Origin: Nocardia sp. NBC_00403
Lineage (GTDB): Bacteria > Actinomycetota > Actinomycetes > Mycobacteriales > Mycobacteriaceae
Length of the DNA stretch: 64,000 bases
NCBI RefSeq assembly: GCF_036046055.1
Contig: NZ_CP107939.1
Span: 2,976,001 to 3,040,000 of the forward strand
Reading direction: 5' to 3'
Below, piece by piece: positions 1 through 64,000 of the stretch. The notes beneath the pieces were generated by a model. That model had not been told where the DNA came from and ran no database searches. It saw only the letters and a list, made by a program, of their open reading frames with translations. A program made the position numbers and the translations under genes. How positions within the stretch are numbered: position 1 is the stretch's first letter; each line of letters begins with the position of its first letter.

Positions 1-223
1 GACCTATCAACACACACATCTCGTGGTCTTCTCGCGCACTGAGGGCGGCATGCTCCGGGACCCGGGCCCGGATCAGCAGGGCCTGCTGGCGAGGCTGACA
101 ACCTGTGTCGAATGGCTCGACGAACACTTCGGGTTCGAGCTGGTGAGCGTTTTCACCAACCCGCTCGAGATGCAGTACATCTACTACGCCATGCTGCGTC
201 GTCGTAGTGGAGGCCAGCGGTAG
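1..223 (+). CDS. C-terminal end of an unidentified protein (5' end outside window)
   Basis: The frame is open from the window edge to the TAG ending at 223, so this is probably the tail of a longer gene. A GTG at 23 could serve as a start but has no clear ribosome-binding site, so the reading is treated as partial. The visible ~73 residues include an acidic-aromatic stretch (VEWLDEHFGFELVSVF) and end in a basic RRRSGGQR tail. I do not recognise a family. The following 185 bases before the next gene show no feature I can support. Confidence 0.45.
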   Translation, partial: TYQHTHLVVFSRTEGGMLRDPGPDQQGLLARLTTCVEWLDEHFGFELVSVFTNPLEMQYIYYAMLRRRSGGQR

Positions 224-408
224 TAGAGGCGACGTGTCCTCGCCCATTGGTGGACATCAGGTCATATCAGAGGTGTACAGACCTGTCTGTTGGGGTAATA
301 CTTATCCAGGGTTGAGCAACCAGCCCAGTCCTGGAGCTGAGGCATCCGGGCGAAACTGAACGCCGGCAATGTTTCGAGCGTGCCGCGCGCGACCGGACCG
401 AGGTCCTT

Positions 409-831
409 ATGTCGACTGTTGTTGCTACTTCCAGCCAATCCGCCACTCACTTCGCGCAGCCGTGGCCGTCCGGTCGTGGTCCGTCCGACCGCCTGCGGGT
501 CACCCTCATGACACCTACGGATTCGGTCACGCTGTGTGCCCTCGTTGGCGAGGTGGACTACTACAGCGCCGATGTCTTCCGGAGCAGTCTGATCGGATCC
601 CTCGGGACCGCCGGGTCTGTGGTGGTGGTCGATCTGTCCAGGGTGACGTTCTTCGGCAGCGCAGGTCTGCGGGTATTGATCGAGGCCGAGGCGGTGGTGG
701 GGCCTGCGGGAGGCAAGCTCGTGCTGATCACCGGCCGACGCTGTGTCGACCGATTGCTCGCCGCCGCTGGCAATGTGGCGGTTTTCCAGACGGTGACCAG
801 CCTGGCCGAAGTGATAGCCGACGCCGCATAG
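409..831 (+). CDS. STAS-domain anti-sigma factor antagonist
   Basis: This is a 140-residue protein. After a ~28-residue polar leader it is a single STAS domain (about 30-135) of the SpoIIAA/RsbV/anti-sigma antagonist type. The conserved phosphoacceptor region reads DLSRVTFFGSAGLRVL, with Ser84 the likely target of an anti-sigma kinase. Family members bind a GHKL-type anti-sigma kinase and free an alternative sigma factor when unphosphorylated. No kinase or sigma gene is adjacent, so the partner must be encoded elsewhere. The ATG at 409 follows a GAGG about 5 bases upstream. The gene is single and ends just before a strong terminator facing a convergent gene. Confidence 0.85.
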   Translation: MSTVVATSSQSATHFAQPWPSGRGPSDRLRVTLMTPTDSVTLCALVGEVDYYSADVFRSSLIGSLGTAGSVVVVDLSRVTFFGSAGLRVLIEAEAVVGPAGGKLVLITGRRCVDRLLAAAGNVAVFQTVTSLAEVIADAA

Positions 832-840
832 CGGCTTTCC

Positions 841-876
841 CGTGCCGCCCGTCGACATTGTTCGACGGGCGGCACG
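841..876. terminator. Bidirectional intrinsic terminator
   Basis: A perfect 15-bp stem (841-855 with 862-876) closes a 6-base loop and lies between the convergent ends of the STAS gene and the carboxymuconolactone-decarboxylase-like gene. The downstream sequence on the + strand is only weakly T-rich. Confidence 0.8.
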
Positions 877-891
877 GTCGTTTCGCGGGGG

Positions 892-1467
892 TCAGTCCTG
901 GGTCCAGGGAACTCGGCAGGAATCGGTGCTGAATCCCTGTGTCGTGATTCCGAGCGCGGAGTTGAAGCGTGAACGCATGTTCTCCAGACCGATCTGGTAG
1001 GTCAGTTCGATGACACCCGCACGGCCGAAACGCTTTTCGAGGTCGGCGACCTGATCGTCGGTGACGGTGGTCGGGGTCGCGGTGAGGGCGTCGGCGTAGG
1101 CGATCGCGGCGCGTTCGTCGGCGCTGTAGAGCGGTGAGGTTTCATACTCCGCGATGTGCTCGAGGCGGTCGACATCGAGGTTGCCGTGCCGCATGAGCAT
1201 GGCGCCGAAGTCGATGCACCATGAGCAGCCGACGATCCAGGCCACGCGGTATACGGCGATCTCGCGGATGGCGGCAGGCAATTTTGTGCATGCTCGTTCC
1301 ATCAGCACTTCGTGAATACCGCTGGCGGCCAGCAGCTTTCCGTGGTTGGCCGTCACCGCGAACGGTTCGGGCACCGCGCCGAAGCGTCGCTCGGCAATGC
1401 GGTACAACAGTTTGGTGAGCGGCCCCGCCTGCTCGGGGGTGACGGCGGGGATACGGGTTGTTTCCAT
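892..1467 (-). CDS. Carboxymuconolactone decarboxylase (AhpD-like) family protein
   Basis: This is a 191-residue alpha-helical protein of the CMD/AhpD fold. The redox motif Cys81-Ser-Trp-Cys84 is in the usual place (GCSWCIDFG). Many such proteins are peroxidase or alkylhydroperoxide-reductase partners. The substrate here cannot be read from sequence. I chose the ATG at 1467 because AAGGAG lies about 7 bases upstream; the open frame extends further to 1557 but without such a site. It lies 106 bases downstream of the ketosteroid-isomerase gene on the same strand, so the two may be cotranscribed. Confidence 0.8.
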   Translation of the reverse strand: METTRIPAVTPEQAGPLTKLLYRIAERRFGAVPEPFAVTANHGKLLAASGIHEVLMERACTKLPAAIREIAVYRVAWIVGCSWCIDFGAMLMRHGNLDVDRLEHIAEYETSPLYSADERAAIAYADALTATPTTVTDDQVADLEKRFGRAGVIELTYQIGLENMRSRFNSALGITTQGFSTDSCRVPWTQD

Positions 1468-1573
1468 CACGGTTCTCCTTCGATCCAACGTTGTCCTGTT
1501 ACTCGGACGAGGAGGGATCATGGAATGTGACGGGCAGCCGGGTGTGATCCACCGCACGCGTTGGCCCGTCGGG

Positions 1574-1951
1574 CTACACCGCTTCGGTGTGCATATCGTC
1601 AGGGCTCCAGTATGCGCGCATGCTGATGATCTTGCCGTCGTCGTCGAACTCCATCACGTCGATGGGGGTCAGCGTGAAGCGCTGGTCGCCGAACTTGGTG
1701 ATGATGCTGAACATGAAGGCAGCGTGATTGCCTCCGATGCGGATGGTCTCCGGCTTCAGTTCGGTTTCCCGATCGAGGTTGGCGATCACGTCATAGAACT
1801 CACGGATGGCAGCGTGGCCCTGTTTGACCTCGGAGCCGATGGGATCCTCGACGGTCGCGCCTGCGGCGTAGAGGTTGACGATCTCCTCGGTCGGACCCGA
1901 GCCGACCAGCTTGACGTACTGCTCGACCACATCGCGGATCTGCTGTGCCAT
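1574..1951 (-). CDS. Steroid delta-isomerase (SnoaL/NTF2-like fold)
   Basis: A 125-residue protein of the NTF2-like superfamily that matches bacterial ketosteroid isomerases. The catalytic set is visible: Tyr12 (QYVKLV), Asp36 in TVEDPIGSE, and Asp99 in the later TPIDVMEF strand. These enzymes move the 5-ene double bond of 3-oxosteroids. The ATG at 1951 is set by AGGAG at 1958-1962, and the longer open frame upstream is not supported. A KstR-type palindrome lies at 1963-1988, directly before the ribosome-binding site, which suggests control by the cholesterol-catabolism repressor. Assignment to a particular steroid pathway is inference. Confidence 0.85.
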   Translation of the reverse strand: MAQQIRDVVEQYVKLVGSGPTEEIVNLYAAGATVEDPIGSEVKQGHAAIREFYDVIANLDRETELKPETIRIGGNHAAFMFSIITKFGDQRFTLTPIDVMEFDDDGKIISMRAYWSPDDMHTEAV

Positions 1952-1962
1952 GGAAACTCCTG

Positions 1963-1988
1963 CCGAATTGGAACATGTTCTAATTCGG
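1963..1988. promoter_or_regulatory. KstR-like operator
   Basis: An inverted repeat of two 13-base arms (1963-1975 and 1976-1988, 12 of 13 pairs) is centred between 1975 and 1976. Its core 1969-1982, TGGAACATGTTCTA, fits the published KstR consensus TNNAACNNGTTNNA exactly. It sits just upstream of the isomerase ribosome-binding site, so a bound repressor would block transcription of that gene. Confidence 0.7.
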
Positions 1989-2257
1989 AGCGTAGCAGTG
2001 TCCATGATGCCGGAGTCGATGATTGCACTCTCGATACCTACCGGATCGGCCGCCGAGCGGATGCGCGCGCCGACGGCCCCGGAACTCCCGGTGCGTAGCA
2101 CCTTCGGGGACACGGTGACGATCGGCCGGCTGCTGCCGTTCGATCGCGCCCGGGGTCGGGGATCGCCGTTGATCCGCCTGGTTCGCCATTGAACCTTCGT
2201 CCCATTCGGGTGCTGTCGTTGATGGTGTCGTACGCGGGGCCTTCGATGTTACGCCCG

Positions 2258-2867
2258 TCACTTATTCAAGCGATCCGTACCTCGGGCACCCGCATTGCGG
2301 TAGGTCGCGATGACAACGCCCGAAGCGGTGGTGCGGGGATCGGTGAGGTCGAATCCGGTGGGCTGCACATCCTCGGTGAACAGCCGCTTCCCGGTGCCGA
2401 GCAGCACCGGGAAGGTAAGCAGGTGCATGGTGTCGATCAGGCCCGCGGCCCGCAGACCCTGCGCCGGATTGCCGCTCCCGTGCACCTGCCGTTCGCGACC
2501 GGGCTTCCTCGAGTGCGGTCACCTCCTTGACCAGGTCGCCGCGCAGCATCTCGGCGGGCCCCCATCCCGCGCTGTCCAGGTGGGGGCTCAATACGTACTC
2601 GGGAAGCGAATTCAGTGTGGTGGCAATGGGATCCGTCGGGTCGGTGGCCTTGGGCCAGTAGCCCGCGAAGATCTCGTAGGTGCGCCGACCGAGCAGGAAG
2701 ACGTCAACCTGTTGGAACACCTCGGTCATGGAAGCGCCGAAGTCCTCGTCGCCGTAGGGCGCCGACCAGCCGCCGTGGGTGAACCCGCCGCTCGGGTCCT
2801 CCTGTGGTCCGCCAGGCGCTTGATAGACGCCATCAAGGGTGATGAACTGGGTGAATGACAACTCCAT
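2258..2867 (-). pseudogene. RibD C-terminal/dihydrofolate-reductase-like protein, frameshifted
   Basis: From the ATG at 2867 (AAAGGA upstream) the protein reads as a typical RibD_C/DHFR-like protein (MELSFTQFITLDGVYQAPGG, then LLGRRTYEIFAGYWP). After VTALEEA, near 2504-2510, homology jumps to another frame, which continues with RERQVHGSGNPAQGL, then LTFPVLLGTGKRLF, and ends at 2258. Removing one base near 2504-2510 restores a normal ~200-residue protein (LEKPGRERQVHGSG). This is a recent inactivating frameshift or a sequencing error. The family reduces a variety of substrates; its role here is unknown. Confidence 0.75.
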
Positions 2868-3060
2868 GGCGGGGGTTCCTTTCGCCCTTGCCGCCCGCCG
2901 TGCGCGGGCCTCTTACCTGATTCGACGGCGCGGGCTCGGGAAACTCATCGCTATTTCCGCCGGTCGCGCCCCGGTGTGTCGGACTTGCGCTGTCGGCGAC
3001 GTGCTGTTGAATCGGTCCGGTCAACCAGATGTTCGAGTGACGAGTGAAAGCGGAGGAGAC

Positions 3061-3375
3061 ATGGCACTGCCTACCATGACCGCGGAGCAGCGCACTGAGG
3101 CGCTGGCCAAGGCGGCTGCGGTCCGCAAGGCGCGCTCCGAACTGATCGGCAAAGTGAAGGCTGGCAAGGTTTCGGTTGCCGATTTGCTGAAGAAGGCCGA
3201 TAGCGACGAGCTGGTCAAGAAGACCAAGGTCGCGGCCGTGATCAAGGCCCTGCCCGGCGTCGGCCCGGTGAAGGCCGCCAAGCTGCTGGACCAGGCCGAG
3301 ATTCCCGAGGACCGCCGCATCGGTGGACTCGGCGCTCGCCAGCGTGCCGCATTGCTCGAGGCACTGGACGCCTGA
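3061..3375 (+). CDS. mihF: Mycobacterial-type integration host factor (mIHF) paralogue
   Basis: A 104-residue basic nucleoid-associated protein that starts MALPTMTAEQR and ends RIGGLGARQRAALLEAL, the pattern of mycobacterial IHF. The helix-two-turn-helix region LPGVGPVKAAKLLDQAEI is intact. The ATG at 3061 has a near-perfect GGAGGAG site 3-9 bases upstream, which rejects the longer open frame starting at 2839. In mycobacteria mihF sits between pyrF and gmk. Here neither is present, so this is probably a second copy or a relocated gene. A NUDIX gene follows after 25 bases and may share the transcript. Family members bend and bridge DNA with little sequence specificity. Confidence 0.85.
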   Translation: MALPTMTAEQRTEALAKAAAVRKARSELIGKVKAGKVSVADLLKKADSDELVKKTKVAAVIKALPGVGPVKAAKLLDQAEIPEDRRIGGLGARQRAALLEALDA

Positions 3376-3400
3376 TCGCGTCTCAACTGTCGAGGTAACC

Positions 3401-3811
3401 ATGATCGAGGAACGAACGCTCACGTCGGTGGCGTGGTTGTGCGTCGAGTACGGCCGCTTGCTTGCGGTCCGCACCAGAGGACGTGACGCCTTCTACCTAC
3501 CGGGCGGCAAGCCCGAGCCGGGTGAAACCCTGGCGGGAGCGCTCGTTCGTGAAGTTCGAGAAGAAGTCGGCGTCGAGTTGGAGGCGCATCGGATCGAGCC
3601 CGTGGTGACCATCACCGCTCCTGCCCACGGGCGTCCCGGCACTCTCGTCGAAATGCACTGCTTCACGGCGCCGGGCCACGGCAACCCAGCGCCAGCCGCG
3701 GAGATCGCGGAAATGACGTGGCTCGGTCCTGCGGACCATCATTTATGCGCCCCGGCCGTCGGCAAGGCCCTGGACCACCTCACCTCCATCGATGCTTGGG
3801 GCTCGCCGTAA
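3401..3811 (+). CDS. NUDIX hydrolase
   Basis: A 136-residue protein consisting of one NUDIX domain. The Nudix box is complete (GKPEPGETLAGALVREVREE, residues ~36-58), with the glutamates that bind Mg2+. NUDIX enzymes hydrolyse nucleoside diphosphates linked to another moiety. This one has no feature that defines the substrate. The ATG at 3401 follows GAGG at about 6 bases. It lies 25 bases after mihF on the same strand, so cotranscription is likely. The family call is firm; a housecleaning role is only a guess. Confidence 0.85.
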   Translation: MIEERTLTSVAWLCVEYGRLLAVRTRGRDAFYLPGGKPEPGETLAGALVREVREEVGVELEAHRIEPVVTITAPAHGRPGTLVEMHCFTAPGHGNPAPAAEIAEMTWLGPADHHLCAPAVGKALDHLTSIDAWGSP

Positions 3812-3862
3812 GTCGTTCGGCTACTCGGTAGCAACGGTCCGCAAACGAGTGGTGCCGATCGA

Positions 3863-4396
3863 TCAACGCGGGCGGCGGCGCGGGAACCGGATGTCCATCG
3901 GCGCCGGGTCGGACATGGGGATGTCGCCGCGCGGCGGGATGACTACACAGCCGAGGCCGAGAATGACCAGCACGGCGGCGGCGAGCAGGCTGAGCGTGAA
4001 GCTGCCCGCGCCCATCTCGGCCGGTTTGTGGAAGGCGTGGTAGATGAAGTGCGGTAGACCGAACGTCAGCCAGCCGATTCCCGCCACTCGGGCGACCGCG
4101 GTGCCGTTGATGACGAGCGCGGCGATGGTGATCGCGGTCAAGGCGAGGAAGAAGGCGCCGACGTCACCTGCGAGGTGATGGTTGTATGGCCCGTCCACCG
4201 AGATCCAGTGCATGCCGAAACCGGGGAAGCTGGTGTACCAGGAGTGCGGTGCGAAGACCGCCCACAGACCGACGATCGCGCCCTGAACAGCAAGGATCGC
4301 CAGCATGATCCGAACGATCAGCAGCCGCCGTCGAAACTGTTCGAACCGCATGCGCACGCGCACGCCGCCGGACTTGCCTTCCACCGAAATCCGCAT
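3863..4396 (-). CDS. Small integral membrane protein
   Basis: A 177-residue protein with a basic N-terminus and about four hydrophobic segments (near 27-49, 76-98, 104-122 and 130-153). A conserved-looking GLPHFIYHAFHK stretch sits between segments 3 and 4, and the C-terminus is an Arg-rich tail. Similar unnamed membrane proteins occur in actinobacteria; I know no function. It lies 81 bases downstream of fdhD on the same strand but may be independent. The start at 4396 is the first ATG in frame; a later ATG (residue 16) is possible. Confidence 0.6.
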   Translation of the reverse strand: MRISVEGKSGGVRVRMRFEQFRRRLLIVRIMLAILAVQGAIVGLWAVFAPHSWYTSFPGFGMHWISVDGPYNHHLAGDVGAFFLALTAITIAALVINGTAVARVAGIGWLTFGLPHFIYHAFHKPAEMGAGSFTLSLLAAAVLVILGLGCVVIPPRGDIPMSDPAPMDIRFPRRRPR

Positions 4397-4477
4397 CGGG
4401 CGCTCCGTTCAAGCCGAATTCTGGATCGGGTGAAGCAACCGTAATTCGGACATCGGGAACGGGCAATAGGCGCACCG

Positions 4478-5341
4478 TCAGGGGCGGGTCCCAACGTTGG
4501 TGGGCACAATCGGCGCATCGCTGACCGACGTGCGGTCGAGCCGGTGCGAGCCGGTGTAGATGTTCATGGTCCGACCGCGCAGGAATCCGACGAGGGTGAG
4601 GCCTGATTCGGCTGCCAGGTCGACGGCGAGCGAGCTGGGTGCGGAGACGGCGCCGAGCATCGGGATGCCTGCCATCACCGCTTTCTGCACCAATTCGAAG
4701 GAGGCTCGGCCACTGACGATCAGCACCAGATCGTGGGCCGGGATGCGGTTTTCGCGCAGTGCCCAGCCGAGCACCTTATCGACGGCATTATGTCTGCCGA
4801 TGTCCTCGCGGACGGCGAGGGCGGTGCCGTCCGCGGTGAAAAGGCCCGCCGCGTGCAGACCGCCGGTGGCGTCGAAAACGCCTTGGCGGGTGCGCAATTC
4901 GCCGGGCAAGGTGGTAAGGGTAGCGATGTCCACGAGGAGGCCGTCGGCGGGTATCGGGAATCGGGTGCGGGTGTGCACATCATCGAGTGCGGTCTTGCCG
5001 CAGAGCCCGCAGGCGCCGGTGGTGAGGACGTGGCGGCCGCGCACCGGGACCGGCGTGCGCAAGTGGACGTCGAGGACATTGTAGGTGTTGTGCCCGTTTT
5101 CGTCGGTGCCCGCGCAGTAGCGTGCGCTCACCACATCGTCGGTGGCGCCGATGATGCCCTCGCCCAGCAGAAATCCGTGCACCAGGTCGATATCGCTGCC
5201 GGGAGTGCGCATGGTGACGGTGAGTTGCTCTCCGCCGAGGCGGATTTCGAGCGGCTCCTCCACCGCGAGGGTGTCGGGCCTGGTGATCTCACCGTGGGAG
5301 GTGATGCGGATCGTCGGACGGCGCGCGGTCACTCTACTCAC
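4478..5341 (-). CDS. fdhD: Formate dehydrogenase accessory sulfurtransferase FdhD
   Basis: A 287-residue protein. FdhD takes sulfur from a cysteine desulfurase and delivers it to the bis-MGD molybdenum cofactor of formate dehydrogenase. The diagnostic CGLC motif is at Cys111 and Cys114 (TTGACGLCGK), and the REDIGRHNAVDKVLG signature and the SGRASFELV segment are present. The start is GTG at 5341, 51 bases after the stop of the molybdopterin oxidoreductase gene on the same strand. The adjacent target enzyme supports the assignment. Mycobacteria have the same fdhD-fdhF pair. Confidence 0.93.
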   Translation of the reverse strand: MSRVTARRPTIRITSHGEITRPDTLAVEEPLEIRLGGEQLTVTMRTPGSDIDLVHGFLLGEGIIGATDDVVSARYCAGTDENGHNTYNVLDVHLRTPVPVRGRHVLTTGACGLCGKTALDDVHTRTRFPIPADGLLVDIATLTTLPGELRTRQGVFDATGGLHAAGLFTADGTALAVREDIGRHNAVDKVLGWALRENRIPAHDLVLIVSGRASFELVQKAVMAGIPMLGAVSAPSSLAVDLAAESGLTLVGFLRGRTMNIYTGSHRLDRTSVSDAPIVPTNVGTRP

Positions 5342-5392
5342 GACGGCACCCCACTGCTCTCGGCAGGCGATCGGTGGCGACGGTCTGTGCGG

Positions 5393-7711
5393 TCACGATG
5401 GCTGCCCGACATGCGTGTGCCGCTCGAGCCGGATGGTCACGGCTTTGGACACCGGGGTATTCGACCGTGCCGCAACATGATCCAACGGAACCAGCGGATT
5501 GGTCTCCGGGTAGTAGGCGGCGGCATTGCCGCGTGGGGTCGAGTAACCGATGATGCGGAAGCCGGTCACTTTGCGTTCGGTGCCGTCGGTCCACTCGGAG
5601 ATCAGATCCACCAATTCGCCGTCCGCGAAACCCAATTCGGCGATGTCCTCGGCGTTCACCAGGATCACCTTGCGGCCCCCGTGCACGCCGCGGTACCGGT
5701 CGTCCAAGCCGTAGATGGTGGTGTTGTACTGGTCGTGGCTGCGCAGCGTCTGCAGGATCAGCCTGCCTTCGGGGACCGGAGTCCAGGTGAGATCGTTCAC
5801 CGCGAAGTTGGCTTTACCTGTGGTGGTGTGGAATTCGCGGGAGTCGCGCGGCGGATGGGGCAGCACGAAACCGTTGCGCTGCCGGACCCGGGCGTTGTAG
5901 TCGGCGCAGCCGGGCACCACGCGCGCGATCGCATCGCGAATCTTGTCGTAGTTGCGCTGGTACTGCGCCCACGGCACCGGGTGGTCGGCGCCGAACAGGC
6001 TCTGCGCGAGCTCACAGACGATGGCGACCTCGCTGCGCAGCTGGTCGCTCACCGGCTTCAGCCGTCCGGTGGACAGATGCACCATCGACATCGAATCCTC
6101 CACCGACACCTGCTGTTTCACGCCGTCTTGCAGATCTTCGTCGGTGCGGCCGAGGGTGGGCAGGATCAGCGCGGTCTGCCCGTGCACAACGTGGCTGCGG
6201 TTGAGTTTGGTGGAGACCTGCACGGTGAGCGCGCAGCCGCGCAGCGCCGCCTCGGTGACCTCGGTATCGGGCGTCGCGGAGACGAAGTTGCCGCCCATCC
6301 CGAAGAACACCTTCGCCGTGCCCTCGCGCATGGCGCGGATGGCATCGACGGTGTCGAAGCCGTGCTTGCGCGGGCTGGTGATGCCGAACTCGTGATCGAG
6401 CGCGTCGAGGAAGGAGTCGGGCATCTTCTCCCAGATGCCCATGGTGCGATCGCCCTGCACGTTCGAGTGGCCGCGTACCGGGCACACACCCGCTCCCGGC
6501 TTGCCGATCATGCCGCGCAGCAACAGCAGGTTCGTCGCCTCCTCGATGGTGGCGACGCCGTGCTTCTGCTGGGTGAGGCCCATCGCCCAGCAGATGATGA
6601 TGTTCTGCGATTCGGTCAGCAGCCGGGCGGTGCGGCGGAGTTCGTCGTCGGTCAGCCCGGTTGCCGCGCGGACGGTGTCGAAATCGACGGCCCGCACCTT
6701 TTTTTCGTACTCCGTGAAGCCCGCGCAATGTGCGTCGACGAATTCGCGGTCCACCACCGTTCCCGGCGCGGCGTCCTCGGCCTCGAACAACAGGCGGCCG
6801 AGCCCCTGGAACAGCGCCATGTCACCGCCGAGGCGGATCTGTAGGAAGTCGTCGGCGATGGACACGCCGCTGGTGAAGCCCTTGACGGTCTGCGGATCGC
6901 GAAAGCCCAGCAACCCGGTCTCCGGCAGCGGATTGACGGCGATGATCGTGGCGCCTTTTGCCTTCGCCCCGGCCAGTGCGCTCAGCATCCGCGGATGATT
7001 GGTGCCCGGGTTCTGGCCTGCGACGATGATGAGGTCGGCGGCATCGAAGTCGTCGATCGAGACCGAGCCCTTGCCGATGCCGATGGAACTGGTCAGCGCG
7101 GCGCCGGAGGATTCGTGGCACATGTTCGAGCAGTCCGGCAGATTATTGGTGCCGTAGCTGCGTACCAGCAGCTGATACAGGAACGCGGTCTCGTTGGCAG
7201 TGCGCCCCGAGGTGTAGAAAAGCGCCTCGTCCGGAGTCGTCAAGGCACGCAGCTGCTCCGCGATCAGCTGGTAGGCGTCGGCCCATTCGATGGGGGAGTA
7301 GTGGGTGGCGCCGGGGCGCAGCACCATCGGATGGGTGAGCCTGCCCTGCTGACCGAGCCAGTAGCCCGACTTGTCGGCCAGCTCCTCGATGGAGTGCGCG
7401 GCGAAGAATTCGGGGGTGACGGTGCGCAGCGTCGCCTCTTCGGCGACCGCCTTCGCGCCGTTCTCGCAGAACTCTGCAGGGCGACGATGGCCGGACGGCT
7501 CGGGCCAGGCACAGCCGGGACAATCGAAACCGTGTACCTGGTTGACCCTGGCCAGCGTGCGGGCGGTGCGGACCACGCCCATCTCCTCGACCGCGCGTTT
7601 GAGCGCGACGGCGACGGCCGTGACCCCGGCCGCCTGCTCCTTCGGTGCGGTCACGCTCAGCGCGGTCTCGTCGATGTCGCGTGTCGGCCCATTACGGTGC
7701 ATGGTCGTCAT
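5393..7711 (-). CDS. fdhF: Molybdopterin (bis-MGD) oxidoreductase, FdhF/YdeP type
   Basis: A 772-residue protein of the FdhF/YdeP alpha-subunit family, about the usual length. The N-terminus has a Cys pair (FDCPGCAWP, Cys64 and Cys67) and an FCENGAK segment. Further on are the molybdopterin-binding NMCHESSG, GQNPGTNHPRM and CPVRGHSNVQGDRTMGIWE regions and the C-terminal molydop-binding domain. It probably oxidises formate or a related substrate, although YdeP-like members are not all proven formate dehydrogenases. The ATG at 7711 follows GGAGAGGA. fdhD lies immediately downstream. No separate iron-sulfur or NAD-binding subunit is next to it, so the electron acceptor is unknown. Confidence 0.9.
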   Translation of the reverse strand: MTTMHRNGPTRDIDETALSVTAPKEQAAGVTAVAVALKRAVEEMGVVRTARTLARVNQVHGFDCPGCAWPEPSGHRRPAEFCENGAKAVAEEATLRTVTPEFFAAHSIEELADKSGYWLGQQGRLTHPMVLRPGATHYSPIEWADAYQLIAEQLRALTTPDEALFYTSGRTANETAFLYQLLVRSYGTNNLPDCSNMCHESSGAALTSSIGIGKGSVSIDDFDAADLIIVAGQNPGTNHPRMLSALAGAKAKGATIIAVNPLPETGLLGFRDPQTVKGFTSGVSIADDFLQIRLGGDMALFQGLGRLLFEAEDAAPGTVVDREFVDAHCAGFTEYEKKVRAVDFDTVRAATGLTDDELRRTARLLTESQNIIICWAMGLTQQKHGVATIEEATNLLLLRGMIGKPGAGVCPVRGHSNVQGDRTMGIWEKMPDSFLDALDHEFGITSPRKHGFDTVDAIRAMREGTAKVFFGMGGNFVSATPDTEVTEAALRGCALTVQVSTKLNRSHVVHGQTALILPTLGRTDEDLQDGVKQQVSVEDSMSMVHLSTGRLKPVSDQLRSEVAIVCELAQSLFGADHPVPWAQYQRNYDKIRDAIARVVPGCADYNARVRQRNGFVLPHPPRDSREFHTTTGKANFAVNDLTWTPVPEGRLILQTLRSHDQYNTTIYGLDDRYRGVHGGRKVILVNAEDIAELGFADGELVDLISEWTDGTERKVTGFRIIGYSTPRGNAAAYYPETNPLVPLDHVAARSNTPVSKAVTIRLERHTHVGQPS

Positions 7712-8166
7712 TGTCCTCTCCGCAGGGAGGCTGTCTCGGCGGGGCCGAGATCAGCCTGTCCGATCGTGCGTACCCGCCGCAGGTCCGCTCCGCAACCGGG
7801 GCACGCAAGAAGGCCCGGTTGCGTGCGTGTGACATGACCCCCGACTGCGGCAAGGAAGATGACCCGACAGCGGTATGCGGGGAGGTGCGACTGGGACGCG
7901 TGGAAAGGCCTGAGTGCGGCACGCGGGACGGCTTGGGCAGCGCGTGACGTGTGACCGCGGCACCCGGCAACGGCTCGGCCGCGGTACGTGGGATGGTGCG
8001 ACTGCGGCTTGTCAGAGGGCAGGGCAGTCGGTGCGACCGTGCTCGGCCATCACCCCGCCGATCTGGCCGCGGCTCAGCATGCGGTGCGGCATCGAGTCAA
8101 GATTCCCGGCGACGCACTGAACGACCTTCGCGCGGGCGACTGCTCCGCACTGGCCTCCGGCGGCGG
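7712..8166. other. 455-bp intergenic region without a supported gene
   Basis: This lies between fdhF (start at 7711) and the end of the FHA gene. Open frames here have no good ribosome-binding site or recognisable product. A short + strand frame (7988-8182) is the least implausible. Two degenerate ~27-bp direct repeats begin near 7870 and 7980, both containing GGTGCGACTG. The fdhF promoter should lie in the left part. Confidence 0.4.
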
Positions 8167-9354
8167 TCACGACGAACCGTGAGCCCGGCGTTCACCGGAG
8201 ATCTCCGTGGCGTCCTTGCGCCGTTCTTCGATGCGATGGGTGGCGATTCGCGCACCGATGCGGACACTCCAGCCGGGCGGGAGTTCGATGGGTGCGGTGC
8301 CGACGCGGGTCCATTGCTCGGCGCCGGGCGCCGCGATGAAAGTTCCCGCGGGAGTGGATGCGTCGCGAACATAGACCTTGCCGCGTTCGAGCGAGACATA
8401 GGCGTGTATGCGCGAGACATGCCGATCGCGCGGGACAGCGATAGGTGAGGCGGCGGCGGTGCGCACCGAATCGTCGGACATGGGGCTGCGGCCGATGACG
8501 TATGGGCGGTCGAGTGGGTAGGCGGCGCCGTCATCGAAGACGAGCGCGCCGGTGGCCGGACCGAGTGTCGAGGTTGCCGGCGCCGGTGCGCTGCCGGTGG
8601 GACGCACGCGCCGCGGTCGCGCGCCGCCCTGCGTCGGAACCTTGTCCAGCGCAATAGGTTGCGGTCGCGGGGAGGTGGTCGGCCGGGTCGCGTCCGATGT
8701 CTCGGACCAGGCCAATGGCCCCGCCCGGGTGCCGATCTCCGCACTTGCCCGAGCTTCGTGGCTCGACGGGGTATCGGATTCCGACAGCGCGACCATGCCG
8801 GCCGGAGCCGTCGGTGGTGGCTCGTCCCCGGCCGCGGACTGCGGTGCGGCGGGCGCCGGGCGCGCGGCCTTCCCGTTTTTCCGCACCGCGACACGAAACA
8901 CGAAACCGCCTCCGGGAACCACGCCGTCGCGCAAATTGCTGCGTGGGTGCGTGGTCAAGGGAAGCGCGGTGTCGGCGCCGACCGAAATCTGCCGCACCGG
9001 CTCGCGCACGATCTCGTCGACCCAGGTGAACGCACGCGCACCGGCCAGCCGCCTGGTCCCCTCCGCGCCCTGGATCTCGGCGCTCACCGGCCCGCGCAAC
9101 AGGATGACCGTGCCATCGCCGGTGGGCGCGACCACGCCGAACGGCGGTGGCTCCGACCCACCGCCGAACACCACCGCGGCCAGGCGCTGCACAATCGCCG
9201 CGCCGGGATGCTCGCCATCGGCGACGGCTTCGATCGCACCGAGTATGCGGTCGGTGGAAGACGTTTCGCCGGCCAAGTACACGACGACCGCACCGAAGCG
9301 TGCGATCAAACCATCGCCCGGCGCGATTCCAACGGTGGACGGGTCCTTCGGCAC
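8167..9354 (-). CDS. FHA-domain protein
   Basis: A 395-residue protein with an uncharacterised N-terminal domain (about 1-165), a Pro/Ala-rich low-complexity linker, and a C-terminal FHA phosphothreonine-binding domain (~275-375). The FHA core is clear: YVIGRSP, then HVSRIHAYVSLERGKVYVRD and GTFI. FHA domains read the output of Ser/Thr protein kinases. No kinase is next to it. I chose GTG at 9354 because AAGGAGG (9361-9367) sits 6 bases upstream; the frame extends to an ATG at 9408 without such support. The gene appears single. Confidence 0.8.
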   Translation of the reverse strand: MPKDPSTVGIAPGDGLIARFGAVVVYLAGETSSTDRILGAIEAVADGEHPGAAIVQRLAAVVFGGGSEPPPFGVVAPTGDGTVILLRGPVSAEIQGAEGTRRLAGARAFTWVDEIVREPVRQISVGADTALPLTTHPRSNLRDGVVPGGGFVFRVAVRKNGKAARPAPAAPQSAAGDEPPPTAPAGMVALSESDTPSSHEARASAEIGTRAGPLAWSETSDATRPTTSPRPQPIALDKVPTQGGARPRRVRPTGSAPAPATSTLGPATGALVFDDGAAYPLDRPYVIGRSPMSDDSVRTAAASPIAVPRDRHVSRIHAYVSLERGKVYVRDASTPAGTFIAAPGAEQWTRVGTAPIELPPGWSVRIGARIATHRIEERRKDATEISGERRAHGSS

Positions 9355-9434
9355 CCGTGCCCTCCTTCCCGGCGCACTACGGCCCTCAGCATAGAGCGTG
9401 GACGACACCCGGAACGGGCGCGGCGAACAACCGA

Positions 9435-9466
9435 AGGGCGGGCACGGAATCGTCCGTGCCCGCCCT
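9435..9466 (-). terminator. Intrinsic terminator after the MFS/NmrA operon
   Basis: A perfect 14-bp stem (9435-9448 with 9453-9466) has a 4-base loop and is followed on the minus strand by a T-rich stretch. It lies just downstream of the NmrA-like gene. Confidence 0.75.
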
Positions 9467-9521
9467 GTAGTCGGTGGTGTGGGAGGTGGCGCTATCGAGT
9501 CATCCTGCGTGCGTTCGCAGT

Positions 9522-10358
9522 TCAGGCGGCGAATACCGCGGCGTTGTCACGAATCCAGTCGGCGAAGGTGCGTGCCGGGTGGCCGGTGAGGGTGGCGACC
9601 GTGTCGGTGATCACGGTGGGCACCCCGTCGCAACGCCGCCAGTAGTCGAGCAGGCCATCGGCATAGTGGGCGGGGATGTACTCGGCCATCTCCTGCCGCC
9701 AGGTGTCGGGGGTGACGTGGTCGATGGTGACGCTGCGGCCGGTGAGCTCGGCGATCAGATCGAGTTGCGCGGTGAAGGTCAGGGTCTGTGGGCCCGTGAG
9801 GTGGTAGACCGCGCCACGGTGCTCGGGCTCGGTGAGCAGGGCGTGGACGGCCTCGGCGATGTCGAGTTCGTGGATCGGGTCGGCGTAGGCGTTGGGGTAG
9901 GGCAGGCTGACCGGGCGGTCGGTCTTGATCGAGAACGACCAGCCACGGGCATTGCCTGCGAAAGCACCTGGTTGCAACACGCTGACGGCCATCGGCGCGT
10001 CCGCGAGTCCGAGTTCGGCATCGAGGTGCGACTTCGCGACCGGATTGGTGGCGGCGTCGGGGTCGAGCACCGAGGACGAAGACAGCAGCACGATATGCTC
10101 GACCCCGGCTTCGGTTGCGGTGGTGACGAATTCGGTGATGTACGCGGGCTCGGCGTAGAGGAACACCGAGGTGACGCCGGCCAGCGCGGCGGGGAAAGTC
10201 GTCGGGTCCCGCAGGTCGCAGGTGACGGCGGATACCCCGTCGGGGAGTTCGAGCTGGTCGGGTCGGCCGGAGCCGACCCGGACGGCGTGGCCGTCGGCGA
10301 GCAGCAGGGACAGCAGGTTGGTGGCGACCGCGCCGCGGCCTCCGGTGATGAGGATCAT
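9522..10358 (-). CDS. NmrA-like NAD(P)-binding reductase
   Basis: A 278-residue atypical short-chain dehydrogenase of the NmrA/HSCARG group. It begins MILITGGRGAVATNLL, a Rossmann GxxGxxA-type motif, and has the usual AVTCDLRDP and HIVLLSSSSV strands but no classical YxxxK pair that I can see, as is common in the group. Members act as quinone or NADPH sensors or reductases. I chose ATG 10358 because CGGAG lies 5 bases upstream. It follows the MFS exporter gene by 49 bases on the same strand, so it is probably in the TetR-controlled operon. Confidence 0.8.
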   Translation of the reverse strand: MILITGGRGAVATNLLSLLLADGHAVRVGSGRPDQLELPDGVSAVTCDLRDPTTFPAALAGVTSVFLYAEPAYITEFVTTATEAGVEHIVLLSSSSVLDPDAATNPVAKSHLDAELGLADAPMAVSVLQPGAFAGNARGWSFSIKTDRPVSLPYPNAYADPIHELDIAEAVHALLTEPEHRGAVYHLTGPQTLTFTAQLDLIAELTGRSVTIDHVTPDTWRQEMAEYIPAHYADGLLDYWRRCDGVPTVITDTVATLTGHPARTFADWIRDNAAVFAA

Positions 10359-10407
10359 GACAACTCCGTGGGGTCGTGCGGTTGATGATGTTCGATCGGC
10401 GTGCCGA

Positions 10408-11829
10408 TCAGTGGTCTGCGGCCGGTGCTCGCCGCGGAAGCAGCTGGACAATGCCGCAGCTGACCAGCGTGATCGCGGCGACGACGAGGAGGCTGACGGT
10501 CAGCGCGTGCGCCTGCCCGGAACCGACGGTGCGGAAATAGACGGTGGTGACGGCGGCCGCACCGATGGCGTTGGCCAGTTGCTGCACGGCCGAGAGGGAA
10601 CCGCTGCCGCTGCCGGTCTCCGCCGGGTCGATATCGCCGATGGTGATCTGGAAGATGGTGCCGAAGCAGGTGCCCATGCCGACACCGAGAATGAAGACGG
10701 GTACGGCGAGAACCCATGCGGTGATATCGGTTCCGGCGGTCAGCGCGAGGGCGAGCAGCAGGCCGGTGCCCGCCAGGGTGATCAGCAGCCCGATAAGGAT
10801 GAGGGTGCGGCCGAGTTTCGCAAGCAGTTGATGTGCGGCGACCGAGGCCACGATGATGCCGGCGGCCAGTGGCGCGAGGCCGAGTGCGGCGCCGGTCGGG
10901 GTGTACCCGAGGCCGGTCTGCATGAACAGCGAGAGCACGTAGAGCAGACCGGACACCGCGGCGAAGAACACCAGGCCCAGCAGCAGGCCCGAGGTGAAGC
11001 CGCGGTTGGCGAACAGTGACGGCTCGATGAGCGGATTCGTCGCGGTGAGTTGGCGGCGGGCGAAGAGTGCGAAGGCCACCGCGGCTGCGGCGAGATAGCC
11101 GAAGGGTGCTGCGGTCCAGCCGTTGGCCGAACCCTCGATGAGGCCGAACAGCGAGCCGAACATGGCCGCGCCGAGCAGGGCGGAGCCGAGCGCGTCGATG
11201 GCGACGGTGCGATCGCCGTCGTCGGCGGGCAGCAGGCGGTATGCGGCGGCGAAGGCGAGCGAGCCGAGCACGATATTGATCAGGAACATGGCTCGCCAGC
11301 CGAGGCCGAACAGGTCGGCGTCGATCAGGAAGCCCGCGAGGATCGGACCGCCGACCGCGGAAAGGCCGAGGGCAGGGCCGAACACGCCGAACGCTTTGCC
11401 GAGCTGTTCGCGCGGGAAGACCTGGGTGAGGATGCCGAAACCCTGCGGGATGAGCAGCGCGCCGAACGCGCCCTGGACAAGTCGTGCGGTGACGATCGAG
11501 GTCGGGTCGATGGCGAGGCCGCAGGCGACCGAGGCCACGGTGAAGCCGGCGACGCCGATCAGGAACAGGCGGCGTTTGCCGAACCGGTCGCCGAGTCTGC
11601 CGCCGACGACGAGTAGAACGCCGAGTGCGAGGGCGTAGCCCGCGCCGAGCCACTGGATCAGTGACTGGCCGCCGCCGAGGTCGTTCGCGATGGTCGGCGC
11701 GGCGATATTGGTGATCGTCGAGTCGAGCAGATCGAGGACGTCGGCCGCGAGGATGACGGCCAGTATCGCCCACATGCGGGCTCCGACCTTGGTGTTTGCC
11801 GCCGTTTCCGGATGCGTGATGGTGGACAT
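10408..11829 (-). CDS. MFS drug exporter (DHA2/EmrB-QacA type, 14 TM)
   Basis: A 473-residue membrane protein with the length and segment pattern of 14-helix DHA2 drug:proton antiporters. Motif A (GGRLGDRFGKRRLFL) follows helix 2, and the motif C-like stretch GPALGLSAVGGPILAG is in helix 5. It probably exports a toxic compound. It is divergent from a TetR gene, and three operator copies lie between the two, so it is the likely regulatory target. The ATG at 11829 follows a GAAGGGGA-type site. The downstream NmrA-like reductase may handle the same compound or the redox stress it causes; that is inference. Confidence 0.88.
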   Translation of the reverse strand: MSTITHPETAANTKVGARMWAILAVILAADVLDLLDSTITNIAAPTIANDLGGGQSLIQWLGAGYALALGVLLVVGGRLGDRFGKRRLFLIGVAGFTVASVACGLAIDPTSIVTARLVQGAFGALLIPQGFGILTQVFPREQLGKAFGVFGPALGLSAVGGPILAGFLIDADLFGLGWRAMFLINIVLGSLAFAAAYRLLPADDGDRTVAIDALGSALLGAAMFGSLFGLIEGSANGWTAAPFGYLAAAAVAFALFARRQLTATNPLIEPSLFANRGFTSGLLLGLVFFAAVSGLLYVLSLFMQTGLGYTPTGAALGLAPLAAGIIVASVAAHQLLAKLGRTLILIGLLITLAGTGLLLALALTAGTDITAWVLAVPVFILGVGMGTCFGTIFQITIGDIDPAETGSGSGSLSAVQQLANAIGAAAVTTVYFRTVGSGQAHALTVSLLVVAAITLVSCGIVQLLPRRAPAADH

Positions 11830-11853
11830 GAGGTTCCCCTTCGAGGAAGAAAT

Positions 11854-11936
11854 CGATCGAACATCGATCGTGACGAACGGTGTTCGGTTGATTGAAAACT
11901 TAGATGACGAACGGTGTTCGTGTCAAACGGTGTTCG
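11854..11936. promoter_or_regulatory. TetR operator cluster between MFS and TetR genes
   Basis: Three copies of a 13-bp palindrome CGAACGGTGTTCG lie at 11874-11886, 11908-11920 and, with one change, 11924-11936. A separate perfect repeat CGATCGA-ACA-TCGATCG lies at 11854-11870. They cover the divergent promoter region, so the adjacent TetR protein probably represses both the exporter and itself. Confidence 0.75.
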
Positions 11937-11957
11937 TTGCGGCGTATGCTCGGTGTC

Positions 11958-12629
11958 ATGAGCTCCGCACCTGTCAGCCGCCGGGCCCGTCCCGCAAAGG
12001 CTCCACTCAGCCGTGATGTCATCGTCGAAACCGGTCTGCGCATCCTCGACAACGACGGCCTGTCCGCCCTCACCATGCGTCGCGTCGCTCAGGACCTGGA
12101 TACGGGTGCGGCGTCGCTGTACGTCTATGTCGCCAACCGGGACGATCTGATGGCCGCGATGCTCGACCATGTGCTCGGCACGGTGCCCGAGCCGGCCGGT
12201 GGCACCTGGCGCGAACGGCTCGGCGACCTTGTCGCGTCGACCGTGGCGGCCATGAGCAAGCACGAAGGTCTGGCGCTCGTCGCGCTCGGCTCGATTCCCA
12301 CCAGCCCGAACGCGCTGCTGCTCATCGAACGGATGCTGACGCTGCTCGACGAGGGCGGTCTGGACAAGAGGACCAATTCCTGGGCCGTCGACCTGCTCTA
12401 CCTGCACATCACCGCACAGGCCGCGGAGCAGAGCGCCTACAACGTTGGGGGGCGCGTGGAAAGCGACTACGTCGCCGAGGTCCAGCGGGACTTCGCGGAA
12501 CTGCCTGCCGACCGGTATCCGATGCTTGTCGGCCTGGGCGAAGAAATGATGAGCGGCAACGGCGACGACCGTGAAGTATGGGCGCTGCGGGTGCTGATCA
12601 ACGGCATCCTGGCCACCCCGGCCGAGTGA
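11958..12629 (+). CDS. TetR-family repressor (TetR_C-type)
   Basis: A 223-residue regulator. The N-terminal helix-turn-helix is at about 17-64 (SRDVIVETGLRILDNDGLSA, then TMRRVAQDLDTGAASLYVYV), with the TetR_N pattern of TetR itself. The C-terminal ligand domain contains LYLHITAQAAEQSAYN. ATG 11958 fits the family length. There is no ribosome-binding site, and a TATGCT -10-like hexamer at 11945-11950 suggests a leaderless transcript; ATG 11946 is an alternative start. Divergent from the MFS exporter across three operators, so it probably controls drug efflux. A GNAT gene follows after 20 bases. Confidence 0.87.
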   Translation: MSSAPVSRRARPAKAPLSRDVIVETGLRILDNDGLSALTMRRVAQDLDTGAASLYVYVANRDDLMAAMLDHVLGTVPEPAGGTWRERLGDLVASTVAAMSKHEGLALVALGSIPTSPNALLLIERMLTLLDEGGLDKRTNSWAVDLLYLHITAQAAEQSAYNVGGRVESDYVAEVQRDFAELPADRYPMLVGLGEEMMSGNGDDREVWALRVLINGILATPAE

Positions 12630-12649
12630 GCCCCGCGCGAGGAGCGGCA

Positions 12650-13177
12650 ATGCAAGCAATTCGACCGGCGACCGAGGAGGACCTGCCGGTCCTGCAGGAT
12701 ATCGAGCGCGCGGCGGGAAAGCCGTTCGCGGACATCGGCATGACGGCCGTCGCCGACGACGATCCGCCGCCATTGGACACCCTGCGCGAGTTCCTGCACG
12801 CGGGGCGCGCGTGGGTGTACGCCGATGACGCCGACCGCCCGATCGGTTACCTCATTCTCGGAATCGTCGACGGCGACGCACATGTCGATCAGGTGTCGGT
12901 GGATCCCGTGTATGCCGGCAACCGAATCGGCAAGCGACTCATCGACCACGCGGTGCACTGGGCGAAAGCGCAAGGGCTGCCTGCCATGACCCTGACCACG
13001 TTCACCGACGTCGCCTGGAACGGCCCTTACTACGAGCGGCTCGGTTTTCGCTACCTCACCGCCGCGCAAGAGACGCGGGGACTGCGCGAGATCCGCGCCG
13101 CCGAGGCGGCCAACGGGCTGGATCAATGGCCCCGCGCCTGCATGCGCGCGGAGCTGGTGGGCTGGGTGTCCGACTAA
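12650..13177 (+). CDS. GNAT-family N-acetyltransferase
   Basis: A 175-residue protein with one GNAT domain. The acetyl-CoA-binding segment is visible (VDQVSVDPVYAGNRIGKRLI, around 83-102), as is the later YYERLGFRYL motif. Substrate unknown; similar genes are often annotated as small-molecule or amine acetyltransferases. The ATG at 12650 has GAGGAG 5-10 bases upstream. It follows the TetR gene by 20 bases and probably shares its transcript. Its stop codon overlaps that of the convergent glpD gene by four bases (13174-13177), so the two transcripts cannot be separated by a terminator here. Confidence 0.85.
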   Translation: MQAIRPATEEDLPVLQDIERAAGKPFADIGMTAVADDDPPPLDTLREFLHAGRAWVYADDADRPIGYLILGIVDGDAHVDQVSVDPVYAGNRIGKRLIDHAVHWAKAQGLPAMTLTTFTDVAWNGPYYERLGFRYLTAAQETRGLREIRAAEAANGLDQWPRACMRAELVGWVSD

Positions 13178-14727
13178 CCGCGAGCCTGGGCGAAGGCGGC
13201 TTCCGCCGCGGGAAGGGCGGCAGCCCGGTCCGTGGCGACCAGGCCGATGCGGGTGCGCCGGTCGAGGAGGTCGTCGGTATCCAGTGCGCCTTCGTGGGTG
13301 ATGCCGAAAGCGAATTCCGCGGCAGTCACGTCGATGCCAGGGGCGACCTGCTCGAGCGCGGCCGAATTGTCTTGTGCGACAGCGAGAACGGTGGGCGCTT
13401 CGCTGCCGTAGCGTTCGACGAGGACCGGTGGGGCGGCGATATGGTCGCGTGCGGCTCCCGACACCGCGCCGACCAGCGGGAGCCGCTTGGTGCGGCAGGG
13501 CCCCGCGGCGAGGCCGCCGTGGGCGACCGCGGCATCAACGGCGTCCTCGGCCATCTGGCGGTAGGTGGTGAGCTTGCCGCCGACGATGGTGATGACGCCG
13601 GTGGGGGAGTGCAGGACCGCGTGCTGACGGGAGATGTCGGCGGTGGCGTTGTCCGCGGTTTTCAGCAGCGGGCGCAGTCCTGCGTAGGTGCCGCGGATAT
13701 CCGCGCGGGTCAACGGCTCGCGCAGTGCGGTGTTGATGGTGTCGAGCAGGAAGTCGATCTCGGCCTCGGTGGGCTGCGGCTCGTCCGGAACCGGGCCGGG
13801 GGCGTCCTCGTCGGTGAGGCCGAGATACACCCGGCCGTGCGCGGCCGGGAATGCGAACACGAAGCGGCTGGTGGTACCCGGAATTGGCACCGTCAGGGAG
13901 GCGGTGAGGCCGCCGAAGGATTCGGCGTCGAACACCAGGTGGGTGCCGCGGCTGGGGCGTAGCTCGATGCTCGGGTCCACCTGGTCGGCCCAGACGCCGG
14001 TGGCGTTGATGACGGTGCGGGGGCGAATGGTCATCGACTCGCCGGTCAGCGTGTCGCGCAGGGTCGCCGAATTACCTTCGACAGCAACGGCTTCCACCCG
14101 AGTGAGCACTGTTGCCCCGTTGGCCGCCGCGGTACGGGCGAGCGCGACCACCAGTCGGGCGTCGTCGACGAGCTGTCCGTCCCAGGCCTGTAGACCGCCG
14201 CGCAGACCATCGCGCCGGACAGTCGGCGCCAGCCGCAGCGCTTCCGCGGTGGCGACGCGACGCGAACGGGGCAGGATCGCGGCCGGGGTGCCTGCGGTGC
14301 GCCGCAGCACATCACCCGCGACGAAACCGGCCCGAATCAGCGTGCTCTGCGCAACGCCGATCTCCGGCAGCAGCGGCACGAGCTGCGGCAGCGGACGTAC
14401 GAGATGCGGTGCGGTGGTGCCGATCAGGATGCCGCGCTCGACGGCGCTCTCGTGCGCGATGCCGACCTGACCGCTCGCCAGGTAGCGCAGTCCACCGTGC
14501 ACCAGCTTCGAGCTCCACCGTGAGGTTCCGAACGCCAGGTCCTGCCGTTCGACCAGCACCGTGCGCAGGCCGCGCGCGGTGGCATCGAGTGCGGCGCCCG
14601 CACCGGTGACACCGCCGCCGATCACCAGCACGTCGATTTCGGTGTCATCGCCGAGCTGTGCCAGCTCGCGGGAGCGCCGGGCGGCGTTCAGGGCGGAGTT
14701 GCCGACGGTGGCCGAATTAGCGGTCAT
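13174..14727 (-). CDS. glpD: Aerobic glycerol-3-phosphate dehydrogenase
   Basis: A 517-residue FAD-dependent enzyme oxidising glycerol-3-phosphate to dihydroxyacetone phosphate and passing electrons to the membrane quinone pool. The FAD-binding motif VIGGGVTGAG is near 35-44, followed by the family signature SRWSSKLVHGGLRYL and a C-terminal GGKLTTYRQMAEDAVD. Length is normal. The ATG at 14727 follows GGAAAGAGA. The neighbours (TetR, FAD oxidase, diacylglycerol kinase) match the mycobacterial glpD1 locus (Rv2249c-Rv2252), pointing to glycerolipid metabolism rather than only glycerol catabolism. Confidence 0.93.
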   Translation of the reverse strand: MTANSATVGNSALNAARRSRELAQLGDDTEIDVLVIGGGVTGAGAALDATARGLRTVLVERQDLAFGTSRWSSKLVHGGLRYLASGQVGIAHESAVERGILIGTTAPHLVRPLPQLVPLLPEIGVAQSTLIRAGFVAGDVLRRTAGTPAAILPRSRRVATAEALRLAPTVRRDGLRGGLQAWDGQLVDDARLVVALARTAAANGATVLTRVEAVAVEGNSATLRDTLTGESMTIRPRTVINATGVWADQVDPSIELRPSRGTHLVFDAESFGGLTASLTVPIPGTTSRFVFAFPAAHGRVYLGLTDEDAPGPVPDEPQPTEAEIDFLLDTINTALREPLTRADIRGTYAGLRPLLKTADNATADISRQHAVLHSPTGVITIVGGKLTTYRQMAEDAVDAAVAHGGLAAGPCRTKRLPLVGAVSGAARDHIAAPPVLVERYGSEAPTVLAVAQDNSAALEQVAPGIDVTAAEFAFGITHEGALDTDDLLDRRTRIGLVATDRAAALPAAEAAFAQARG

Positions 14728-14853
14728 CGCAGTCTCTTTCCGAGGTCGGACCTGCCGCCGGTGCGGAGGTTATCGATCGTTGACGATGCGGATCGGGCGT
14801 CAGGGGACTGCCGTCGGCGATGGCGGGCGCGGTGCTGCCCGAAGTCCGCTCGC

Positions 14854-15546
14854 TCATGTCCGCTCCTCATGTGCGGCGTCCGACGATTCGACACCGCTGG
14901 TGTCGGCCGCGGCCGACACCAGCGGTGGAACAAGGTAACCGTCGATAGCGCGCGTCAATTCGGCGTCGAGTGCTGCTCCGTCGAGTAGGGCGGCGACGGT
15001 GCCCGCCGACTGCACCGCGGACTGGGCGATCAGCAGCAGCATGGTCGCCATCTGCTCGGCGTCACCGTCGCGGATCGACGAATCCTGTTGGCCCTCGCGG
15101 ATTCCCGCGGTGAACAGCTCGATCAGGTGGCGTTGGTTGCGGCCGAGGCGGCCGAACACGTAGGTGAGCATCAGGTCGGTGTCGGTGCGGAAGATCTTGC
15201 CGAACAAGGGGTTTTCCCGGATCGCCGCTGCGCCGGTGACAATGCCTCGGACCAGGCGGGTGCGGGCCGGCCCCCCGGCCGGCATGGTCGCGGTGACGAT
15301 CGCACGCAATTCGCGTACCAGCAGTTCGGCCACCAGAGCGCCGGTATCGGGCCAGCGGCGGTAGACAGTGGGCCTGCTTACCCGGGCTCGCCGTGCCACC
15401 TCGGTGAGGGTGGTCCGGCGCACGCCGAATTCCTCGACGCAGTCTCGCGCGGCGTCGAGAATCGCAAGGTCGGTGGCCGATAGTGCGGTGTCGGGCTCTT
15501 CGGGGGCAGGCATTCGGGTGTCACCGCCGGGTGTCGAAGTGGGCAA
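14854..15546 (-). CDS. TetR-family regulator of the glycerolipid locus
   Basis: A 230-residue regulator. The helix-turn-helix lies at about 26-70 (AARDCVEEFGVRRTTLTEVA, then RRARVSRPTVYRRWPD). A TTG at 15546 has AAGGAG 9 bases upstream; ATG 15513 is the alternative start. It lies between glpD and a divergently transcribed FAD oxidase, as Rv2250c does in mycobacteria, with a composite palindrome at 15551-15585 overlapping its ribosome-binding site. That suggests autorepression and control of the divergent operon. Unusually, the 3' end of the gene contains a perfect 36-bp palindrome (14892-14927), which encodes the Ser-Ala-Ala-Ala-Asp-Thr-Ser-Gly region. Confidence 0.87.
   Translation of the reverse strand: MPTSTPGGDTRMPAPEEPDTALSATDLAILDAARDCVEEFGVRRTTLTEVARRARVSRPTVYRRWPDTGALVAELLVRELRAIVTATMPAGGPARTRLVRGIVTGAAAIRENPLFGKIFRTDTDLMLTYVFGRLGRNQRHLIELFTAGIREGQQDSSIRDGDAEQMATMLLLIAQSAVQSAGTVAALLDGAALDAELTRAIDGYLVPPLVSAAADTSGVESSDAAHEERT
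14892..14927. repeat. Perfect 36-bp palindrome inside the TetR gene
   Basis: Two 18-base arms meet without a spacer, centred between 14909 and 14910, and every base pairs. It is GC-rich and lies in codons near the 3' end of the TetR gene. It could form a cruciform or hairpin or serve as a protein site. Confidence 0.85.
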
Positions 15547-15550
15547 GCGT

Positions 15551-15585
15551 CGTTACTCCTTGACAGTATATGTCAAACTGTAACG
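15551..15585. promoter_or_regulatory. Composite operator between TetR and FAD-oxidase genes
   Basis: Nested inverted repeats share one centre: inner TTGACA (15560-15565) with TGTCAA (15571-15576), outer CGTTAC (15551-15556) with GTAACG (15580-15585). The site covers the TetR ribosome-binding site and the start region of the divergent gene, as expected for the adjacent repressor. Confidence 0.75.
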
Positions 15586-15586
15586 C

Positions 15587-17257
15587 ATGGTCGAGACGCA
15601 ACAGCATGCCGACGAGGATTCGGCGCCCCGCTCGGACGCCCACGTGGCAAAGCCGGGCGTACCGGAGCACGCAGCAAGTATGGTGTGGGACGCCTGGGGT
15701 ATTCCAGCCGGACACAAGCCGCTTTCGGCACAGATCCGGGGCCTGCTGGCGCAGGTTTTCGGAGTGTCCGGCGACCCGGCGCCGCGCCGCGATGAGGGCG
15801 ATGTACCGCTGCGCGAGTCGGTGCTGACCCCGGCCCGACGAGACGGGTTGGTCGAGGTGGTCGGCGCGGACAACGTGTCGCTCGCCCACCGCGATCGGTT
15901 GCTGCACGCAGGCGGAAAAAGCACCCCGGACCTGCTGCGCCGCCGCGTCGCCGAGCCACAGGAAGCACCGGATGCGGTCGTGTTCCCCGCCGGCCACGAG
16001 CAGGTGCTCGCGGTCCTGGCCTATTGCGCCGAACACGCCATCGCGGTGGTTCCCTTCGGTGGCGGCACCAGCGTGGTCGGCGGTGTCGACCCGGTGCGCG
16101 GCCGCTTCGAGGCGGTCATCGCGCTGGACCTGCGTCGCCTCGACACCGTCTCGGACATCGATCCGGTGAGCGGAACCGCCACGCTGGGCGCCGGTCTCAC
16201 CGGCCCGCGCGCCGAGGCATTGCTCGCCGACCGAGGACTTTCGCTCGGCCACTTCCCGCAGAGCTTCGAATTCGCGAGCATCGGTGGCTTCGCGGCCACC
16301 CGGTCCTCCGGACAGGCGTCCGCGGGCTACGGTCGCTTCGACGATATGGTCCAGCACCTGAAGATCGCCACGCCGAGCGGCACGCTGGAGCTCGGCCGTG
16401 CCCCCGCTTCGGCCGCAGGTCCGGACCTGCGCGAACTGTTCGTCGGTTCGGAAGGCGCCCTCGGTGTGATCACCGAGGTCACCCTGCGGGTGCATCCGGT
16501 GCCGGAAACCATTGCCTACCGGGCCTGGTCGTTCCCCGACTTCGCCACGGGCGCAGCCGCACTGCGCTCGGTGGTGCAGACGGGCGCGGCGCCGACGGTG
16601 CTGCGCTTGTCCGACGAGGTCGAGACCGGCATCAACCTGGCCCGCTCCGGTGATGTCGGCGGCACCCCGGTGTCGGGATGCCTGGCCATCACCACGTTCG
16701 AAGGCACCGGAGCCCACGTCGCATCGCGCAGCGCCGAGGCGGGTGCGCTCTTGGCGGCGGCGGGCGGCACGGACTTGGGTGCGACTCCTGCCGGGGAGTG
16801 GGAGCACGGCCGCTTCGCCGCGCCCTACATGCGCGACGCGCTGCTCGACGTCGGAGTGCTGTGCGAGACGCTGGAGACCGCCACCACCTGGTCGAATCTC
16901 GACAACCTCAAGGCGAAGGTCACTGCGGCACTGACGGATTCACTGGGCGGACAGGGTACGCCGCCACTGGTGATGTGCCACATCTCGCACACCTACCCGA
17001 CGGGCGCCTCGCTGTACTTCACGATCATCGCCAAGCAATTGGACGATCCGATCTCGCAGTGGGGCCTCGCGAAGAACGCGGTCGGCGACGCCATCGTGGC
17101 CGCAGGCGGCACCATCACCCACCATCATGCGGTCGGCACCGACCACCGCCCCTGGATGTCCGCCGAGGTCGGCGACCTGGGTGTCCGGGTATTGCGCGCG
17201 GTGAAACAGGAATTGGACCCCGCAGGAATCCTCAATCCTGGAAAGCTGGTCCCGTGA
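15587..17257 (+). CDS. FAD-binding oxidase, alkyl-DHAP synthase-like
   Basis: A 556-residue flavoprotein of the VAO/PCMH family, related to alkyldihydroxyacetonephosphate synthases and to Rv2251. The FAD-binding region is clear (VVPFGGGTSVVGGVDP near 147-162, then the SIGGFAATRSSGQASAGYG stretch). The C-terminal part has the histidine-rich ITHHHAVGTDHRPWM signature typical of this group, where alkyl-DHAP synthases place active-site histidines. It may act on DHAP-linked lipids, consistent with glpD and a lipid kinase next to it. The start is uncertain: ATG 15587 has no ribosome-binding site, and homologous sequence begins near SMVWDAWG (ATG 15680). Confidence 0.82.
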   Translation: MVETQQHADEDSAPRSDAHVAKPGVPEHAASMVWDAWGIPAGHKPLSAQIRGLLAQVFGVSGDPAPRRDEGDVPLRESVLTPARRDGLVEVVGADNVSLAHRDRLLHAGGKSTPDLLRRRVAEPQEAPDAVVFPAGHEQVLAVLAYCAEHAIAVVPFGGGTSVVGGVDPVRGRFEAVIALDLRRLDTVSDIDPVSGTATLGAGLTGPRAEALLADRGLSLGHFPQSFEFASIGGFAATRSSGQASAGYGRFDDMVQHLKIATPSGTLELGRAPASAAGPDLRELFVGSEGALGVITEVTLRVHPVPETIAYRAWSFPDFATGAAALRSVVQTGAAPTVLRLSDEVETGINLARSGDVGGTPVSGCLAITTFEGTGAHVASRSAEAGALLAAAGGTDLGATPAGEWEHGRFAAPYMRDALLDVGVLCETLETATTWSNLDNLKAKVTAALTDSLGGQGTPPLVMCHISHTYPTGASLYFTIIAKQLDDPISQWGLAKNAVGDAIVAAGGTITHHHAVGTDHRPWMSAEVGDLGVRVLRAVKQELDPAGILNPGKLVP

Positions 17258-18213
17258 CGCAGGACTCGACACGCACCATCGGTGCGGTCACCGTGGTGAC
17301 CAACCCCATGTCCGGGGTCGGCCGTGGGCACGACGTCGCGGCCGCCACACTGGCCCGATTCGCCGAGCGTGGTGTCGCGGTCACCGAGGTGCGCGCACCA
17401 TCTGCCGCCGAATCTGTTCGCCTGGTGCGGGATTCGATTTCCCGCGTGGATCAGGTACCGGACGCGGTGGTGTGCATCGGCGGGGACGGGCTTGTCAACG
17501 TCGTCCTCGAGGCACTGGCGCAGACCGGAGTGCCGCTCGGGCTCGTCCCCGCGGGCACCGGCAACGACCTCGCCAGGGAACTCGGTGTCCCCACCGATGA
17601 TCCGGTGGCCGCCGCGGATCTCGTACTCGACGGCCACACTCGCACCATCGATCTCGGCCGGATCGAAACGCCCGGGTCGGAGCCGATGTGGTTCGCCACC
17701 GTGGCCGGCACGGGGTTCGATGCCCGAGTCACCCTGCGCGCCAACGGCATGCGCTGGCCGAAGGGGCCACTGCGGTACACGTTCGCGGCGCTGGCCGAGA
17801 TCTCCGGTCGCTTCACCGTGCCCTATCGGATCGAGCTGACCGGGGTCGCGCCGGGCGCATTGGACAATCCGGCGATGGACACGGTCGTGGAGACGGCGGC
17901 GGTCATGGTCGCGGTGGGCAACACCCGCACCTACGGCGGCGGCATGTTGATCTGCCCGGACGCGATCATGGACGATGGCCTGCTCGACCTGACCGTGGTC
18001 GGCGCGGTATCGCGACTGGACATGCTCCGGCTGCTTCCCGCCCTGTCGGCGGGCAAGCGGATCGACCATCCGGCGACCAAGCAGTATCGAACCGCGCAGG
18101 TGACGTTGACCGCCGCAGGCGCCCCGGCCACCGCCGACGGTGAACCAGCGGGCACGCTGCCGGTCACGATCAGTGCCGTACCCGGCGCGCTCACCGTGCT
18201 GGTTCGTCGTTAG
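17254..18213 (+). CDS. Diacylglycerol kinase (DAGK_cat family)
   Basis: A 319-residue lipid kinase. The nucleotide-binding signature VCIGGDGLVNVVLEAL is near 73-88 and PAGTGNDLARELG near 97-109, both typical of the DAGK catalytic fold. The C-terminal half contains the MLICPDAIMDDGLLDLTVVG region. It phosphorylates diacylglycerol to phosphatidic acid; the mycobacterial homologue Rv2252 has been linked to phosphatidylinositol mannoside synthesis. The GTG at 17254 overlaps the FAD-oxidase stop by four bases (GTGA), showing translational coupling. The stop overlaps a convergent P-loop gene. Confidence 0.9.
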   Translation: MTQDSTRTIGAVTVVTNPMSGVGRGHDVAAATLARFAERGVAVTEVRAPSAAESVRLVRDSISRVDQVPDAVVCIGGDGLVNVVLEALAQTGVPLGLVPAGTGNDLARELGVPTDDPVAAADLVLDGHTRTIDLGRIETPGSEPMWFATVAGTGFDARVTLRANGMRWPKGPLRYTFAALAEISGRFTVPYRIELTGVAPGALDNPAMDTVVETAAVMVAVGNTRTYGGGMLICPDAIMDDGLLDLTVVGAVSRLDMLRLLPALSAGKRIDHPATKQYRTAQVTLTAAGAPATADGEPAGTLPVTISAVPGALTVLVRR

Positions 18214-18950
18214 TCGTCGGATCTCCAGGCGGCGAAGCCGACTCGTCTGATCCGGTCGACATTGGTTCGATCGATGATCACCGTCGAGGCCGGTGCGGGC
18301 TGTGGCACGCGGCCCGCACCGAGTTCGCGGATCAGTCGTCGCCATCGATGGCAGTGCAGGGTGAACGCGGGCCCGTTGATCCGGCGCCCGCGTGCGAACT
18401 GGCCTGCGCGGGCCGCGGTGGCAGGCACATCGAGCAGGATCACGTGCACTTCCCGGTGGTACCCGGTGGCCCACCGTGTGAGTAGTCGGCGCGTCCATCC
18501 GAAGGTCGCGCAATCGTGAATCACCACCGGTCCTGCATTGTCGCGCAGCGCATTTCGGATCCGGACGAAATGCGCGATGTGCACCACCGGTCGCCACAGG
18601 AGATAGGGCAGCCAGCCGACCCGGCGTCGCCACCAGTTGCGGGTCTGGTTCGAATCGAGCACGACCGAACCCTGCGGTCCCTTCGTCGCCTGATCGGCAT
18701 CCGCTGTCGCACCGAAGAACATTCGCAGCGCGGTGCTCTTGCCCGCGCCGGGCACCCCCGCGACGATCAGCGCGGCCGTCGCCGGATACCGCAACTCATC
18801 GACGATCAGTCCGCGCAGATCGTGGACGGAATCCGGTGCGATGACAGGGAATTCGGCGAGTGACGGCCGCGATTGCGCAGCGGCGAAGGGCGGCCCGTCG
18901 AGCGGAGGGTTCACCCTTTCCAGCGTCGCGGGCCGAATTCGATTCGGCAA
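18210..18950 (-). CDS. P-loop AAA/zeta-like kinase family protein
   Basis: A 246-residue protein with a Walker A motif, VAGVPGAGKSTALRM (about 63-77), and a later VVIHDCATFGWTRRLLTRW segment that could hold the Walker B acid. The C-terminal part is Arg-rich. It resembles small actinobacterial AAA ATPases of unknown function; no toxin or antitoxin partner is adjacent. The start is uncertain: a TTG at 18950 gives the full length, while a GTG at 18911 is also possible. Its end overlaps the convergent kinase gene by four bases. Confidence 0.65.
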   Translation of the reverse strand: MPNRIRPATLERVNPPLDGPPFAAAQSRPSLAEFPVIAPDSVHDLRGLIVDELRYPATAALIVAGVPGAGKSTALRMFFGATADADQATKGPQGSVVLDSNQTRNWWRRRVGWLPYLLWRPVVHIAHFVRIRNALRDNAGPVVIHDCATFGWTRRLLTRWATGYHREVHVILLDVPATAARAGQFARGRRINGPAFTLHCHRWRRLIRELGAGRVPQPAPASTVIIDRTNVDRIRRVGFAAWRSDD

Positions 18951-18991
18951 CAGGGAAAACCCTGATTTCGGCTGAGAATTCCCTGATGATG

Positions 18992-19585
18992 CTAGGTCGT
19001 CGCGCGGCCGCGGGAGCGCGCCCGCAGATGCATGCGCTCGCCTTGACTACCGAACAGGCTCAGTATCTCCACCGGCCCGCGCCCGGCACTGCCGAACCAG
19101 TGCGGCTGTCTGGTGTCGAATTCGGCGGCTTCGCCGGGGCCGAGGACGACATCGTGTTCGGCGAGGACCAGGCGCAATCGGCCCGACAGTACGTAGAGCC
19201 ACTCGAAGCCCTCGTGGACCCGGGGATCGGGCTCGGTGCGCTCGGCCGGGATGACCATCTTGAACGCCTGTAGCGGACCCGGCTGCCGGGTGAGCGGAAT
19301 GATCGTGGTGCCGTTGATCTTCCGCGGATTGGAGTGCACGCGCGGGTCGGCGATCTTCGGTGCGGCGACGAGCTCGTCCAGCGGCACCTGATGGGCGAGC
19401 GCGATCGGCAGCAGCAGCTCCAGGCTGGCCTTGCGCTGGCCGGACTCCAGGCGCGACAGGGTGCTCTTGGAGATCCCGGTGGCCTCCGACAGCGCCGTCA
19501 GCGTGACGTTGCGGTGCGTGCGCAACGCCTTGAGTCGCGGACCGATGTCGGCGATGGCCTGGGTGATTCCCGGCTGAATCTTCAT
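18992..19585 (-). CDS. XRE-family regulator with C-terminal cupin
   Basis: A 197-residue two-domain regulator. The N-terminal HTH is at about 14-68 (LKALRTHRNVTLTALSEATG, then ISKSTLSRLESGQRKASLEL), followed by a linker and a cupin_2 domain at ~105-180 (HEGFEWLYVLSGRLRLVL, then GEAAEFDTRQPHWFG). In this family the cupin senses a small ligand. ATG 19585 fits the domain start; longer frames upstream are not supported. The gene is divergent from a thioredoxin-reductase-like gene, and a perfect 19-bp palindrome in the gap is the likely operator. Confidence 0.87.
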   Translation of the reverse strand: MKIQPGITQAIADIGPRLKALRTHRNVTLTALSEATGISKSTLSRLESGQRKASLELLLPIALAHQVPLDELVAAPKIADPRVHSNPRKINGTTIIPLTRQPGPLQAFKMVIPAERTEPDPRVHEGFEWLYVLSGRLRLVLAEHDVVLGPGEAAEFDTRQPHWFGSAGRGPVEILSLFGSQGERMHLRARSRGRATT

Positions 19586-19599
19586 CCCACCAGTGCACC

Positions 19600-19618
19600 G
19601 CTGATTCCCGGAATCAGC
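19600..19618. promoter_or_regulatory. Perfect palindromic operator candidate
   Basis: GCTGATTCCCGGAATCAGC has 9-base arms and a 1-base centre and lies between the divergent XRE-cupin and flavoprotein genes. A second TGATTCCCGG half-site occurs at 19564-19573 inside the regulator's start region. The XRE protein is the likely binder. Confidence 0.7.
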
Positions 19619-19676
19619 AATATTTGTTGCCGAAATCGCGCGGACGGCGGCATGGTGACCGCGGAGGTGATCGCAG

Positions 19677-20612
19677 ATGAGCGAAACATATGACGTAGTG
19701 ATCATTGGTGGCGGTGCGGCGGGACTGTCCGCTGCCCTGGTGCTCACCAGGGCGCGGCGGCGGGTTGCCGTGGTGCGCGGTGGTGCGCCGCGCAATGCGC
19801 CGGCCGAGCACATGCACGGGTTTCTTTCCAGGGACGGCATGCCCCCCGGTGAGTTGATTGCCAGCGGCTCGGCCGAGGTCGCGGGATACGGCGGTGAGCT
19901 GATCGACGATATGGTCAACAGCGTCGAAAAGACCGGCGAGCCAGGTGATTTCACGGTGCGACTGGCGAGCGGGCGGGAACTGCGTGCGCGCAGGGTGCTG
20001 GTGGCGACGGGTCTGCGCGACGTGCTGCCCGAACTACCCGGCATCAGGGAGCGCTGGGGTGCCGACGTGCTGCACTGCCCGTACTGCCACGGCTACGAGG
20101 TGCGTGACCAGCCGCTCGGGATCCTGGGCGGAACGGAGCCCGGTGCGAGTGCCAGAGCCCTGCATGTCGCGTTGCTGTTGCCCCAATGGTCGGCCGACGT
20201 GATCTTCTTCGCGCACACCATGGCGCTGTCGGAGGCCGACCGGGCCAGGCTCGCCGGTCGTGGCGTGCGTGTCGTGGACGGGCAGGTCGCGCGGCTGGTC
20301 GTGGCGGACCGGCTGCGGGGTGTGGAACTGGTCGACGGGCGCGCGGTGCCGCGAGCGGCGATGTTCGTCGCGCCGACCTTCGTGCCCAATGCCGATGTGC
20401 TGCTCGCGCTCGGCTGTGACGTCGACGGCAACGGCTGGGTGCACACCGACAAGTCGGGCCGGACCAGCGTGCCCGGCGTCTGGGCTGCGGGCAATGTGGC
20501 CGACCCGACAGCGCAGGTGATCTCTGCCGCGGGCGCGGGATCGGCCGCCGCTATCGCGATAAACGCCGATCTGGTGGAGCAGGACACCAGCGTGTTGGCA
20601 GCCACGCATTGA
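19677..20612 (+). CDS. NAD(P)/FAD-dependent oxidoreductase, thioredoxin-reductase-like
   Basis: A 311-residue flavoprotein with the thioredoxin-reductase architecture: FAD motif VVIIGGGAAGLSAALV (7-22), a redox CPYC motif in HCPYCHGYEV, and the C-terminal SVPGVWAAGNVAD FAD segment. The second Rossmann region has GILGGTEPGAS rather than a strict GxGxxA, so pyridine nucleotide preference is unclear. The CPYCHGYE context differs from the CATCDG of true thioredoxin reductases, and no thioredoxin gene is near, so the substrate may be different. It is divergent from the XRE-cupin regulator. The ATG at 19677 follows a weak GGAGGTGATCGCAG region. Confidence 0.83.
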   Translation: MSETYDVVIIGGGAAGLSAALVLTRARRRVAVVRGGAPRNAPAEHMHGFLSRDGMPPGELIASGSAEVAGYGGELIDDMVNSVEKTGEPGDFTVRLASGRELRARRVLVATGLRDVLPELPGIRERWGADVLHCPYCHGYEVRDQPLGILGGTEPGASARALHVALLLPQWSADVIFFAHTMALSEADRARLAGRGVRVVDGQVARLVVADRLRGVELVDGRAVPRAAMFVAPTFVPNADVLLALGCDVDGNGWVHTDKSGRTSVPGVWAAGNVADPTAQVISAAGAGSAAAIAINADLVEQDTSVLAATH

Positions 20613-20684
20613 ATGCGCAAAGAAGCTGAGAATTACTTATGGATTCCGGGGCCTGCCCCGGATCGACGGTAAGCTCTCACCTGT

Positions 20685-20732
20685 AGGCGGAGTGTTCGGT
20701 GTCCCTCATCCACCGAAGACTCCGCCTTTTTT
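20685..20732 (+). terminator. Strong intrinsic terminator upstream of valS
   Basis: A two-part stem (20685-20693 with 20719-20727, and 20695-20701 with 20711-20717) with a 9-base loop is followed by a run of Ts to 20732. A smaller 8-bp hairpin at 20645-20662 precedes it. It probably ends the flavoprotein transcript; an attenuator role for valS is less likely because valS seems to have its own promoter downstream. Confidence 0.85.
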
Positions 20733-20773
20733 CTATGCCTGGTGGGCGGTGTGAGCGCGCCGAACTCGGCCAC

Positions 20774-20786
20774 TAGAATCGTCGGG
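20774..20786 (+). promoter_or_regulatory. valS -10 element, leaderless start
   Basis: TAGAAT at 20774-20779 fits the actinobacterial TANNNT -10 and ends 6 bases before the GTG start at 20786, with no ribosome-binding site between them. The mRNA therefore probably begins at the start codon. Confidence 0.55.
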
Positions 20787-23464
20787 TGACCAGCGCAGCC
20801 TCTGACAACTCGCGTAATCGTGCCGATGCCCTCCCCAAAAGCTGGAACCCCAGCGAGGTGGAGGCCGAAATGTACGAGCGCTGGGTAGCCGCCGGTTATT
20901 TCACCGCCGATGTCGCGAACGACAAGCCCGGTTACTCGATCGTGCTGCCGCCGCCGAACGTCACCGGCAGCCTGCACATGGGCCACGCCCTCGACCACAC
21001 CCTGATGGACACCCTCTCCCGCCGCAAGCGCATGCAGGGCTACGAGGTGCTATGGCTGCCCGGCATGGACCACGCGGGCATCGCCACCCAGACCATCGTG
21101 GAAAAACAGCTCGCGGTGGACGGCAAGACCAAAGAAGACTTCGGCCGTGAACTGTTCATCGACAAGGTCTGGGACTGGAAGCGCGAGTCCGGCGGCGCCA
21201 TCCAGTGGCAGATGCGCGCGCTCGGCGACGGCGTCGACTGGAGTCGCGACCGGTTCACCATGGACGACGGCCTGTCCAGGGCCGTGCAGACCATCTTCAA
21301 GCGGCTTTTCGACGCGGGCCTGATCTATCGCGCGGAGCGGCTGGTCAACTGGTCGCCGGAACTGCGCACCGCCATCTCCGATATCGAGGTCAAGCACGAG
21401 GAGGTGCCGGGCGAGCTGATCTCGCTGCGCTATGGCTCCCTCGACGACAACGAGCCGCACGTGATCGTGGCGACCACCCGCGTGGAGACAATGCTCGGCG
21501 ACACCGCCGTCGCGGTGCACCCGGACGACCCCCGGTACCAGTCCTTGATCGGCACCACGCTGTACCACCCGATCACCGGACGTCAGATCCCGATCGTTGC
21601 CGACGACTACGTCGACCCCGAATTCGGTTCCGGCGCAGTGAAGATCACCCCCGCGCACGATCCCAACGACTTCGAGATGGGGCTGCGGCACAACCTGCCG
21701 ATGCCGACCATCATGGATGAGCGCGGCCGGATCGCCGACACCGGCACCGAATTCGACGGCATGGACCGGTTCGAGGCCAGGGTCAAGGTGCGCGAGCGCC
21801 TGGCCGCCGAGGGCCGCATCGCTGCCGAGAAGCGGCCCTACCTGCACAGCGTCGGGCACTCCGAGCGCAGTGGCGAGGCGATCGAGCCGCGCCTTTCGAT
21901 GCAGTGGTGGGTCAAGGTCGAGGCGCTGGCCAAGGCCGCCGGTGACGCAGTTCGCAACGGCGACACCGTCATTCACCCGGCCAGCCAGGAGCCGCGTTGG
22001 TTCGACTGGGTCGACAACATGCACGACTGGACCATCTCGCGACAGCTGTGGTGGGGCCACCGCATCCCGATCTGGTACGGCCCCGACGGCGAAGTGGTGT
22101 GCGTCGGGCCGGACGAGACCGCGCCGGAAGGCTGGGTGCAGGACCCCGACGTGCTCGACACCTGGTTCTCCTCGGGGCTGTGGCCGTTCTCCACCATGGG
22201 CTGGCCCGACTCCACCACAGAACTCCAGAAGTTCTATCCGACCAGCGTGCTCGTCACCGGCTACGACATCCTGTTCTTCTGGGTGGCCAGGATGATGATG
22301 TTCGGCACGTTCGTTTCCGACGACCCGGTGCTCACGGCGGGCAAGGACGGCGCGAAGCAGGTGCCGTTCAAGGATGTGTTCCTGCACGGTCTGATTCGCG
22401 ATCAGTTCGGTAAGAAGATGTCCAAATCGCGCGGCAACGGCATCGACCCGCTGGACTGGATCACGTCCTACGGTGCGGACGCGCTGCGCTTCACCCTGGC
22501 GCGCGGCGCACAGCCCGGCGGTGACCTTTCGGTCGGCGAAGCGCACGCACTGGCCTCGCGCAGCTTCGTGACAAAGCTGTTCAACGCCACCAAGTTCGCG
22601 CTGATGAACGGCGCGCACACCGGTGAGCTGCCGGCACGCGCCGAGCTCACCGATGCCGATTGCTGGATCGTCGACCGGCTCGAAGAGGTTCGCGCCGAAG
22701 TGGATTCAGCGTTCGACGCCTACGAGTTCGGCAAGGCCTGCGAGGCGCTCTACCACTTCGCGTGGGACGAACTGTGCGACTGGTACCTGGAATTGGCGAA
22801 GGTGCAGTTCGCCGCGGCGGGCTCGCGCGCCGAGTCGACCGCCGTGGTGCTCGGCAACGTCCTCGACTCGGTGTTGCGACTGCTGCACCCGGTAATCCCA
22901 TTCGTGACCGAGTCGCTGTGGCAGGCGCTGACCGGCGGCGAGTCGGTCGTTATCGCCGCGTGGCCGCAGGCCAGCGGTGTGCCGACCGATGTGGCTGCGG
23001 CGCAGCGTATTTCGGACGCGCAGCGGTTGATCACCGAGATCCGCCGGTTCCGCAGCGATCAGGGCCTCGCCGACAAGCAGAAGGTCGCAGCCAAGCTGAT
23101 CGGCCTCGACGCGGCGGGCCTCACCGAGCAGCAGTCGTCGGTGGCCAACCTGGCCAGGCTCACCGAGCCGGGCGTGGATTTCGCGGCGACCGCATCCCTG
23201 GAGATCCGGCTCAGCGCGGCAACCGTCACTGTGGAACTGGACACCTCCGGTGCGGTCGACCTTGATGCCGAACGCCGTCGTCTGGAGAAGGACCTGGCCG
23301 CCGCCGAGAAGGAATTGGCAGCCACCACGGCCAAACTCGGCAACGAGGCCTTCCTCGCCAAGGCGCCGGAACCGGTGGTCGACAAGATCAAGGGCAGGCG
23401 CGATGTCGCTGCGTCCGAAGTCACCCGCATCAGCGCCCGGCTTGCGGAATTGAGCGGCAAATGA
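20786..23464 (+). CDS. valS: Valyl-tRNA synthetase
   Basis: An 892-residue class I synthetase charging tRNA-Val. The HIGH-type signature HMGH is at 64-67 ([15 protein letters not shown]) and KMSKS near 543-547 ([15 protein letters not shown]). An editing domain (CP1) lies between them, including [16 protein letters not shown]. The anticodon-binding domain ([20 protein letters not shown]) is followed by the C-terminal coiled coil ([20 protein letters not shown]), as in bacterial ValRS. Length is normal. The GTG at 20786 is probably leaderless. folC overlaps its stop by four bases, as in mycobacteria. Confidence 0.97.
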
Positions 23465-24927
23465 ACACCGAGCCGGAACCACAGTACGACGACGACGGGT
23501 CACCGATCCCCGCCACCCGGCTCGGTGCCGGGCCCTCTCCTGTCGACCTGGCCGAAATGGCTCTGGTCGAGGCAGAACTCGATCGCCGCTGGCCGGAAAC
23601 CAAGATCGAGCCGTCGCTCACCCGCATCGCCACCCTGATGGATCTGCTCGCCTCACCGCAGCAGCACTATCCGGCGATCCACGTCGCGGGCACCAACGGC
23701 AAGACCTCGGTGACCAGGATGATCGATGCACTGCTCACCGCGCTGCACCGGCGGACCGGCCGGATCACCAGCCCGCACCTGCAATTGGCAACCGAGCGGA
23801 TCAGCATCGACAACAAGCCGATCACGCCCGCCCAGTACGTGGCGACCTATCGTGAGCTGTTGCCCTACATCGAGATGATCGACAAGCAGTCCGCCGCCGC
23901 GGACGGCCCGGCGATGAGCAAGTTCGAGGTGCTCACCGGCATGGCCTTCGCGGCCTTCGCCGAGGCGCCGGTCGATGTCGCGATCGTCGAGACCGGCATG
24001 GGCGGCACCTGGGATGCGACCAATGTGATCGACGGGCAGGTCGCGGTGATCACCCCGATCGGCCTCGACCACACCGACTACCTCGGCCCCGACCTCACCG
24101 CCATCGCAGGCGAGAAGGCCGGGATCATCAAGCGTGCGCCCGACAGCCTGATTCCGCGCGACACCGTCGCGGTGATCGCCGAACAGGAGCCGGAGGCCAT
24201 GGAGGTGCTGCTGCGGCGCGCCGTCGAGGTCGACGCCGCGGTGGCCCGCGAGGGCTCGGAGTTCCGGGTGCTGGCCAGGCAGATTGCGGTCGGCGGTCAG
24301 CAGCTCGAATTGCAAGGTCTCGGCGGGGTGTACGACGAGATCTTCCTGCCGCTGCACGGCGAGCATCAAGCGCGCAATGCCGTGCTCGCCCTCGCCGCAG
24401 TCGAGGCGTTCTTCGGCGCGGGCGCGGACCGCCAGCTCGACATCGACGCGATCCGAGCCGGTTTCGCGAGCGTCACCAGCCCGGGCAGGCTCGAGCGCAT
24501 GCGCAGCGCGCCGACCATCTTCATCGACGCCGCGCACAACCCCGCAGGCGCAAAAGCCCTGGCCGCGACGCTCACCACCGAGTTCGACTTCCGCAAACTG
24601 GTCGGCGTGGTCGGGGTGTTCAGCGACAAGGACGCCGCGGGCATCTTGGAGGCGTTGGAGCCGGTCCTCGACGAAATCGTCGTCACCAGCAATGGGTCGC
24701 CGCGCGCCATGGACGTCGACACCCTCGCCAACTTGGCCGTGCAGCGTTTCGGCGACGAGCGGGTCGTCACCGCTGAAACGCTGCCCGACGCCCTCGAAAC
24801 GGCTATCGCACTGGCCGAGGAGGTCGGCGAGCCCGGCGAGATGGTCTCCGGCGCCGGTGTCGTGGTGACCGGTTCGGTGGTCACGGCGGGCGCGGCCCGC
24901 GCGCTGTTCGGAAAGGATCCGGCGTGA
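23461..24927 (+). CDS. folC: Bifunctional folylpolyglutamate/dihydrofolate synthase
   Basis: A 488-residue Mur-ligase-family enzyme that adds glutamates to folates. The ATP-binding loop VAGTNGKTS is at about 75-83, followed by [31 protein letters not shown] and the C-terminal [13 protein letters not shown] signature. An acidic, disordered-looking ~40-residue leader precedes the catalytic core, a common actinobacterial feature. ATG 23461 overlaps the valS stop (ATGA), so the genes are translationally coupled. A small DUF4233 membrane protein gene follows. Confidence 0.95.
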
Positions 24928-24954
24928 GGGATCGATCCACCGCAAGGAGACAGC

Positions 24955-25371
24955 ATGAGTGAGTCGACCGACGGCGACCAGGCCGCTGCGCCCTCTGCCC
25001 CCGACCCATGGAAGGGGCTGCGCGGTGTCATGGCGGGCACGCTGATTCTCGAGGCGATCACGGTTCTGCTCGCGTTGCCCGTCGTCGGGTCGGTCGGCGG
25101 CGGGGTGGGCTGGTTCTCCGGCAGCTACCTCGTGATCTTGGCGTTGGTCATGATTCTCGGCGCGGGACTCCAGCGCCGCCCGTGGGCGATACCGTTCAAC
25201 CTCGCCCTCCAGGTGCTGTTGATACTCGGAGTATTCGTGCACGTCTCCATCGGGGTGATGGGGATTCTGTTCGCCGTGGTGTGGGGCTTCATCCTGGTCT
25301 TGCGTCACGATGTCAAGCGCCGCATGGAGCAGGGATTACTGCCGAGTCAGCGCACTCGGCGCTCCGCCTAG
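24955..25371 (+). CDS. DUF4233 membrane protein
   Basis: A 138-residue membrane protein with a charged N-terminus and about four hydrophobic segments (roughly 23-45, 49-65, 78-94 and 98-114), ending in a basic tail. It corresponds to the DUF4233 family, whose mycobacterial member (Rv2446c) sits in the same place between folC and ndk. The function is unknown; the conserved position suggests a link to folate or nucleotide housekeeping, which is inference. The ATG at 24955 follows AAGGAGACAGC, 27 bases after folC. Confidence 0.85.
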   Translation: MSESTDGDQAAAPSAPDPWKGLRGVMAGTLILEAITVLLALPVVGSVGGGVGWFSGSYLVILALVMILGAGLQRRPWAIPFNLALQVLLILGVFVHVSIGVMGILFAVVWGFILVLRHDVKRRMEQGLLPSQRTRRSA

Positions 25372-25427
25372 CCGCCCGTCCGGCCCGCTGCGCAGTTGCC
25401 CGTTGAATACTTCGCCCGACCGCCGGT

Positions 25428-25441
25428 TAGGCTGTGCGCCG
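25428..25441 (+). promoter_or_regulatory. ndk -10 element, leaderless start
   Basis: TAGGCT at 25428-25433 lies 7 bases before the GTG at 25441, and a TTGAAT -35-like hexamer is at 25403-25408. No ribosome-binding site is seen, which suggests a leaderless mRNA. Confidence 0.45.
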
Positions 25442-25857
25442 TGACTGAGCAGACGTTGGTACTCATCAAGCCGGACGGCGTGGCCCGTGGCCTGGTCGGC
25501 GAGGTGCTGGCCCGGATCGAGCGCAAGGGGCTGAAGATCGCCGCCCTGGAGCTGAAGCAGGTTTCCGAAGAGGTGGCCCGCGGCCACTACGCCGAGCACG
25601 CCGAGAAGCCGTTCTTCGGCTCCTTGATCGAGTTCATCACCTCCGGCCCGGTCGTCGCGGCCATCCTGGAGGGCCCACGCGCCATCGCGGCATTCCGGCA
25701 GATCGCCGGCGGCACCGATCCGGTCGAGAAGGCCGTGCCCGGCAGCATTCGCGGTGACCTTGCCCTGGAGACCCAGGAGAACCTGGTCCACGGCTCCGAT
25801 TCGCCGGAATCGGCCAAGCGCGAGATTGCCCTCTGGTTCCCCGAGTTCCCGGCCTGA
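25441..25857 (+). CDS. ndk: Nucleoside diphosphate kinase
   Basis: A 138-residue enzyme of normal length that transfers the gamma phosphate of ATP to nucleoside diphosphates. It begins [20 protein letters not shown]; the active-site His117 is in [16 protein letters not shown], and Arg104 in GSIRGDLA is conserved. The GTG at 25441 is the family start; the open frame extends to 25396 without support. It is probably leaderless. The order folC-DUF4233-ndk-rne is that of mycobacteria. It is a useful reference for the divergent relative at 44702-45658 in the same window. Confidence 0.97.
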
Positions 25858-26428
25858 CCCAATTCCTCCACGCGTCACGTCCGCAGTGCGCGCAACCATG
25901 AGCACAGCGCCCTCGGCCTGCGACGAAACCGCGCGAATGCGGGGTCGAGTCGTGCGGGAGCGTAGCGAGCGCACCGGTGGGCACAGCGCCCTCGGCGTAC
26001 GACGAAACCACGCGAATGCGGGGTCTGGTCGTGCGCCGATGGCGAACTGTTGGCGCACGGTGTGGGATACTGGCATCGGGTGCAACCGATATCGACTGTT
26101 CGCGCTGGTACGTGAGCGATCGGTGACGGAAGCAGCCGGATGACACCGCGGTTCGATGCCGATCATCGCTGCCACGGACAAACAGCCCGGTTGTTGGGGG
26201 TTGATTGTTCGCGTCGGCACGCTGGATGAGCGCTCGCTTCGTGGAGTTCAGCCAACAGCCAGGCGCCGCGTGACCAGTTAGCCCGACGAACAACCAGGTG
26301 ATAACCGGGCATGCGGGGCGAGACCAGATGACCTTGCGTCAACCGCGTGAGGCGAACGATTAGTGCCCCCGCGTCGGCCGCGTCACTTCTGCCAGGAGGG
26401 ACGCGCCCGGGGGTCCCGAGGAGACTTC
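25858..26428. other. 571-bp region between ndk and rne: rne leader and a direct repeat
   Basis: No supported gene. It holds two ~55-bp direct repeats (25902-25956 and 25981-26035, about five differences, period 79). The right part should contain the rne promoter and a long 5' leader. Mycobacterial rne is known to have a long autoregulatory leader, and a similar control is possible here. No classical riboswitch was recognised. Confidence 0.45.
25902..26035. repeat. Two 55-bp direct repeats, period 79 bp
   Basis: Copies at 25902-25956 and 25981-26035 begin GCACAGCGCCCTCGGC and end GTCGTGCG, with five mismatches. They lie in the non-coding region upstream of rne. Confidence 0.8.
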
Positions 26429-29400
26429 GTGGCCGATCAAGAGCCGCTGGAAACAACATCACAGGATGCCGAACAATTGCCGGAGCGAATCCGAGTTCAC
26501 GCGCTTGCCAAGCTGCTGGGAGTGACGAGTAAGCGCATCCTGGCCAAGCTCACCGAGTTGGGGTCCGATGCGCGCAGTGCGCAGTCGAACGTCGACAGAG
26601 CGGTTGCGGAGACTGTCCGCGACGCGTTGGTCGAGCCCGACGCCACCGTCACCGCGCCCGAGGCAACGCCTCCCGCGCCGGAGCCCGAGCCTGCTGCCCC
26701 GGCCCGAGAGCCAGGGCTGCTGTTCTCGGCACCGGACCCGGTGATCGATCAGTCCGGTTCGGCGGCTACCGGTGCGGTCCAGCCCGCCCACCAGCCGTCG
26801 GTGCAGCTGTTCACACACCTGGACCGGGAGGAGCCGCACGTCGCAGCGCCCGCGGTGTTCGAGGCCGCCGTCACGGTGCAGGCACCGTTGTTCCTGCCAC
26901 CGGACGCTGCAGCCGCCGAACAGACGCGGCGTAAGCGTCGCGTCGAGCGCGATACTCGTCGCACCGAAGAGCCGCCGGCCGAGGTGGTCGAGGACGAGGT
27001 CGAGGTCGAGGTCGACACCACCGAAGACGATCAGGACTCATCCGACCAGCAGGGTGATGTCGACGGCCAGCCGCGTCGCAGGCGCCGTGGTCGTCGTGGT
27101 CGTGGTCGTGGTCGGGGCGAGCAGCACAGTGATGCCGAAGGTGACGAGAACGACACCGCGGACTCCGATGCCGACACCGAGGACGAGCAGCCGGCAGAAT
27201 CGCGTGACGCCGTCGCCGAGCCTGCCGATGCCGACGAGACCGCCGAGTCCGATGACGACGAGGCCGACCTGCCGGAGGGCTCGACCCGCCGTCGCCGTCG
27301 CCGCCGTCGCCGCAAGGTGGCAGGGGAGGGCGCCGAGTCCGAAGCCGTCTCCGAGGACGACCCGCCGAACACCGTCGTGCACGAACGTGAACCGCGGAAC
27401 AAGAGCCGCAACCGCGCCGCCGCATCCGACGAGGTGCAGGGCATCACCGGTTCCACCCGGCTCGAGGCCAAGCGGCAGCGCAGGCGGGACGGCCGCGAGG
27501 CCGGTCGCCGTCGGCCGCCGATCCTGACCGAATCGGAGTTCCTGGCCCGCCGCGAGGCGGTGGACCGGGTGATGGTCGTGCGCGAGAAGGCGTTCCCCGA
27601 TCTCCCCACCGCCACCCAGGTCGCAGTGCTCGAGGACAACATTCTGGTCGAGCATTTCGTCACCAGCACCGGTTCCGCGTCGATGGTCGGCAACGTCTAC
27701 CTCGGCAAGGTGCAGAACGTACTGCCCAGCATGGAGGCGGCGTTCGTCGATATCGGCCGTGGCCGCAACGGTGTGCTGTACGCCGGTGAGGTGAACTGGG
27801 AGGCCGCCGGACTGGGCGGCAAGGAGCGCAAGATCGAGCAGGCGCTCAAGCCGGGCGATCAGGTGCTCGTCCAGGTGAGCAAGGACCCGGTCGGGCATAA
27901 GGGTGCCCGGTTGACCACGCAGATCAGCCTGGCCGGCCGCTTCCTGGTGTACGTGCCGGGCGGTTCGTCCACCGGCATCAGCCGCAAGCTGCCCGACACC
28001 GAGCGCAAACGCCTCAAGGAGATCCTGCGCGACATCGTGCCCGCCGACGCCGGCGTGATCATCCGCACTGCGTCGGAGGGCGTCGACGAGGACGAGCTCG
28101 CCCGCGACGTCGAGCGGCTACAGGCGACCTGGCGCACCATCGAGAAGGCTGCCGACAGTAAGGACTCCGGCGGGCCGAAGACCCTGTACGAAGAGCCCGA
28201 CCTGTTGGTCAAGGTCATCCGCGATCTGTTCAACGAGGACTTTTCCAAGCTCGTCATCGAAGGTGACCGGGCATGGAGCACCGTCGAGAAGTACATCGGT
28301 ACCGTCGCACCGGACCTGCTCGCCAGGGTCGCCCGGCACGAGAACAACGGTATCGACGTGTTCGAGACCCACCGGATCGACGAGCAGCTCGCCAAGGCGC
28401 TCGATCGCAAGGTGTGGCTGCCCTCGGGCGGCACCCTGGTGATCGACCGCACCGAAGCGATGACGGTGGTCGACGTCAACACCGGCAAGTTCACCGGCGC
28501 GGGCGGCAGCAACCTCGAAGAGACGGTCACCCGCAACAATCTGGAGGCGGCCGAGGAGATCGTGCGCCAGATGCGGCTGCGCGATATCGGCGGCATGATC
28601 GTCGTCGACTTCATCGACATGGTCCTCGAGTCCAACCGCGACCTGGTGTTGCGTCGACTGACCGAGGCGCTCGGCCGCGACCGGACTCGTCACCAGGTCT
28701 CCGAAGTGACCTCGCTCGGCCTGGTGCAGATGACCCGCAAGAAGCTGGGCACCGGACTGGTGGAGGCCTTCTCCACCACCTGTGAGCACTGCCATGGCCG
28801 CGGCATCCTGGTGCACGCCTACCCGGTGGAGTCGTCGTCCGCCGGCGAGGACGGCGGAGCGAAGAGTCGGGAGACCGGTTCGCGTCGACGCAGGGGCCGG
28901 GACAAGGGTGCGGCCGCCGCACCCGCTGCGACCAACGGCACTGCGCCGGTGACCGAGGCCGTCGAGGAGGATGCCGCCGTCAAGCGGGCGCATCCGGTCG
29001 CGTTGGCAATGGCAGCGCATCACGGTGACACGACCGAGGCCGACGCCGAAGCGGTCGACGTGGTCGAGGCAGAAGCTGCCGACATCGATGCTGTGCTGAC
29101 CGAGGCCCTAGCCGAGGAGCCGACCGAAACAGCTGCGGCAGTGATCGAGGAGGCCGTGGCGACCGAGGTCGAGCCGGTCGAGGTGGCCGCCGAGCCTGTT
29201 GTAGCCGTGGTGGAGCCGGAAGCCCCAGCCTCAGCCCCTGCTGCACCGGAGCCGGTCGCCGTCCGGGAGCCTGCTGCCCGAAACGGTGTTCCCGAGCCTG
29301 CCGCACCGCGGACGGCCGGTCGCAGGCGCAGGGTGGCCCGTTCGGCCGCGGCGCCCGCAGCCGACAGCAGCGGTGCGGTGTTCGTGCTGTCGGCGGATCA

Positions 29401-29521
29401 GCCGCCCGCAGCGCCGGTCGTGGACTTTGCCGCCGAGGCTCCGGTAGCGGTGCCCGTGCGCAAGACGCGCCGCCGGACCGCGGGACGTCCCGCGGGGCCG
29501 CCGGTGGACGAGGCGAACTGA
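26429..29521 (+). CDS. rne: Ribonuclease E/G
   Basis: A 1030-residue actinobacterial RNase E, the endonuclease for mRNA turnover and rRNA processing. Domains in order: an N-terminal IF2_N-like region (~12-60, IRVHALAKLLGVTSKRILAK), a long acidic and Arg-rich disordered region with Arg-Gly runs, the S1-containing catalytic core (~390-800, with AFVDIGRGRNGVLYAGEV and VVDVNTGKFTG), the zinc-link CEHCHGRG near 785, and an Ala/Glu-rich C-terminal tail. Mycobacterial RNase E has disordered tails on both sides in the same way. GTG 26429 follows GAGGAG by 6 bases, and the frame upstream to 26363 lacks support. Confidence 0.95.
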   Translation: MADQEPLETTSQDAEQLPERIRVHALAKLLGVTSKRILAKLTELGSDARSAQSNVDRAVAETVRDALVEPDATVTAPEATPPAPEPEPAAPAREPGLLFSAPDPVIDQSGSAATGAVQPAHQPSVQLFTHLDREEPHVAAPAVFEAAVTVQAPLFLPPDAAAAEQTRRKRRVERDTRRTEEPPAEVVEDEVEVEVDTTEDDQDSSDQQGDVDGQPRRRRRGRRGRGRGRGEQHSDAEGDENDTADSDADTEDEQPAESRDAVAEPADADETAESDDDEADLPEGSTRRRRRRRRRKVAGEGAESEAVSEDDPPNTVVHEREPRNKSRNRAAASDEVQGITGSTRLEAKRQRRRDGREAGRRRPPILTESEFLARREAVDRVMVVREKAFPDLPTATQVAVLEDNILVEHFVTSTGSASMVGNVYLGKVQNVLPSMEAAFVDIGRGRNGVLYAGEVNWEAAGLGGKERKIEQALKPGDQVLVQVSKDPVGHKGARLTTQISLAGRFLVYVPGGSSTGISRKLPDTERKRLKEILRDIVPADAGVIIRTASEGVDEDELARDVERLQATWRTIEKAADSKDSGGPKTLYEEPDLLVKVIRDLFNEDFSKLVIEGDRAWSTVEKYIGTVAPDLLARVARHENNGIDVFETHRIDEQLAKALDRKVWLPSGGTLVIDRTEAMTVVDVNTGKFTGAGGSNLEETVTRNNLEAAEEIVRQMRLRDIGGMIVVDFIDMVLESNRDLVLRRLTEALGRDRTRHQVSEVTSLGLVQMTRKKLGTGLVEAFSTTCEHCHGRGILVHAYPVESSSAGEDGGAKSRETGSRRRRGRDKGAAAAPAATNGTAPVTEAVEEDAAVKRAHPVALAMAAHHGDTTEADAEAVDVVEAEAADIDAVLTEALAEEPTETAAAVIEEAVATEVEPVEVAAEPVVAVVEPEAPASAPAAPEPVAVREPAARNGVPEPAAPRTAGRRRRVARSAAAPAADSSGAVFVLSADQPPAAPVVDFAAEAPVAVPVRKTRRRTAGRPAGPPVDEAN

Positions 29522-29554
29522 CCGGTCCGAGCTGATCGGATCGTGCCGAACGAC

Positions 29555-29588
29555 CGAGACCCCCGTCACGATGGTGGCGGGGGTCTCG
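29555..29588 (+). terminator. Terminator after rne
   Basis: An 11-bp perfect GC-rich stem (29555-29565 with 29578-29588) with a 12-base loop is followed by TATTTC, 34 bases after the rne stop. Confidence 0.8.
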
Positions 29589-29662
29589 TATTTCGGGCGT
29601 GCCGGACTACCGTGCATGGCCGGAGCGAAGGCGGAGGTACGCCTGTTCGGGAGACGCCGGTT

Positions 29663-29692
29663 TGGACCCGGTGGTAGGCGTCCTGTAATCTC
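29663..29692 (+). promoter_or_regulatory. Candidate promoter of rplU-rpmA
   Basis: TTGGAC (29663-29668) and TAATCT (29687-29692) are separated by 18 bases and lie about 200 bases upstream of rplU. Confidence 0.5.
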
Positions 29693-29698
29693 GAACAG

Positions 29699-29891
29699 TC
29701 GCTGCCCGGCGACAGCGCTCGACTGCGCTGTGTTTGTGACTCGGCCCCGAGGCCGAGGGCCTTCAGGTTACTGAGGCGGCGGTGACTACCAGACCAGAGT
29801 GCTGTGGTTTCCAAGCGGATTTGTCCGGGTGGGAGCATGCAGCCGCGTGAGCATCAGCCGCGCGCATTACAGGAAGAAGGGCAGCCGACCG
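29699..29891 (+). promoter_or_regulatory. Long structured 5' leader of rplU-rpmA
   Basis: If the promoter above is right, the rplU mRNA carries a leader of about 190 bases. It contains a perfect 7-bp hairpin (29740-29746 with 29751-29757, loop CCGA) and GC-rich complementary stretches near 29830-29870. A role in ribosomal-protein autoregulation is possible but is inference. With the rne terminator, this completes the 370-bp gap between rne and rplU. Confidence 0.4.
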
Positions 29892-30203
29892 ATGGCAACG
29901 TACGCGATCGTCAAGACCGGCGGAAAGCAGTACAAGGTCGCGGTCGGTGACCTGGTGAAGGTCGAGAAGATCGAGGGTGCGCCGGGTACTTCCGTGGCGC
30001 TTGCTCCGGTTCTCGTCGTCGATGGCGCCGAGCTGACCACCGATGCGGCCAAGCTGGCCAAGGTCTCCGTGGCCGCCGAGGTCGTCGAGCAGACCAAGGG
30101 CCCGAAGATCCGCATCCACAAGTTCAAGAACAAGACCGGCTACCACAAGCGGCAGGGCCACCGTCAGCCGCTGACGGTCATCAAGGTCACCGGCATCAAG
30201 TAA
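29892..30203 (+). CDS. rplU: 50S ribosomal protein L21
   Basis: A 103-residue ribosomal protein of normal length. It starts [20 protein letters not shown], the L21 signature, and ends in the basic [18 protein letters not shown] region that contacts 23S rRNA. ATG 29892 matches the family start; the open frame to 29799 is not coding. The ribosome-binding site is weak (AAGGGC about 10 bases upstream). rpmA follows after 38 bases and the pair ends at a terminator. Confidence 0.97.
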
Positions 30204-30241
30204 GCCTCCTCGATTTCGAGTTACTTCACAGGAGTTCAGAA

Positions 30242-30508
30242 ATGGCACATAAGAAGGGTGCGTCCAGCTCCCGCAACGGTCGCGATTCGAACGCCCAGCG
30301 ACTCGGCGTCAAGCGCTTCGGCGGCCAGGCCGTCAAGGCCGGCGAGATCCTGGTTCGTCAGCGCGGTACCCACTTCCACCCCGGCGTCAACGTCGGTCGT
30401 GGCGGTGACGACACCCTGTTCGCCCTCGCGGCGGGCGCGGTCGAGTTCGGCAGCAAGCGTGGCCGCAAGACCGTCAACATCGTCGTCCCGGAGCCGGTGC
30501 AGGCCTGA
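30242..30508 (+). CDS. rpmA: 50S ribosomal protein L27
   Basis: An 88-residue ribosomal protein. It begins [20 protein letters not shown], the normal L27 N-terminus, which reaches toward the peptidyl-transferase centre, and continues [20 protein letters not shown] and [19 protein letters not shown]. It lacks the cleavable N-terminal extension of Firmicutes. The ATG follows CAGGAG at a good distance. It is cotranscribed with rplU and followed by a terminator. Confidence 0.97.
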
Positions 30509-30590
30509 CCGCCTGATAGGCGTCCGTCCACCGACTGCGCCGACCGAGCGCAGGCGAGGCAGCCGCCTGCTACTCCAGACAACAGCCGAG

Positions 30591-30621
30591 CGGGTCAGGG
30601 TGACACACCCTGGCCCGTTTT
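30591..30621 (+). terminator. Terminator after rplU-rpmA
   Basis: A 12-bp stem with one G-U pair (30591-30602 with 30606-30617) and a 3-base loop is followed by TTTT. Confidence 0.85.
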
Positions 30622-30684
30622 CGCGTTTTCGAACGATCGCGTCGGCACCGACAACCACAACCACCGAGGAGGATGATTCGGCTT

Positions 30685-32142
30685 ATGTCCAAATTCATCG
30701 ACCGTGTCGTATTGCACGTGCATGCGGGCAAGGGTGGTCACGGTTGTGCCTCCGTGCGCCGCGAAAAGTTCATGCCGCTCGGCGGACCCGACGGTGGTAA
30801 CGGCGGTCGCGGTGGGGATGTGGTCCTCGAGGTCGACCCGAATGTGCACACCCTGCTGGACTTCCATTTCCATCCGCACGCCAAGGCTGGCAACGGCAAG
30901 CCGGGCGAGGGCAGCAACCGTGACGGTAAGCAAGGCAGCGACCTGCTGCTGAAGGTGCCCGACGGCACCGTGGTGCTCGACAACGACGGCAAGGTCCTCA
31001 TCGACCTGGTCGGCGCGGGTAACAAGTTCATCGTGGCCCGCGGTGGTCGTGGCGGCCTCGGCAATGCGGCACTCGCGTCGAAGGCACGCAAGGCTCCCGG
31101 CTTCGCTCTGCTCGGCGAGGACGGTGAAGAAGGCGACCTGGTTCTCGAACTCAAGTCGCTCGCCGACGTCGGTCTGGTCGGGTTCCCGTCGGCGGGCAAG
31201 TCCTCGCTGGTGTCGGTGCTGTCGGCGGCCAAGCCGAAGATCGCGGACTACCCCTTCACCACGCTGGTGCCCAACCTCGGCGTGGTCGCCAGTGGCGACA
31301 CCACGTTCGTCATCGCCGACGTGCCGGGACTGATTCCGGGGGCCAGCGAGGGCCGCGGGCTCGGGCTGGAATTCCTGCGCCATCTGGAGCGATGCGCGGT
31401 GCTCGCGCATGTCGTCGACTGCGCCACGTTGGAGCCAGGTCGCGATCCGGTGTCCGACGTGGACGCGCTGGAGGCGGAGCTGGCGGCCTATAAGTCCATG
31501 CTCAACGCCGACACCGGCCTCGGCGACCTTGCCGATCGGCCCCGTGTGGTCATCCTGAACAAGATCGACGTGCCCGATGCCGCCGAGCTGGCGGAGATGG
31601 TGACGGCGGAGTTCACCGCGCGCGGCTGGCCTGTGTTCGAGATCTCCGCGGTGAGCCGAGCAGGGCTGCGGCCCTTGACCTTTGCCCTCGCGGACCTGGT
31701 GCTGAAGTACCGTGAGGCGCATCCGAAGGCAGCGCCCGCACGCCCGGTGATCAGGCCGATCGCGGCGAACGAGACCGGTTTCAGTGTGATCGCCGATCCC
31801 GACGAGCCGGGCGGCTTCATCGTGCGTGGCAGCCAGCCCGAGCGCTGGGTGCGCCAGACCCAGTTCGACAACGACGAAGCGGTGGGCTACCTCGCCGACC
31901 GGCTCGCCCGCCTCGGTGTCGAAGATGCCCTGGTGAAACAGGGCGCCGAGCCCGGAGCGCCGGTCACCATCGGCGATGTGACCTTCGAATGGGAGCCGCA
32001 GATCTCGGCGGGCATCGATATGGTGCCGACCGGCCGCGGCACCGACCTGCGGCTGGAACAGAACGACCGGATCGGCGCCGCCGAACGCAAGCACGCGTCC
32101 CGAGTGCGCCGTGGTCTGGTGAAAGAGGACGAGGACCAGTGA
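30685..32142 (+). CDS. obg: Obg GTPase
   Basis: A 485-residue GTPase acting in 50S subunit maturation and stress control. The glycine-rich OBG fold is N-terminal ([14 protein letters not shown] through [15 protein letters not shown]). The G domain (~160-335) has the P-loop [12 protein letters not shown], the switch region [14 protein letters not shown], the [16 protein letters not shown] motif and LNKIDVPD. The C-terminal OCT domain begins near 360 and ends in a charged tail. ATG 30685 is preferred because the ATG at 30673 overlaps the AGGAGG site. Confidence 0.96.
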
Positions 32143-32446
32143 TGTTGCCCGGGGGCGCGGGAACTGCGACCTTGTCGGTGCGGCGCACGCCGGAATTCGA
32201 CGGTGTGCGTTGGGGTTCCGGTGCTTCCGGTGTGGATGCGGTGCGGTCGCGCGCTGTTGTGGCGTGGCGGGGTATGACGGGATTGCCCGGTACGTGTTGG
32301 GGTTCCAGTGCAGGCGTCGTGCGTGTGCGAGCCGTCTGGTCGTCAGGGCGGAAGTTGGAGTCTCGCGATGCCGTCGGTGTCGTTCGAGCCCCGGTGTTCG
32401 GCGGGGCGACGGTGTGTTCTGGTGTGGTGCAGGGAGTTCGGTTGCT
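32143..32446. other. 304-bp gap between obg and proB
   Basis: No recognised gene. A frame starting at the ATG overlapping the obg stop (32142) runs 104 codons to 32456, but its composition is unconvincing and it resembles nothing I know. The segment is rich in G and T on the + strand and repeats TTGGGGTTCC at 32210-32219 and 32297-32306. Confidence 0.4.
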
Positions 32447-33592
32447 ATGCAGGTGAGTTCTGGTATGGCCGAGGCGATGTCGCAGGATGGGCTGAGTGAG
32501 GCTCGGCAGGCGATCGCTTCGGCGCGAAGTGTGGTGGTGAAGATCGGTTCGTCCGCGCTCACCAGCCTGAAGGGCGGGCTGGATACCGCGCGTCTCGATC
32601 GGCTTGCCGACGCGGTGGAGGCGCGCATGCGCGCGGGATCCGAAGTGGTCGTAGTGTCTTCGGGCGCGATCGGCGCGGGGATCGCGCCGCTCGGGCTGAC
32701 CCGCCGCCCGCGTGATCTGGCCACCAAGCAGGCTGCCGCCAGTGTCGGCCAGCTGGCGCTCGCACATGCGTGGGGCACCTCCTTCACCAGGTACGGACGC
32801 ACCGTCGGACAGGTGCTGCTCAGCGCCGACGACTTCTCCCGCCGGGAGCACCACCGCAACGCCCAACGCACCCTGGACCGGTTGCGCTCGCTCGGTGCGG
32901 TCGCCGTGGTGAACGAAAACGATACTGTCGCAACGGAAGAGATCCGCTTCGGCGACAACGACCGGCTCGCAGCGCTGGTGGCCCACCTGGTCGGCGCCGA
33001 CGCGCTGATCCTGCTTTCCGACGTCGAAGGCCTCTATGACGGCGACCCGCGCAAGGGTGCGGCGAACTTCATTCCCGAGGTCCGCAGCAGCGCCGATCTG
33101 GACGGCGTCATCGCAGGCAGTGGTGGCGCACTGGGCACCGGCGGGATGGCCTCGAAGTTGTCCGCGGCCCGCCTTGCCGCCGACGCGGGAGTGCCCGTAC
33201 TGCTCGCGGCCGCCACCGAAGCCGCCACCGCACTGACCACCGGCACCGTCGGCACGGCCTTCGCCGCCCGCCCGGTCCGCCTGTCCGCCCGCAAGTTCTG
33301 GGTCCGCCACGCCGCCGACAGCCGCGGCGCCGTCCTCATCGACGAAGGCGCGGTCCAAGCCGTGGCCCACCGCCGCCGCTCCCTGCTGGCCGCAGGCATC
33401 ACCGGCGTCCGCGGCCGCTTCCACGGCGGCGACGTAGTCGACCTCGTAGCCCCCGACAACCATGTAATAGCCCGCGGCGTAATCGAGTACGACAGCACCG
33501 AACTCGCCGGCATGCTGGGCCGCTCCACCGCCGAACTCCCGGACACCATGCAGCGCCCGGTAATCCACGCCGACGACCTCGTCAACGTCTGA
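32447..33592 (+). CDS. proB: Glutamate 5-kinase
   Basis: A 381-residue enzyme for the first step of proline synthesis, phosphorylating glutamate with ATP. The amino-acid-kinase domain is visible ([36 protein letters not shown], then [20 protein letters not shown]). A C-terminal PUA domain follows (~280-370, [14 protein letters not shown], then [15 protein letters not shown]). ATG 32447 with AGGGA upstream is chosen; ATG 32465 or 32477 could also be used. proA is not next to it in this window, as in mycobacteria, where nadE follows proB. Here the next gene in line is a type VII secretion module on the other strand. Confidence 0.95.
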
Positions 33593-34089
33593 CCCGCACT
33601 CCGCAAGATCCGCACCTTGCCTCCTGATCCCGTAGGGCACCTCGTTAAGTGGGTGCCCGGTGACGCGGGGGATGGGGTCGGGCGGAGTCGAATGGCGGTT
33701 GCCGAGGAGATTGCGACCGCCATTCAACTGCGCTCGGCGACTGCGGTGCTGATGAGCGTGTGCCCGACTTCGATCAAATGCGGGGTTGGGATGGAGGATT
33801 GTGTGGCATCGACCTGTTACGCCCTTCGTCCAGCAGTCGCGATCGAATCATCTTGCGGTGCTGCGACTTTAGTGAGCACTCGTTTTGTATTTCGGTGAGT
33901 CATTTGGTGGTTCGAGGCTGTGGGTGGGCCGCCATTCGACACCGTTCGGCGCCTGCTGTGCGGTTACTGCGGGTTGGGGGTGTGGGTGTGCCCGACACCT
34001 GATCGAAGGCGTCGTCGGGATGGAGGTTCGAGTGCATCGACCCTCCGTGGTTTGGGTATGTACGCGTGCGTGGGAGTGCTGTCGGTGGC
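33593..34089. other. 497-bp intergenic region between proB and the PPE-like gene
   Basis: No gene supported. It lies between convergent transcripts and contains two hairpins: 33635-33641 with 33652-33658 (7 bp), and the longer stem at 33690-33725. The rest has no feature I recognise. Confidence 0.45.
33690..33725. terminator. Terminator-like inverted repeat after proB
   Basis: A 13-bp stem with one G-T pair (33690-33702 with 33713-33725) has a 10-base loop and lies between convergent transcripts. There is no T tract, so its role as a terminator is probable rather than certain. Confidence 0.55.
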
Positions 34090-35649
34090 CTACTTGTGGG
34101 GTGTGGGGATGACGCCGGGCTGGTTGGTGGTCGAAGGTGACTGGTCTTGGTCTTCTGTGATGGGGCCGGTGACGCCGGGCTGGCCGCCGGGGTCGACAAG
34201 TGGGGGAGTGGGTTCTCCCGGCTGGGGGGCCGGTGGTTCCGGTTGCGGGGCGGCGGGGGGTGGCTCCGGTGGCGGTGCTTGTTGTGTCGGCGGGGCAGGT
34301 ATGGGTGTCGGAGCTGATGGTTCCGGCTGTGGGGACGGCGGCGGCTCCGGTGGTGGTGCTTGTTGTGTTGGCGGAGCAGGTTGCGGAGTTGGTTCGGCTG
34401 GGGAGACCGGTGGTTCGGGCTGTGGGGCTGGTGGTGGTTCTGGTGGTGGTGCTTGTTGTGTTTGCGGAGCAGGTTGCGGAGTTGGTTCGGCTGGGGAGAC
34501 CGGTGGTTCGGGCTGTGGGGCTGGTGGTGGTTCTGGTGGTGGTGCTTGTTGTGTTTGCGGAGCAGGTTGCGGAGTTGGTTCGGCTGGGGAGACCGGTGGT
34601 TCGGGCTGTGGGGCTGGTGGTGGTTCTGGTGGTGGTGCTTGTTGTGTTGGCGGAGCAGGTTGCGGAGTTGGTTCGGCTGGGGAGACCGGTGGTTCGGGCT
34701 GTGGGGCCGGTGGTGGTTCCGGTGCTTGCTGCGTCGGTGGAATGGGCTCCGGTGCGGGAGAGGGTGATTCCGGCTGTGGAGCCGGTGCTGGTGCGGGCGG
34801 CGGGGTTTGCTGGGTCGGCGGAGGGGTCGGCTCCGGCGTGGAGCTGGGGGTTTGCTGCGGGTCGGGCGCAGGTGCAGGGGTCGACGGTGCTGGAGCTGCC
34901 GGCGTCGATGGTGTCGGGGTGGACGGTGGTGTCGGAACGGGCTGGGGGGCTTGTTGTTCCGGTGTCGACGGCGCAGTGGTGCCGGGTGGCGTCGGGGCGG
35001 GGGTGGACGGAATCGGGGTGGTTGGCTGCTGATCCTGTTGCGGCAGTGGGGGTTCGGAGTATTCCGGTGTGATCTGTCGTGGGCTGCTCGGCCGCGGTGC
35101 TATCTCGCCGGGCAGCTGTGGGGGTTCGGGAAGGGCGGGAACGCCGGTGCCTGCCATGTTGTAGGCCGGTTTGTACACCATGTTCATCGCGAGGACGGCT
35201 TCCTGGCGCAGTGCTTCCGCCGCCATCTGTGCGTCGATAATGCCGCCGGCCTCCAGCAGTTTCGCGATCGCGCCGACCGGGCCCGAGCTGCCGGGGGGAA
35301 CCACGGCAATCTTTACTGCCTCGGCGGCCGCGGCGACCCCACCCAGCCGCGCGCCCACCTGGCCCATGATGGCGGCGAGCTCGTCGACCGACTCGGCGTA
35401 GCTGCGGGCACTGGCGTATGCCGCGTCGGCCGTGGCGCCCTCCCACTCCATCGAGTTCATCACTCGATCCGAGCTCGCGCGGGTCAGCGGGAACGAAGTA
35501 GCAAGTGTGCCTGCCACTTCCAGCCAGGTGACCGAGGCACTCAGGATCTGCGCGGCGTCGATTTGCTGAGTCTTGGCGTAGATCTCCTCGTGCCGCATCG
35601 ACTCGAAATGCTCCATCGAGCTGATGTAGTCGGGGTCGTTCCCGTTCAC
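34090..35649 (-). CDS. PPE-like type VII secretion substrate with proline-rich repeats
   Basis: A 519-residue protein. The N-terminal ~170 residues are helical and resemble a PPE-type ESX substrate, with a W-x-G-like turn in NSMEWEGATADAAYASARSY. The rest is extremely Pro/Gln/Glu-rich and includes four nearly identical 31-residue repeats containing QPEPPVSPAEPTPQPAP. No signal peptide or transmembrane helix is seen, consistent with export by an ESX system. The start at 35649 overlaps the stop of the PE-like gene by four bases. The EspG chaperone gene lies upstream in the same operon. The repeat tail may be a surface or cell-wall spacer, which is inference. Confidence 0.75.
   Translation of the reverse strand: MNGNDPDYISSMEHFESMRHEEIYAKTQQIDAAQILSASVTWLEVAGTLATSFPLTRASSDRVMNSMEWEGATADAAYASARSYAESVDELAAIMGQVGARLGGVAAAAEAVKIAVVPPGSSGPVGAIAKLLEAGGIIDAQMAAEALRQEAVLAMNMVYKPAYNMAGTGVPALPEPPQLPGEIAPRPSSPRQITPEYSEPPLPQQDQQPTTPIPSTPAPTPPGTTAPSTPEQQAPQPVPTPPSTPTPSTPAAPAPSTPAPAPDPQQTPSSTPEPTPPPTQQTPPPAPAPAPQPESPSPAPEPIPPTQQAPEPPPAPQPEPPVSPAEPTPQPAPPTQQAPPPEPPPAPQPEPPVSPAEPTPQPAPQTQQAPPPEPPPAPQPEPPVSPAEPTPQPAPQTQQAPPPEPPPAPQPEPPVSPAEPTPQPAPPTQQAPPPEPPPSPQPEPSAPTPIPAPPTQQAPPPEPPPAAPQPEPPAPQPGEPTPPLVDPGGQPGVTGPITEDQDQSPSTTNQPGVIPTPHK
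34371..34742. repeat. Four 93-bp tandem repeats in the PPE-like gene
   Basis: Units begin at 34371, 34464, 34557 and 34650, each starting GCGGAGCAGGTTGCGGAG on the + strand. The period is exactly 93 bp (31 codons) with only scattered base changes. More degenerate units flank both sides. Such arrays often vary in copy number between strains. Confidence 0.9.
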
Positions 35650-36020
35650 CGCGGCACCCTCGTTTCGATGGCCCGCAACGCGGCGGCATTCGCGGCGTCG
35701 GCCTCCTCGAGCAGTCCGCCGCTGATCAGGAACGCCTCCTTCATCCGGTAGGCGGCCTCGATGTAGTGGTCGAGTAGTGCGGCGGCGTCGCGGGCCTTGT
35801 GGCTGAAACCGGCCTGGAGCTGCTGAGCGGAGACGAACCCGCCGAAGCCCTGTGCTTCGGACGCGGCTTCGAGGCGTTGTTGCAGATAGATCAGTCGATC
35901 GGCCTGATCGTCGTACATCTCGGCACAGCGCCGTGCCGCGGCCGGATCGAACTTGACTGTTCCTGCCTGTGCCTGCTGCTTGAACCGGGCGATTTCGGCT
36001 CGGCTGGTCTCGATCGTCAT
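35646..36020 (-). CDS. PE/WXG100-like ESX partner protein
   Basis: A 124-residue helical-hairpin protein. It contains a GFGGFVSAQQLQAGFSHKA turn, typical of Nocardia ESX-associated proteins, and near the C-terminus the YRMKE sequence fits the YxxxD/E type VII export signal. It probably forms a heterodimer with the PPE-like protein, whose start overlaps its stop. ATG 36020 has AGGGG upstream; GTG 36026 is the alternative. The EspG gene ends 83 bases upstream. The family call rests on these motifs and on context. Confidence 0.7.
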   Translation of the reverse strand: MTIETSRAEIARFKQQAQAGTVKFDPAAARRCAEMYDDQADRLIYLQQRLEAASEAQGFGGFVSAQQLQAGFSHKARDAAALLDHYIEAAYRMKEAFLISGGLLEEADAANAAALRAIETRVPR

Positions 36021-36103
36021 GCGCACCCCTGAGATCGGTCGGTCCGACCCAGACTAACCGGAAGCCAAGTCCCCGGTCAGTAATAGTTACCCGTCGGCGC
36101 TAG

Positions 36104-36814
36104 TCATCCGGCCTGCGCTGGAACGCGTTTCTGCAGCTGAGCGGCGAGTTGGTCGGCCGAAGCGGGCACAACATGCACGGTCGAACCCGCCTTGATCAGG
36201 TAGCGCCCGTCGCCTTCGACATCGATCCAGGTGTAGTGGATCGGGGGCGCCGGTTCCGCCCGATCCAGCCGTGCCTCGATCCGGATGTGTCCCTCCGCGG
36301 TGTGCGGCTTCAGCAACAGCCTGCGGATCGGCGGCGCGGCCGGTCGGTGCGCGACTAACTCTTCGTCGCGGATGGTGTCGGCAGGTGCGGCTCTGGCCGG
36401 TTCCCGCCCCGGCGGGGTCTTCGGCAGCAGCGCCGCGATCCTGGCGCCGAGTTTGGCGCTGTGCCCGATCGAGATGCGCACTCGGCCACCGAAATCCGGG
36501 CTGGTGCCCGGCTCCTGCAGAGCGAGCACGGCATGGTCGAAGATCGCACCCGCCAACAATCGGATCTCGGTGCCGGGGCGGTGCGCCCCACCGATCGCCA
36601 CTATCCGCGTGTGCGGTTGGGCCAGGATCCGCAGACACGCGGTCAGGTCCGGATCGCTGCCGGACGGCAGTCGCTCGTCCAGCCGGGCGCGCAACGCATC
36701 GGCGTCACGCTCCGTGCGCGGTGTCTCGAGGATTCGGATGGGGTAGGGATGGCGATCTACCTTGGTTTCCTGCCAGACATGAGCGAACTCATCCGGGGTG
36801 AATGTCCAACCCAC
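36104..36814 (-). CDS. EspG-family ESX chaperone
   Basis: A 236-residue protein with the EspG fold pattern: an N-terminal GWTFTPDEFAHVWQE, a central VAIGGAHRPGTEIRLLAGAI strand region, and the C-terminal YTWIDVEGDGRYLI. EspG proteins bind the tip of PPE proteins in the cytosol and deliver PE-PPE pairs to their ESX machine. The position directly before PE-like and PPE-like genes supports this. GTG 36814 is the start; its ribosome-binding site is weak. No ESX core genes (eccB/C/D) lie in the window, so the module must use a system encoded elsewhere. Confidence 0.75.
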   Translation of the reverse strand: MGWTFTPDEFAHVWQETKVDRHPYPIRILETPRTERDADALRARLDERLPSGSDPDLTACLRILAQPHTRIVAIGGAHRPGTEIRLLAGAIFDHAVLALQEPGTSPDFGGRVRISIGHSAKLGARIAALLPKTPPGREPARAAPADTIRDEELVAHRPAAPPIRRLLLKPHTAEGHIRIEARLDRAEPAPPIHYTWIDVEGDGRYLIKAGSTVHVVPASADQLAAQLQKRVPAQAG

Positions 36815-37020
36815 GCAGACTCACATCCTCACCGAACCCACCGAATCAGCCTGAAGCTTAGCGGCGGGTCGAGGGTTGCGACCAACTCGTCGGCAAGCGA
36901 GCCCGCAGGATTGCGGGCTAACGTCGAGGTGAATTCTCGGATATATCCAAACAGCTCTTTTGTTTTGTTCGGCGTGCCTTGTGCCGGAGCATCCGACTCC
37001 TGCCCGGTGCCGAGGGGGCG

Positions 37021-39759
37021 ATGGGAGACACCTTGCAGGTACTTGGACCGTGGACCGATACAGCGACGATCGCCGCGCTAGCGGGAGGTAAAGCGCGCGG
37101 ATTGCACAGCTTGCACACCAGTGGTTTCCGCGTGCCGGAATGGGTCGTGCTGGGTATCGACGCGTTCGAGCAGGTGCTGCACGCGGGCGACCTCACCGAG
37201 GAGCTGACGGCTTTTCTCGCCATCAACGACCTGGAAAGGGCGTTGGCGGCGGGGGCAGCGCTGCGCACGCAGGTCGCCGCCGCGGCGCTGCCGCCGACGG
37301 TCCTCGCGTTGATCATCGACGCCTACGACCGGCTCGACGGCGGCTCGATCGCCGTGCGCTCCTCGGTGGCCGCTGAAGACGGCCCCAGCCACTCCTACGC
37401 GGGCCAATTCGACTCGTTCCTGAACGTCAACGGCCTCGACGCGGTGACATCCCGGGTGCGGGCGTGCTGGGCGTCGGCGTTCTCCGAGCGGTCCATCCGC
37501 TACGCCTTCGCGCACGAGCTGCCGCCTACCGGCGCTGCTGCCGTTGTCCTGCAGCGATTGATCTCCGCGCGGACCAGCGGCGTGATGTTCACCGCGAACC
37601 CGATCACCGGCGCGGCGGAGGAGTTGGTGATCAGTGCGGTGTACGGGCTCGGTGAAGGCCTCGTATCGGGCGCGGTGGACGCCGACTCGGTGATCGTCGA
37701 CAAATCCTCCGGCGCGGTGCTGGAAACGGTGCTGGGGGACAAGGAGCGGTCCTACACACCCACCGGTGACCAGGGCGTCGCGGTTGATGAGGTGGATCAG
37801 GAGCGTCGCAGCCGTGCCGCGCTGTCGGATGCCGAGCTCATCGAGGTGGTCGAACTGGGGCGCAAGCTGGAGGCCGACCTCGGCGCGCCGCAGGACGTCG
37901 AGTGGGCGATCGACGACGACGGGCTCTGGTTGCTGCAGACACGACCGATCACCACCGCTGTGCGCGACACCTCCCGGTCCGGTGACGCGCTGTTGCGCGG
38001 CGCCGGTGAGGTCCTCGAAGACGACGAGCAGCGGATCTGGGACAACTCCAACATCATCGAGAGTTTCAGTGGCATCACCTCGCCGTTGACGTTCACCACG
38101 GCGGCCGACATCTACGGCCGGGTCTATCACGGTTACGCGAAATCGTTGCGGGTGCCCGATGAGCAGTTGCGCCAGACCGATCGCTGGACTCCGGTGCTGC
38201 TGGGCTACTTTCACGGCCGCGTCTACTACAACCTCCTGCACTGGTACCGGATGGTTGGCATCGCGCCCGGCTACCCGTTGAACAGGAAGGTGCTGGAGGC
38301 GGCGCTCGGCGTCGACGAACCGCTCGCCGACGAGCTCGCGAAGACGCTGCGGCCGTTCACTTTCCGAACGCAATTCGCCCGGCTTCGCTCCAGGACCGTC
38401 ACCACGGTGACCTATCTGCGGCGGCTGTTGGGAATCGACGATATGGTCGAGCAATTCATGACCGAGTTCTATCGCGTCTACGACGAATACGACGCCATGG
38501 ACTACACGACCCTGTCCGGTGAACAGGCCTACGCGTCCTACCGCACCGTCGACCGTGACCTGGTGCAGCGCTGGGGCCCGCTGATGGTGCTGGACGCGAT
38601 CCTGCTGACCTGCACCGGATTGATGTTCCTGCTGACGAAGCTGCTGCTGCCCAAGGCGCCGGAGTGGTTCCTGTACGCCGTGGTGGGCCCGGGTGCCGAT
38701 GTCGAATCGGCCGAGCCCGCGCGCGCGATGACCGAGCTGGCCCAGTTCGTGCGCGCCGAGCCGGAACTCGTGGCATTGGTCAATTCGACTCCGCCGGAAC
38801 AGATCTACCCGGCACTGCGCGGATCGGAGCGCACCGAATTCCTGGCCCACGTCGATGCCTACATCGATCGCTACGGCTATCGCAGTCTCGACGAGCTGAA
38901 GCTGGAGACGCCCGATCTGCGGGAAGACCCGGCCAGCCTGTTCGTCATGCTGCGCAGCGCCATCGGGCGGGTAGGAGACGCCGCACAGCACAGCCGCAGC
39001 GCCGAGGCCGACGACTATCTCGACGCGCACCTGCACGGCTTGCGCCGTCGGATCTATGAACGGTTGCGCGCCAAGGTGAATCGTTGCGCCGCGCACCGCG
39101 AACGGCTGCGCTTCTGCCGGACGCGAGCCTTCGGCATGGTGAAGCGGATGATCCGGGTGATGGGCCGCGACCTGGTCGAGCGCGAGGTCATCGACGAGTT
39201 CGGCGACGTGTTCTTCCTGACCGTGCAGGAATTGCGCGGCTGTTATGAAGGCGCGCAGACCGAGACGCTGCGCGATCTGGTAGCGGCGCGAAAAGCCCAG
39301 CGCGCCAGGGACGGTGAGTTGGTCGCGCCGGCTCGCTTCGTCACAGCGGGTCCGACCTTCGGGCGGGCCGAGCTTGCGGCTCAGGGCTGGGTGCCGGTCA
39401 CCGACACTCCGGCCGCAACGGTCGGAACAGTGCTGCCCGGAACGCCTTCGGCGTCGGGAATTGTCGAGGGCACGGCTATCGTGGTCGACGAGCCCCGCGA
39501 CGTCGCAGGCGGCATCCTGGTGGCCTATCGAACCGACCCCGGCTGGGTGGCTGCGCTGCCTTCGGCGTCGGCGCTGGTGATCGAGCGCGGCAGCCCCCTC
39601 ACGCACGTCGCGATCGTGGCGCGGGAATTAGGAGTCCCCACCGTGGTGCAAGTCAAGGACCTCACGAAAAAGATACGGTCCAGTATGCGGATTCGGGTCG
39701 ATGGAACCAATGGGACGGTTACCGTGCTGTCCGAAGGAGACCTCCGTGATGGAGCATGA
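37021..39759 (+). CDS. PEP-synthase/rifampicin-phosphotransferase-like dikinase
   Basis: A 912-residue protein, first gene of a coupled biosynthetic operon. It has an N-terminal ATP-grasp PPDK_N domain (~1-315, with GGKARGLHSLHTSGFRVPEW, SIAVRSSVAAEDG and TSGVMFTANPITG), a unique ~500-residue middle region, and a C-terminal swivelling phosphohistidine domain (~800-905) with GSPLTHVAIVARELGVPTVV, where His near 862 is the expected phosphocarrier. This order is that of rifampicin phosphotransferases, which move the ATP beta-phosphate to an alcohol, rather than PEP synthases, which end in a PEP barrel. The acceptor here is unknown. GAGGGGG lies just before ATG 37021, and it overlaps the next gene by 11 bases. 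Confidence 0.8.
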   Translation: MGDTLQVLGPWTDTATIAALAGGKARGLHSLHTSGFRVPEWVVLGIDAFEQVLHAGDLTEELTAFLAINDLERALAAGAALRTQVAAAALPPTVLALIIDAYDRLDGGSIAVRSSVAAEDGPSHSYAGQFDSFLNVNGLDAVTSRVRACWASAFSERSIRYAFAHELPPTGAAAVVLQRLISARTSGVMFTANPITGAAEELVISAVYGLGEGLVSGAVDADSVIVDKSSGAVLETVLGDKERSYTPTGDQGVAVDEVDQERRSRAALSDAELIEVVELGRKLEADLGAPQDVEWAIDDDGLWLLQTRPITTAVRDTSRSGDALLRGAGEVLEDDEQRIWDNSNIIESFSGITSPLTFTTAADIYGRVYHGYAKSLRVPDEQLRQTDRWTPVLLGYFHGRVYYNLLHWYRMVGIAPGYPLNRKVLEAALGVDEPLADELAKTLRPFTFRTQFARLRSRTVTTVTYLRRLLGIDDMVEQFMTEFYRVYDEYDAMDYTTLSGEQAYASYRTVDRDLVQRWGPLMVLDAILLTCTGLMFLLTKLLLPKAPEWFLYAVVGPGADVESAEPARAMTELAQFVRAEPELVALVNSTPPEQIYPALRGSERTEFLAHVDAYIDRYGYRSLDELKLETPDLREDPASLFVMLRSAIGRVGDAAQHSRSAEADDYLDAHLHGLRRRIYERLRAKVNRCAAHRERLRFCRTRAFGMVKRMIRVMGRDLVEREVIDEFGDVFFLTVQELRGCYEGAQTETLRDLVAARKAQRARDGELVAPARFVTAGPTFGRAELAAQGWVPVTDTPAATVGTVLPGTPSASGIVEGTAIVVDEPRDVAGGILVAYRTDPGWVAALPSASALVIERGSPLTHVAIVARELGVPTVVQVKDLTKKIRSSMRIRVDGTNGTVTVLSEGDLRDGA

Positions 39760-42700
39760 CAAATATGTTGCGGCAGTGCGTAATTGGCTTGCCGAGCCCG
39801 CAGTGGACGCCGGGGTATACCTGGCCGACGAGGCCGACGGCTGGACCTATCGCAGCTATCGCGACCTCGCCGACACGACCTGGTCCATCGCCGCCCTGAT
39901 GCGGGCACACGGCATGGGCAGCGGCGACGGCGCGTGTGTGATCATGCCGACCGGATTCCCTTGTGCCGCAGCGTTCTACGCCGTGTGGGCCTGCGGCGGG
40001 GTCTTCACGCCGGTCGCCCCGCCCATGTTCGGCGACCTCGACCAGATCGTCGCCCACATCGCGGCGATCCTGGCGCAGGCCCGCCCGCGACTGGTGGTGA
40101 CCTCGACGGAGTTCGAGCAACTCGTCCGCAGGGCGGCGATCGAAGCGGGCCGCATCGACGAGCCACTGGTGATCAATGCTCAGACCCTCGGGCCACCACC
40201 CGCGGTGCGTGAGTTCGGCGAGCCGGACGAGTGCGCGCTGCTGCAATTCACCTCCGGCTCCACCGGCACGCCGCGCGGCGTGCGTGTCAGCTGGCAGAAC
40301 CTGGCCAACAACATCGCGATGATCTCCACCCTCGTCGACTGGCGGCCCGGCGAGGCCATGGTCTCGTGGTTGCCGCTCTATCACGACATGGGCCTGGTCG
40401 GCGCCTTCCTCACCACCGTGACCAATCAGGGCGACCTGTACCTGATGCGACCCGACCAGTTCGTCCGCGACCCGGTGCGGTGGCTGCGTGCGATGACCCA
40501 TGCCCAGCACTCGCCGTCACCCTCGTTCGCGCTCGGCTATGTGGCGCATCGGGTGCCGCAGGAGGACATCGCCGAGCTCGACCTCTCCGGCTGGCGCACG
40601 CTCGCCGTCGGCTCCGAACCCGTCGAGGTCGCCGATCTACAGTCGTTTGCGAATCTCGCAGGCAAACAAGGCTTCTCGACCAAGGCGTACACGCTGGCCT
40701 ATGGGCTCGCGGAGGCAACGCTGATGGTGACCTCGTCGGCACGCAACCGCCCTGTCACCGCGCTGCGCCTCGACAACCCGAGTCTGCGCTTCGGGTCCAG
40801 GATCACGATCCTGGACGAGCAACTGCTCGACGACACCCGTCGGGTCGAAGGCGCGGGATGGATTACCGGCCTGGGCTATTCGACGCCGGAGTCGACGGTC
40901 ACGGTGGTCGACGAGGACGGTCGCGAGCTCCCCGACGGCACCCTGGGCGAGATGGTCGTAGTCGGCGATTCGGTGGCGCTCGGGTATTCGGTGACGGATT
41001 CCGGCGAGCCCGCAGCGGGTTCGTCCACCCGGATCACCGACGGCAGGCTCTACACCGGTGACGCGGGATTTCTGTATCGCGGTGAAGTTTTCGTGCTCGG
41101 CCGGATGGGATCGAGCCTGAAGGTGCGCGGTCGGTCGGTGTTCATGGAGGACATCGAATCCCGGGTCGCTGAGGAGACCGGGATCACCAAAGGCAAACTT
41201 GCCGCGGTCACCATCAGCGAGGCGGGTGCGCAGGGCATCGCCTTGTTCGCGGAATCTGCGCCGGGTGACTGGATCTCCGAGGCACGCAGCATTATTCGCG
41301 GTGAGCTCGGCCCCGCGCAGTCCGTCACCATCGTCACCGGACCGCGCGGCACCATTCGCCGCACCTCCAGCGGCAAACCGCGCCGCCGCCATATGTGGCA
41401 GCTGTTTCGCGATGGAGTCCTCGACGGCGCCATCGCCCACGAGACAGACACCACCGGCGCCGGCGGGGCAGACAACATCGAAGCCGGCGATGGCCGCGCC
41501 GCTCAGGACATCGCACCGGAGCCGACGCTGGCTGCGGAGCGGGTGCGGCAGCTGCTCGAGCGAGCCTTGGAAACCGTAGTGGTACCACGGGATTCGGCGG
41601 TGCTGTTCGAAGGGTCGCTGGCCGAGGGGTTCGGCAACGAGGGATCCGATGTGGACTTCCTCGTCCTCGCGCCCGGCGACGAGGAGATGCCGACACTGCC
41701 GACGGTGCTGTTCATCGATGGGCGTCGAGTCGAGGTGCGCACCCGGTCGCAGGCACAGCTGCGCAGACAGTTGGCGCAGGTCGCGGCGGCGGGAAACCCC
41801 ACAGAACTCGACGAGGACCTGCTCAACCGGTGTCAGCGATTCCTGCGGGCGACGGTGGTCCGGTCGGGCACTCCCGACGTAGCCGAATTGCGCTCGCTGC
41901 TGCCCTATTCCGGATTCACGGAGCTGATGGCGCACTGGTGGACCGCGCGGGCCACCCAGGCATTGCGATTCGCTGTGGCACTGCGCGCGCTGGGAGCGCA
42001 CGCCGAAGCGGGTGGTTGGGCGCGCGATGGTCTTTTGCAGGCGATGAAGGGGTGGGCGGCGCGGCACGGCGAAAGCTATCTGGAGACCAAATGGCTGCCG
42101 CAGCAGCTGGACCGGATCGGGCGCGACGACCTCATCGATCGCTACCGGGACACCAGTGATCCCGCCGGCTGGGCGTTCGACGACCACGCGCGGAAGGTCG
42201 GCGACGCGGAACCAGGTTCCGGAGCTGAGCACCATGCCGTCCCAGTGTCGGTAGCTGAAGCCGATCGGCCTGGCGACGCGCAAGCCGGAGCAGCGGCCGA
42301 ACAGCTGACCTGGCAAAAGGTGTGGGAACTGGCCGCCGCACTCGGCGTGCCCGCGGTGGCGGACGATACGCATCAGATCTTGTTCGCGCGCCGCCCCCGC
42401 GTCACCACCTGGACGATCGGTGGGCGCGTGCATGTCGTGCGCGACGATCGGGATGTCTTCGTGCTCTCGGACCCGGCCGCGCGGGTCTGGCGGTCGGTGG
42501 TGTTCCGGCATTCGGTGCGCGACGTGCTCGCCCGCGCCCAGTCCGACATCGCCGCCGAGCTGTCCGAGTTCATCCGGCTCGGTTTCGTCGGATTGCAATG
42601 GCGCGGCGGCGAACTCATCGAACCCGCCTTGGCAATGTGCAAGCCGGTGCAGCCCTACACGCCGGTGCCGAGTACGAGCGCCCCTGCGCTCGGCGTGACC

Positions 42701-43315
42701 GGAGCCGCGGGAGACGATCCGATCGTCACCCTTTCTGCACTGCCCGCGACCAGATTCACCGAATGCGCACTGAATCTGGTGTGGTCCAACATCGTTCTGG
42801 AGAATGCCAGGGAGGATCTGGCCGGTGCGGTGAAGAACTCCCAGGGCGCAGTCGCCGACATCGCCGCCCACCGTCTGATCGCGATGGCTGTTCGGGTCGT
42901 GCTGTCCGCCTTCGGTATTCATCCACTGCCCGCCGACGTGGCACCCGCCGAAACCGTGCTGCGCATACTTCCATCGCACGCGTCGGGTCGCGATCAGCTG
43001 CTGACACAGCTGAAATCGGCGCAACAGGTGTGTTTCTCGGACATCCTCCGCACGAGCGGTGACATCAGCGCTGGCCTTGCGGTCCTCGATGATTTCGTCG
43101 CCCTGGTGCGGCGGATCGCCGGCGGCTCGGAGTCCGCGACCGGTTTCCCCGCCTCGTTCGATTCGCGCGAGCAATGGCGTCGGACCCTGGCGATCGGTTA
43201 CGACTGGCTGCGCCTGGCCGGTTACCTGAACACCGACCTGCCGCTCGACGAGGCTCGCGATCTGCTGACCTCCGGTGGCCACCAGCCTCATCTACGGGAA
43301 GGAGAGTCGGCATGA
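39749..43315 (+). CDS. Fatty-acyl-AMP ligase fused to nucleotidyltransferase and PqqD-like domains
   Basis: An 1188-residue multidomain enzyme. Residues ~1-560 are an adenylation domain of the FAAL type, with LLQFTSGSTGTPRGVRVSW, AYGLAEATLMVTS and the catalytic Lys in RTSSGKPRRRHM. Around 600-720 is a Pol-beta-type nucleotidyltransferase, with FEGSLAEGFGNEGSDVDFLV (GS...SDxD) and a further acidic residue in RRVEVRT. A helical region follows, then a PqqD-like segment at ~885-960 (DVFVLSDPAARVWRSVVF, then EFIRLGFVGL) and another helical domain. The ligase should activate an acid for the following carrier protein; the transferase suggests nucleotidylation of substrate or product. ATG 39749 (or GTG 39746) follows AAGGAG. 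I know no described fusion of this kind. Confidence 0.78.
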   Translation: MEHDKYVAAVRNWLAEPAVDAGVYLADEADGWTYRSYRDLADTTWSIAALMRAHGMGSGDGACVIMPTGFPCAAAFYAVWACGGVFTPVAPPMFGDLDQIVAHIAAILAQARPRLVVTSTEFEQLVRRAAIEAGRIDEPLVINAQTLGPPPAVREFGEPDECALLQFTSGSTGTPRGVRVSWQNLANNIAMISTLVDWRPGEAMVSWLPLYHDMGLVGAFLTTVTNQGDLYLMRPDQFVRDPVRWLRAMTHAQHSPSPSFALGYVAHRVPQEDIAELDLSGWRTLAVGSEPVEVADLQSFANLAGKQGFSTKAYTLAYGLAEATLMVTSSARNRPVTALRLDNPSLRFGSRITILDEQLLDDTRRVEGAGWITGLGYSTPESTVTVVDEDGRELPDGTLGEMVVVGDSVALGYSVTDSGEPAAGSSTRITDGRLYTGDAGFLYRGEVFVLGRMGSSLKVRGRSVFMEDIESRVAEETGITKGKLAAVTISEAGAQGIALFAESAPGDWISEARSIIRGELGPAQSVTIVTGPRGTIRRTSSGKPRRRHMWQLFRDGVLDGAIAHETDTTGAGGADNIEAGDGRAAQDIAPEPTLAAERVRQLLERALETVVVPRDSAVLFEGSLAEGFGNEGSDVDFLVLAPGDEEMPTLPTVLFIDGRRVEVRTRSQAQLRRQLAQVAAAGNPTELDEDLLNRCQRFLRATVVRSGTPDVAELRSLLPYSGFTELMAHWWTARATQALRFAVALRALGAHAEAGGWARDGLLQAMKGWAARHGESYLETKWLPQQLDRIGRDDLIDRYRDTSDPAGWAFDDHARKVGDAEPGSGAEHHAVPVSVAEADRPGDAQAGAAAEQLTWQKVWELAAALGVPAVADDTHQILFARRPRVTTWTIGGRVHVVRDDRDVFVLSDPAARVWRSVVFRHSVRDVLARAQSDIAAELSEFIRLGFVGLQWRGGELIEPALAMCKPVQPYTPVPSTSAPALGVTGAAGDDPIVTLSALPATRFTECALNLVWSNIVLENAREDLAGAVKNSQGAVADIAAHRLIAMAVRVVLSAFGIHPLPADVAPAETVLRILPSHASGRDQLLTQLKSAQQVCFSDILRTSGDISAGLAVLDDFVALVRRIAGGSESATGFPASFDSREQWRRTLAIGYDWLRLAGYLNTDLPLDEARDLLTSGGHQPHLREGESA

Positions 43316-43578
43316 CCGCTGTAGCCGATACCGCGATCGCCGAGCAGGTCCGCCGCCTCGTCCTCGCGATGGCGCCACGACCATCGGCGACCGACGACGA
43401 GAAGCGGCTGGTCGAAGACCTCGGCTTCGATTCTCTGCGCCTGATGGAACTCACGGTGGTGCTGGAGCGCTCCTTCGACCTGCCGCGCTATCGCCCGGAG
43501 CAATTGATCGGTGTGCGTCGCGTCGGGCAAGTGATCGCCCTCGTCTCGGGGACGCTGGCCGAAGGCAGCCCATCATGA
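43312..43578 (+). CDS. Acyl carrier protein
   Basis: An 88-residue carrier domain. The phosphopantetheine site is in DLGFDSLRLMELTVVLE, with the Ser of GFDSL as the attachment residue. ATG 43312 overlaps the ligase stop (ATGA) and has GGGAAGGAGA upstream. It probably receives the acyl group from the upstream AMP ligase and presents it to the SDR and AfsA-like enzymes encoded next. No phosphopantetheinyl transferase is nearby. Confidence 0.88.
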   Translation: MTAVADTAIAEQVRRLVLAMAPRPSATDDEKRLVEDLGFDSLRLMELTVVLERSFDLPRYRPEQLIGVRRVGQVIALVSGTLAEGSPS

Positions 43579-44705
43579 GCGAGCAGGCCAGGGCTGACCG
43601 CCAGCGCGGTGCGATCACGAGCGCGCGCGACACCGTGCTGGTCACCGGCGCGACCGGATTGGTCGGTGCCGAAGTCGTGGCGCGGCTGGCCGCCGCCGGC
43701 CGACCGGTGGCTGCTGTGCTGCACAGCAATTCGAGCATTGTCCGCAACGACGGCACAGTGCTGGAGGCGGGCACGCCGGTGGCGGGCGATATTCGGGCGC
43801 GCGGTTTCGGCATGTCGGAGCGCGACACCGCCGACCTGGCCGAGCGCGTCGGCGCCATCGTGCACTGTGCGGCGACCACCGCGTTCGACGCGCGAGATTC
43901 CGATTACGAGGAACTGAATGTGCGCGGTACCGTGCACGCCATCGCGCTGGCCAGGCAGTGGGATGTTCCGCTTGTGCATGTCAGCACCGCGTATGTGTGC
44001 GGACGGCGCGGCGGCGTGGTTACCGAGGACGAGCTCGACGCGGGCCAGTCATTCGGGAATGGATACGAGGACAGCAAGTTTCGTGCCGAACAGTTGGTGC
44101 ACGCGGCAGGTGAGCAGGGCCTGCGCTGGGCGATCGTACGGCCCGGCATCGTGACCGGCGTCGGCGACTCGGGCGCGATCCGCGAATACAAGAACCTCTA
44201 CACCGTCGTGAAACTCATGGTGGAAGGCAAACTCCGGGCACTGCCCGGCCGCTACGACGCGACCCTGTCGCTGGCCCCGGTGGATCACGTCGCCGACGTC
44301 ATCGCCGCGGCCGTCCTGGATTTCGACTCCGCGCACGGTCGCACCTTCCACGCGCTCGGCCGAGACACTTTGTCGTTGCGCGAGGTATCGGATGTGCTCG
44401 CCGAGTATCCCTCCTTCGAGGTGGCCACGTTCGTGCCGGAAGCGACCTTTGCCGAGGACGACCTGGACCCGGTAGAACGGGAGTACTACCGGCGCATCGG
44501 CTCGCTCTACACCAGTTACTTCCAGCGGCGCTTGATATTCGACACCGCCCATGCCGAGGTACTACTGGGCAAGCCGTCGCCACCGAGCGGCAAGGACTAC
44601 CTGCGTCTCCTACTCGACTACTGCCTGGAATCGGGATACCTGGGCGTTCCGCTGCCATCGATCGAAGATGTATTGGCGAGCAACGACTTCGGAGGCGGGC
44701 GATGA
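43575..44705 (+). CDS. Thioester-reductase-like extended SDR
   Basis: A 376-residue NAD(P)-dependent enzyme of the extended SDR/thioester reductase group. It has VLVTGATGLVGAEVVARL for cofactor binding, a VHCAATTAFDA strand, STAYVCGRRGG and the active-site Tyr/Lys in YEDSKFRAEQL, followed by VRPGIVTGVGDSG. Relatives release carrier-bound acyl chains as aldehydes or alcohols. ATG 43575 overlaps the carrier protein stop (ATGA), supporting the carrier-bound thioester as substrate; a plain ketoreductase role cannot be excluded. Confidence 0.78.
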   Translation: MSEQARADRQRGAITSARDTVLVTGATGLVGAEVVARLAAAGRPVAAVLHSNSSIVRNDGTVLEAGTPVAGDIRARGFGMSERDTADLAERVGAIVHCAATTAFDARDSDYEELNVRGTVHAIALARQWDVPLVHVSTAYVCGRRGGVVTEDELDAGQSFGNGYEDSKFRAEQLVHAAGEQGLRWAIVRPGIVTGVGDSGAIREYKNLYTVVKLMVEGKLRALPGRYDATLSLAPVDHVADVIAAAVLDFDSAHGRTFHALGRDTLSLREVSDVLAEYPSFEVATFVPEATFAEDDLDPVEREYYRRIGSLYTSYFQRRLIFDTAHAEVLLGKPSPPSGKDYLRLLLDYCLESGYLGVPLPSIEDVLASNDFGGGR

Positions 44706-45658
44706 GCAGTGGATCACCGGGTGAGCGCGACGGGATCGTCGGCGATTCGCTGCGTGAGCTGCTGGCGGGTTCGACGCCCTCGGCGGAGAAAGCCGGTGTC
44801 TACCTCGACGACACCTACGTGCAGGAGTCGGTCGACCAGCTCGACCGGTTGGGTGTCGACGCGGCGAAATTCGCCATGCAACATTCGCTGCTGCTGCTCA
44901 AACCCGATGCGATCCTCGCCCGCGCCGTCGAACCGACGCTGCAATGGCTGGCCGACAACGGTTTTCGTGTGGTCGGCGCCTACCGCGTCCCGGTAGATCG
45001 ACACCTGGCCCGTGCGCTGTGGTACTTCGCATGGAATATCGCCTCACCCGAACGCAGGCGGCTCGCGGATCTGCTGGTCGGCATCTCGGATGTGCTTGTC
45101 CTGGTGGTGCACGGTCCCGACGGGGAGCTGCCGGTCTCGGTGCGGCTCACCGAGGCCAAAGGCGCGACCGATCCACGTAAACGCCGGCCCGGCGAATTGC
45201 GGTATCTGCTCGGCAGGCACAACTATCTACTCAATCTGGTGCACTCACCGGACGATCCCGCCGATGTGCTGCGCGAGCTCGCCATCTACTTCGACGAGCG
45301 GACGCGGGCGGCGGTGATCGCGCAGGCAGGCGCGGGTGTCGACCGCTCGGCCGATGCCGTCGCGATCGCTCATGACCTGTACACCCACGCTCCTGCCCGC
45401 AGCTTCGATCGTACCGACGCACTCGCACGACTGTTGAGCGATCTCGACCGCGCAGGTTTCACGCTCCCGCCGGAGCTCGACCTCGAATCCGACACGGGCT
45501 GCGCGCAATTGCTGTACTCGGCATGGGCCGCTGACCAGGATCTGGATCCGTGGTCGGTGATCGTGCTCGGCTCATACGTTCTTCCCATGCGGACCGGCAC
45601 TCAGCCGCAGACCTTGCGGCCCGTGTCCGCGACAGATTGGTTGGAGGGTCGATCGTGA
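44702..45658 (+). CDS. Divergent nucleoside-diphosphate-kinase-like protein
   Basis: A 318-residue protein whose residues ~60-205 match the NDK fold. SLLLLKPDAILARAVEP corresponds to the NDK start, KGATDPRKRRPGELRYLL to [18 protein letters not shown], and NLVHSPDDPADVLRELAIYF to the active-site block, keeping the catalytic His (His181) and the Arg. It differs from true NDK in a ~60-residue N-terminal extension and a ~110-residue C-terminal extension without a known fold. A normal ndk is at 25441-25857, so this copy is specialised, perhaps to phosphorylate a pathway phosphate. ATG 44702 overlaps the SDR stop. Confidence 0.72.
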   Translation: MSSGSPGERDGIVGDSLRELLAGSTPSAEKAGVYLDDTYVQESVDQLDRLGVDAAKFAMQHSLLLLKPDAILARAVEPTLQWLADNGFRVVGAYRVPVDRHLARALWYFAWNIASPERRRLADLLVGISDVLVLVVHGPDGELPVSVRLTEAKGATDPRKRRPGELRYLLGRHNYLLNLVHSPDDPADVLRELAIYFDERTRAAVIAQAGAGVDRSADAVAIAHDLYTHAPARSFDRTDALARLLSDLDRAGFTLPPELDLESDTGCAQLLYSAWAADQDLDPWSVIVLGSYVLPMRTGTQPQTLRPVSATDWLEGRS

Positions 45659-46647
45659 CCACAGACGCAGCACCGGTACGGGCAGCAAGCCATGTCCGCA
45701 CCATCTCCCGCGAACTAGCGCATCGCTGCGCGGTCTCGGAGGTCTTCGTGACCTCGCTGGATACCGCGGCACCGGACGAGTTCGTCGCGGGCGCACAGCT
45801 ACCGAGAATGCACGCCTACTACGGCGACCACCACGGTTCGCTCGCGATGCGACACGATCCGCTGCTGGTGATGGAGGCGGGCAGGCAGGCGGCGATCGCG
45901 CTGACCCATGAGTTCTACGGTGTACCGCCCGAAATGGCGTTCGTTGTCAGGACTTTCAACGGCACCGGCTCCGATACCACGGCCTGGGAAGTCCGCACCG
46001 CGCCCGCCGACCTCGTGATGCGGGTACGGGTGCCACAGCAGCACCGCCGCGGTGGCGTGCTGCACGGCCTCGATATGGTGCTGGATATCGAGTGTGCGGG
46101 CGAGCCGATGCTGACCGTCGACGGTTCCTTCTCCTGGGTCACCTCGAGACAGTGGTCGGGCCTGCGCTCCGCGTTCCGGGACAGTCTGGGGCTCGGGCCT
46201 TTCCACGGCGCCTCGGCACTGACCGAACGCGCCGTGCCTGCCGCGGTGGGCCGGGAGAACTGGCGCAACGTCGTCATCGGTCCGCCGCGCCGGGACGGCG
46301 CAACCGCGCGGGCCGCGTTGGTCGCCGACCTCGGCCACCCGTTCTTGTTCGATCATCAGCTCGACCATGTCCCCGGTAGTCTGCTCATCGAAGCGTGCCG
46401 CCAGACCGCACTATCGATGATCGTCGACGAATTGCCGCGGTTGGAGTGTGTAGCAAGTACTTTCGATCGATTCGTCGAACTCGACCTGCCGGCCGAATGC
46501 GTGGCAGAGATCGTCGAACAGGGTGCGGGCACCGTGGTGATCCACTGCGAGATCCACCAGGCCGGTGCCGTCGCGGCCCAAGTAGATCTCGAATTCGCGG
46601 AGGACACACTGGATCCCGAGGCCGAACCGGACTCGGGAATCGTCTGA
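45655..46647 (+). CDS. AfsA/ScbA-family butyrolactone synthase-like protein
   Basis: A 330-residue protein with two AfsA hot-dog repeats. The first has RMHAYYGDHHG and DPLLVMEAGRQAAIALTHEF (~45-85), the second GHPFLFDHQLDHVPGSLLIE followed by ACRQTALS (~222-250); both carry the conserved Glu and Arg of the family. AfsA condenses a beta-ketoacyl carrier thioester with DHAP to start A-factor-type gamma-butyrolactones. GTG 45655 overlaps the NDK-like stop (GTGA). No gamma-butyrolactone receptor (ArpA-type TetR) is adjacent, so the product may be a structural lipid or antibiotic part rather than a signal. Confidence 0.85.
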   Translation: MTTDAAPVRAASHVRTISRELAHRCAVSEVFVTSLDTAAPDEFVAGAQLPRMHAYYGDHHGSLAMRHDPLLVMEAGRQAAIALTHEFYGVPPEMAFVVRTFNGTGSDTTAWEVRTAPADLVMRVRVPQQHRRGGVLHGLDMVLDIECAGEPMLTVDGSFSWVTSRQWSGLRSAFRDSLGLGPFHGASALTERAVPAAVGRENWRNVVIGPPRRDGATARAALVADLGHPFLFDHQLDHVPGSLLIEACRQTALSMIVDELPRLECVASTFDRFVELDLPAECVAEIVEQGAGTVVIHCEIHQAGAVAAQVDLEFAEDTLDPEAEPDSGIV

Positions 46648-46661
46648 TGGACAGGAGCCCG

Positions 46662-47279
46662 ATGGGCAACGATCTGCTGACCACCACCAGGGCCTTCCGG
46701 CGCCGCCTCGACCTCACCAGGCCGGTCGCCAGGCAGGACCTGCTCGCCTGCCTCGACGTCGCGGTGCACGCCCCGAGCGGCACCAACCGGCAGCCGTGGC
46801 GTTTCCTCGTGGTCGAGGATTTCGATACCAAACAGCAGATCGCCGAGTACTACCGAAAAGGCTTTGCCGCCTACCTGTCCGCCCGCACTCCACGCCCCGA
46901 TCAACTCGGCGACCTCGCCTCCGGCCGCTACCTCGCCGCCCACCTGCACGAGGTCCCGGCGCTGGTGGTCGTCTGCTCGCTCGGTCGCCCACCCGCGAAC
47001 GCCGCAGCCCTCCAACTCGCCAGCTTCTACGGCTCCATCTACCCGGCGGTCTGGAACTTCATGCTGGCCCTGCACGACCGCGGCCTCGGATCCACCATGA
47101 CCACCGCCCACCTGGTATATGAGCAAGAGATCGCCGACCTCCTCGGCATCCCCTTCGACCAGATAACCCAGGTCGCTATGCTCCCGGTGGCCCACCTGCT
47201 GCCCGGTACCAGAAGTCGAGGCCCGCGCCGCATTCCGGCCGCCGAGGTGACGATGTGGAACCGCTGGAGCGAGGAGTGA
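46662..47279 (+). CDS. Nitroreductase-family oxidoreductase
   Basis: A 205-residue FMN-dependent enzyme of the nitroreductase superfamily. It has TTTRAFRRRLDLTRPV and CLDVAVHAPSGTNRQPWRFL at the start, where the Ser/Asn/Arg contact FMN, and a C-terminal GIPFDQITQVAMLPVAHLLP. Members reduce nitro groups, enones or iodotyrosines; reduction of a butenolide or other C=C in the same pathway is an attractive guess. ATG 46662 has AGGAG 4 bases upstream. ATG 46647 overlaps the AfsA stop (TGATG) and may be used instead. Confidence 0.83.
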   Translation: MGNDLLTTTRAFRRRLDLTRPVARQDLLACLDVAVHAPSGTNRQPWRFLVVEDFDTKQQIAEYYRKGFAAYLSARTPRPDQLGDLASGRYLAAHLHEVPALVVVCSLGRPPANAAALQLASFYGSIYPAVWNFMLALHDRGLGSTMTTAHLVYEQEIADLLGIPFDQITQVAMLPVAHLLPGTRSRGPRRIPAAEVTMWNRWSEE

Positions 47280-47325
47280 GGGGCGTAACGGTGGGTGCGG
47301 CCAGGCGCGAGTATCGGGGCGCGGA

Positions 47326-48267
47326 ATGAGCAGTGCAGCAGCAACAGCGTCGACTCCGCGCGTGCTCGGATCCCTCGCGCGCATCGCCCGATTCACCGTG
47401 GTGATGTACAAGCCGCACTACCTGCTGTACGGCGTGCTCTGGGTGCTCGCACTCGAAGGCACGGCAGCTCTTGTCTCCCAGCCCGATTCGTCATGGCATC
47501 CGACCGCGTCCACTGTTGTCCGCATCGTCGTGGTCGCCTTCGTCCTGCTGTACCTGCGCATGGTCGACGAACAGAAGGACCTCGACTACGACAGGGTGCA
47601 CAACCCCGACCGCCCCCTGGTGACCGGCGCGATCAGCGCGAACGAACTGCGCAGCGCGATGGCGGTCATCGCGGTGGGCGCCATCGCCGCCAGCCTGACA
47701 CTCTCGATCGGTTCGGCGGTACTGATCGCCGCCGTACTCGCCTACGGTCTTGTCCTCTGGGGTCTGGAGAATCTTTCGACAACCGTGCGCACCGACATCG
47801 TGCTGAACCTGGCTATCACCTACCCGGTCCAGCTACTCGTCACCGCGTACGTCGTCGTTTCTGCGATCGGAACCGGCGAAGTCCGATCCCGTTGGCAGGC
47901 AGCGGCCGTCGCGATCATCTTCGCCGGTGCTTTCCTCCAGTTCGAATTCGCCCGCAAGACATCCAAGTCGCCGCGCCCCGGCGAGATGTACTACTCGAAT
48001 GCCTTGGGTGCCAACGGCAGCGCGACTGCTGCGCTGGTGTGCGCCGCCATAGCGGTTTTCGGCGACCTCGCCCTGGTTCGGCCGTGGACCTACTCCGGGC
48101 CGCAAGCTCTGATCGCCTGGATTCCTGTGGTGCTCTTACTGATTCCAGCCACGGCAGCATCGAAGTTCCGACGCGCGAGCACACCGGACTACCCGGTCTT
48201 ACCCGCGGTCCTGTTCATTCTTGCCCTCTACCTCGTGCTGATCGTTCAGGCGCTGGTCCTGACCTGA
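47326..48267 (+). CDS. UbiA-family prenyltransferase-like membrane protein
   Basis: A 313-residue protein with about 8-9 hydrophobic helices. The Asp-rich cytosolic loop after helix 2, RMVDEQKDLDYDRVHNPDRP followed by LVTG, fits the UbiA motif (DxxxDxxxD...RPL) that binds diphosphate through Mg2+. The second motif is less canonical (FEFARKTSKSPRPGEMYYSN). UbiA enzymes transfer an isoprenyl or related group from its diphosphate to an acceptor. It starts 46 bases after the nitroreductase gene and ends the operon. The donor may be isoprenoid or, speculatively, a diphosphate made by the two phosphotransferases encoded upstream. Confidence 0.8.
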   Translation: MSSAAATASTPRVLGSLARIARFTVVMYKPHYLLYGVLWVLALEGTAALVSQPDSSWHPTASTVVRIVVVAFVLLYLRMVDEQKDLDYDRVHNPDRPLVTGAISANELRSAMAVIAVGAIAASLTLSIGSAVLIAAVLAYGLVLWGLENLSTTVRTDIVLNLAITYPVQLLVTAYVVVSAIGTGEVRSRWQAAAVAIIFAGAFLQFEFARKTSKSPRPGEMYYSNALGANGSATAALVCAAIAVFGDLALVRPWTYSGPQALIAWIPVVLLLIPATAASKFRRASTPDYPVLPAVLFILALYLVLIVQALVLT

Positions 48268-48335
48268 TCACCGAGGTCAGTCGAACACCACAGGCCGCAT
48301 TTGGTGGAGTGCGTCTCTCGACGTTTGCCGCAGCC

Positions 48336-48353
48336 AGGTGCCACTCGGCACCT
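48336..48353. terminator. Hairpin between UbiA-like and methyltransferase genes
   Basis: AGGTGCC-ACTC-GGCACCT forms a 7-bp stem overlapping the methyltransferase stop, between convergent genes. No T tract follows, so its efficiency is uncertain. Confidence 0.4.
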
Positions 48354-49446
48354 AACTGGGGCGCACTTCGAGGACATTGTCGGGGGCTACGGTGGGGATA
48401 CGGCGCACGAGGGTGAATCCTGAGGCGGCCAGGAAGTCTCGGTATTGGTCTTCGGTGCGTTCGCGGCCGCCTACGTTGATGAGCATTTCCAGGTCGATGA
48501 ATTTTCCCGGGTGCGGTCGATTATCTTCGGGGAGAACGAGTTCGATGAGCAGCAGCGTCGCGTCCTCGGGCATCTGCTCGCGCAGGGTGTGCAGGATCTG
48601 CTTGGCTTTGTCGTCGGACCAGTCGTGGATGATGTGTTTGAGAATGTAGGCGTCGCCGCCCTTGGGCACCGTCTCGAAGAAGGAGCCGCTTTCGACCGTG
48701 CAGCGGTCGGCGAGGCCGAGTTCGGCGAGGCGGGCGGGCGCCGACGCGACCACTTCCGGCAGATCGAACAGGATGCCGCGTGATGTCGGTGTGCGGGAGA
48801 GGATTTCGGTGAGCAGGGTGCCCTGTCCACCACCTACATCGACAATCGTGCCGTACTGGCCGAAGTCGTAGGCGGCGAACAGCGGTTCTGTCGCCAGGGT
48901 GCCGATGCTGGTCATGGCGCGGTCGAACAGTTCGCCGAGCTCGCGGTCTTTCCGCACGTAGTCGAAGAACGACATGCCGTCCAGATCCGTGCCGACGGTT
49001 TCACCGGTGCGCACCGCGTCGACCAGATGCGTCCAATGATTGCGGTGCATCGGCGAGCCGAAGAAGAGCACGGTATCGCGCAGCGAAACGCTCGTATCCC
49101 GACGCAGCGCCTGTGCCATCGGGGTGAGCGTGTATTTGCCGTCCGATCGGCGAGCGAAGATGCCGTGGCTCGTCAGAAGCTGTAGCAGGCGATGTAGCGC
49201 GTCCTCGTTCGCGCCGGTGGCGCGCGCCAACTCCGCACCGTTGCGCGGACCATCGGCAAGTGCGTCTGCCACACCGAGTGCGGCGGCCGCGTGGATCGCC
49301 TGGGTCAAGAACCCGGCAACGATCATTTCCAGCAGCGCGATATGCCCTGGCACAAGTCGCCGGTGCAGCCCCGCCATCGAATTGCGGGCGAATTCGATCA
49401 CCCGCAACAGCGCCTGCGGTGGAACTTTCGATCGGTTGGATGCCAT
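48352..49446 (-). CDS. SAM-dependent O-methyltransferase (AdoMet_MTase, class-I plant-type fold)
   Basis: A 364-residue protein with the two-domain plan of hydroxyneurosporene/acetylserotonin-type O-methyltransferases. The N-terminal winged-helix dimerisation domain (~40-120, ALGVADALADGPRNGAELAR) precedes a SAM-binding domain with TIVDVGGGQGTLLTEI and the catalytic His in LKHIIHDWSDDKA. The C-terminal ERTEDQYRDFLAASGF is also typical. It methylates a hydroxyl of an unknown small molecule. It is convergent with the biosynthetic operon and may tailor its product, but no promoter or overlap proves that. The ATG at 49446 follows GGAGG by 4-5 bases. Confidence 0.87.
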   Translation of the reverse strand: MASNRSKVPPQALLRVIEFARNSMAGLHRRLVPGHIALLEMIVAGFLTQAIHAAAALGVADALADGPRNGAELARATGANEDALHRLLQLLTSHGIFARRSDGKYTLTPMAQALRRDTSVSLRDTVLFFGSPMHRNHWTHLVDAVRTGETVGTDLDGMSFFDYVRKDRELGELFDRAMTSIGTLATEPLFAAYDFGQYGTIVDVGGGQGTLLTEILSRTPTSRGILFDLPEVVASAPARLAELGLADRCTVESGSFFETVPKGGDAYILKHIIHDWSDDKAKQILHTLREQMPEDATLLLIELVLPEDNRPHPGKFIDLEMLINVGGRERTEDQYRDFLAASGFTLVRRIPTVAPDNVLEVRPS

Positions 49447-49737
49447 CGTGCCTCCATCCCGTCGGGTATCGAGAAGTTTTCTATCAGGAGGCTACGTGGC
49501 GATTCGCCGCTCGCGCGGCTAAATGAGCAGCAACGCCGCCAGCGGCGTCGCCACCCAGATCGCGGCTCCCGCGAGCAAACATCGGCCGTGGGCGGGTGGT
49601 GCGCCCTGCACTGGCCGGACCACCGCTGATGACGTGAACTTGCTTGTCGAGACGGGCACGCTACCCGGCTTCGGCCGACCGGTACACGGGGCGGTATCGG
49701 AGGTGAGCCGCCTCGTACCGCGATGCCGACTGCAGGG

Positions 49738-50556
49738 TCAGCCGCCGAGGCGCGCCTGGAGTGCGAGGGCGTCGCGCGGTGCCATGACCTTCGCGTCGTT
49801 GTCGAAGTAGACGAATACATCGCGGTCCGCGGCCCACCAGCGGATCTTCTCCGCCCACATGTCGAGGCCATCGTCGGTGTAGCCGCTGACGTAGAGCTCG
49901 TCGTGGCCGTGCAGCCGGATGTAGACGAAATTCGAGGTGACTTCCTCGATGAGCGGGTATTTTCCTGCCGCGTCGGCGACGACCAGTGCGATGTCGTGTG
50001 CGGCCAACAGTTCGGTGAACTGCGGCGTGACGAAGCTCGGATGTCGGATCTCGAGCGCGTACCGCATCGGCCGTTCGGCGTCGGTCGTGGTGAATCCGGG
50101 GTCGACCCGATGGTCGTGCTGTGCCGCGATCTCGGCCGCCCGTGTCGTCGTGCGGGGCAGGTGGCCGAAGAATTCGGCTAGTAGGACCGGATCGAAGGCG
50201 AAGTTGGGAGGCAGCTGCCAGAGGATCGGCCCCAGCTTGGGGCCGAGCGCAAGCAGACCGGACGCGAGGAAGTTCGCCAGCAGGGCGTCACCGTCGCGCA
50301 GCCGCTTCATATGGGTGATGAACCTGCTGCCCTTCACCGCGAACACGAAGTCCTCCGGCGTCTGGCTCGCCCACTTCTGGTAGCTCGACGGACGCTGCAA
50401 GGCATAGAACGAACCATTGATCTCGACGCTGTCGAGTTGCTGCGATAGATAGGCGAGCTCGTTCTTGTGGGTCACCCCTTCGGGATAGAAGGTGCCGCGC
50501 CACGGCGGATACACCCACCCCGATGTGCCGATCCGGATCTCGCCCACGCTGTCCAT
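49738..50556 (-). CDS. DUF72 (YecE-like) protein
   Basis: A 272-residue TIM-barrel-like protein of the DUF72/YecE family. It starts MDSVGEIRIGTSGWVYPPWR and contains LDSVEINGSFYALQRPSSYQ, FAVKGSRFITHMKRL, ALEIRHPSF and the C-terminal VFVYFDNDAKVMAP. The biochemical function is unknown. ATG 50556 is chosen because homology begins there; the frame further upstream to 50682 reads into the repeat region and is not coding. It lies 291 bases upstream of the methyltransferase gene on the same strand. That gap contains only a weak 6-bp GC hairpin (ACGCCG-CCAG-CGGCGT). Confidence 0.87.
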   Translation of the reverse strand: MDSVGEIRIGTSGWVYPPWRGTFYPEGVTHKNELAYLSQQLDSVEINGSFYALQRPSSYQKWASQTPEDFVFAVKGSRFITHMKRLRDGDALLANFLASGLLALGPKLGPILWQLPPNFAFDPVLLAEFFGHLPRTTTRAAEIAAQHDHRVDPGFTTTDAERPMRYALEIRHPSFVTPQFTELLAAHDIALVVADAAGKYPLIEEVTSNFVYIRLHGHDELYVSGYTDDGLDMWAEKIRWWAADRDVFVYFDNDAKVMAPRDALALQARLGG

Positions 50557-50667
50557 CGTGGCAGACACAATCCCTGCGAAGACGCAGGCCGCACCCCTCG
50601 TCGTTGTCGGGGTTGGGGCTGCCAGCCTCTGAAGGCCAGCGAACGGGACTCGGCTGTGGCACACCCC

Positions 50668-50961
50668 GCCCCCACTCGGCACGATGATGTCTTCCGAGCG
50701 CAGCGAGACCGAGCACAGAGTTCGGGGCGCATCCCACCTCTACAACCCCCTGAGCGCCTAAACCAAAGTCGCAAGCTCAACTACCGACGCCCCCACTCGG
50801 CACGATGATGTCTTCCGAGCGAAGCGAGACCGAGCACAGAGTTCGGGGCGCATCCCACCTCTACAACCCCCTGAGCGCCTAAACCAAAGTCGCAAGCTCA
50901 ACTACCGACGCCCCCACTCGGCACGATGATGTCTTCCGAGCGAAGCGAGACCGAGCACTAG
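50668..50961. repeat. 121-bp tandem repeat, 2.4 copies
   Basis: Units start at 50668, 50789 and 50910, each beginning GCCCCCACTCGGCACGATGA. The first two are complete and differ at one base (CGAGCGCAGC versus CGAGCGAAGC); the third is cut after about 52 bases and runs into the inverted repeat. Near-identity means recent duplication. Confidence 0.92.
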
Positions 50962-50962
50962 A

Positions 50963-51056
50963 GTTCGCGGCCCGTCTCGCTTCCGAGCCGTCGAAGCGCA
51001 TGCGACGAAGTCGCGAGTCTCGACGGCTCGGAAGCGAGACCAAGGGGGCCGCGAAC
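50963..51056. repeat. Large inverted repeat (32-bp arms)
   Basis: Arm 50963-50994 pairs with 51020-51056: 11 bp (50963-50973 with 51046-51056), a 5-base bulge on the right side, then 21 bp (50974-50994 with 51020-51040), all perfect. The 25-base loop has its own 5-bp hairpin (GCGAC-GAA-GTCGC). RNA or single-stranded DNA from it would fold very stably. Confidence 0.9.
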
Positions 51057-51059
51057 ACG

Positions 51060-51112
51060 CAGCGCCGCAGGCGCTGCCAAAAAACACAGCGCCGCAGGCG
51101 CTGCCAAAAAAA
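51060..51112 (-). terminator. Tandem hairpin terminators after the MerR gene
   Basis: Two direct repeats, 51060-51086 and 51087-51112, each contain CAGCGCC-GCA-GGCGCTG and an A tract. On the minus strand the stem at 51087-51103 is followed by TG and six Ts (51084-51079), a good terminator for the gene ending at 51114. The second stem may be a back-up. Confidence 0.8.
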
Positions 51113-51113
51113 C

Positions 51114-51872
51114 TCAGCGGTCGGCGTGGCGTTGGCGTTCGCGCTCGGCGGCGGTGGCGAGGTAGTCGCCGAGTTCTCGGCGCAGGGTGACGTCGAGGGA
51201 GCGGGCCAGAGTGGTGTGCACCGAGGCGACAGCCAGCTCGCGCATTTTGTTGAGCATTGTTGTGGTGTCGGCGATTTCGCTGCTGGTCTCGGGGAGCCAG
51301 CCGGGGCCGTGTTCATCCACGATGTGTTGTTTGGCCGCGGTGATCATGAGCTGGGTGATGTCGTCGATCCGGTCGGCCACCTTGGCGTAGATCTCGATGA
51401 GGGTGCGCAGTTCGATGCCGTACTCGTGCAGTTCGGCGAACGAGGCCAGCAGTTGGGTGTCGGTGAACACCACGGTGTCGCCCTCGAACCGAACCAGTTT
51501 CATCTCCGCGAGCCGGTCGACGAGTTCGTCGGTGTCGGTGCCGAGGATGGTGCCGATGAGCTCGCGTGACACCTCGAAGGTCTCGTCCTTGGCCCAGGGG
51601 GCCGCCACCGCGTGCTGCAGGCCGAGCACCTCGGTGAGGTCTTTGCCGGTCTCCCAGCTGGTGATGAAGTCGGCGATGTGCGCGGTGGTGAAGCCGCGCT
51701 GCAGCAGCGCGTCGATCAGGCGCAGCCGCTCCAGGTGCGCGTCGTCGTAGATGCTGGCCCGCCCGTCTTTGCCCGCGGGCGGCGGCAGCAGGCCGCGTTC
51801 CTGGTAGGCGCGCACGTTGCGAGTGGTGGTGCCCGCGGCGCGAGCAAGGTCATCGATTCGGTACTCCGGCAT
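51114..51872 (-). CDS. MerR-family transcriptional regulator
   Basis: A 252-residue regulator. The N-terminal MerR winged helix is clear (EYRIDDLARAAGTTTRNVRA, YQERGLLPPP, then DDAHLERLRLIDALLQRGFT), residues ~3-72. The long C-terminal part is helical, lacks the metal-binding cysteines of MerR/CueR, and probably senses an organic ligand or acts as a dimer. ATG 51872 is chosen with GGGAGG about 9 bases upstream; GTG 51881 is possible. It lies upstream of, and on the same strand as, the repeat region; the mymA-like operon ends 95 bases before its start, so regulation of that operon is possible but unproven. Confidence 0.85.
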   Translation of the reverse strand: MPEYRIDDLARAAGTTTRNVRAYQERGLLPPPAGKDGRASIYDDAHLERLRLIDALLQRGFTTAHIADFITSWETGKDLTEVLGLQHAVAAPWAKDETFEVSRELIGTILGTDTDELVDRLAEMKLVRFEGDTVVFTDTQLLASFAELHEYGIELRTLIEIYAKVADRIDDITQLMITAAKQHIVDEHGPGWLPETSSEIADTTTMLNKMRELAVASVHTTLARSLDVTLRRELGDYLATAAERERQRHADR

Positions 51873-51976
51873 CGACCTCACCTCCCTCGCCCACAGCGGC
51901 GCCGGTCTGCCGGCAGCCGAACAACACAGTCATCGATCGACCGAGTCTAACGTTCCGGCGGCCGGCGACCGCCACC

Positions 51977-53485
51977 TCAGGAGACCGCCGCGATCCGTGG
52001 CGTCCGTGTATCGGCGGGCACGACGTTGTAGTCGTCGAGGTCGACCGTCCGCAGCTGATTGACGTACTGCGTCGCGAAGCCCGGGTACATGGTTGCGTTG
52101 AATCCGTCCTCGGTGAGATACCAACTGCGGCAGCCCGAGTTCCACGTGGTTCCGGTGAGCCGCCGCTGCATTCCCGCGTTGTAGCGGTCCTGTCGGTCGC
52201 GCCGCACATCGAGTATCCGCAGATTCCTGTCGAGAATGGTCTCGATCGCACCGACCAGGTAATTGATCTGCGCTTCCATATAGACCAGCGCCGAGTTGTG
52301 GCCGGGGCCGGAATTCGGGCCGAAGGTGAAGAAGAGGTTCGGATACCCGGATACCGCAATGCTCTTGTACGCGTAAGCGCCGCGCTGCCATTCCTCGGCG
52401 AGCACCCGGCCGTCGCGTCCGGTGATCGGGATCGGTGTGCCGGTTTTGGAGACATCGAATCCGGTGGCGAAGACGATGCAATCCGCTCGGTGCTCAACAC
52501 CTTCCGCGGTCCGAATGCCGTGCTCGGCGATACGGGCGATCGGCCAGGTGATCAGTGTGCAATTGTCCTGTTGCAACGCCGGGTAGTAGTCATCGGTCAT
52601 CAGCAGTCGCTTGCAGCCCGCTCGGAAGTCCGGGGTGAGTTGTCGTCGCAGCCACGGATCCTTCACCTGCCGATGCAGCTGGGCCCGGCCGACGAGCTCG
52701 ACCGCCCTGGTCAACGGCGTATTCCAGACGACACCGAGCGCGACCGACTCGTGCCCGTAGAACCAGGCCCGCCTGGCCAGGTTCTCGGCGGCGGGCACCC
52801 GCCGGTAGAGCTCTTTGGTCAGTGCGTTGGTGCGCCGATTGACTCGCGGCAGCACCCAGCCCGGCGTCCGCTGGAACACCTTCACCGAGGCTGCCTTGTC
52901 GACGAGTTCCGGAATGATCTGCACCGCGCTGGCCCCGGTGCCGACCACCGCGACCTTCTTGCCGGTGAAGTCGTAGTCGTGATCCCAGCGAGCGCTATGG
53001 ATTTTGTGGCCCTGATAGTTCTCCAGCCCGGGAATGGCGGGAAAGCTGGCATTGGCCAGTGGTCCGGAGGCCAGCACCACCGTGCGAGCATGGACGGCAT
53101 CCGGCCGGCCCTCGACGGTGATGTCCCATCGCCCGGCCGTTTCGTCGAACACGATGCCGGTGATGTTGTGGCCGAACCGGAAATGGCTGTGCAGCCCGAA
53201 CTCCGCGGCCATCGACTCGATGTACCCGAGGATCTCGTCGCTCCCGGAATACGTGTGCGACCAGTTCGGGTTCGGCGCGAAACTATAGGAGTACAGCCGC
53301 GACGGAATGTCGCAAGCCGCACCGGGATAGGTGTTGTCGCGCCAGGTGCCGCCGATCGCCGTGCCGCGTTCGAAGATCGCGAAATCGCTGATCCCGTACT
53401 GCTTCAAGCGAATTGCGGTGCCGATGCCGGCGAACCCGCCGCCTATCACAGCGACGTCGAGGGTCTTGGTGCTCATTGTGCTCAC
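51977..53485 (-). CDS. FAD-containing monooxygenase (Baeyer-Villiger type, MymA-like)
   Basis: A ~500-residue flavoprotein. The N-terminal FAD motif VAVIGGGFAGIGTAIRLKQY, a TYPGAACDIPSRLYSYSF region, the BVMO-like fingerprint NYQGHKIHSARWDHD, a second Rossmann motif VAVVGTGASAVQIIPEL, and DCIVFATGFD near the C-terminus are all present. It matches Rv3083 (MymA)-type enzymes. The GTG at 53485 overlaps the stop of the di-iron gene (GTGA); ATG 53476 is a possible start. Last gene of the mymA-like operon. In mycobacteria the mymA operon is linked to cell-envelope lipid maintenance at acid pH; substrate here unknown. Confidence 0.88.
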   Translation of the reverse strand: MSTMSTKTLDVAVIGGGFAGIGTAIRLKQYGISDFAIFERGTAIGGTWRDNTYPGAACDIPSRLYSYSFAPNPNWSHTYSGSDEILGYIESMAAEFGLHSHFRFGHNITGIVFDETAGRWDITVEGRPDAVHARTVVLASGPLANASFPAIPGLENYQGHKIHSARWDHDYDFTGKKVAVVGTGASAVQIIPELVDKAASVKVFQRTPGWVLPRVNRRTNALTKELYRRVPAAENLARRAWFYGHESVALGVVWNTPLTRAVELVGRAQLHRQVKDPWLRRQLTPDFRAGCKRLLMTDDYYPALQQDNCTLITWPIARIAEHGIRTAEGVEHRADCIVFATGFDVSKTGTPIPITGRDGRVLAEEWQRGAYAYKSIAVSGYPNLFFTFGPNSGPGHNSALVYMEAQINYLVGAIETILDRNLRILDVRRDRQDRYNAGMQRRLTGTTWNSGCRSWYLTEDGFNATMYPGFATQYVNQLRTVDLDDYNVVPADTRTPRIAAVS

Positions 53486-54408
53486 GCCGCAGGCTCGTAG
53501 GTGAGTTCCTTCGACCAGGTCGGCTGCGGCCGCAGCAGCCGCTCGGGGACCCGGGCAGTGATCTTGACCAGCGCGTCGGCCACCAGATGGTAGGGATGAT
53601 CGCGGTTGATCACCCAACCGCCATGCATCTTGACCAGCTGGTACATCGGCAGCCGTCGTGCGAATTCGCTACGCTCACCGACATTCGCGTAACGCTTGAG
53701 TGCGGCGTACAGCTTCTCCTCGTCGACACCCATCTCCACGATGTTGTCGCGCATCTTGTTCAGCAGCGGCACGTAGCTCAATACTCCGATGAGCAGCGAA
53801 GGCTTGGCCCAGCCACCGACCAGATCGACGAGCAGTTTACGCAGCGTGGCGTGGCCGAGCAGATCCATCACCGCGAAATCCACGGCGAGATGCCGTGATT
53901 CGTCGGCATTGATCTTCTTGAACACCTCCTGGCAGATCGGGTCCTCGATCTCGTCCATGATGAACTTGACCAGCGCGCCGTCCAGAGTCACCTCGAGCAT
54001 CGGGATCACGGTGCCGAGGAACGACAACGACATGTCGTCGGAGTACTTGTCGAGGAAGTCGATGACCAGCTTGACGTTCACATTCGGCTGCGGGATCTTG
54101 TCACCGTCGAGCATGCCCCAGCGCCGCATCAGCGCGAGCTCGGCATTGGCGTGCTTCTGCTCCTCGGCGTGGAAGTAGCGGTAGATCTCGCGCAGCGTCT
54201 CGGTGGGCGCCTTCTTCGCCATTGCCGCGAAGCCGCGCGCGCCGACATTCTCGATCCACATCAGGTCGGCCATGAAAGGCTGGAGCTTGGCGTGCAGTTC
54301 GGGCGAGATCGTCTCCGCGCCGGGGGCGTCCCAGTCGATATCGGCCAGCGCCCACTGCCGATCCTTGATCTTGCGGAGCATGTCGTCGAAGTCCATAGCG
54401 GTCGCCAT
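53482..54408 (-). CDS. Ferritin-like di-iron protein/metal-dependent hydrolase family
   Basis: A 308-residue helical protein. The iron-ligand motifs are visible: YFHAEEQKHANAE (EExxH) around 71-83 and INADESRHLAVD (ExxH) around 174-185. This fold occurs in di-iron oxidases, and such proteins often sit beside flavin monooxygenases in actinobacteria. It may oxidise the same lipid-like substrate as the operon's monooxygenase, or act as a hydrolase; the sequence does not decide. It starts at 54408, 1 base after the SDR stop, and overlaps the monooxygenase start. The described mycobacterial mymA operon does not have this gene in this position. Confidence 0.72.
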   Translation of the reverse strand: MATAMDFDDMLRKIKDRQWALADIDWDAPGAETISPELHAKLQPFMADLMWIENVGARGFAAMAKKAPTETLREIYRYFHAEEQKHANAELALMRRWGMLDGDKIPQPNVNVKLVIDFLDKYSDDMSLSFLGTVIPMLEVTLDGALVKFIMDEIEDPICQEVFKKINADESRHLAVDFAVMDLLGHATLRKLLVDLVGGWAKPSLLIGVLSYVPLLNKMRDNIVEMGVDEEKLYAALKRYANVGERSEFARRLPMYQLVKMHGGWVINRDHPYHLVADALVKITARVPERLLRPQPTWSKELTYEPAA

Positions 54409-54409
54409 G

Positions 54410-55315
54410 TCAGACTCCTGTCTTGTCGGTGACCGTGACACGGTCGGTGGTGGTCGAGTTCTCCTGTGGCAGTAGTCGATCCAGGAGGCCGAGGGCATAG
54501 GTGTATTGGGCGGGGAAGTAGCGCTTGAGCCGCCACACGAGGTGTGCGTCCAGCTGCGGAAGCACATACAGCTGGCCGCGGTCGTGCGCGTCGAGGGTGG
54601 TGCGCGCGACCTGCTCGGGGGAGAAGCCGGTCCAACGCATGAGGGTGTCGGCCAGTCGGGTCGCCTCCTGCGTAATGCGACCGTCGCGAGCGACATTGGT
54701 CTTGACGAAGGTCGGGCACAGTACGGTGACCGCAACGCCGGTGCCGCTCATTTCGGCGGCCATCGTCTCCGACAGTGACATCACCGCGGCCTTGGACGTG
54801 TTGTAGACGGCCATCGAGGGGGCGGCAGCGAACCCGGCCGCCGAGGCCACGTTGATGATGCCGCCGCGTCCGGCCGCGCGCAGTTGCGGCGCGAAGATCT
54901 CGCAGCCGTGCACGACGCCCCACAGGTTGATGCCGAGCGCCCATTCCCAGTCGTCGAATCCGATATCTCCGACGTGCTTTCCGCCGATGCCGACGCCGGC
55001 ATTGTTGATCACCAGCGTGACAGGGCGCTCGAAGAGCGATTCGGCGAAGCGCGCAAGGATCTCCACGTCTTCCCTGCTGGCGACATCGCATCGGAACGCA
55101 TGCGCCACACCAGGGTGTTTGCGTTCGATGAGGGCGACGGTCTCCTCCGCACGTGCCTCATCGATGTCGGCACAGATCACTTGCCCACCGCGGTCGGCGA
55201 TTTCGAGCGCGAAGGCGCGGCCGATGCCGCTGCCGGCGCCCGTCACCACGGCTTGGGCCCCGTGGGTGCGGCGCGAGCGGATACCCAGGGGAATGAGTCT
55301 CTCCAGTCCGAACAT
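54410..55315 (-). CDS. Short-chain dehydrogenase/reductase
   Basis: A 301-residue classical SDR. It has VVTGAGSGIGRAFALEIADR, VINNAGVGIGGKH, a catalytic Ser in NVASAAGF and the YNTSKAAV active-site Tyr/Lys. A C-terminal extension of ~60 residues is amphipathic and may touch the membrane (LKRYFPAQYTYALGLLDRLL). It corresponds to the SadH-like enzyme of mymA-type operons. One base separates it from both neighbouring genes, so translation is coupled. It is probably an alcohol or ketone dehydrogenase for a lipid or steroid-like substrate. Confidence 0.88.
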   Translation of the reverse strand: MFGLERLIPLGIRSRRTHGAQAVVTGAGSGIGRAFALEIADRGGQVICADIDEARAEETVALIERKHPGVAHAFRCDVASREDVEILARFAESLFERPVTLVINNAGVGIGGKHVGDIGFDDWEWALGINLWGVVHGCEIFAPQLRAAGRGGIINVASAAGFAAAPSMAVYNTSKAAVMSLSETMAAEMSGTGVAVTVLCPTFVKTNVARDGRITQEATRLADTLMRWTGFSPEQVARTTLDAHDRGQLYVLPQLDAHLVWRLKRYFPAQYTYALGLLDRLLPQENSTTTDRVTVTDKTGV

Positions 55316-55316
55316 G

Positions 55317-56306
55317 TCAGCTCACCTTTTCCGAGACGGTGGTGGGGAAAACCATTGCGGCGCGCAGGAAGTCGGCGACCCGGTCCAGTGCACGGTCGGC
55401 CTCGGGAGCGAGCAGCGGCAGAGCCTGGAACACGTGCACCTGGCCCGGCCAGATCTCGAGTTCGCAGCTGCCGCCCGCGGCGCGCACCATGTCGTGCAGG
55501 TGTCGCGCGTCGGCACTGAGCATTTCGGTGCCGCCGGCCTGCACCAACATCGGTGGCAGCGCCGTGCCGGGTGGCACCCGCAACCGCAGCCGGGGTGCGT
55601 CGGCGGGCAGGCCTCGGGTGTAGGCGTGGGGCAGCCTGCTCGCCGCACGTGCCGAGATGATCGGATCCCGTTGGCGCCGTTCCTGTTCGGCGGCCAGCCC
55701 GAGGGTGAGATCGATCAGTGGCGAGAACATGGCGACCGCAGCGGGCTGTGGCCTTGCCCGGCGGCCGTTTTCGATCAGCAGATCGAGTGCCAGATGCCCG
55801 CCCGCCGAATCGCACGCGATCACCAGATCTCGCGGGGCGATGCCGCGGTCGAGCAGCCACCGATATCCTGCCTCGACATCGTCGGCGGCGGCAGGAAACC
55901 GATGCTCCGGCGCAAGCCGGTAGTCGGTGAGGAAGACCGGCAGCCCGGTCTTCTTCGACAGCTGCGAGGCAAGTCCGCGATGGGTGCGGGCCGAGCACAG
56001 CACGTATCCGCTGCCGTGAATGTAGTAGATGGCACGCTTGCCGAAATCGACGCCGGGCGCTCGCACCCATTCGCCGCGGACCGCACCGGATCGGACCTGG
56101 GTGACGGCGGTGCCGCGCAGCGGTGGCCCCGCCGCGGCCATGACGGTCGCGATCAGCTTCCGGGCGAACCAGATGCCGGGGGCGTTCATCGGCACCACAT
56201 TGTTCAGTGGCCGCATCCCGATCTCCGCTGCCGTGGCAGCGAGCCGGGACCGCGCGGACGGCGCCGAGGGAACGCCGGGGACCGAGGTCCTCATTGACCT
56301 TGTCAT
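55317..56306 (-). CDS. Alpha/beta hydrolase, hormone-sensitive-lipase family (LipR-like)
   Basis: A 329-residue esterase of the HSL/acetyl-hydrolase group. The oxyanion motif is HGSG (YYIHGSGYVLCSARTH), slightly off the usual HGGG. The nucleophile is in ACDSAGGHLAL, the Asp in the MLSADARHL region, and the His in WPGQVHVFQ. It is related to LipR (Rv3084). First gene of the mymA-like operon, directly behind an operator-like inverted repeat. The start is uncertain: ATG 56306 has no good ribosome-binding site, while ATG 56294 has AAGG about 4 bases upstream. Confidence 0.83.
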   Translation of the reverse strand: MTRSMRTSVPGVPSAPSARSRLAATAAEIGMRPLNNVVPMNAPGIWFARKLIATVMAAAGPPLRGTAVTQVRSGAVRGEWVRAPGVDFGKRAIYYIHGSGYVLCSARTHRGLASQLSKKTGLPVFLTDYRLAPEHRFPAAADDVEAGYRWLLDRGIAPRDLVIACDSAGGHLALDLLIENGRRARPQPAAVAMFSPLIDLTLGLAAEQERRQRDPIISARAASRLPHAYTRGLPADAPRLRLRVPPGTALPPMLVQAGGTEMLSADARHLHDMVRAAGGSCELEIWPGQVHVFQALPLLAPEADRALDRVADFLRAAMVFPTTVSEKVS

Positions 56307-56665
56307 GCATTGAGAGTCATCTATGAATGTGCCAGTTGTCAATGGTACATTCAAAAAAGGCTGATTGTGGTGGTTGGGCACAACTGTGAGGCTGCCCGGC
56401 ATCGGCTGGGCGCGGCTTCAGGGCATCAACGTGTCGAGTCGGCTCGCCGCCGCAATGTCGACGGCGCTCGACAGCACCCGCCTGTGCGCCGCCTTCCGAA
56501 CCGGTCACAGGCCGCGAGCACGGCCGACCCGCCGCAGGCCGGCGGGTGGCCGCCGAAAAGAGTTCAGCCGCCGGCTTCTCGAATAACAGGCCTGGTCGTC
56601 GCCGTCACTCGTCGTCCAGGCCGGACCACGTATCCCCAGGTGATGGGCGATCCGTCGGGTAGGCC
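56307..56665. other. 359-bp gap upstream of the mymA-like operon
   Basis: No gene supported. The left part holds the operon promoter with an inverted repeat at 56325-56352. The remainder, up to the end of the 2-hydroxyacid dehydrogenase gene, has no feature I recognise. A divergent VirS-like regulator, as in mycobacteria, is absent. Confidence 0.5.
56325..56352. promoter_or_regulatory. Operator-like inverted repeat before the mymA-like operon
   Basis: GAATGTGCCA (56325-56334) and TGGTACATTC (56343-56352) pair at 9 of 10 positions across an 8-base spacer. On the minus strand the spacer and arm contain TTGACA, a possible -35 box for the lipase gene. Confidence 0.6.
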
Positions 56666-57622
56666 TCAGTATCCGCGCTCGGTATCGATCGGGGCGAGCA
56701 GATCTCTGCCCTCGACGAACCGTGCGACATTCGCGGCGACATGGTCGGCGAAGGCCGCCAAGCGCAGTTGCGGCGGGTTCGAATCATGCGGGGTGACAAT
56801 GGCATTCGGCAGGACCCAAAGCGGATGGCCGTCGGGCAGCGGTTCCGGGTCGGTGACATCGAGGCCCGCGCCCGCGATCGCGCCCGATGCCAGCGCCGCG
56901 ACCAGCGCGTCGGTGTCGATCAGGCTGCCGCGGGCCACGTTGATGACCCAGGACGACGGCTTCAGCCGAGCCAGTTCCTCCGCACCGACCAGTCGCTCGG
57001 TGGCAGGTGTCGCCGGAGCGGCGATCACGACATGGTCGGTGCGCGACCATACCTTCCCGAGTTGGTCGGCGGCGATAGTCTCGATGGTGTCGGGGATCCC
57101 GGGGCCGGTCACCGGGCGGCCGGAACGGTTGACGGCGATGATGTGCGCGCCGAGCGGCACCAGCATGGGAATCAGGGCGCGGCCGATACCGCCTGCGCCG
57201 ATAATGGTGACGGTCTTGCCGCGCAAGGTGCCGACGTGTGGGAAGAAGTCCTGCTGCCGCCAGCTCGCCGCATGCAGGTGCTCGGGCAGGTAGCGCACGC
57301 CGGCCAGCAGCAGCATCAGCGCGTGCTCGGCCACGCTGGCGGCGAAAGCGCCTGCGGCGGAGGTGAATCGAATATCCGGGTGCCTGGCGAAGATGCCAGC
57401 GGTGAACCAGTCCTCGATACCGGCTGCGGGCAGCTGCACCCATTCGATGCGCTCGGGCAGTTCGTCGGGGAATTCGCCGGGGCCGCCGACCCAGATCAAT
57501 CCTCGGGCCTGCGCCAGTTCGGTCAGGGTGGCCCCGCCTTCGACGACTGCCTTCTGCAGCAGTGTCGGGGCGGGGGCGGCCGGGCCGATCGCGACTGGCA
57601 CCGGGAACTCGGGTCGGCTCAT
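56666..57622 (-). CDS. D-isomer-specific 2-hydroxyacid dehydrogenase
   Basis: A 318-residue NAD(P)-dependent dehydrogenase. The cofactor domain has TVTIIGAGGIGRALIPML (~135-152). The catalytic set is Arg in NVARGSLID, Glu in DVTDPEPLP and His in IVTPHDSN. It reduces a 2-oxo acid or oxidises a D-2-hydroxy acid; the substrate is not evident. The ATG at 57622 follows AGGAGG. It appears monocistronic, 176 bases from the broken polymerase-domain gene. Confidence 0.87.
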   Translation of the reverse strand: MSRPEFPVPVAIGPAAPAPTLLQKAVVEGGATLTELAQARGLIWVGGPGEFPDELPERIEWVQLPAAGIEDWFTAGIFARHPDIRFTSAAGAFAASVAEHALMLLLAGVRYLPEHLHAASWRQQDFFPHVGTLRGKTVTIIGAGGIGRALIPMLVPLGAHIIAVNRSGRPVTGPGIPDTIETIAADQLGKVWSRTDHVVIAAPATPATERLVGAEELARLKPSSWVINVARGSLIDTDALVAALASGAIAGAGLDVTDPEPLPDGHPLWVLPNAIVTPHDSNPPQLRLAAFADHVAANVARFVEGRDLLAPIDTERGY

Positions 57623-57798
57623 CTCGAGACCTCCTGCAGTAGGTACGACGGTGCGTTCGCGGTGAGGGTGGCGGCCCGCGGACTATTCGCGGGTGTCCAG
57701 AAGCGAAGGTAGCACCCGAGGCCGTCGGACCTCAGCGACAGAATCCGCGTGATCGTGATGGTCCCGGCGCTGGGGTCGTCCCGGGTCGGATCGGTCCG

Positions 57799-58407
57799 CT
57801 ACTGTTCGTCCAAGTCGACGTCGACGCCGTCGCGTTCCGCCCACTCCAGCAGCGGCTCGATGCGGAATATCGCATCGTCGATGCCCGCATGTAGGTCGCC
57901 GAGTTCGGCGTAGCGGGCGGGCACCGATTTCATGGTGAAGTCGTGCGGATCGACATCGGGGATTTCGTCCCAGCTGATCGGTGTGGACACGGTGGCCTCC
58001 GGCACACCGCGCACCGAATAGGCGGCCGCGATGGTGTGGTCGCGGGCATTCTGGTTGTAGTCGACGAACAGCAGTTTCGGATCGCGGTCTTTGCGCCACC
58101 ACGTGGTTGTCACGTCGTCGGGCGCCCGCCGCTCGACCTCTTTCGCGAACGCCAGCGCGGCCCGGCGCACCTGCTTGAAACCGAATTCGGGTGCGATGCG
58201 GACATATACGTGCAGACCCTTGCCCCCGGAAGTCTTCGGCCAGCCGACCGCGCCGAGCTCGTCGAGCACCTCGTGCACGACACCCGCCACGCGCTGGACC
58301 CGCGACCACGGACAATCCGGCATCGGATCGAGATCGATCCGCCATTCGTCCGGGAGCTCGGTGTCGGCGCGCCGCGAATTCCACGGATGGAACTCGACCG
58401 TCGACAT
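57799..58407 (-). pseudogene. LigD-type polymerase domain gene, 5' part displaced by the integrated element
   Basis: The ~200 visible residues are the C-terminal two thirds of a LigD/PolDom primase-polymerase (archaeo-eukaryotic primase fold) of bacterial end joining: TVEFHPWNSRRADTELPDEW, the metal-binding RIDLDP, TSGGKGLHVYVRI, WWRKDRD, FVDYNQNARDHTIAAAYSVR. Homology stops at about 58410. Normal proteins have ~100 further residues upstream, which should lie beyond the integrated element, outside the window. The ATG at 58407 is probably not an original start. The stop at 57799 is intact. Confidence 0.82.
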
Positions 58408-58448
58408 CTCTGTTGCCGGACTTATACAACATCTGACACCATATCCGT
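58395..58448. mobile_element. Probable attL junction
   Basis: Homology to the polymerase-domain gene ends near 58410 and the serine integrase begins at 58449, so the crossover lies in this stretch. The core dinucleotide cannot be fixed without the other end or an empty site. Confidence 0.6.
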
Positions 58449-60125
58449 GTGAGCAACGAGCATGTAGGTAAGCGGGTACTTGGCCGCATCCGGCTGAGCC
58501 GGGAAGCAGACGACGCAGGTACATCCGCCGAACGCCAGCGTGAGGCCATCGAAGCATGGGCCAAGATGCACGGCGCAACGGTGGTTGGTTGGGCTGTGGA
58601 CCTTGGCATATCAGGTGGCACCGACCCGTTCAAAACCCCGGAGCTGGGTGCATGGCTCAAGCCAGAACGGCTGATCGAGTGGGATGTGTTGGTGGGCTAC
58701 CGGTTAGACCGCATCTCGCGCCGACTCATCCCCTTGTCCACGCTGATCGAGTTTCTCCGCGACCGAGGTAAGTCCTTAGCCTCCACCTCCGAAGCGATCG
58801 ACCTAAGCACTTGGGCCGGTCGCTTGGTGGCTACGGTGCTCGCGATCGTCGCTGAAGGCGAGCTGGAGGCAGCGACCGAACGCAATCGGGGATCGCAAGC
58901 TAAGACCAGGCAGCTAGGCCGTCTGCATTCCGGGGTTGTGCCTTACGGCTACCAGCGTGTGAAGCTAGCCGAAGCTGATGAGATCTGGGGTGATGTAACC
59001 GCAGAGACCGCAGGTTGGTACGCGGTTATGGACCCTTCTCAGGCTGAGGTGATCCGCACACGGATGGTTGCACCACTGCTAGCCCGCAATTCTCCTAATT
59101 CGATTGCTACAGAACTCAACTCGGCTGAAATCCCAACTAAGTTCGGTAACCGCACCCGTGAAGGTGCGGACCACTCGGGCAAGTGGGATTCAACCGTAGT
59201 CCGGCGCATCCTCAGCTCTCCGGCTTTGCTCGGCTACGGGGTCCACAAAGGCAAGCCGATCACAGATGACGACGGGGTGCCGATCCAGCGTGCGGAGCCG
59301 ATCCTTACCCGTGAGGAGTTCGACCGGGTACAAGCTGCGCTGGAGTCTCGCAGCATCCGCCAATCACCTAGGGATCAGTCCACCAACCTGCTGTCCGGGG
59401 TGGCGTTCTGCGCCTTGTGTGACGGACCGCTGTATCGACAGGTCTATCGGACACGGAACGTCACGTACTACCGGTGCCCCAATGCCCAGGGCAAAGACTC
59501 CGAATGCGGATACAAGAACGTCCGGGCAGACAAGCTGTACGAGCACGCCGAGACAGCCTTCATGGAAGAAGTGGGAGACCTCGAGCGCGAAGACAAGGTG
59601 TTTATACCCGCCAGCGACCACACAGAGGCCCTAGAACGTGTCCGGGTAGCTCTCGCTACGGTTCGGCGCGAGAACGAGTTAGGACTGTACGAAGGTTCTC
59701 CAGATGAATACCTGGAGCGGGTACAGCGGTTGGTGGAACGAAAACGGCAGTTGGAGACGCTCCCAGCCGAGCCTGCACGGTTCGAATACCGTGGACTAGG
59801 CGAAACCTACGCCCAGGCATGGGAACGCATGTCGATTGAAGAACGTAGGGCGTTGATGATTGATGCAGGGTTCAAAGTACAGGCCGCCAACCCCTTCACT
59901 GTCGGACATTACCTACCTCTGGATATTCGGCACCGAGTACAGAACGATGGGAAACCGTCAGATTTACCAATGGAACAGTTGCGAGCCGAGTACGACGCTC
60001 GGACAGCGGAGAAGTACGGCCAGCCGCTAACGCCAGAGGAAGAAGAACTAGCGCAAAACCCGCACCCCGAATGGGACGCGTTCGCTTGGGAAAACCGACA
60101 CAAAGCTAGGAATAAAAAACAATAA
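58449..60125 (+). CDS. Large serine integrase
   Basis: A 558-residue large serine recombinase. The N-terminal resolvase domain (~10-160) has RIRLSREADDAGTSAERQRE with the nucleophile Ser, GYRLDRISRRL, and VATVLAIVAEGELEAATERN. The recombinase domain follows (YGYQRVKL, then VRRILSSPALLGYGVHKGKP), and a zinc-ribbon domain has CALC plus C...C in YYRCPNAQGKDSECGYKN, with a C-terminal coiled coil. GTG 58449 is the start, directly beside the attL junction, as usual for such elements. A bidirectional terminator follows the gene. It probably mediates integration into and excision from the polymerase-domain gene. Confidence 0.93.
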   Translation: MSNEHVGKRVLGRIRLSREADDAGTSAERQREAIEAWAKMHGATVVGWAVDLGISGGTDPFKTPELGAWLKPERLIEWDVLVGYRLDRISRRLIPLSTLIEFLRDRGKSLASTSEAIDLSTWAGRLVATVLAIVAEGELEAATERNRGSQAKTRQLGRLHSGVVPYGYQRVKLAEADEIWGDVTAETAGWYAVMDPSQAEVIRTRMVAPLLARNSPNSIATELNSAEIPTKFGNRTREGADHSGKWDSTVVRRILSSPALLGYGVHKGKPITDDDGVPIQRAEPILTREEFDRVQAALESRSIRQSPRDQSTNLLSGVAFCALCDGPLYRQVYRTRNVTYYRCPNAQGKDSECGYKNVRADKLYEHAETAFMEEVGDLEREDKVFIPASDHTEALERVRVALATVRRENELGLYEGSPDEYLERVQRLVERKRQLETLPAEPARFEYRGLGETYAQAWERMSIEERRALMIDAGFKVQAANPFTVGHYLPLDIRHRVQNDGKPSDLPMEQLRAEYDARTAEKYGQPLTPEEEELAQNPHPEWDAFAWENRHKARNKKQ

Positions 60126-60162
60126 CATTCTCAACGAGATGCATCTGATTGCCGAAGATATA

Positions 60163-60198
60163 CCCCCATAGGTTCGTCCGCACCGGTTCATATGGGGG
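60163..60198. repeat. Inverted repeat downstream of the integrase
   Basis: CCCCCATA (60163-60170) pairs perfectly with TATGGGGG (60191-60198) across a 20-base loop that repeats GGTTC. Role unknown: regulatory RNA structure or recombination accessory site. Confidence 0.55.
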
Positions 60199-60286
60199 GG
60201 GACGGCAAGTCGGCCTCTTGCGGGTCCGCGTAGCTGGCGCTGGCCTGAATGGGGGTGGACGAAATTCAGATGAACTGAACCAAGAA

Positions 60287-60315
60287 ATGCCCCCCTTATC
60301 GGAGGGGGCATTTTC
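60287..60315. terminator. Bidirectional terminator after the integrase
   Basis: A stem of about 8 GC-rich pairs (60287-60294 with 60304-60311) with A and T tracts on either side lies between the integrase gene and a convergent small gene. Confidence 0.8.
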
Positions 60316-60532
60316 ATGTCCGGGGAACCTGGGCCTTAGCCCGCATCCGTGCCGTGAACTCATCGAGCGGCGTATCCGGCTTAGGCCGGTCCGGCGCTTC
60401 TAGTTCGTCAATCTGGTCTAGAACCTCCACAAGCACCTTCGCTACGCCGGAAGCGGCGTAGTCCGGCGCAGAATCCATGCGCCGGGTTAGATTATCGCGG
60501 AGAGTCCGTAGACGTTTTAGGCGATCACTCAT
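60314..60532 (-). CDS. Small phage-element protein with predicted coiled coil
   Basis: A 72-residue charged helical protein: MSDRLKRLRTLRDNLTRRMD at the start, a hydrophobic heptad-like stretch (VAKVLVEVLDQIDELEAP), then a Pro-rich linker and a basic tail. Similar short proteins are common in actinobacteriophages, often near packaging or regulatory genes, but I cannot assign a function. The ATG at 60532 has a perfect AAAGGAGGTGA site. It is the most leftward gene of the left-facing block, ending at the bidirectional terminator. Confidence 0.75.
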   Translation of the reverse strand: MSDRLKRLRTLRDNLTRRMDSAPDYAASGVAKVLVEVLDQIDELEAPDRPKPDTPLDEFTARMRAKAQVPRT

Positions 60533-60609
60533 TTAGTCACCTCCTTTAGGTTACGAATTCGTCACGGCGATTGGGGGCTCTCTGTAGAACACCCTTTGCC
60601 GGTTTGTTT

Positions 60610-60629
60610 CCGCATGTTGCGGGTTTTTT
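60610..60629 (+). terminator. Minimal hairpin with T tract
   Basis: CCGCA-TGT-TGCGG (60610-60622) is followed by G and six Ts (60624-60629). The short stem makes it a weak terminator on the + strand. Confidence 0.4.
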
Positions 60630-60633
60630 CGAG

Positions 60634-60774
60634 AAATCGACGGAGGGGGATCAGCCTTCTTGCCCTGAGGCAGGCCGACAAGGGGTGAGGGGGAGCATCC
60701 CCCTGGGTACCCCATTGCCCTCACTCATCCTAGATATGAATAGAGCCCGCTAGCTTCAACGCTGCGGGCTTTTT
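60634..60774 (+). ncRNA. Candidate small structured RNA ending in an intrinsic terminator
   Basis: On the + strand a hairpin TGCC-CTGA-GGCA (60661-60672), a two-level stem (60682-60686 with 60709-60713, enclosing 60688-60694 with 60698-60704) and a terminator (60744-60750 with 60764-60770, inner 3-bp stem, Ts to 60774) follow each other without a credible gene. The 5' end is unknown. Confidence 0.35.
60744..60774 (+). terminator. Rightward intrinsic terminator
   Basis: AGCCCGC (60744-60750) pairs with GCGGGCT (60764-60770), with a one-base bulge and an inner AGC/GCT stem, followed by TTTTT. No protein gene ends before it, which prompts the small-RNA proposal. Confidence 0.7.
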
Positions 60775-60802
60775 ATGATCAATAGCAATCCTTGGTCTAC
60801 CC

Positions 60803-60847
60803 CTAGAATTCTAGAGGCTTACAGGCGCGAGATATTCAGTATCTCGC
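60803..60847. repeat. Two adjacent palindromes after the 270-residue gene
   Basis: CTAGAATTCTAG (60803-60814) and GCGAGATA-TTCAG-TATCTCGC (60827-60847) are both perfect. They lie just downstream of the leftward gene ending at 60857 and may end its transcript or bind a regulator. Confidence 0.6.
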
Positions 60848-60856
60848 TACACGCAC

Positions 60857-61669
60857 CTATTCGACAGGGCTACCGTCTTCAGCATCGACCCATGTCTGAC
60901 GGATACCCCAACCGTCATGCTCTACCTTGTTAACCATCTGAGGCCGTCCATACGTGCGGTACTTCTGCACCGAGTCGATAGCCTTTACCTCGATACCCGC
61001 AGCAAGCAATGCACCATATCGGCCGGTACGCCCGTCCGTGTCCCACGCAGCCCACACAGCACGACGTGCCTTACCCACTCCATCGGTAGGGCACACCAAA
61101 CCAATCAGCGCATCTTTACCGCTGATACGCGCACCTGCCAGGTTGGCGGCAGCAGCAAGACCAACCAGGGTCTTGTCCAACTCGGCTGCGACCTCGGCAG
61201 CCTTAAGCCATGCCATCCGAGCCTCATCGGGGGCACTGATCAGAGACTCGGCTGTAGCCTCCACATCGACCTGTTCAGCCAGCGCCCGGAGTTGCTGAGA
61301 CTTAAGATTGAACTGTGCGGCAACAGCTTTCAAGTTCTCCCCTGCAACCTTGGCGTACTCCACAATCAGAGCCGCAGCGACCTTGCGGCGTACCTGTTCA
61401 TTGATCAGAGCCTCAGCAGTACCCGAGTGGGAGACGGTCGAGCCGACAGCATCGGCAAGCGTGCGAGCGTGAAGCTCATTCAACCGGTCTTCAGGCTCAC
61501 CGTTGATGACCGCCTGCGAGAGATCATGCAGGAAGTTGGATTGCCGGTAAGTGTAGTTCTCGTAATTCTGGTCAATCTCCAGCCAGCGATTAGGCAAGGT
61601 GCCACCGTTAGCGGCAACAGTCCGCGCCTCAGCGGTGTGGATAGTAAGTGCGTCGTTAGAGTAGTCCAT
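60857..61669 (-). CDS. Element protein of unknown function, 270 residues
   Basis: A 270-residue soluble protein. The N-terminal half is Ala/Glu-rich and predicted helical (EALINEQVRRKVAAALIVEY, KAVAAQFNLKSQQLRALAEQ); the C-terminal half (~200-255) is globular-looking, with AWDTDGRTGRYGALLAAGIE and a VEHDGWGIRQTWVDAEDGS end. I recognise no family. The ATG at 61669 has AAGGAG at 8 bases. It is the longest leftward gene of the element visible here and lies in line with the 81-residue gene 55 bases upstream, probably in one transcript. Confidence 0.75.
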   Translation of the reverse strand: MDYSNDALTIHTAEARTVAANGGTLPNRWLEIDQNYENYTYRQSNFLHDLSQAVINGEPEDRLNELHARTLADAVGSTVSHSGTAEALINEQVRRKVAAALIVEYAKVAGENLKAVAAQFNLKSQQLRALAEQVDVEATAESLISAPDEARMAWLKAAEVAAELDKTLVGLAAAANLAGARISGKDALIGLVCPTDGVGKARRAVWAAWDTDGRTGRYGALLAAGIEVKAIDSVQKYRTYGRPQMVNKVEHDGWGIRQTWVDAEDGSPVE

Positions 61670-61724
61670 TAGTCATCTCCTTAGGTATAAGAATGGCCGA
61701 GCTATGCCGGCCGTGGGTTAAGGC

Positions 61725-61970
61725 TTAGCTGTTGTATTCGCTGAAATCATGATTCAGAGAACCGGGTCCAGCCAGGCGAGCAGTGAGCGCATTACCTGCA
61801 CCGGGGGTGTATTCATCCGATTTCCGTTCCTCGGCGTTGCCTTGGAGAGCGGCCATCATTGCCGCCTTCAAGTCCCTACGGGACACAGCCGTAGCCTGGT
61901 TGTCGTCTGCATCCGTCTCAACAACATTCAACATGCCCATGAGCATGTTCTTAAGCTCGCTAGAGTTCAT
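61725..61970 (-). CDS. Small element protein, 81 residues
   Basis: An 81-residue acidic protein: MNSSELKNMLMGMLNVVETD, AVSRRDLKAAMMAALQGNAE, then a flexible C-terminus rich in Gly, Asn and Ser. The first half could be a small helical bundle. I recognise no family. The ATG at 61970 has AGAAGG just upstream. It lies 17 bases after the 50-residue basic gene in the same leftward block. Confidence 0.65.
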   Translation of the reverse strand: MNSSELKNMLMGMLNVVETDADDNQATAVSRRDLKAAMMAALQGNAEERKSDEYTPGAGNALTARLAGPGSLNHDFSEYNS

Positions 61971-61987
61971 TACCTTCTCTCTTTCTT

Positions 61988-62140
61988 TTATTTCGCAGCT
62001 GCTCCGGTGTGGAAATTCCCATACCCAAGTTTCGGGCTAAGTTCACGCCATGCAGCTTTAGCCGACCGGTTCGATGGCACCGGTTTACCCAGGAGGTTGG
62101 TTCGCTTCTTACGGCCAACATCGTGTTTCTGCTTACCCAT
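61988..62140 (-). CDS. Small basic element protein, 50 residues
   Basis: A 50-residue Lys/Arg-rich protein (MGKQKHDVGRKKRTNLLGKP, SAKAAWRELSPKLG). It could bind nucleic acid, but no fold is recognisable. The ATG at 62140 is 4 bases after the stop of the 74-residue gene, so reinitiation is likely; no strong ribosome-binding site is seen. Confidence 0.55.
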   Translation of the reverse strand: MGKQKHDVGRKKRTNLLGKPVPSNRSAKAAWRELSPKLGYGNFHTGAAAK

Positions 62141-62144
62141 TGCT

Positions 62145-62369
62145 CTAATCCGACCAAAGGTCAACCGGCTTGCGGTATCGCTTGAACCAGGTAGCCCGAA
62201 TCTCGTCCTCGGACCGCATAGCCGCTTGGTACTGCTTAGATTCCGGCTTAGCTTTCTCAAGTACCGCTAGCCGGTACGGCTCGTAGCTGTTCTCTCGCCA
62301 AATCCGATACGCAGTCTCCCGGTCGTCCGCAGTGCTGGCTCGGTGGTAGTGGTAGAACGACTCAGCCAT
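62145..62369 (-). CDS. Small element protein, 74 residues
   Basis: A 74-residue charged protein rich in aromatic residues (MAESFYHYHRASTADDRETA, YRIWRENSYEPYRLAVLEKA, WFKRYRKPVDLW). No known family. The ATG at 62369 overlaps the end of the 39-residue gene by eight bases and is preceded by AAGGT, so the two are translationally linked. Confidence 0.65.
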   Translation of the reverse strand: MAESFYHYHRASTADDRETAYRIWRENSYEPYRLAVLEKAKPESKQYQAAMRSEDEIRATWFKRYRKPVDLWSD

Positions 62370-62481
62370 GGTTGACCTTATGGGCAGATTCGATCAGTCG
62401 GGCCAGCTGCTCGTGTTGCTCGGAGGTTATGGCGGACTCTAGCGCTCGCATAATCGCTGTGCCATATTCGTCTTCGGTCAT
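62362..62481 (-). CDS. Very small element protein, 39 residues
   Basis: A 39-residue acidic helix (MTEDEYGTAIMRALESAITS, then EQHEQLARLIESAHKVNHG). The ATG at 62481 has GAGGAG about 9-12 bases upstream and lies just after a terminator hairpin, so the longer frame reaching 62718 would have to pass through that hairpin and is rejected. No family recognised. Confidence 0.55.
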   Translation of the reverse strand: MTEDEYGTAIMRALESAITSEQHEQLARLIESAHKVNHG

Positions 62482-62500
62482 TGCTTCTTCTCCTCGGCAT

Positions 62501-62530
62501 AAAAATGACCCCCAGCGTCCACGCTGCGGG
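62501..62530 (-). terminator. Leftward terminator after the small zinc-finger gene
   Basis: A stem of 10 bp with one mismatch (62509-62518 with 62521-62530) is followed on the minus strand by TTTTT (62505-62501). Confidence 0.75.
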
Positions 62531-62566
62531 CCTAAAATAGGTCTCGGTATGTTCGGGTATGAATAG

Positions 62567-62725
62567 CTAGCTGGAGCCTCTACAGGCTTGTTTTTCCCTG
62601 AGGGCTTGTGAAGCCCTATGCCGGTAGTCGCGGCTACGCTCTTTCTGGCATTCTTTGCAGTGCCCCGACTTGTATCTGTCTTGCGTCCCTCGGATCGGAT
62701 GCCCTCGGGAACAGGCAAGCTTCAT
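62567..62725 (-). CDS. Small zinc-finger protein of the element, 52 residues
   Basis: A 52-residue protein read directly on the minus strand: it starts MKLACSRGHPIRGTQDRYKS, continues GHCKECQKERSRDYRHRAS, and ends ...ACRGSS. The C...H...C..C set (Cys5, His9, Cys23, Cys26) fits the short CxxxH/CxxC zinc fingers of actinobacteriophage proteins. GGAGG lies four bases before the ATG at 62725, and a terminator follows the stop, so it is a complete one-gene unit. Its likely role is DNA or RNA binding, not proven. Confidence 0.7.
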   Translation of the reverse strand: MKLACSRGHPIRGTQDRYKSGHCKECQKERSRDYRHRASQALREKQACRGSS

Positions 62726-62770
62726 GGAACCTCCATTGATGACGTTATCTATCTAAGACAAAAGAGAATG

Positions 62771-62796
62771 CCCCCAGAACAGAAGCCCCGGGGGCC
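62771..62796 (-). terminator. Leftward terminator after the cysteine-rich gene
   Basis: GCCCCC (62771-62776) pairs with GGGGGC (62791-62796) and is followed on the minus strand by ATTCTCTTTT. It lies in the 198-bp gap between the two zinc-binding genes. Confidence 0.5.
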
Positions 62797-62923
62797 GTAC
62801 CTAAGAGAACCAAACGACCGGTGATCCGAATACCGATGCCGTAGGGGCGAACCCCTTACATAAGTAGCGTATTAAGCGTGGAACACAAGTGGAGGCCAGA
62901 AGGGGTGAACGTATCGTTACCCC

Positions 62924-63310
62924 CTATTCCCCTAGGCGGATACCTTGCCGAACTGGCGGAAGCCCAAGACGCTTGAACTGCTCATCACGGAACTGTCGGC
63001 GTGTGCGCCGCAATTCAGCCATCCGGTAGCGGGCCCCCTCGTTGTGCCTCTCCATACGCTCACACTGGTTCCGATTTCTGCACCCTTCACACAGCGCAGG
63101 CCAACGGCCTAGCTGAGTCATCCCCCAGTTGTATGCCTGGATGTTCCTGCGGGTGGTCACAGGGGTACCGCAGTCACGGCACCGACCGCAGTACACGCGG
63201 AACCCTCCGAACTGGATCACATGCCCGTGCGCTGTATCCCAGCGCTTCACGTCCTCGGGGTTCTCTCGTCTCCACTGATCACACTTCGTCTTGTATGGCT
63301 TCACAGTCAT
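62924..63310 (-). CDS. Cysteine-rich zinc-binding element protein
   Basis: A 128-residue basic protein. Two cysteine clusters, YCGRCRDCGTPVTTRRN (~40-57) and LCEGCRNRNQCER (~74-86), look like a zinc-ribbon pair, followed by an Arg-rich helical C-terminus (RMAELRRTRRQFRDEQFKRL). It may be a DNA-binding or endonuclease-like protein (phage HNH/endonuclease VII proteins have similar zinc sites), but no catalytic His-Asn signature is evident. ATG 63310 is chosen because GGAGG lies 7 bases upstream, too close to the ATG at 63316. Confidence 0.7.
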   Translation of the reverse strand: MTVKPYKTKCDQWRRENPEDVKRWDTAHGHVIQFGGFRVYCGRCRDCGTPVTTRRNIQAYNWGMTQLGRWPALCEGCRNRNQCERMERHNEGARYRMAELRRTRRQFRDEQFKRLGLPPVRQGIRLGE

Positions 63311-63329
63311 AGTCATTCCTCCAGGCATC

Positions 63330-63360
63330 AAAAAGCCGCCTAGGTTGCCCGTAGGCGGCT
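63330..63360 (-). terminator. Leftward terminator after the HTH gene
   Basis: A perfect 9-bp stem (63334-63342 with 63352-63360) and a 9-base loop are followed on the minus strand by TTTTT. Confidence 0.85.
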
Positions 63361-63399
63361 CAGAATCGGTTTTAGGCACTCGGGTGTGGGTCGAGGCTT

Positions 63400-64000
63400 T
63401 TAGCCCCAGAGAAACGATGGATTCTCTGAGAATGGATCTAGACCTGTTCGCCTAGCGGAAATCTCTGCCCAGGGGTCTTCGTCCCGCCGCAGCGGCTTAG
63501 GTGCCGAGTAGTCCACTGCGAGAACCGCACTGGCAGGGTCCGGCAAAATAAGGGGGTCATTTATGACACCATTGAACTCAGTAGTGGTTGCATCAACGGA
63601 AGGATGCTCCGACCATGGGTCGGTGTCTGCGCAGACGGGTTCAATACCCGGCTCCGGGTTGTTCAACCCGTCTCCGGATGTGGTGACACGGATGTCACCA
63701 CTCTTATTAGTAGTTAAAGTATCAGTAGTTAAAGAACTTCTCTTGGGAGAAGTTCTAAGAGTAGTAGGTGTGCCATCCGTGTCACCGTTAGGTGTCATAT
63801 CTGACACCATCTCCGGATACGTCAGCTCGTACGAGTTCGACCAACCGGACGAGTTACCGCGCTCCGCAATCTTCAGCCACCCCGCTGCGATGTTCTGGGC
63901 TATCTGACGCTTAACCGTCCGAAGGCTAAGCCCCGTTGCCTTAGCTAGCGTCTCTTGCTTAACCCACCCCTGCAAATTGTGGTTGTCCATGTAAATCCGG
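63400..64000 (-). CDS. Winged-helix DNA-binding protein of the element (N-terminus outside window)
   Basis: The frame is open to the window edge (an ATG at 63990 is followed upstream by further codons), so the N-terminus is probably cut. The visible ~200 residues begin with a helix-turn-helix, VKQETLAKATGLSLRTVKRQ, then IAQNIAAGWLKIAERGN, as in phage replication initiators and regulators. The middle is a Thr/Asp-rich flexible region and the C-terminus has two similar acidic-Trp segments (DTDPWSEHPS, DEDPWAEISA). A role in replication or control of the element is likely, but no Rep catalytic motif is visible. Confidence 0.7.
   Translation of the reverse strand, partial: RIYMDNHNLQGWVKQETLAKATGLSLRTVKRQIAQNIAAGWLKIAERGNSSGWSNSYELTYPEMVSDMTPNGDTDGTPTTLRTSPKRSSLTTDTLTTNKSGDIRVTTSGDGLNNPEPGIEPVCADTDPWSEHPSVDATTTEFNGVINDPLILPDPASAVLAVDYSAPKPLRRDEDPWAEISARRTGLDPFSENPSFLWG

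What the first reader, a model, noticed from the sequence alone, without database searches (positions are those of the whole stretch)
37021..48267. Undescribed-looking coupled biosynthetic operon with two phosphotransferases, AfsA and UbiA
Eight genes run in one direction with overlapping starts and stops: RPH-like dikinase, FAAL-nucleotidyltransferase fusion, carrier protein, thioester-reductase-like SDR, NDK-like protein, AfsA, nitroreductase, UbiA. Seen: motifs and overlaps. Known: FAAL loads acids on carriers, RPH transfers the ATP beta-phosphate to alcohols, NDK makes phosphoanhydrides, UbiA uses diphosphates, AfsA uses DHAP. Inference: a carrier-bound acid is reduced to an alcohol, phosphorylated once by the dikinase and again by the NDK-like protein to a diphosphate donor for the UbiA enzyme. 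Alternatively, AfsA and the nitroreductase build a butenolide or butyrolactone core. I know of no described cluster with this set.
Basis: partly seen in the sequence, partly recalled or inferred. Interest (0 to 1): 0.88.

Follow-up and report, generated by a model that had tools for sequence, protein, structure and literature searches.

The report
Conserved AfsA-UbiA biosynthesis operon in Nocardia
A tightly packed set of eight genes found in many Nocardia species probably builds a small lactone molecule joined to a fatty chain through phosphate chemistry, and its variants in other bacteria show which of the genes belong together.

Summary
In detail: eight co-directional genes at 37021-48267, six of seven junctions overlapping. 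They form one inherited system. Of 148 genomes of the genus, 68 have the UbiA gene, and all 68 also have the NDK-like and FAAL-nucleotidyltransferase genes. The operon recurs in Tsukamurella, Antrihabitans and other actinomycetes. A dikinase-UbiA-AfsA-domain triad was present in 10 of 10 more distant loci read. FAAL and carrier protein are lost together.

Best explanation (0.4, inferred): a fatty alcohol made by FAAL/carrier/reductase is turned into a diphosphate by dikinase and NDK-like protein, and UbiA joins it to an AfsA-made butyrolactone phosphate; product akin to salinipostins/cyclipostins. No reaction was tested. Salinipostin (spt) clusters are probably the nearest known kind (recalled; the papers are not held), so a gene-by-gene comparison was not possible. 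New variant of a known kind.

The parts
37021..39759 (+). PEP-synthase/RPH-type dikinase (912 aa): ATP-grasp domain 20-317, middle domain, swivel domain 830-898 with phospho-histidine candidate H862 (GSPLTH)
   Evidence: Pfam; NF004881 997 bits over cut-off 883; swivel motif alignment
39749..43315 (+). FAAL fused to a nucleotidyltransferase region (1188 aa): AMP-binding 26-413; GSLAEGFGN..SDVDF nucleotidyltransferase motif; ANT/KNTase-like fold; alpha/beta segment (PqqD-like by my reading only); HEPN-like helical domain
43312..43578 (+). acyl carrier protein (88 aa, DSL motif)
   Evidence: PP-binding 25.1 bits over cut-off 20.8
43575..44705 (+). thioester-reductase-type SDR (376 aa)
   Evidence: NAD_binding_4 148 bits; TIGR01746 136 bits, below its cut-off 213; best solved relatives MxaA and other reductase domains
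44702..45658 (+). NDK-like protein (318 aa): NDK fold 55-214 with K67, R167, N178, H181, plus helical N- and C-terminal extensions
45655..46647 (+). AfsA/ScbA-type butyrolactone synthase (330 aa, two AfsA domains); the only gene of the genome with a PF03756 match at E<=0.001
   Evidence: NF041195 206.6 bits over cut-off 200; E and R of both repeats present
46644..47279 (+). nitroreductase-family flavoprotein (211 aa), not found in 9 of 37 operon loci of the genus
47326..48267 (+). UbiA-superfamily membrane transferase (313 aa) of a distinct subfamily: first motif DEQKDxxYDR (D81, D85, D89), second Asp motif replaced by FEFARKT...YS

Best explanation
The operon makes a gamma-butyrolactone joined to a fatty chain through phosphate chemistry. 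Proposed steps, all inferred: the FAAL loads a fatty acid on the carrier protein; the SDR releases it as aldehyde/alcohol; the dikinase puts the beta-phosphate of ATP on the alcohol; the NDK-like protein adds a second phosphate. In parallel AfsA joins a 3-oxoacyl group to DHAP, the adduct closes to a butenolide phosphate and the nitroreductase reduces it. The UbiA enzyme, which keeps the first (diphosphate-binding) Asp motif, transfers the activated chain to the lactone phosphate or another oxygen. The nucleotidyltransferase region probably activates a phosphate by nucleotidyl transfer, perhaps for ring closure. Expected product: an alkyl phospho-butyrolactone of the salinipostin/cyclipostin sort. 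A chain unsaturated next to the alcohol would suit UbiA chemistry best. Shown here: families, motifs, co-occurrence, order and natural gene losses. Not shown: any reaction or product.
For: Co-inheritance in 148 genomes: UbiA and NDK-like together 68, UbiA alone 0, NDK-like alone 11, neither 69 (relatedness not corrected). Dikinase, nucleotidyltransferase region, reductase, NDK-like, AfsA and UbiA in 37 of 37 operon loci read, FAAL domain and ACP in 35 of 37, absent together in the other two. FAAL and ACP are also both absent in L169 and L213, and FAAL and nucleotidyltransferase are separate genes in L151: modules. Dikinase+NDK-like kept as a pair in 11 of 11 reduced loci, in three groups that on the NDK tree are separated by a full operon, L055 (supports 97-100). 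Dikinase with FAAL-NT/ACP/reductase but without AfsA or UbiA in L058: there it goes with the reduction branch. Dikinase+UbiA+AfsA-domain gene in 10 of 10 distant loci. UbiA profile's best solved relative is digeranylgeranylglyceryl phosphate synthase, E 6e-7 over 74 positions around the first motif: an O-alkylating enzyme on a glycerol phosphate lipid. The window's AfsA passes the ScbA/BarX equivalog cut-off.
Against: L213 has dikinase, nucleotidyltransferase, NDK-like, AfsA, nitroreductase and UbiA but no reductase, FAAL or ACP, although its genome holds a second, complete operon (L034) that could supply them. The nine type B clusters join dikinase, UbiA and an AfsA-domain gene without NDK-like or nucleotidyltransferase matches; the reductase profile finds there at most weak SDR matches (20-44 bits in L189, L197, L198, the L198 one an epimerase-type SDR). 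So there the dikinase may act on the lactone side, and in 5 of 7 type B AfsA proteins aligned the Glu/Arg pair is lost. AfsA of L154 (163.5 bits) and L213 (198.3) fall below the equivalog cut-off of 200. Saturated alkyl diphosphates do not ionise like allylic ones, so known UbiA chemistry fits best only if the chain is allylic. The second Asp motif of UbiA is missing in all 17 rows aligned. The role of the nucleotidyltransferase region is a guess. The UbiA match to DGGGP synthase covers only the common first motif.
Confidence: 0.4

Rival explanations
1. The dikinase works on the lactone, not on a fatty alcohol: like PEP synthase it phosphorylates an enol (the 3-oxoacyl-butyrolactone enol) or its hydroxymethyl group, the NDK-like protein adds a second phosphate there, and UbiA uses an ordinary prenyl diphosphate of the cell.
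For: Best model for the dikinase is PEP synthase. Type B clusters and L213 combine dikinase, UbiA and an AfsA-domain gene without FAAL/ACP/thioester reductase of this kind (L192 has an unrelated-looking ACP with KAS III); L200 has a polyprenyl-synthetase-like gene between dikinase and UbiA. Salinipostins and cyclipostins are cyclic enol phosphates (review passages, PMC6681047).
Against: L058 has the dikinase with FAAL-NT/ACP/reductase and no AfsA or UbiA in the 20 kb read. Among the type A loci read the reductase is missing only in L213. Type B dikinases are distant (about 30-32% identical; 553 and 512 bits to NF004881 for the two tested, below its cut-off of 883).
Confidence: 0.25
2. It is simply a salinipostin-type (spt) operon as already described for Salinispora and other actinomycetes; nothing new but the host. 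(This overlaps with the best explanation in chemistry; it differs in novelty.)
For: Recalled, not read: spt is a nine-gene operon with an AfsA homologue (spt9), and spt-like clusters were reported across actinomycete genera. Of these papers only the citation of one (Creamer et al. 2021) was seen. Compound-class logic fits.
Against: The spt gene list could not be compared.
Confidence: 0.3
3. An ordinary autoregulator locus: AfsA makes a free butyrolactone signal and the other genes serve a separate lipid pathway that happens to be co-transcribed.
For: Canonical AfsA; two TetR genes just under the ScbR-type cut-off (147.6 and 134 of 150 bits) elsewhere in the genome.
Against: None of the ScbR-model matches listed for the genome lies within the window (150 of 243 candidates scored); the two good candidates lie over 1 Mb away. 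AfsA is not separated from dikinase, NDK-like and UbiA in 37 of 37 operon loci, while of 29 AfsA loci from a class sample the 24 that are not of this type show no dikinase, UbiA or NDK-like match within their roughly 1.5-kb flanks.
Confidence: 0.1

Closest known systems
Salinipostin (spt) gene cluster and the cyclipostin/cyclophostin compounds
   Same: An AfsA-type lactone core with alkyl phosphate chemistry is what this gene set predicts; the compounds are bicyclic enol phosphates with alkyl phosphate esters, thought to be related to A-factor (passages of PMC6681047 and PMC11095149)
   Different: Gene-by-gene identity not tested: the spt papers are not held. Whether spt has NDK-like, FAAL-NT and UbiA genes is not known to me from any call
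A-factor/ScbA/GblA butyrolactone clusters (S. griseus, S. coelicolor, Rhodococcus jostii)
   Same: AfsA with two PF03756 domains; a reductase for the ring double bond is part of one proposed route (PMC5735094 passages)
   Different: Dikinase, NDK-like, nucleotidyltransferase and UbiA partners; no ScbR-type receptor match in the window; a nitroreductase-family protein instead of the named reductase
RPH, PEP synthase and prodigiosin ligases (PigC, RedH)
   Same: ATP-grasp plus swivel domain with phospho-histidine candidate
   Different: Acceptor unknown; degenerate copies without ATP-grasp domain or histidine occur in reduced loci
Digeranylgeranylglyceryl phosphate synthase and other UbiA enzymes
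   Same: First Asp-rich motif
   Different: Second Asp-rich motif replaced by FEFARKT...YS in the 17 rows aligned

Membership tests
AfsA/ScbA butyrolactone synthase | two AfsA domains, ScbA/BarX equivalog cut-off | tested here: met
   206.6 bits, cut-off 200
AfsA/ScbA butyrolactone synthase | conserved Glu and Arg of the repeats (role recalled from ScbA work) | tested here: met
   present in the window protein and in the eight other type A rows aligned
A-factor-type autoregulator system | ArpA/ScbR receptor gene beside the synthase | tested here: not met
   no ScbR-model match listed within the window; nearest good candidates over 1 Mb away and below cut-off (150 of 243 candidates scored)
Salinipostin spt cluster | homology of each gene to Salinispora spt1-9 | not testable with these tools
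   papers not held; no named Salinispora sequence reached
Salinipostin spt cluster | alkyl enol phosphotriester product | not testable with these tools
   needs metabolite analysis
PEP-synthase/RPH dikinase | ATP-grasp and swivel domains with phospho-histidine | tested here: met
   domains and residue present; phosphorylation itself not tested
Nucleoside diphosphate kinase | NDK fold with catalytic histidine, lysine and asparagine | tested here: met
Nucleoside diphosphate kinase | equivalog score of a true NDK | tested here: not met
   41.5 of 155 bits; an ordinary-sized NDK gene is at 25441-25857
UbiA prenyltransferase superfamily | first Asp-rich motif | tested here: met
   D81, D85, D89 invariant in 17 rows
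UbiA prenyltransferase superfamily | second Asp-rich motif | tested here: not met
   E207, A209, R210, K211 invariant instead; window protein below Pfam cut-off
Fatty acyl-AMP ligase | FAAL equivalog/subfamily cut-off | tested here: inconclusive
   FAAL models are among the best matches (PRK09192 276 of 600 bits) but none of the 25 models shown of 94 reaches its cut-off

The most novel reading that the evidence does not exclude
A dikinase/NDK-like relay that turns an ACP-derived fatty alcohol into an alkyl diphosphate, so that a UbiA enzyme uses a non-isoprenoid diphosphate to alkylate a DHAP-derived lactone phosphate; and, in several Nocardia lineages, the same two proteins kept as an apparently catalytically dead pair with a new role.
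Probability: 0.25. Interest if true: 0.82.

Novelty: new variant of a known kind. Interest (0 to 1): 0.6.

Why it matters
If right, it shows a bacterial way to make lipid diphosphates without isoprenoid enzymes and to graft them on a butyrolactone, a class with reported antimalarial activity (salinipostins) and lipase inhibition (cyclipostins) (passage of PMC11095149). The natural deletions give a ready-made dissection of the pathway: which genes are core, which are exchangeable, and which two stay together after the rest is lost. The degenerate dikinase/NDK-like pair under continued selection would be an unusual case of enzymes turned into a non-catalytic pair.

Tried and rejected
Chance neighbourhood: rejected. 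Reading as a classical signal locus: made less likely by gene linkage and lack of an adjacent receptor match. Search for a description in print: ten searches listed no paper on such an operon in Nocardia as far as titles and abstract starts show; two listings were cut (30 of 42 papers, 3 of 46), and the library lacks most subscription journals, so this is no proof of absence. Naming Salinispora spt genes from protein searches led nowhere. Actinacidiphila locus L129 was a weak match (27% over 91 residues), not pursued beyond an ORF list. NDK-like genes on Streptomyces and Enterobacter plasmids: 10 records matched; the three loci read out (L175, L176, L177) lie in other gene surroundings. Four NDK-like hits outside the window's family (L170-L173) have no operon partner in the 20 kb read, by the operon profiles. 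VIA-align listed no PqqD-like match for the alpha/beta segment of the fusion; the segment was not folded alone. PHROGs gave no match for the fusion.
Full report
OBSERVATION. The window lies at 2976001-3040000 of a single 8.7-Mb contig. That the genus is Nocardia is inferred from named relatives of the same proteins. Eight + strand genes fill 37021-48267. Six of seven junctions overlap by 4 or 11 nt; UbiA starts 46 nt after the nitroreductase. Two need words: the dikinase is best matched by a PEP synthase model (NF004881, 997 bits, cut-off 883), and the NDK-like protein is far below true NDK models (41.5 of 155 bits). An ordinary-sized NDK gene lies at 25441-25857 (PF00334 179 bits).

CONSERVATION IN THE GENUS. 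Of 148 genomes searched, 81 have a FAAL-NT match at E<=1e-60, 79 an NDK-like match at 1e-30, 68 a UbiA match at 1e-20. All 68 UbiA genomes are in both other sets, and 11 NDK genomes lack UbiA (Fisher p 6e-31, not corrected for relatedness). Of the 81 FAAL-NT genomes 13 lack UbiA: nine are listed with FAAL-part matches only, one (G122) with a FAAL-NT paralogue, and three (G024, G026, G033) fall below the end of the printed match list. I fetched 40 stretches; three (L058, L069, L070) are paralogous or partial and are left out of the next count. In the other 37, dikinase, nucleotidyltransferase region, reductase, NDK-like, AfsA and UbiA are present in 37, FAAL domain and ACP in 35, nitroreductase in 28. 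The named collection gave 57 loci: 54 Nocardia, two Tsukamurella, one weak Actinacidiphila match. Of the 54, 49 carry the operon (some cut by contig ends) and five have only dikinase and NDK-like gene as full genes. An EspG gene lies near the dikinase in 28 of the 37 loci.

OTHER GENERA. The same order is found in Tsukamurella (L127, L128; in L127 several of the genes come out in pieces in my ORF call), Antrihabitans (L150-L152; genus from contig lengths), two genomes of another genus of the family (L154, L155) and one genome of a group I take for Streptomyces (L169, without FAAL and ACP). In L151 FAAL and nucleotidyltransferase are separate genes. N. iowensis (name from the contig length) has a second copy, L213, without FAAL, ACP and reductase.

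WIDER TRIAD. UbiA-subfamily searches hit 11 of 394 genomes of the class and 7 of 150 of one other family. Outside the window's family that is 10 distinct genomes; nine were read (one, G579, was not), plus S. clavuligerus plasmid pSCL4. In all 10 loci a dikinase and an AfsA-domain gene lie in the same cluster. Nine of the 10 (type B; one of them, L198, only 11.7 kb long) show no nucleotidyltransferase or NDK-like match by these profiles; instead single clusters have ICMT-like, P450, nitroreductase, zinc-type dehydrogenase, SDR, KAS III/ACP, DUF6182 or polyprenyl-synthetase-like genes. Of seven type B AfsA proteins aligned, five lack the Glu/Arg pair (L191, L197, L198, L199, L200; not L174 or L192; L189 and L190 were not aligned), so they may not be lactone synthases. 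L191 and L199 score 90 and 84 bits to the ScbA/BarX model, L192 200.7 (cut-off 200). Conversely, in a PF03756 search 25 of 197 genomes of the class matched, and of 29 new flanked AfsA loci five are type A. The other 24 show no dikinase, UbiA or NDK-like match in their flanks of about 1.5 kb around the matched domain. One of these 24 (L248) is the L192 cluster, whose UbiA and dikinase lie further off; two are second entries of a gene already counted (L246, L249).

NATURAL DISSECTION. FAAL and ACP are absent together in four loci (L067, L068, L169, L213). A sister cluster (L058) has PKS and NRPS genes, FAAL-NT, ACP, reductase, transporter genes, a dikinase (NF004881, 976 bits) and two genes with weak thymidylate-kinase-like matches (26.5 and 21.1 bits, cut-off 27), but no AfsA, UbiA or NDK-like gene in the 20 kb read. 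L070 is similar in its FAAL-NT/ACP/reductase part, with an acyl-CoA dehydrogenase gene next to the reductase. This ties the dikinase to the reduction branch in at least one setting. The 11 NDK+/UbiA- genomes have a dikinase gene beside the NDK-like gene in 11 of 11, and no other operon gene was found at the locus (L203 and L209 are short stretches). N. brevicatena (L102) still shows remnants of FAAL-NT, reductase and UbiA on the two sides of the NDK-like gene. On an NDK tree the reduced loci form three groups (each supported 100) and the full operon L055 falls inside them (97 with its neighbours), so three separate reductions are the simplest reading; regain by transfer in L055 would make fewer. 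The tree has an oddity: the Tsukamurella sequence L128 falls among Nocardia.

DEGENERATE PAIR. In the NDK-like partner K67 is lost in 7 of 11, N178 in 8 of 11, H181 in 0 of 11. Pairwise dN/dS stays at 0.11-0.26 for the NDK-like gene (10 pairs) and 0.27-0.43 for the dikinase (10 pairs), against 0.15-0.30 (6 pairs) and 0.12-0.26 (4 pairs) in complete operons (pairs share members and are not independent; one of the 10, L102-L210, has intact swivel histidines). So the NDK-like protein is as constrained as before and the dikinase less so, yet still constrained. Either a new, non-catalytic role or slow decay could explain it. One reduced NDK-like gene (G030) carries an in-frame stop near its end.

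MECHANISM. The branch logic in Best explanation follows from these modules. What speaks most against a simple fatty-alcohol route is type B and L213. The weak UbiA match to DGGGP synthase fits an oxygen of a glycerol-phosphate-derived acceptor, which AfsA would supply, but it covers only the common first motif.

KNOWN SYSTEMS. GblA/AfsA condenses a glycerol derivative with a fatty acid derivative, and in one proposed route a reductase then acts on the ring double bond (PMC5735094, passages). Homologues of AfsA and ArpA had been noted from genomes for Frankia and Nocardia, respectively, so for Nocardia only a receptor homologue (PMC4748050, passages). Salinipostins and cyclipostins are enol phosphates that may share the origin of A-factor (PMC6681047, passages). 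Kudo et al. 2020 and Creamer et al. 2021 on spt are recalled only; their text was not available.

VERDICT. A real, conserved operon, undescribed as far as the ten searches show, whose nearest known kind is probably the salinipostin type. Interest 0.6.

Noticed in passing
L201, L203-L212, L121, L124-L126 (Nocardia); Reduced loci keep only the dikinase and the NDK-like gene, most with catalytic residues and six with the whole ATP-grasp domain lost, yet with low dN/dS.
   Followed up: partly
34090-36814, - strand: PPE-like protein with long proline-rich repeats, PE-like protein and EspG lie divergently beside the operon; an EspG gene is near the dikinase in 28 of 37 operon loci and in 10 of 11 reduced loci.
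   Followed up: partly
48352-49446, - strand: O-methyltransferase gene convergent with UbiA; a similar gene lies in 21 of the 37 operon stretches.
   Followed up: no
   Followed up: partly
L175, L176, L177 (Streptomyces and Enterobacter plasmids): NDK-like proteins of the same broad type sit in other, unrelated-looking gene neighbourhoods, one on an Enterobacter plasmid.
   Followed up: no
L174 7499-12864 (S. clavuligerus pSCL4): AfsA-domain, ICMT-like, dikinase and UbiA genes in a row on the giant linear plasmid.
   Followed up: partly
   Followed up: partly
window:39749-43315, residues about 877-952: Alpha/beta segment that reads like a PqqD/RRE domain by its predicted secondary structure; no library match was obtained.
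   Followed up: no
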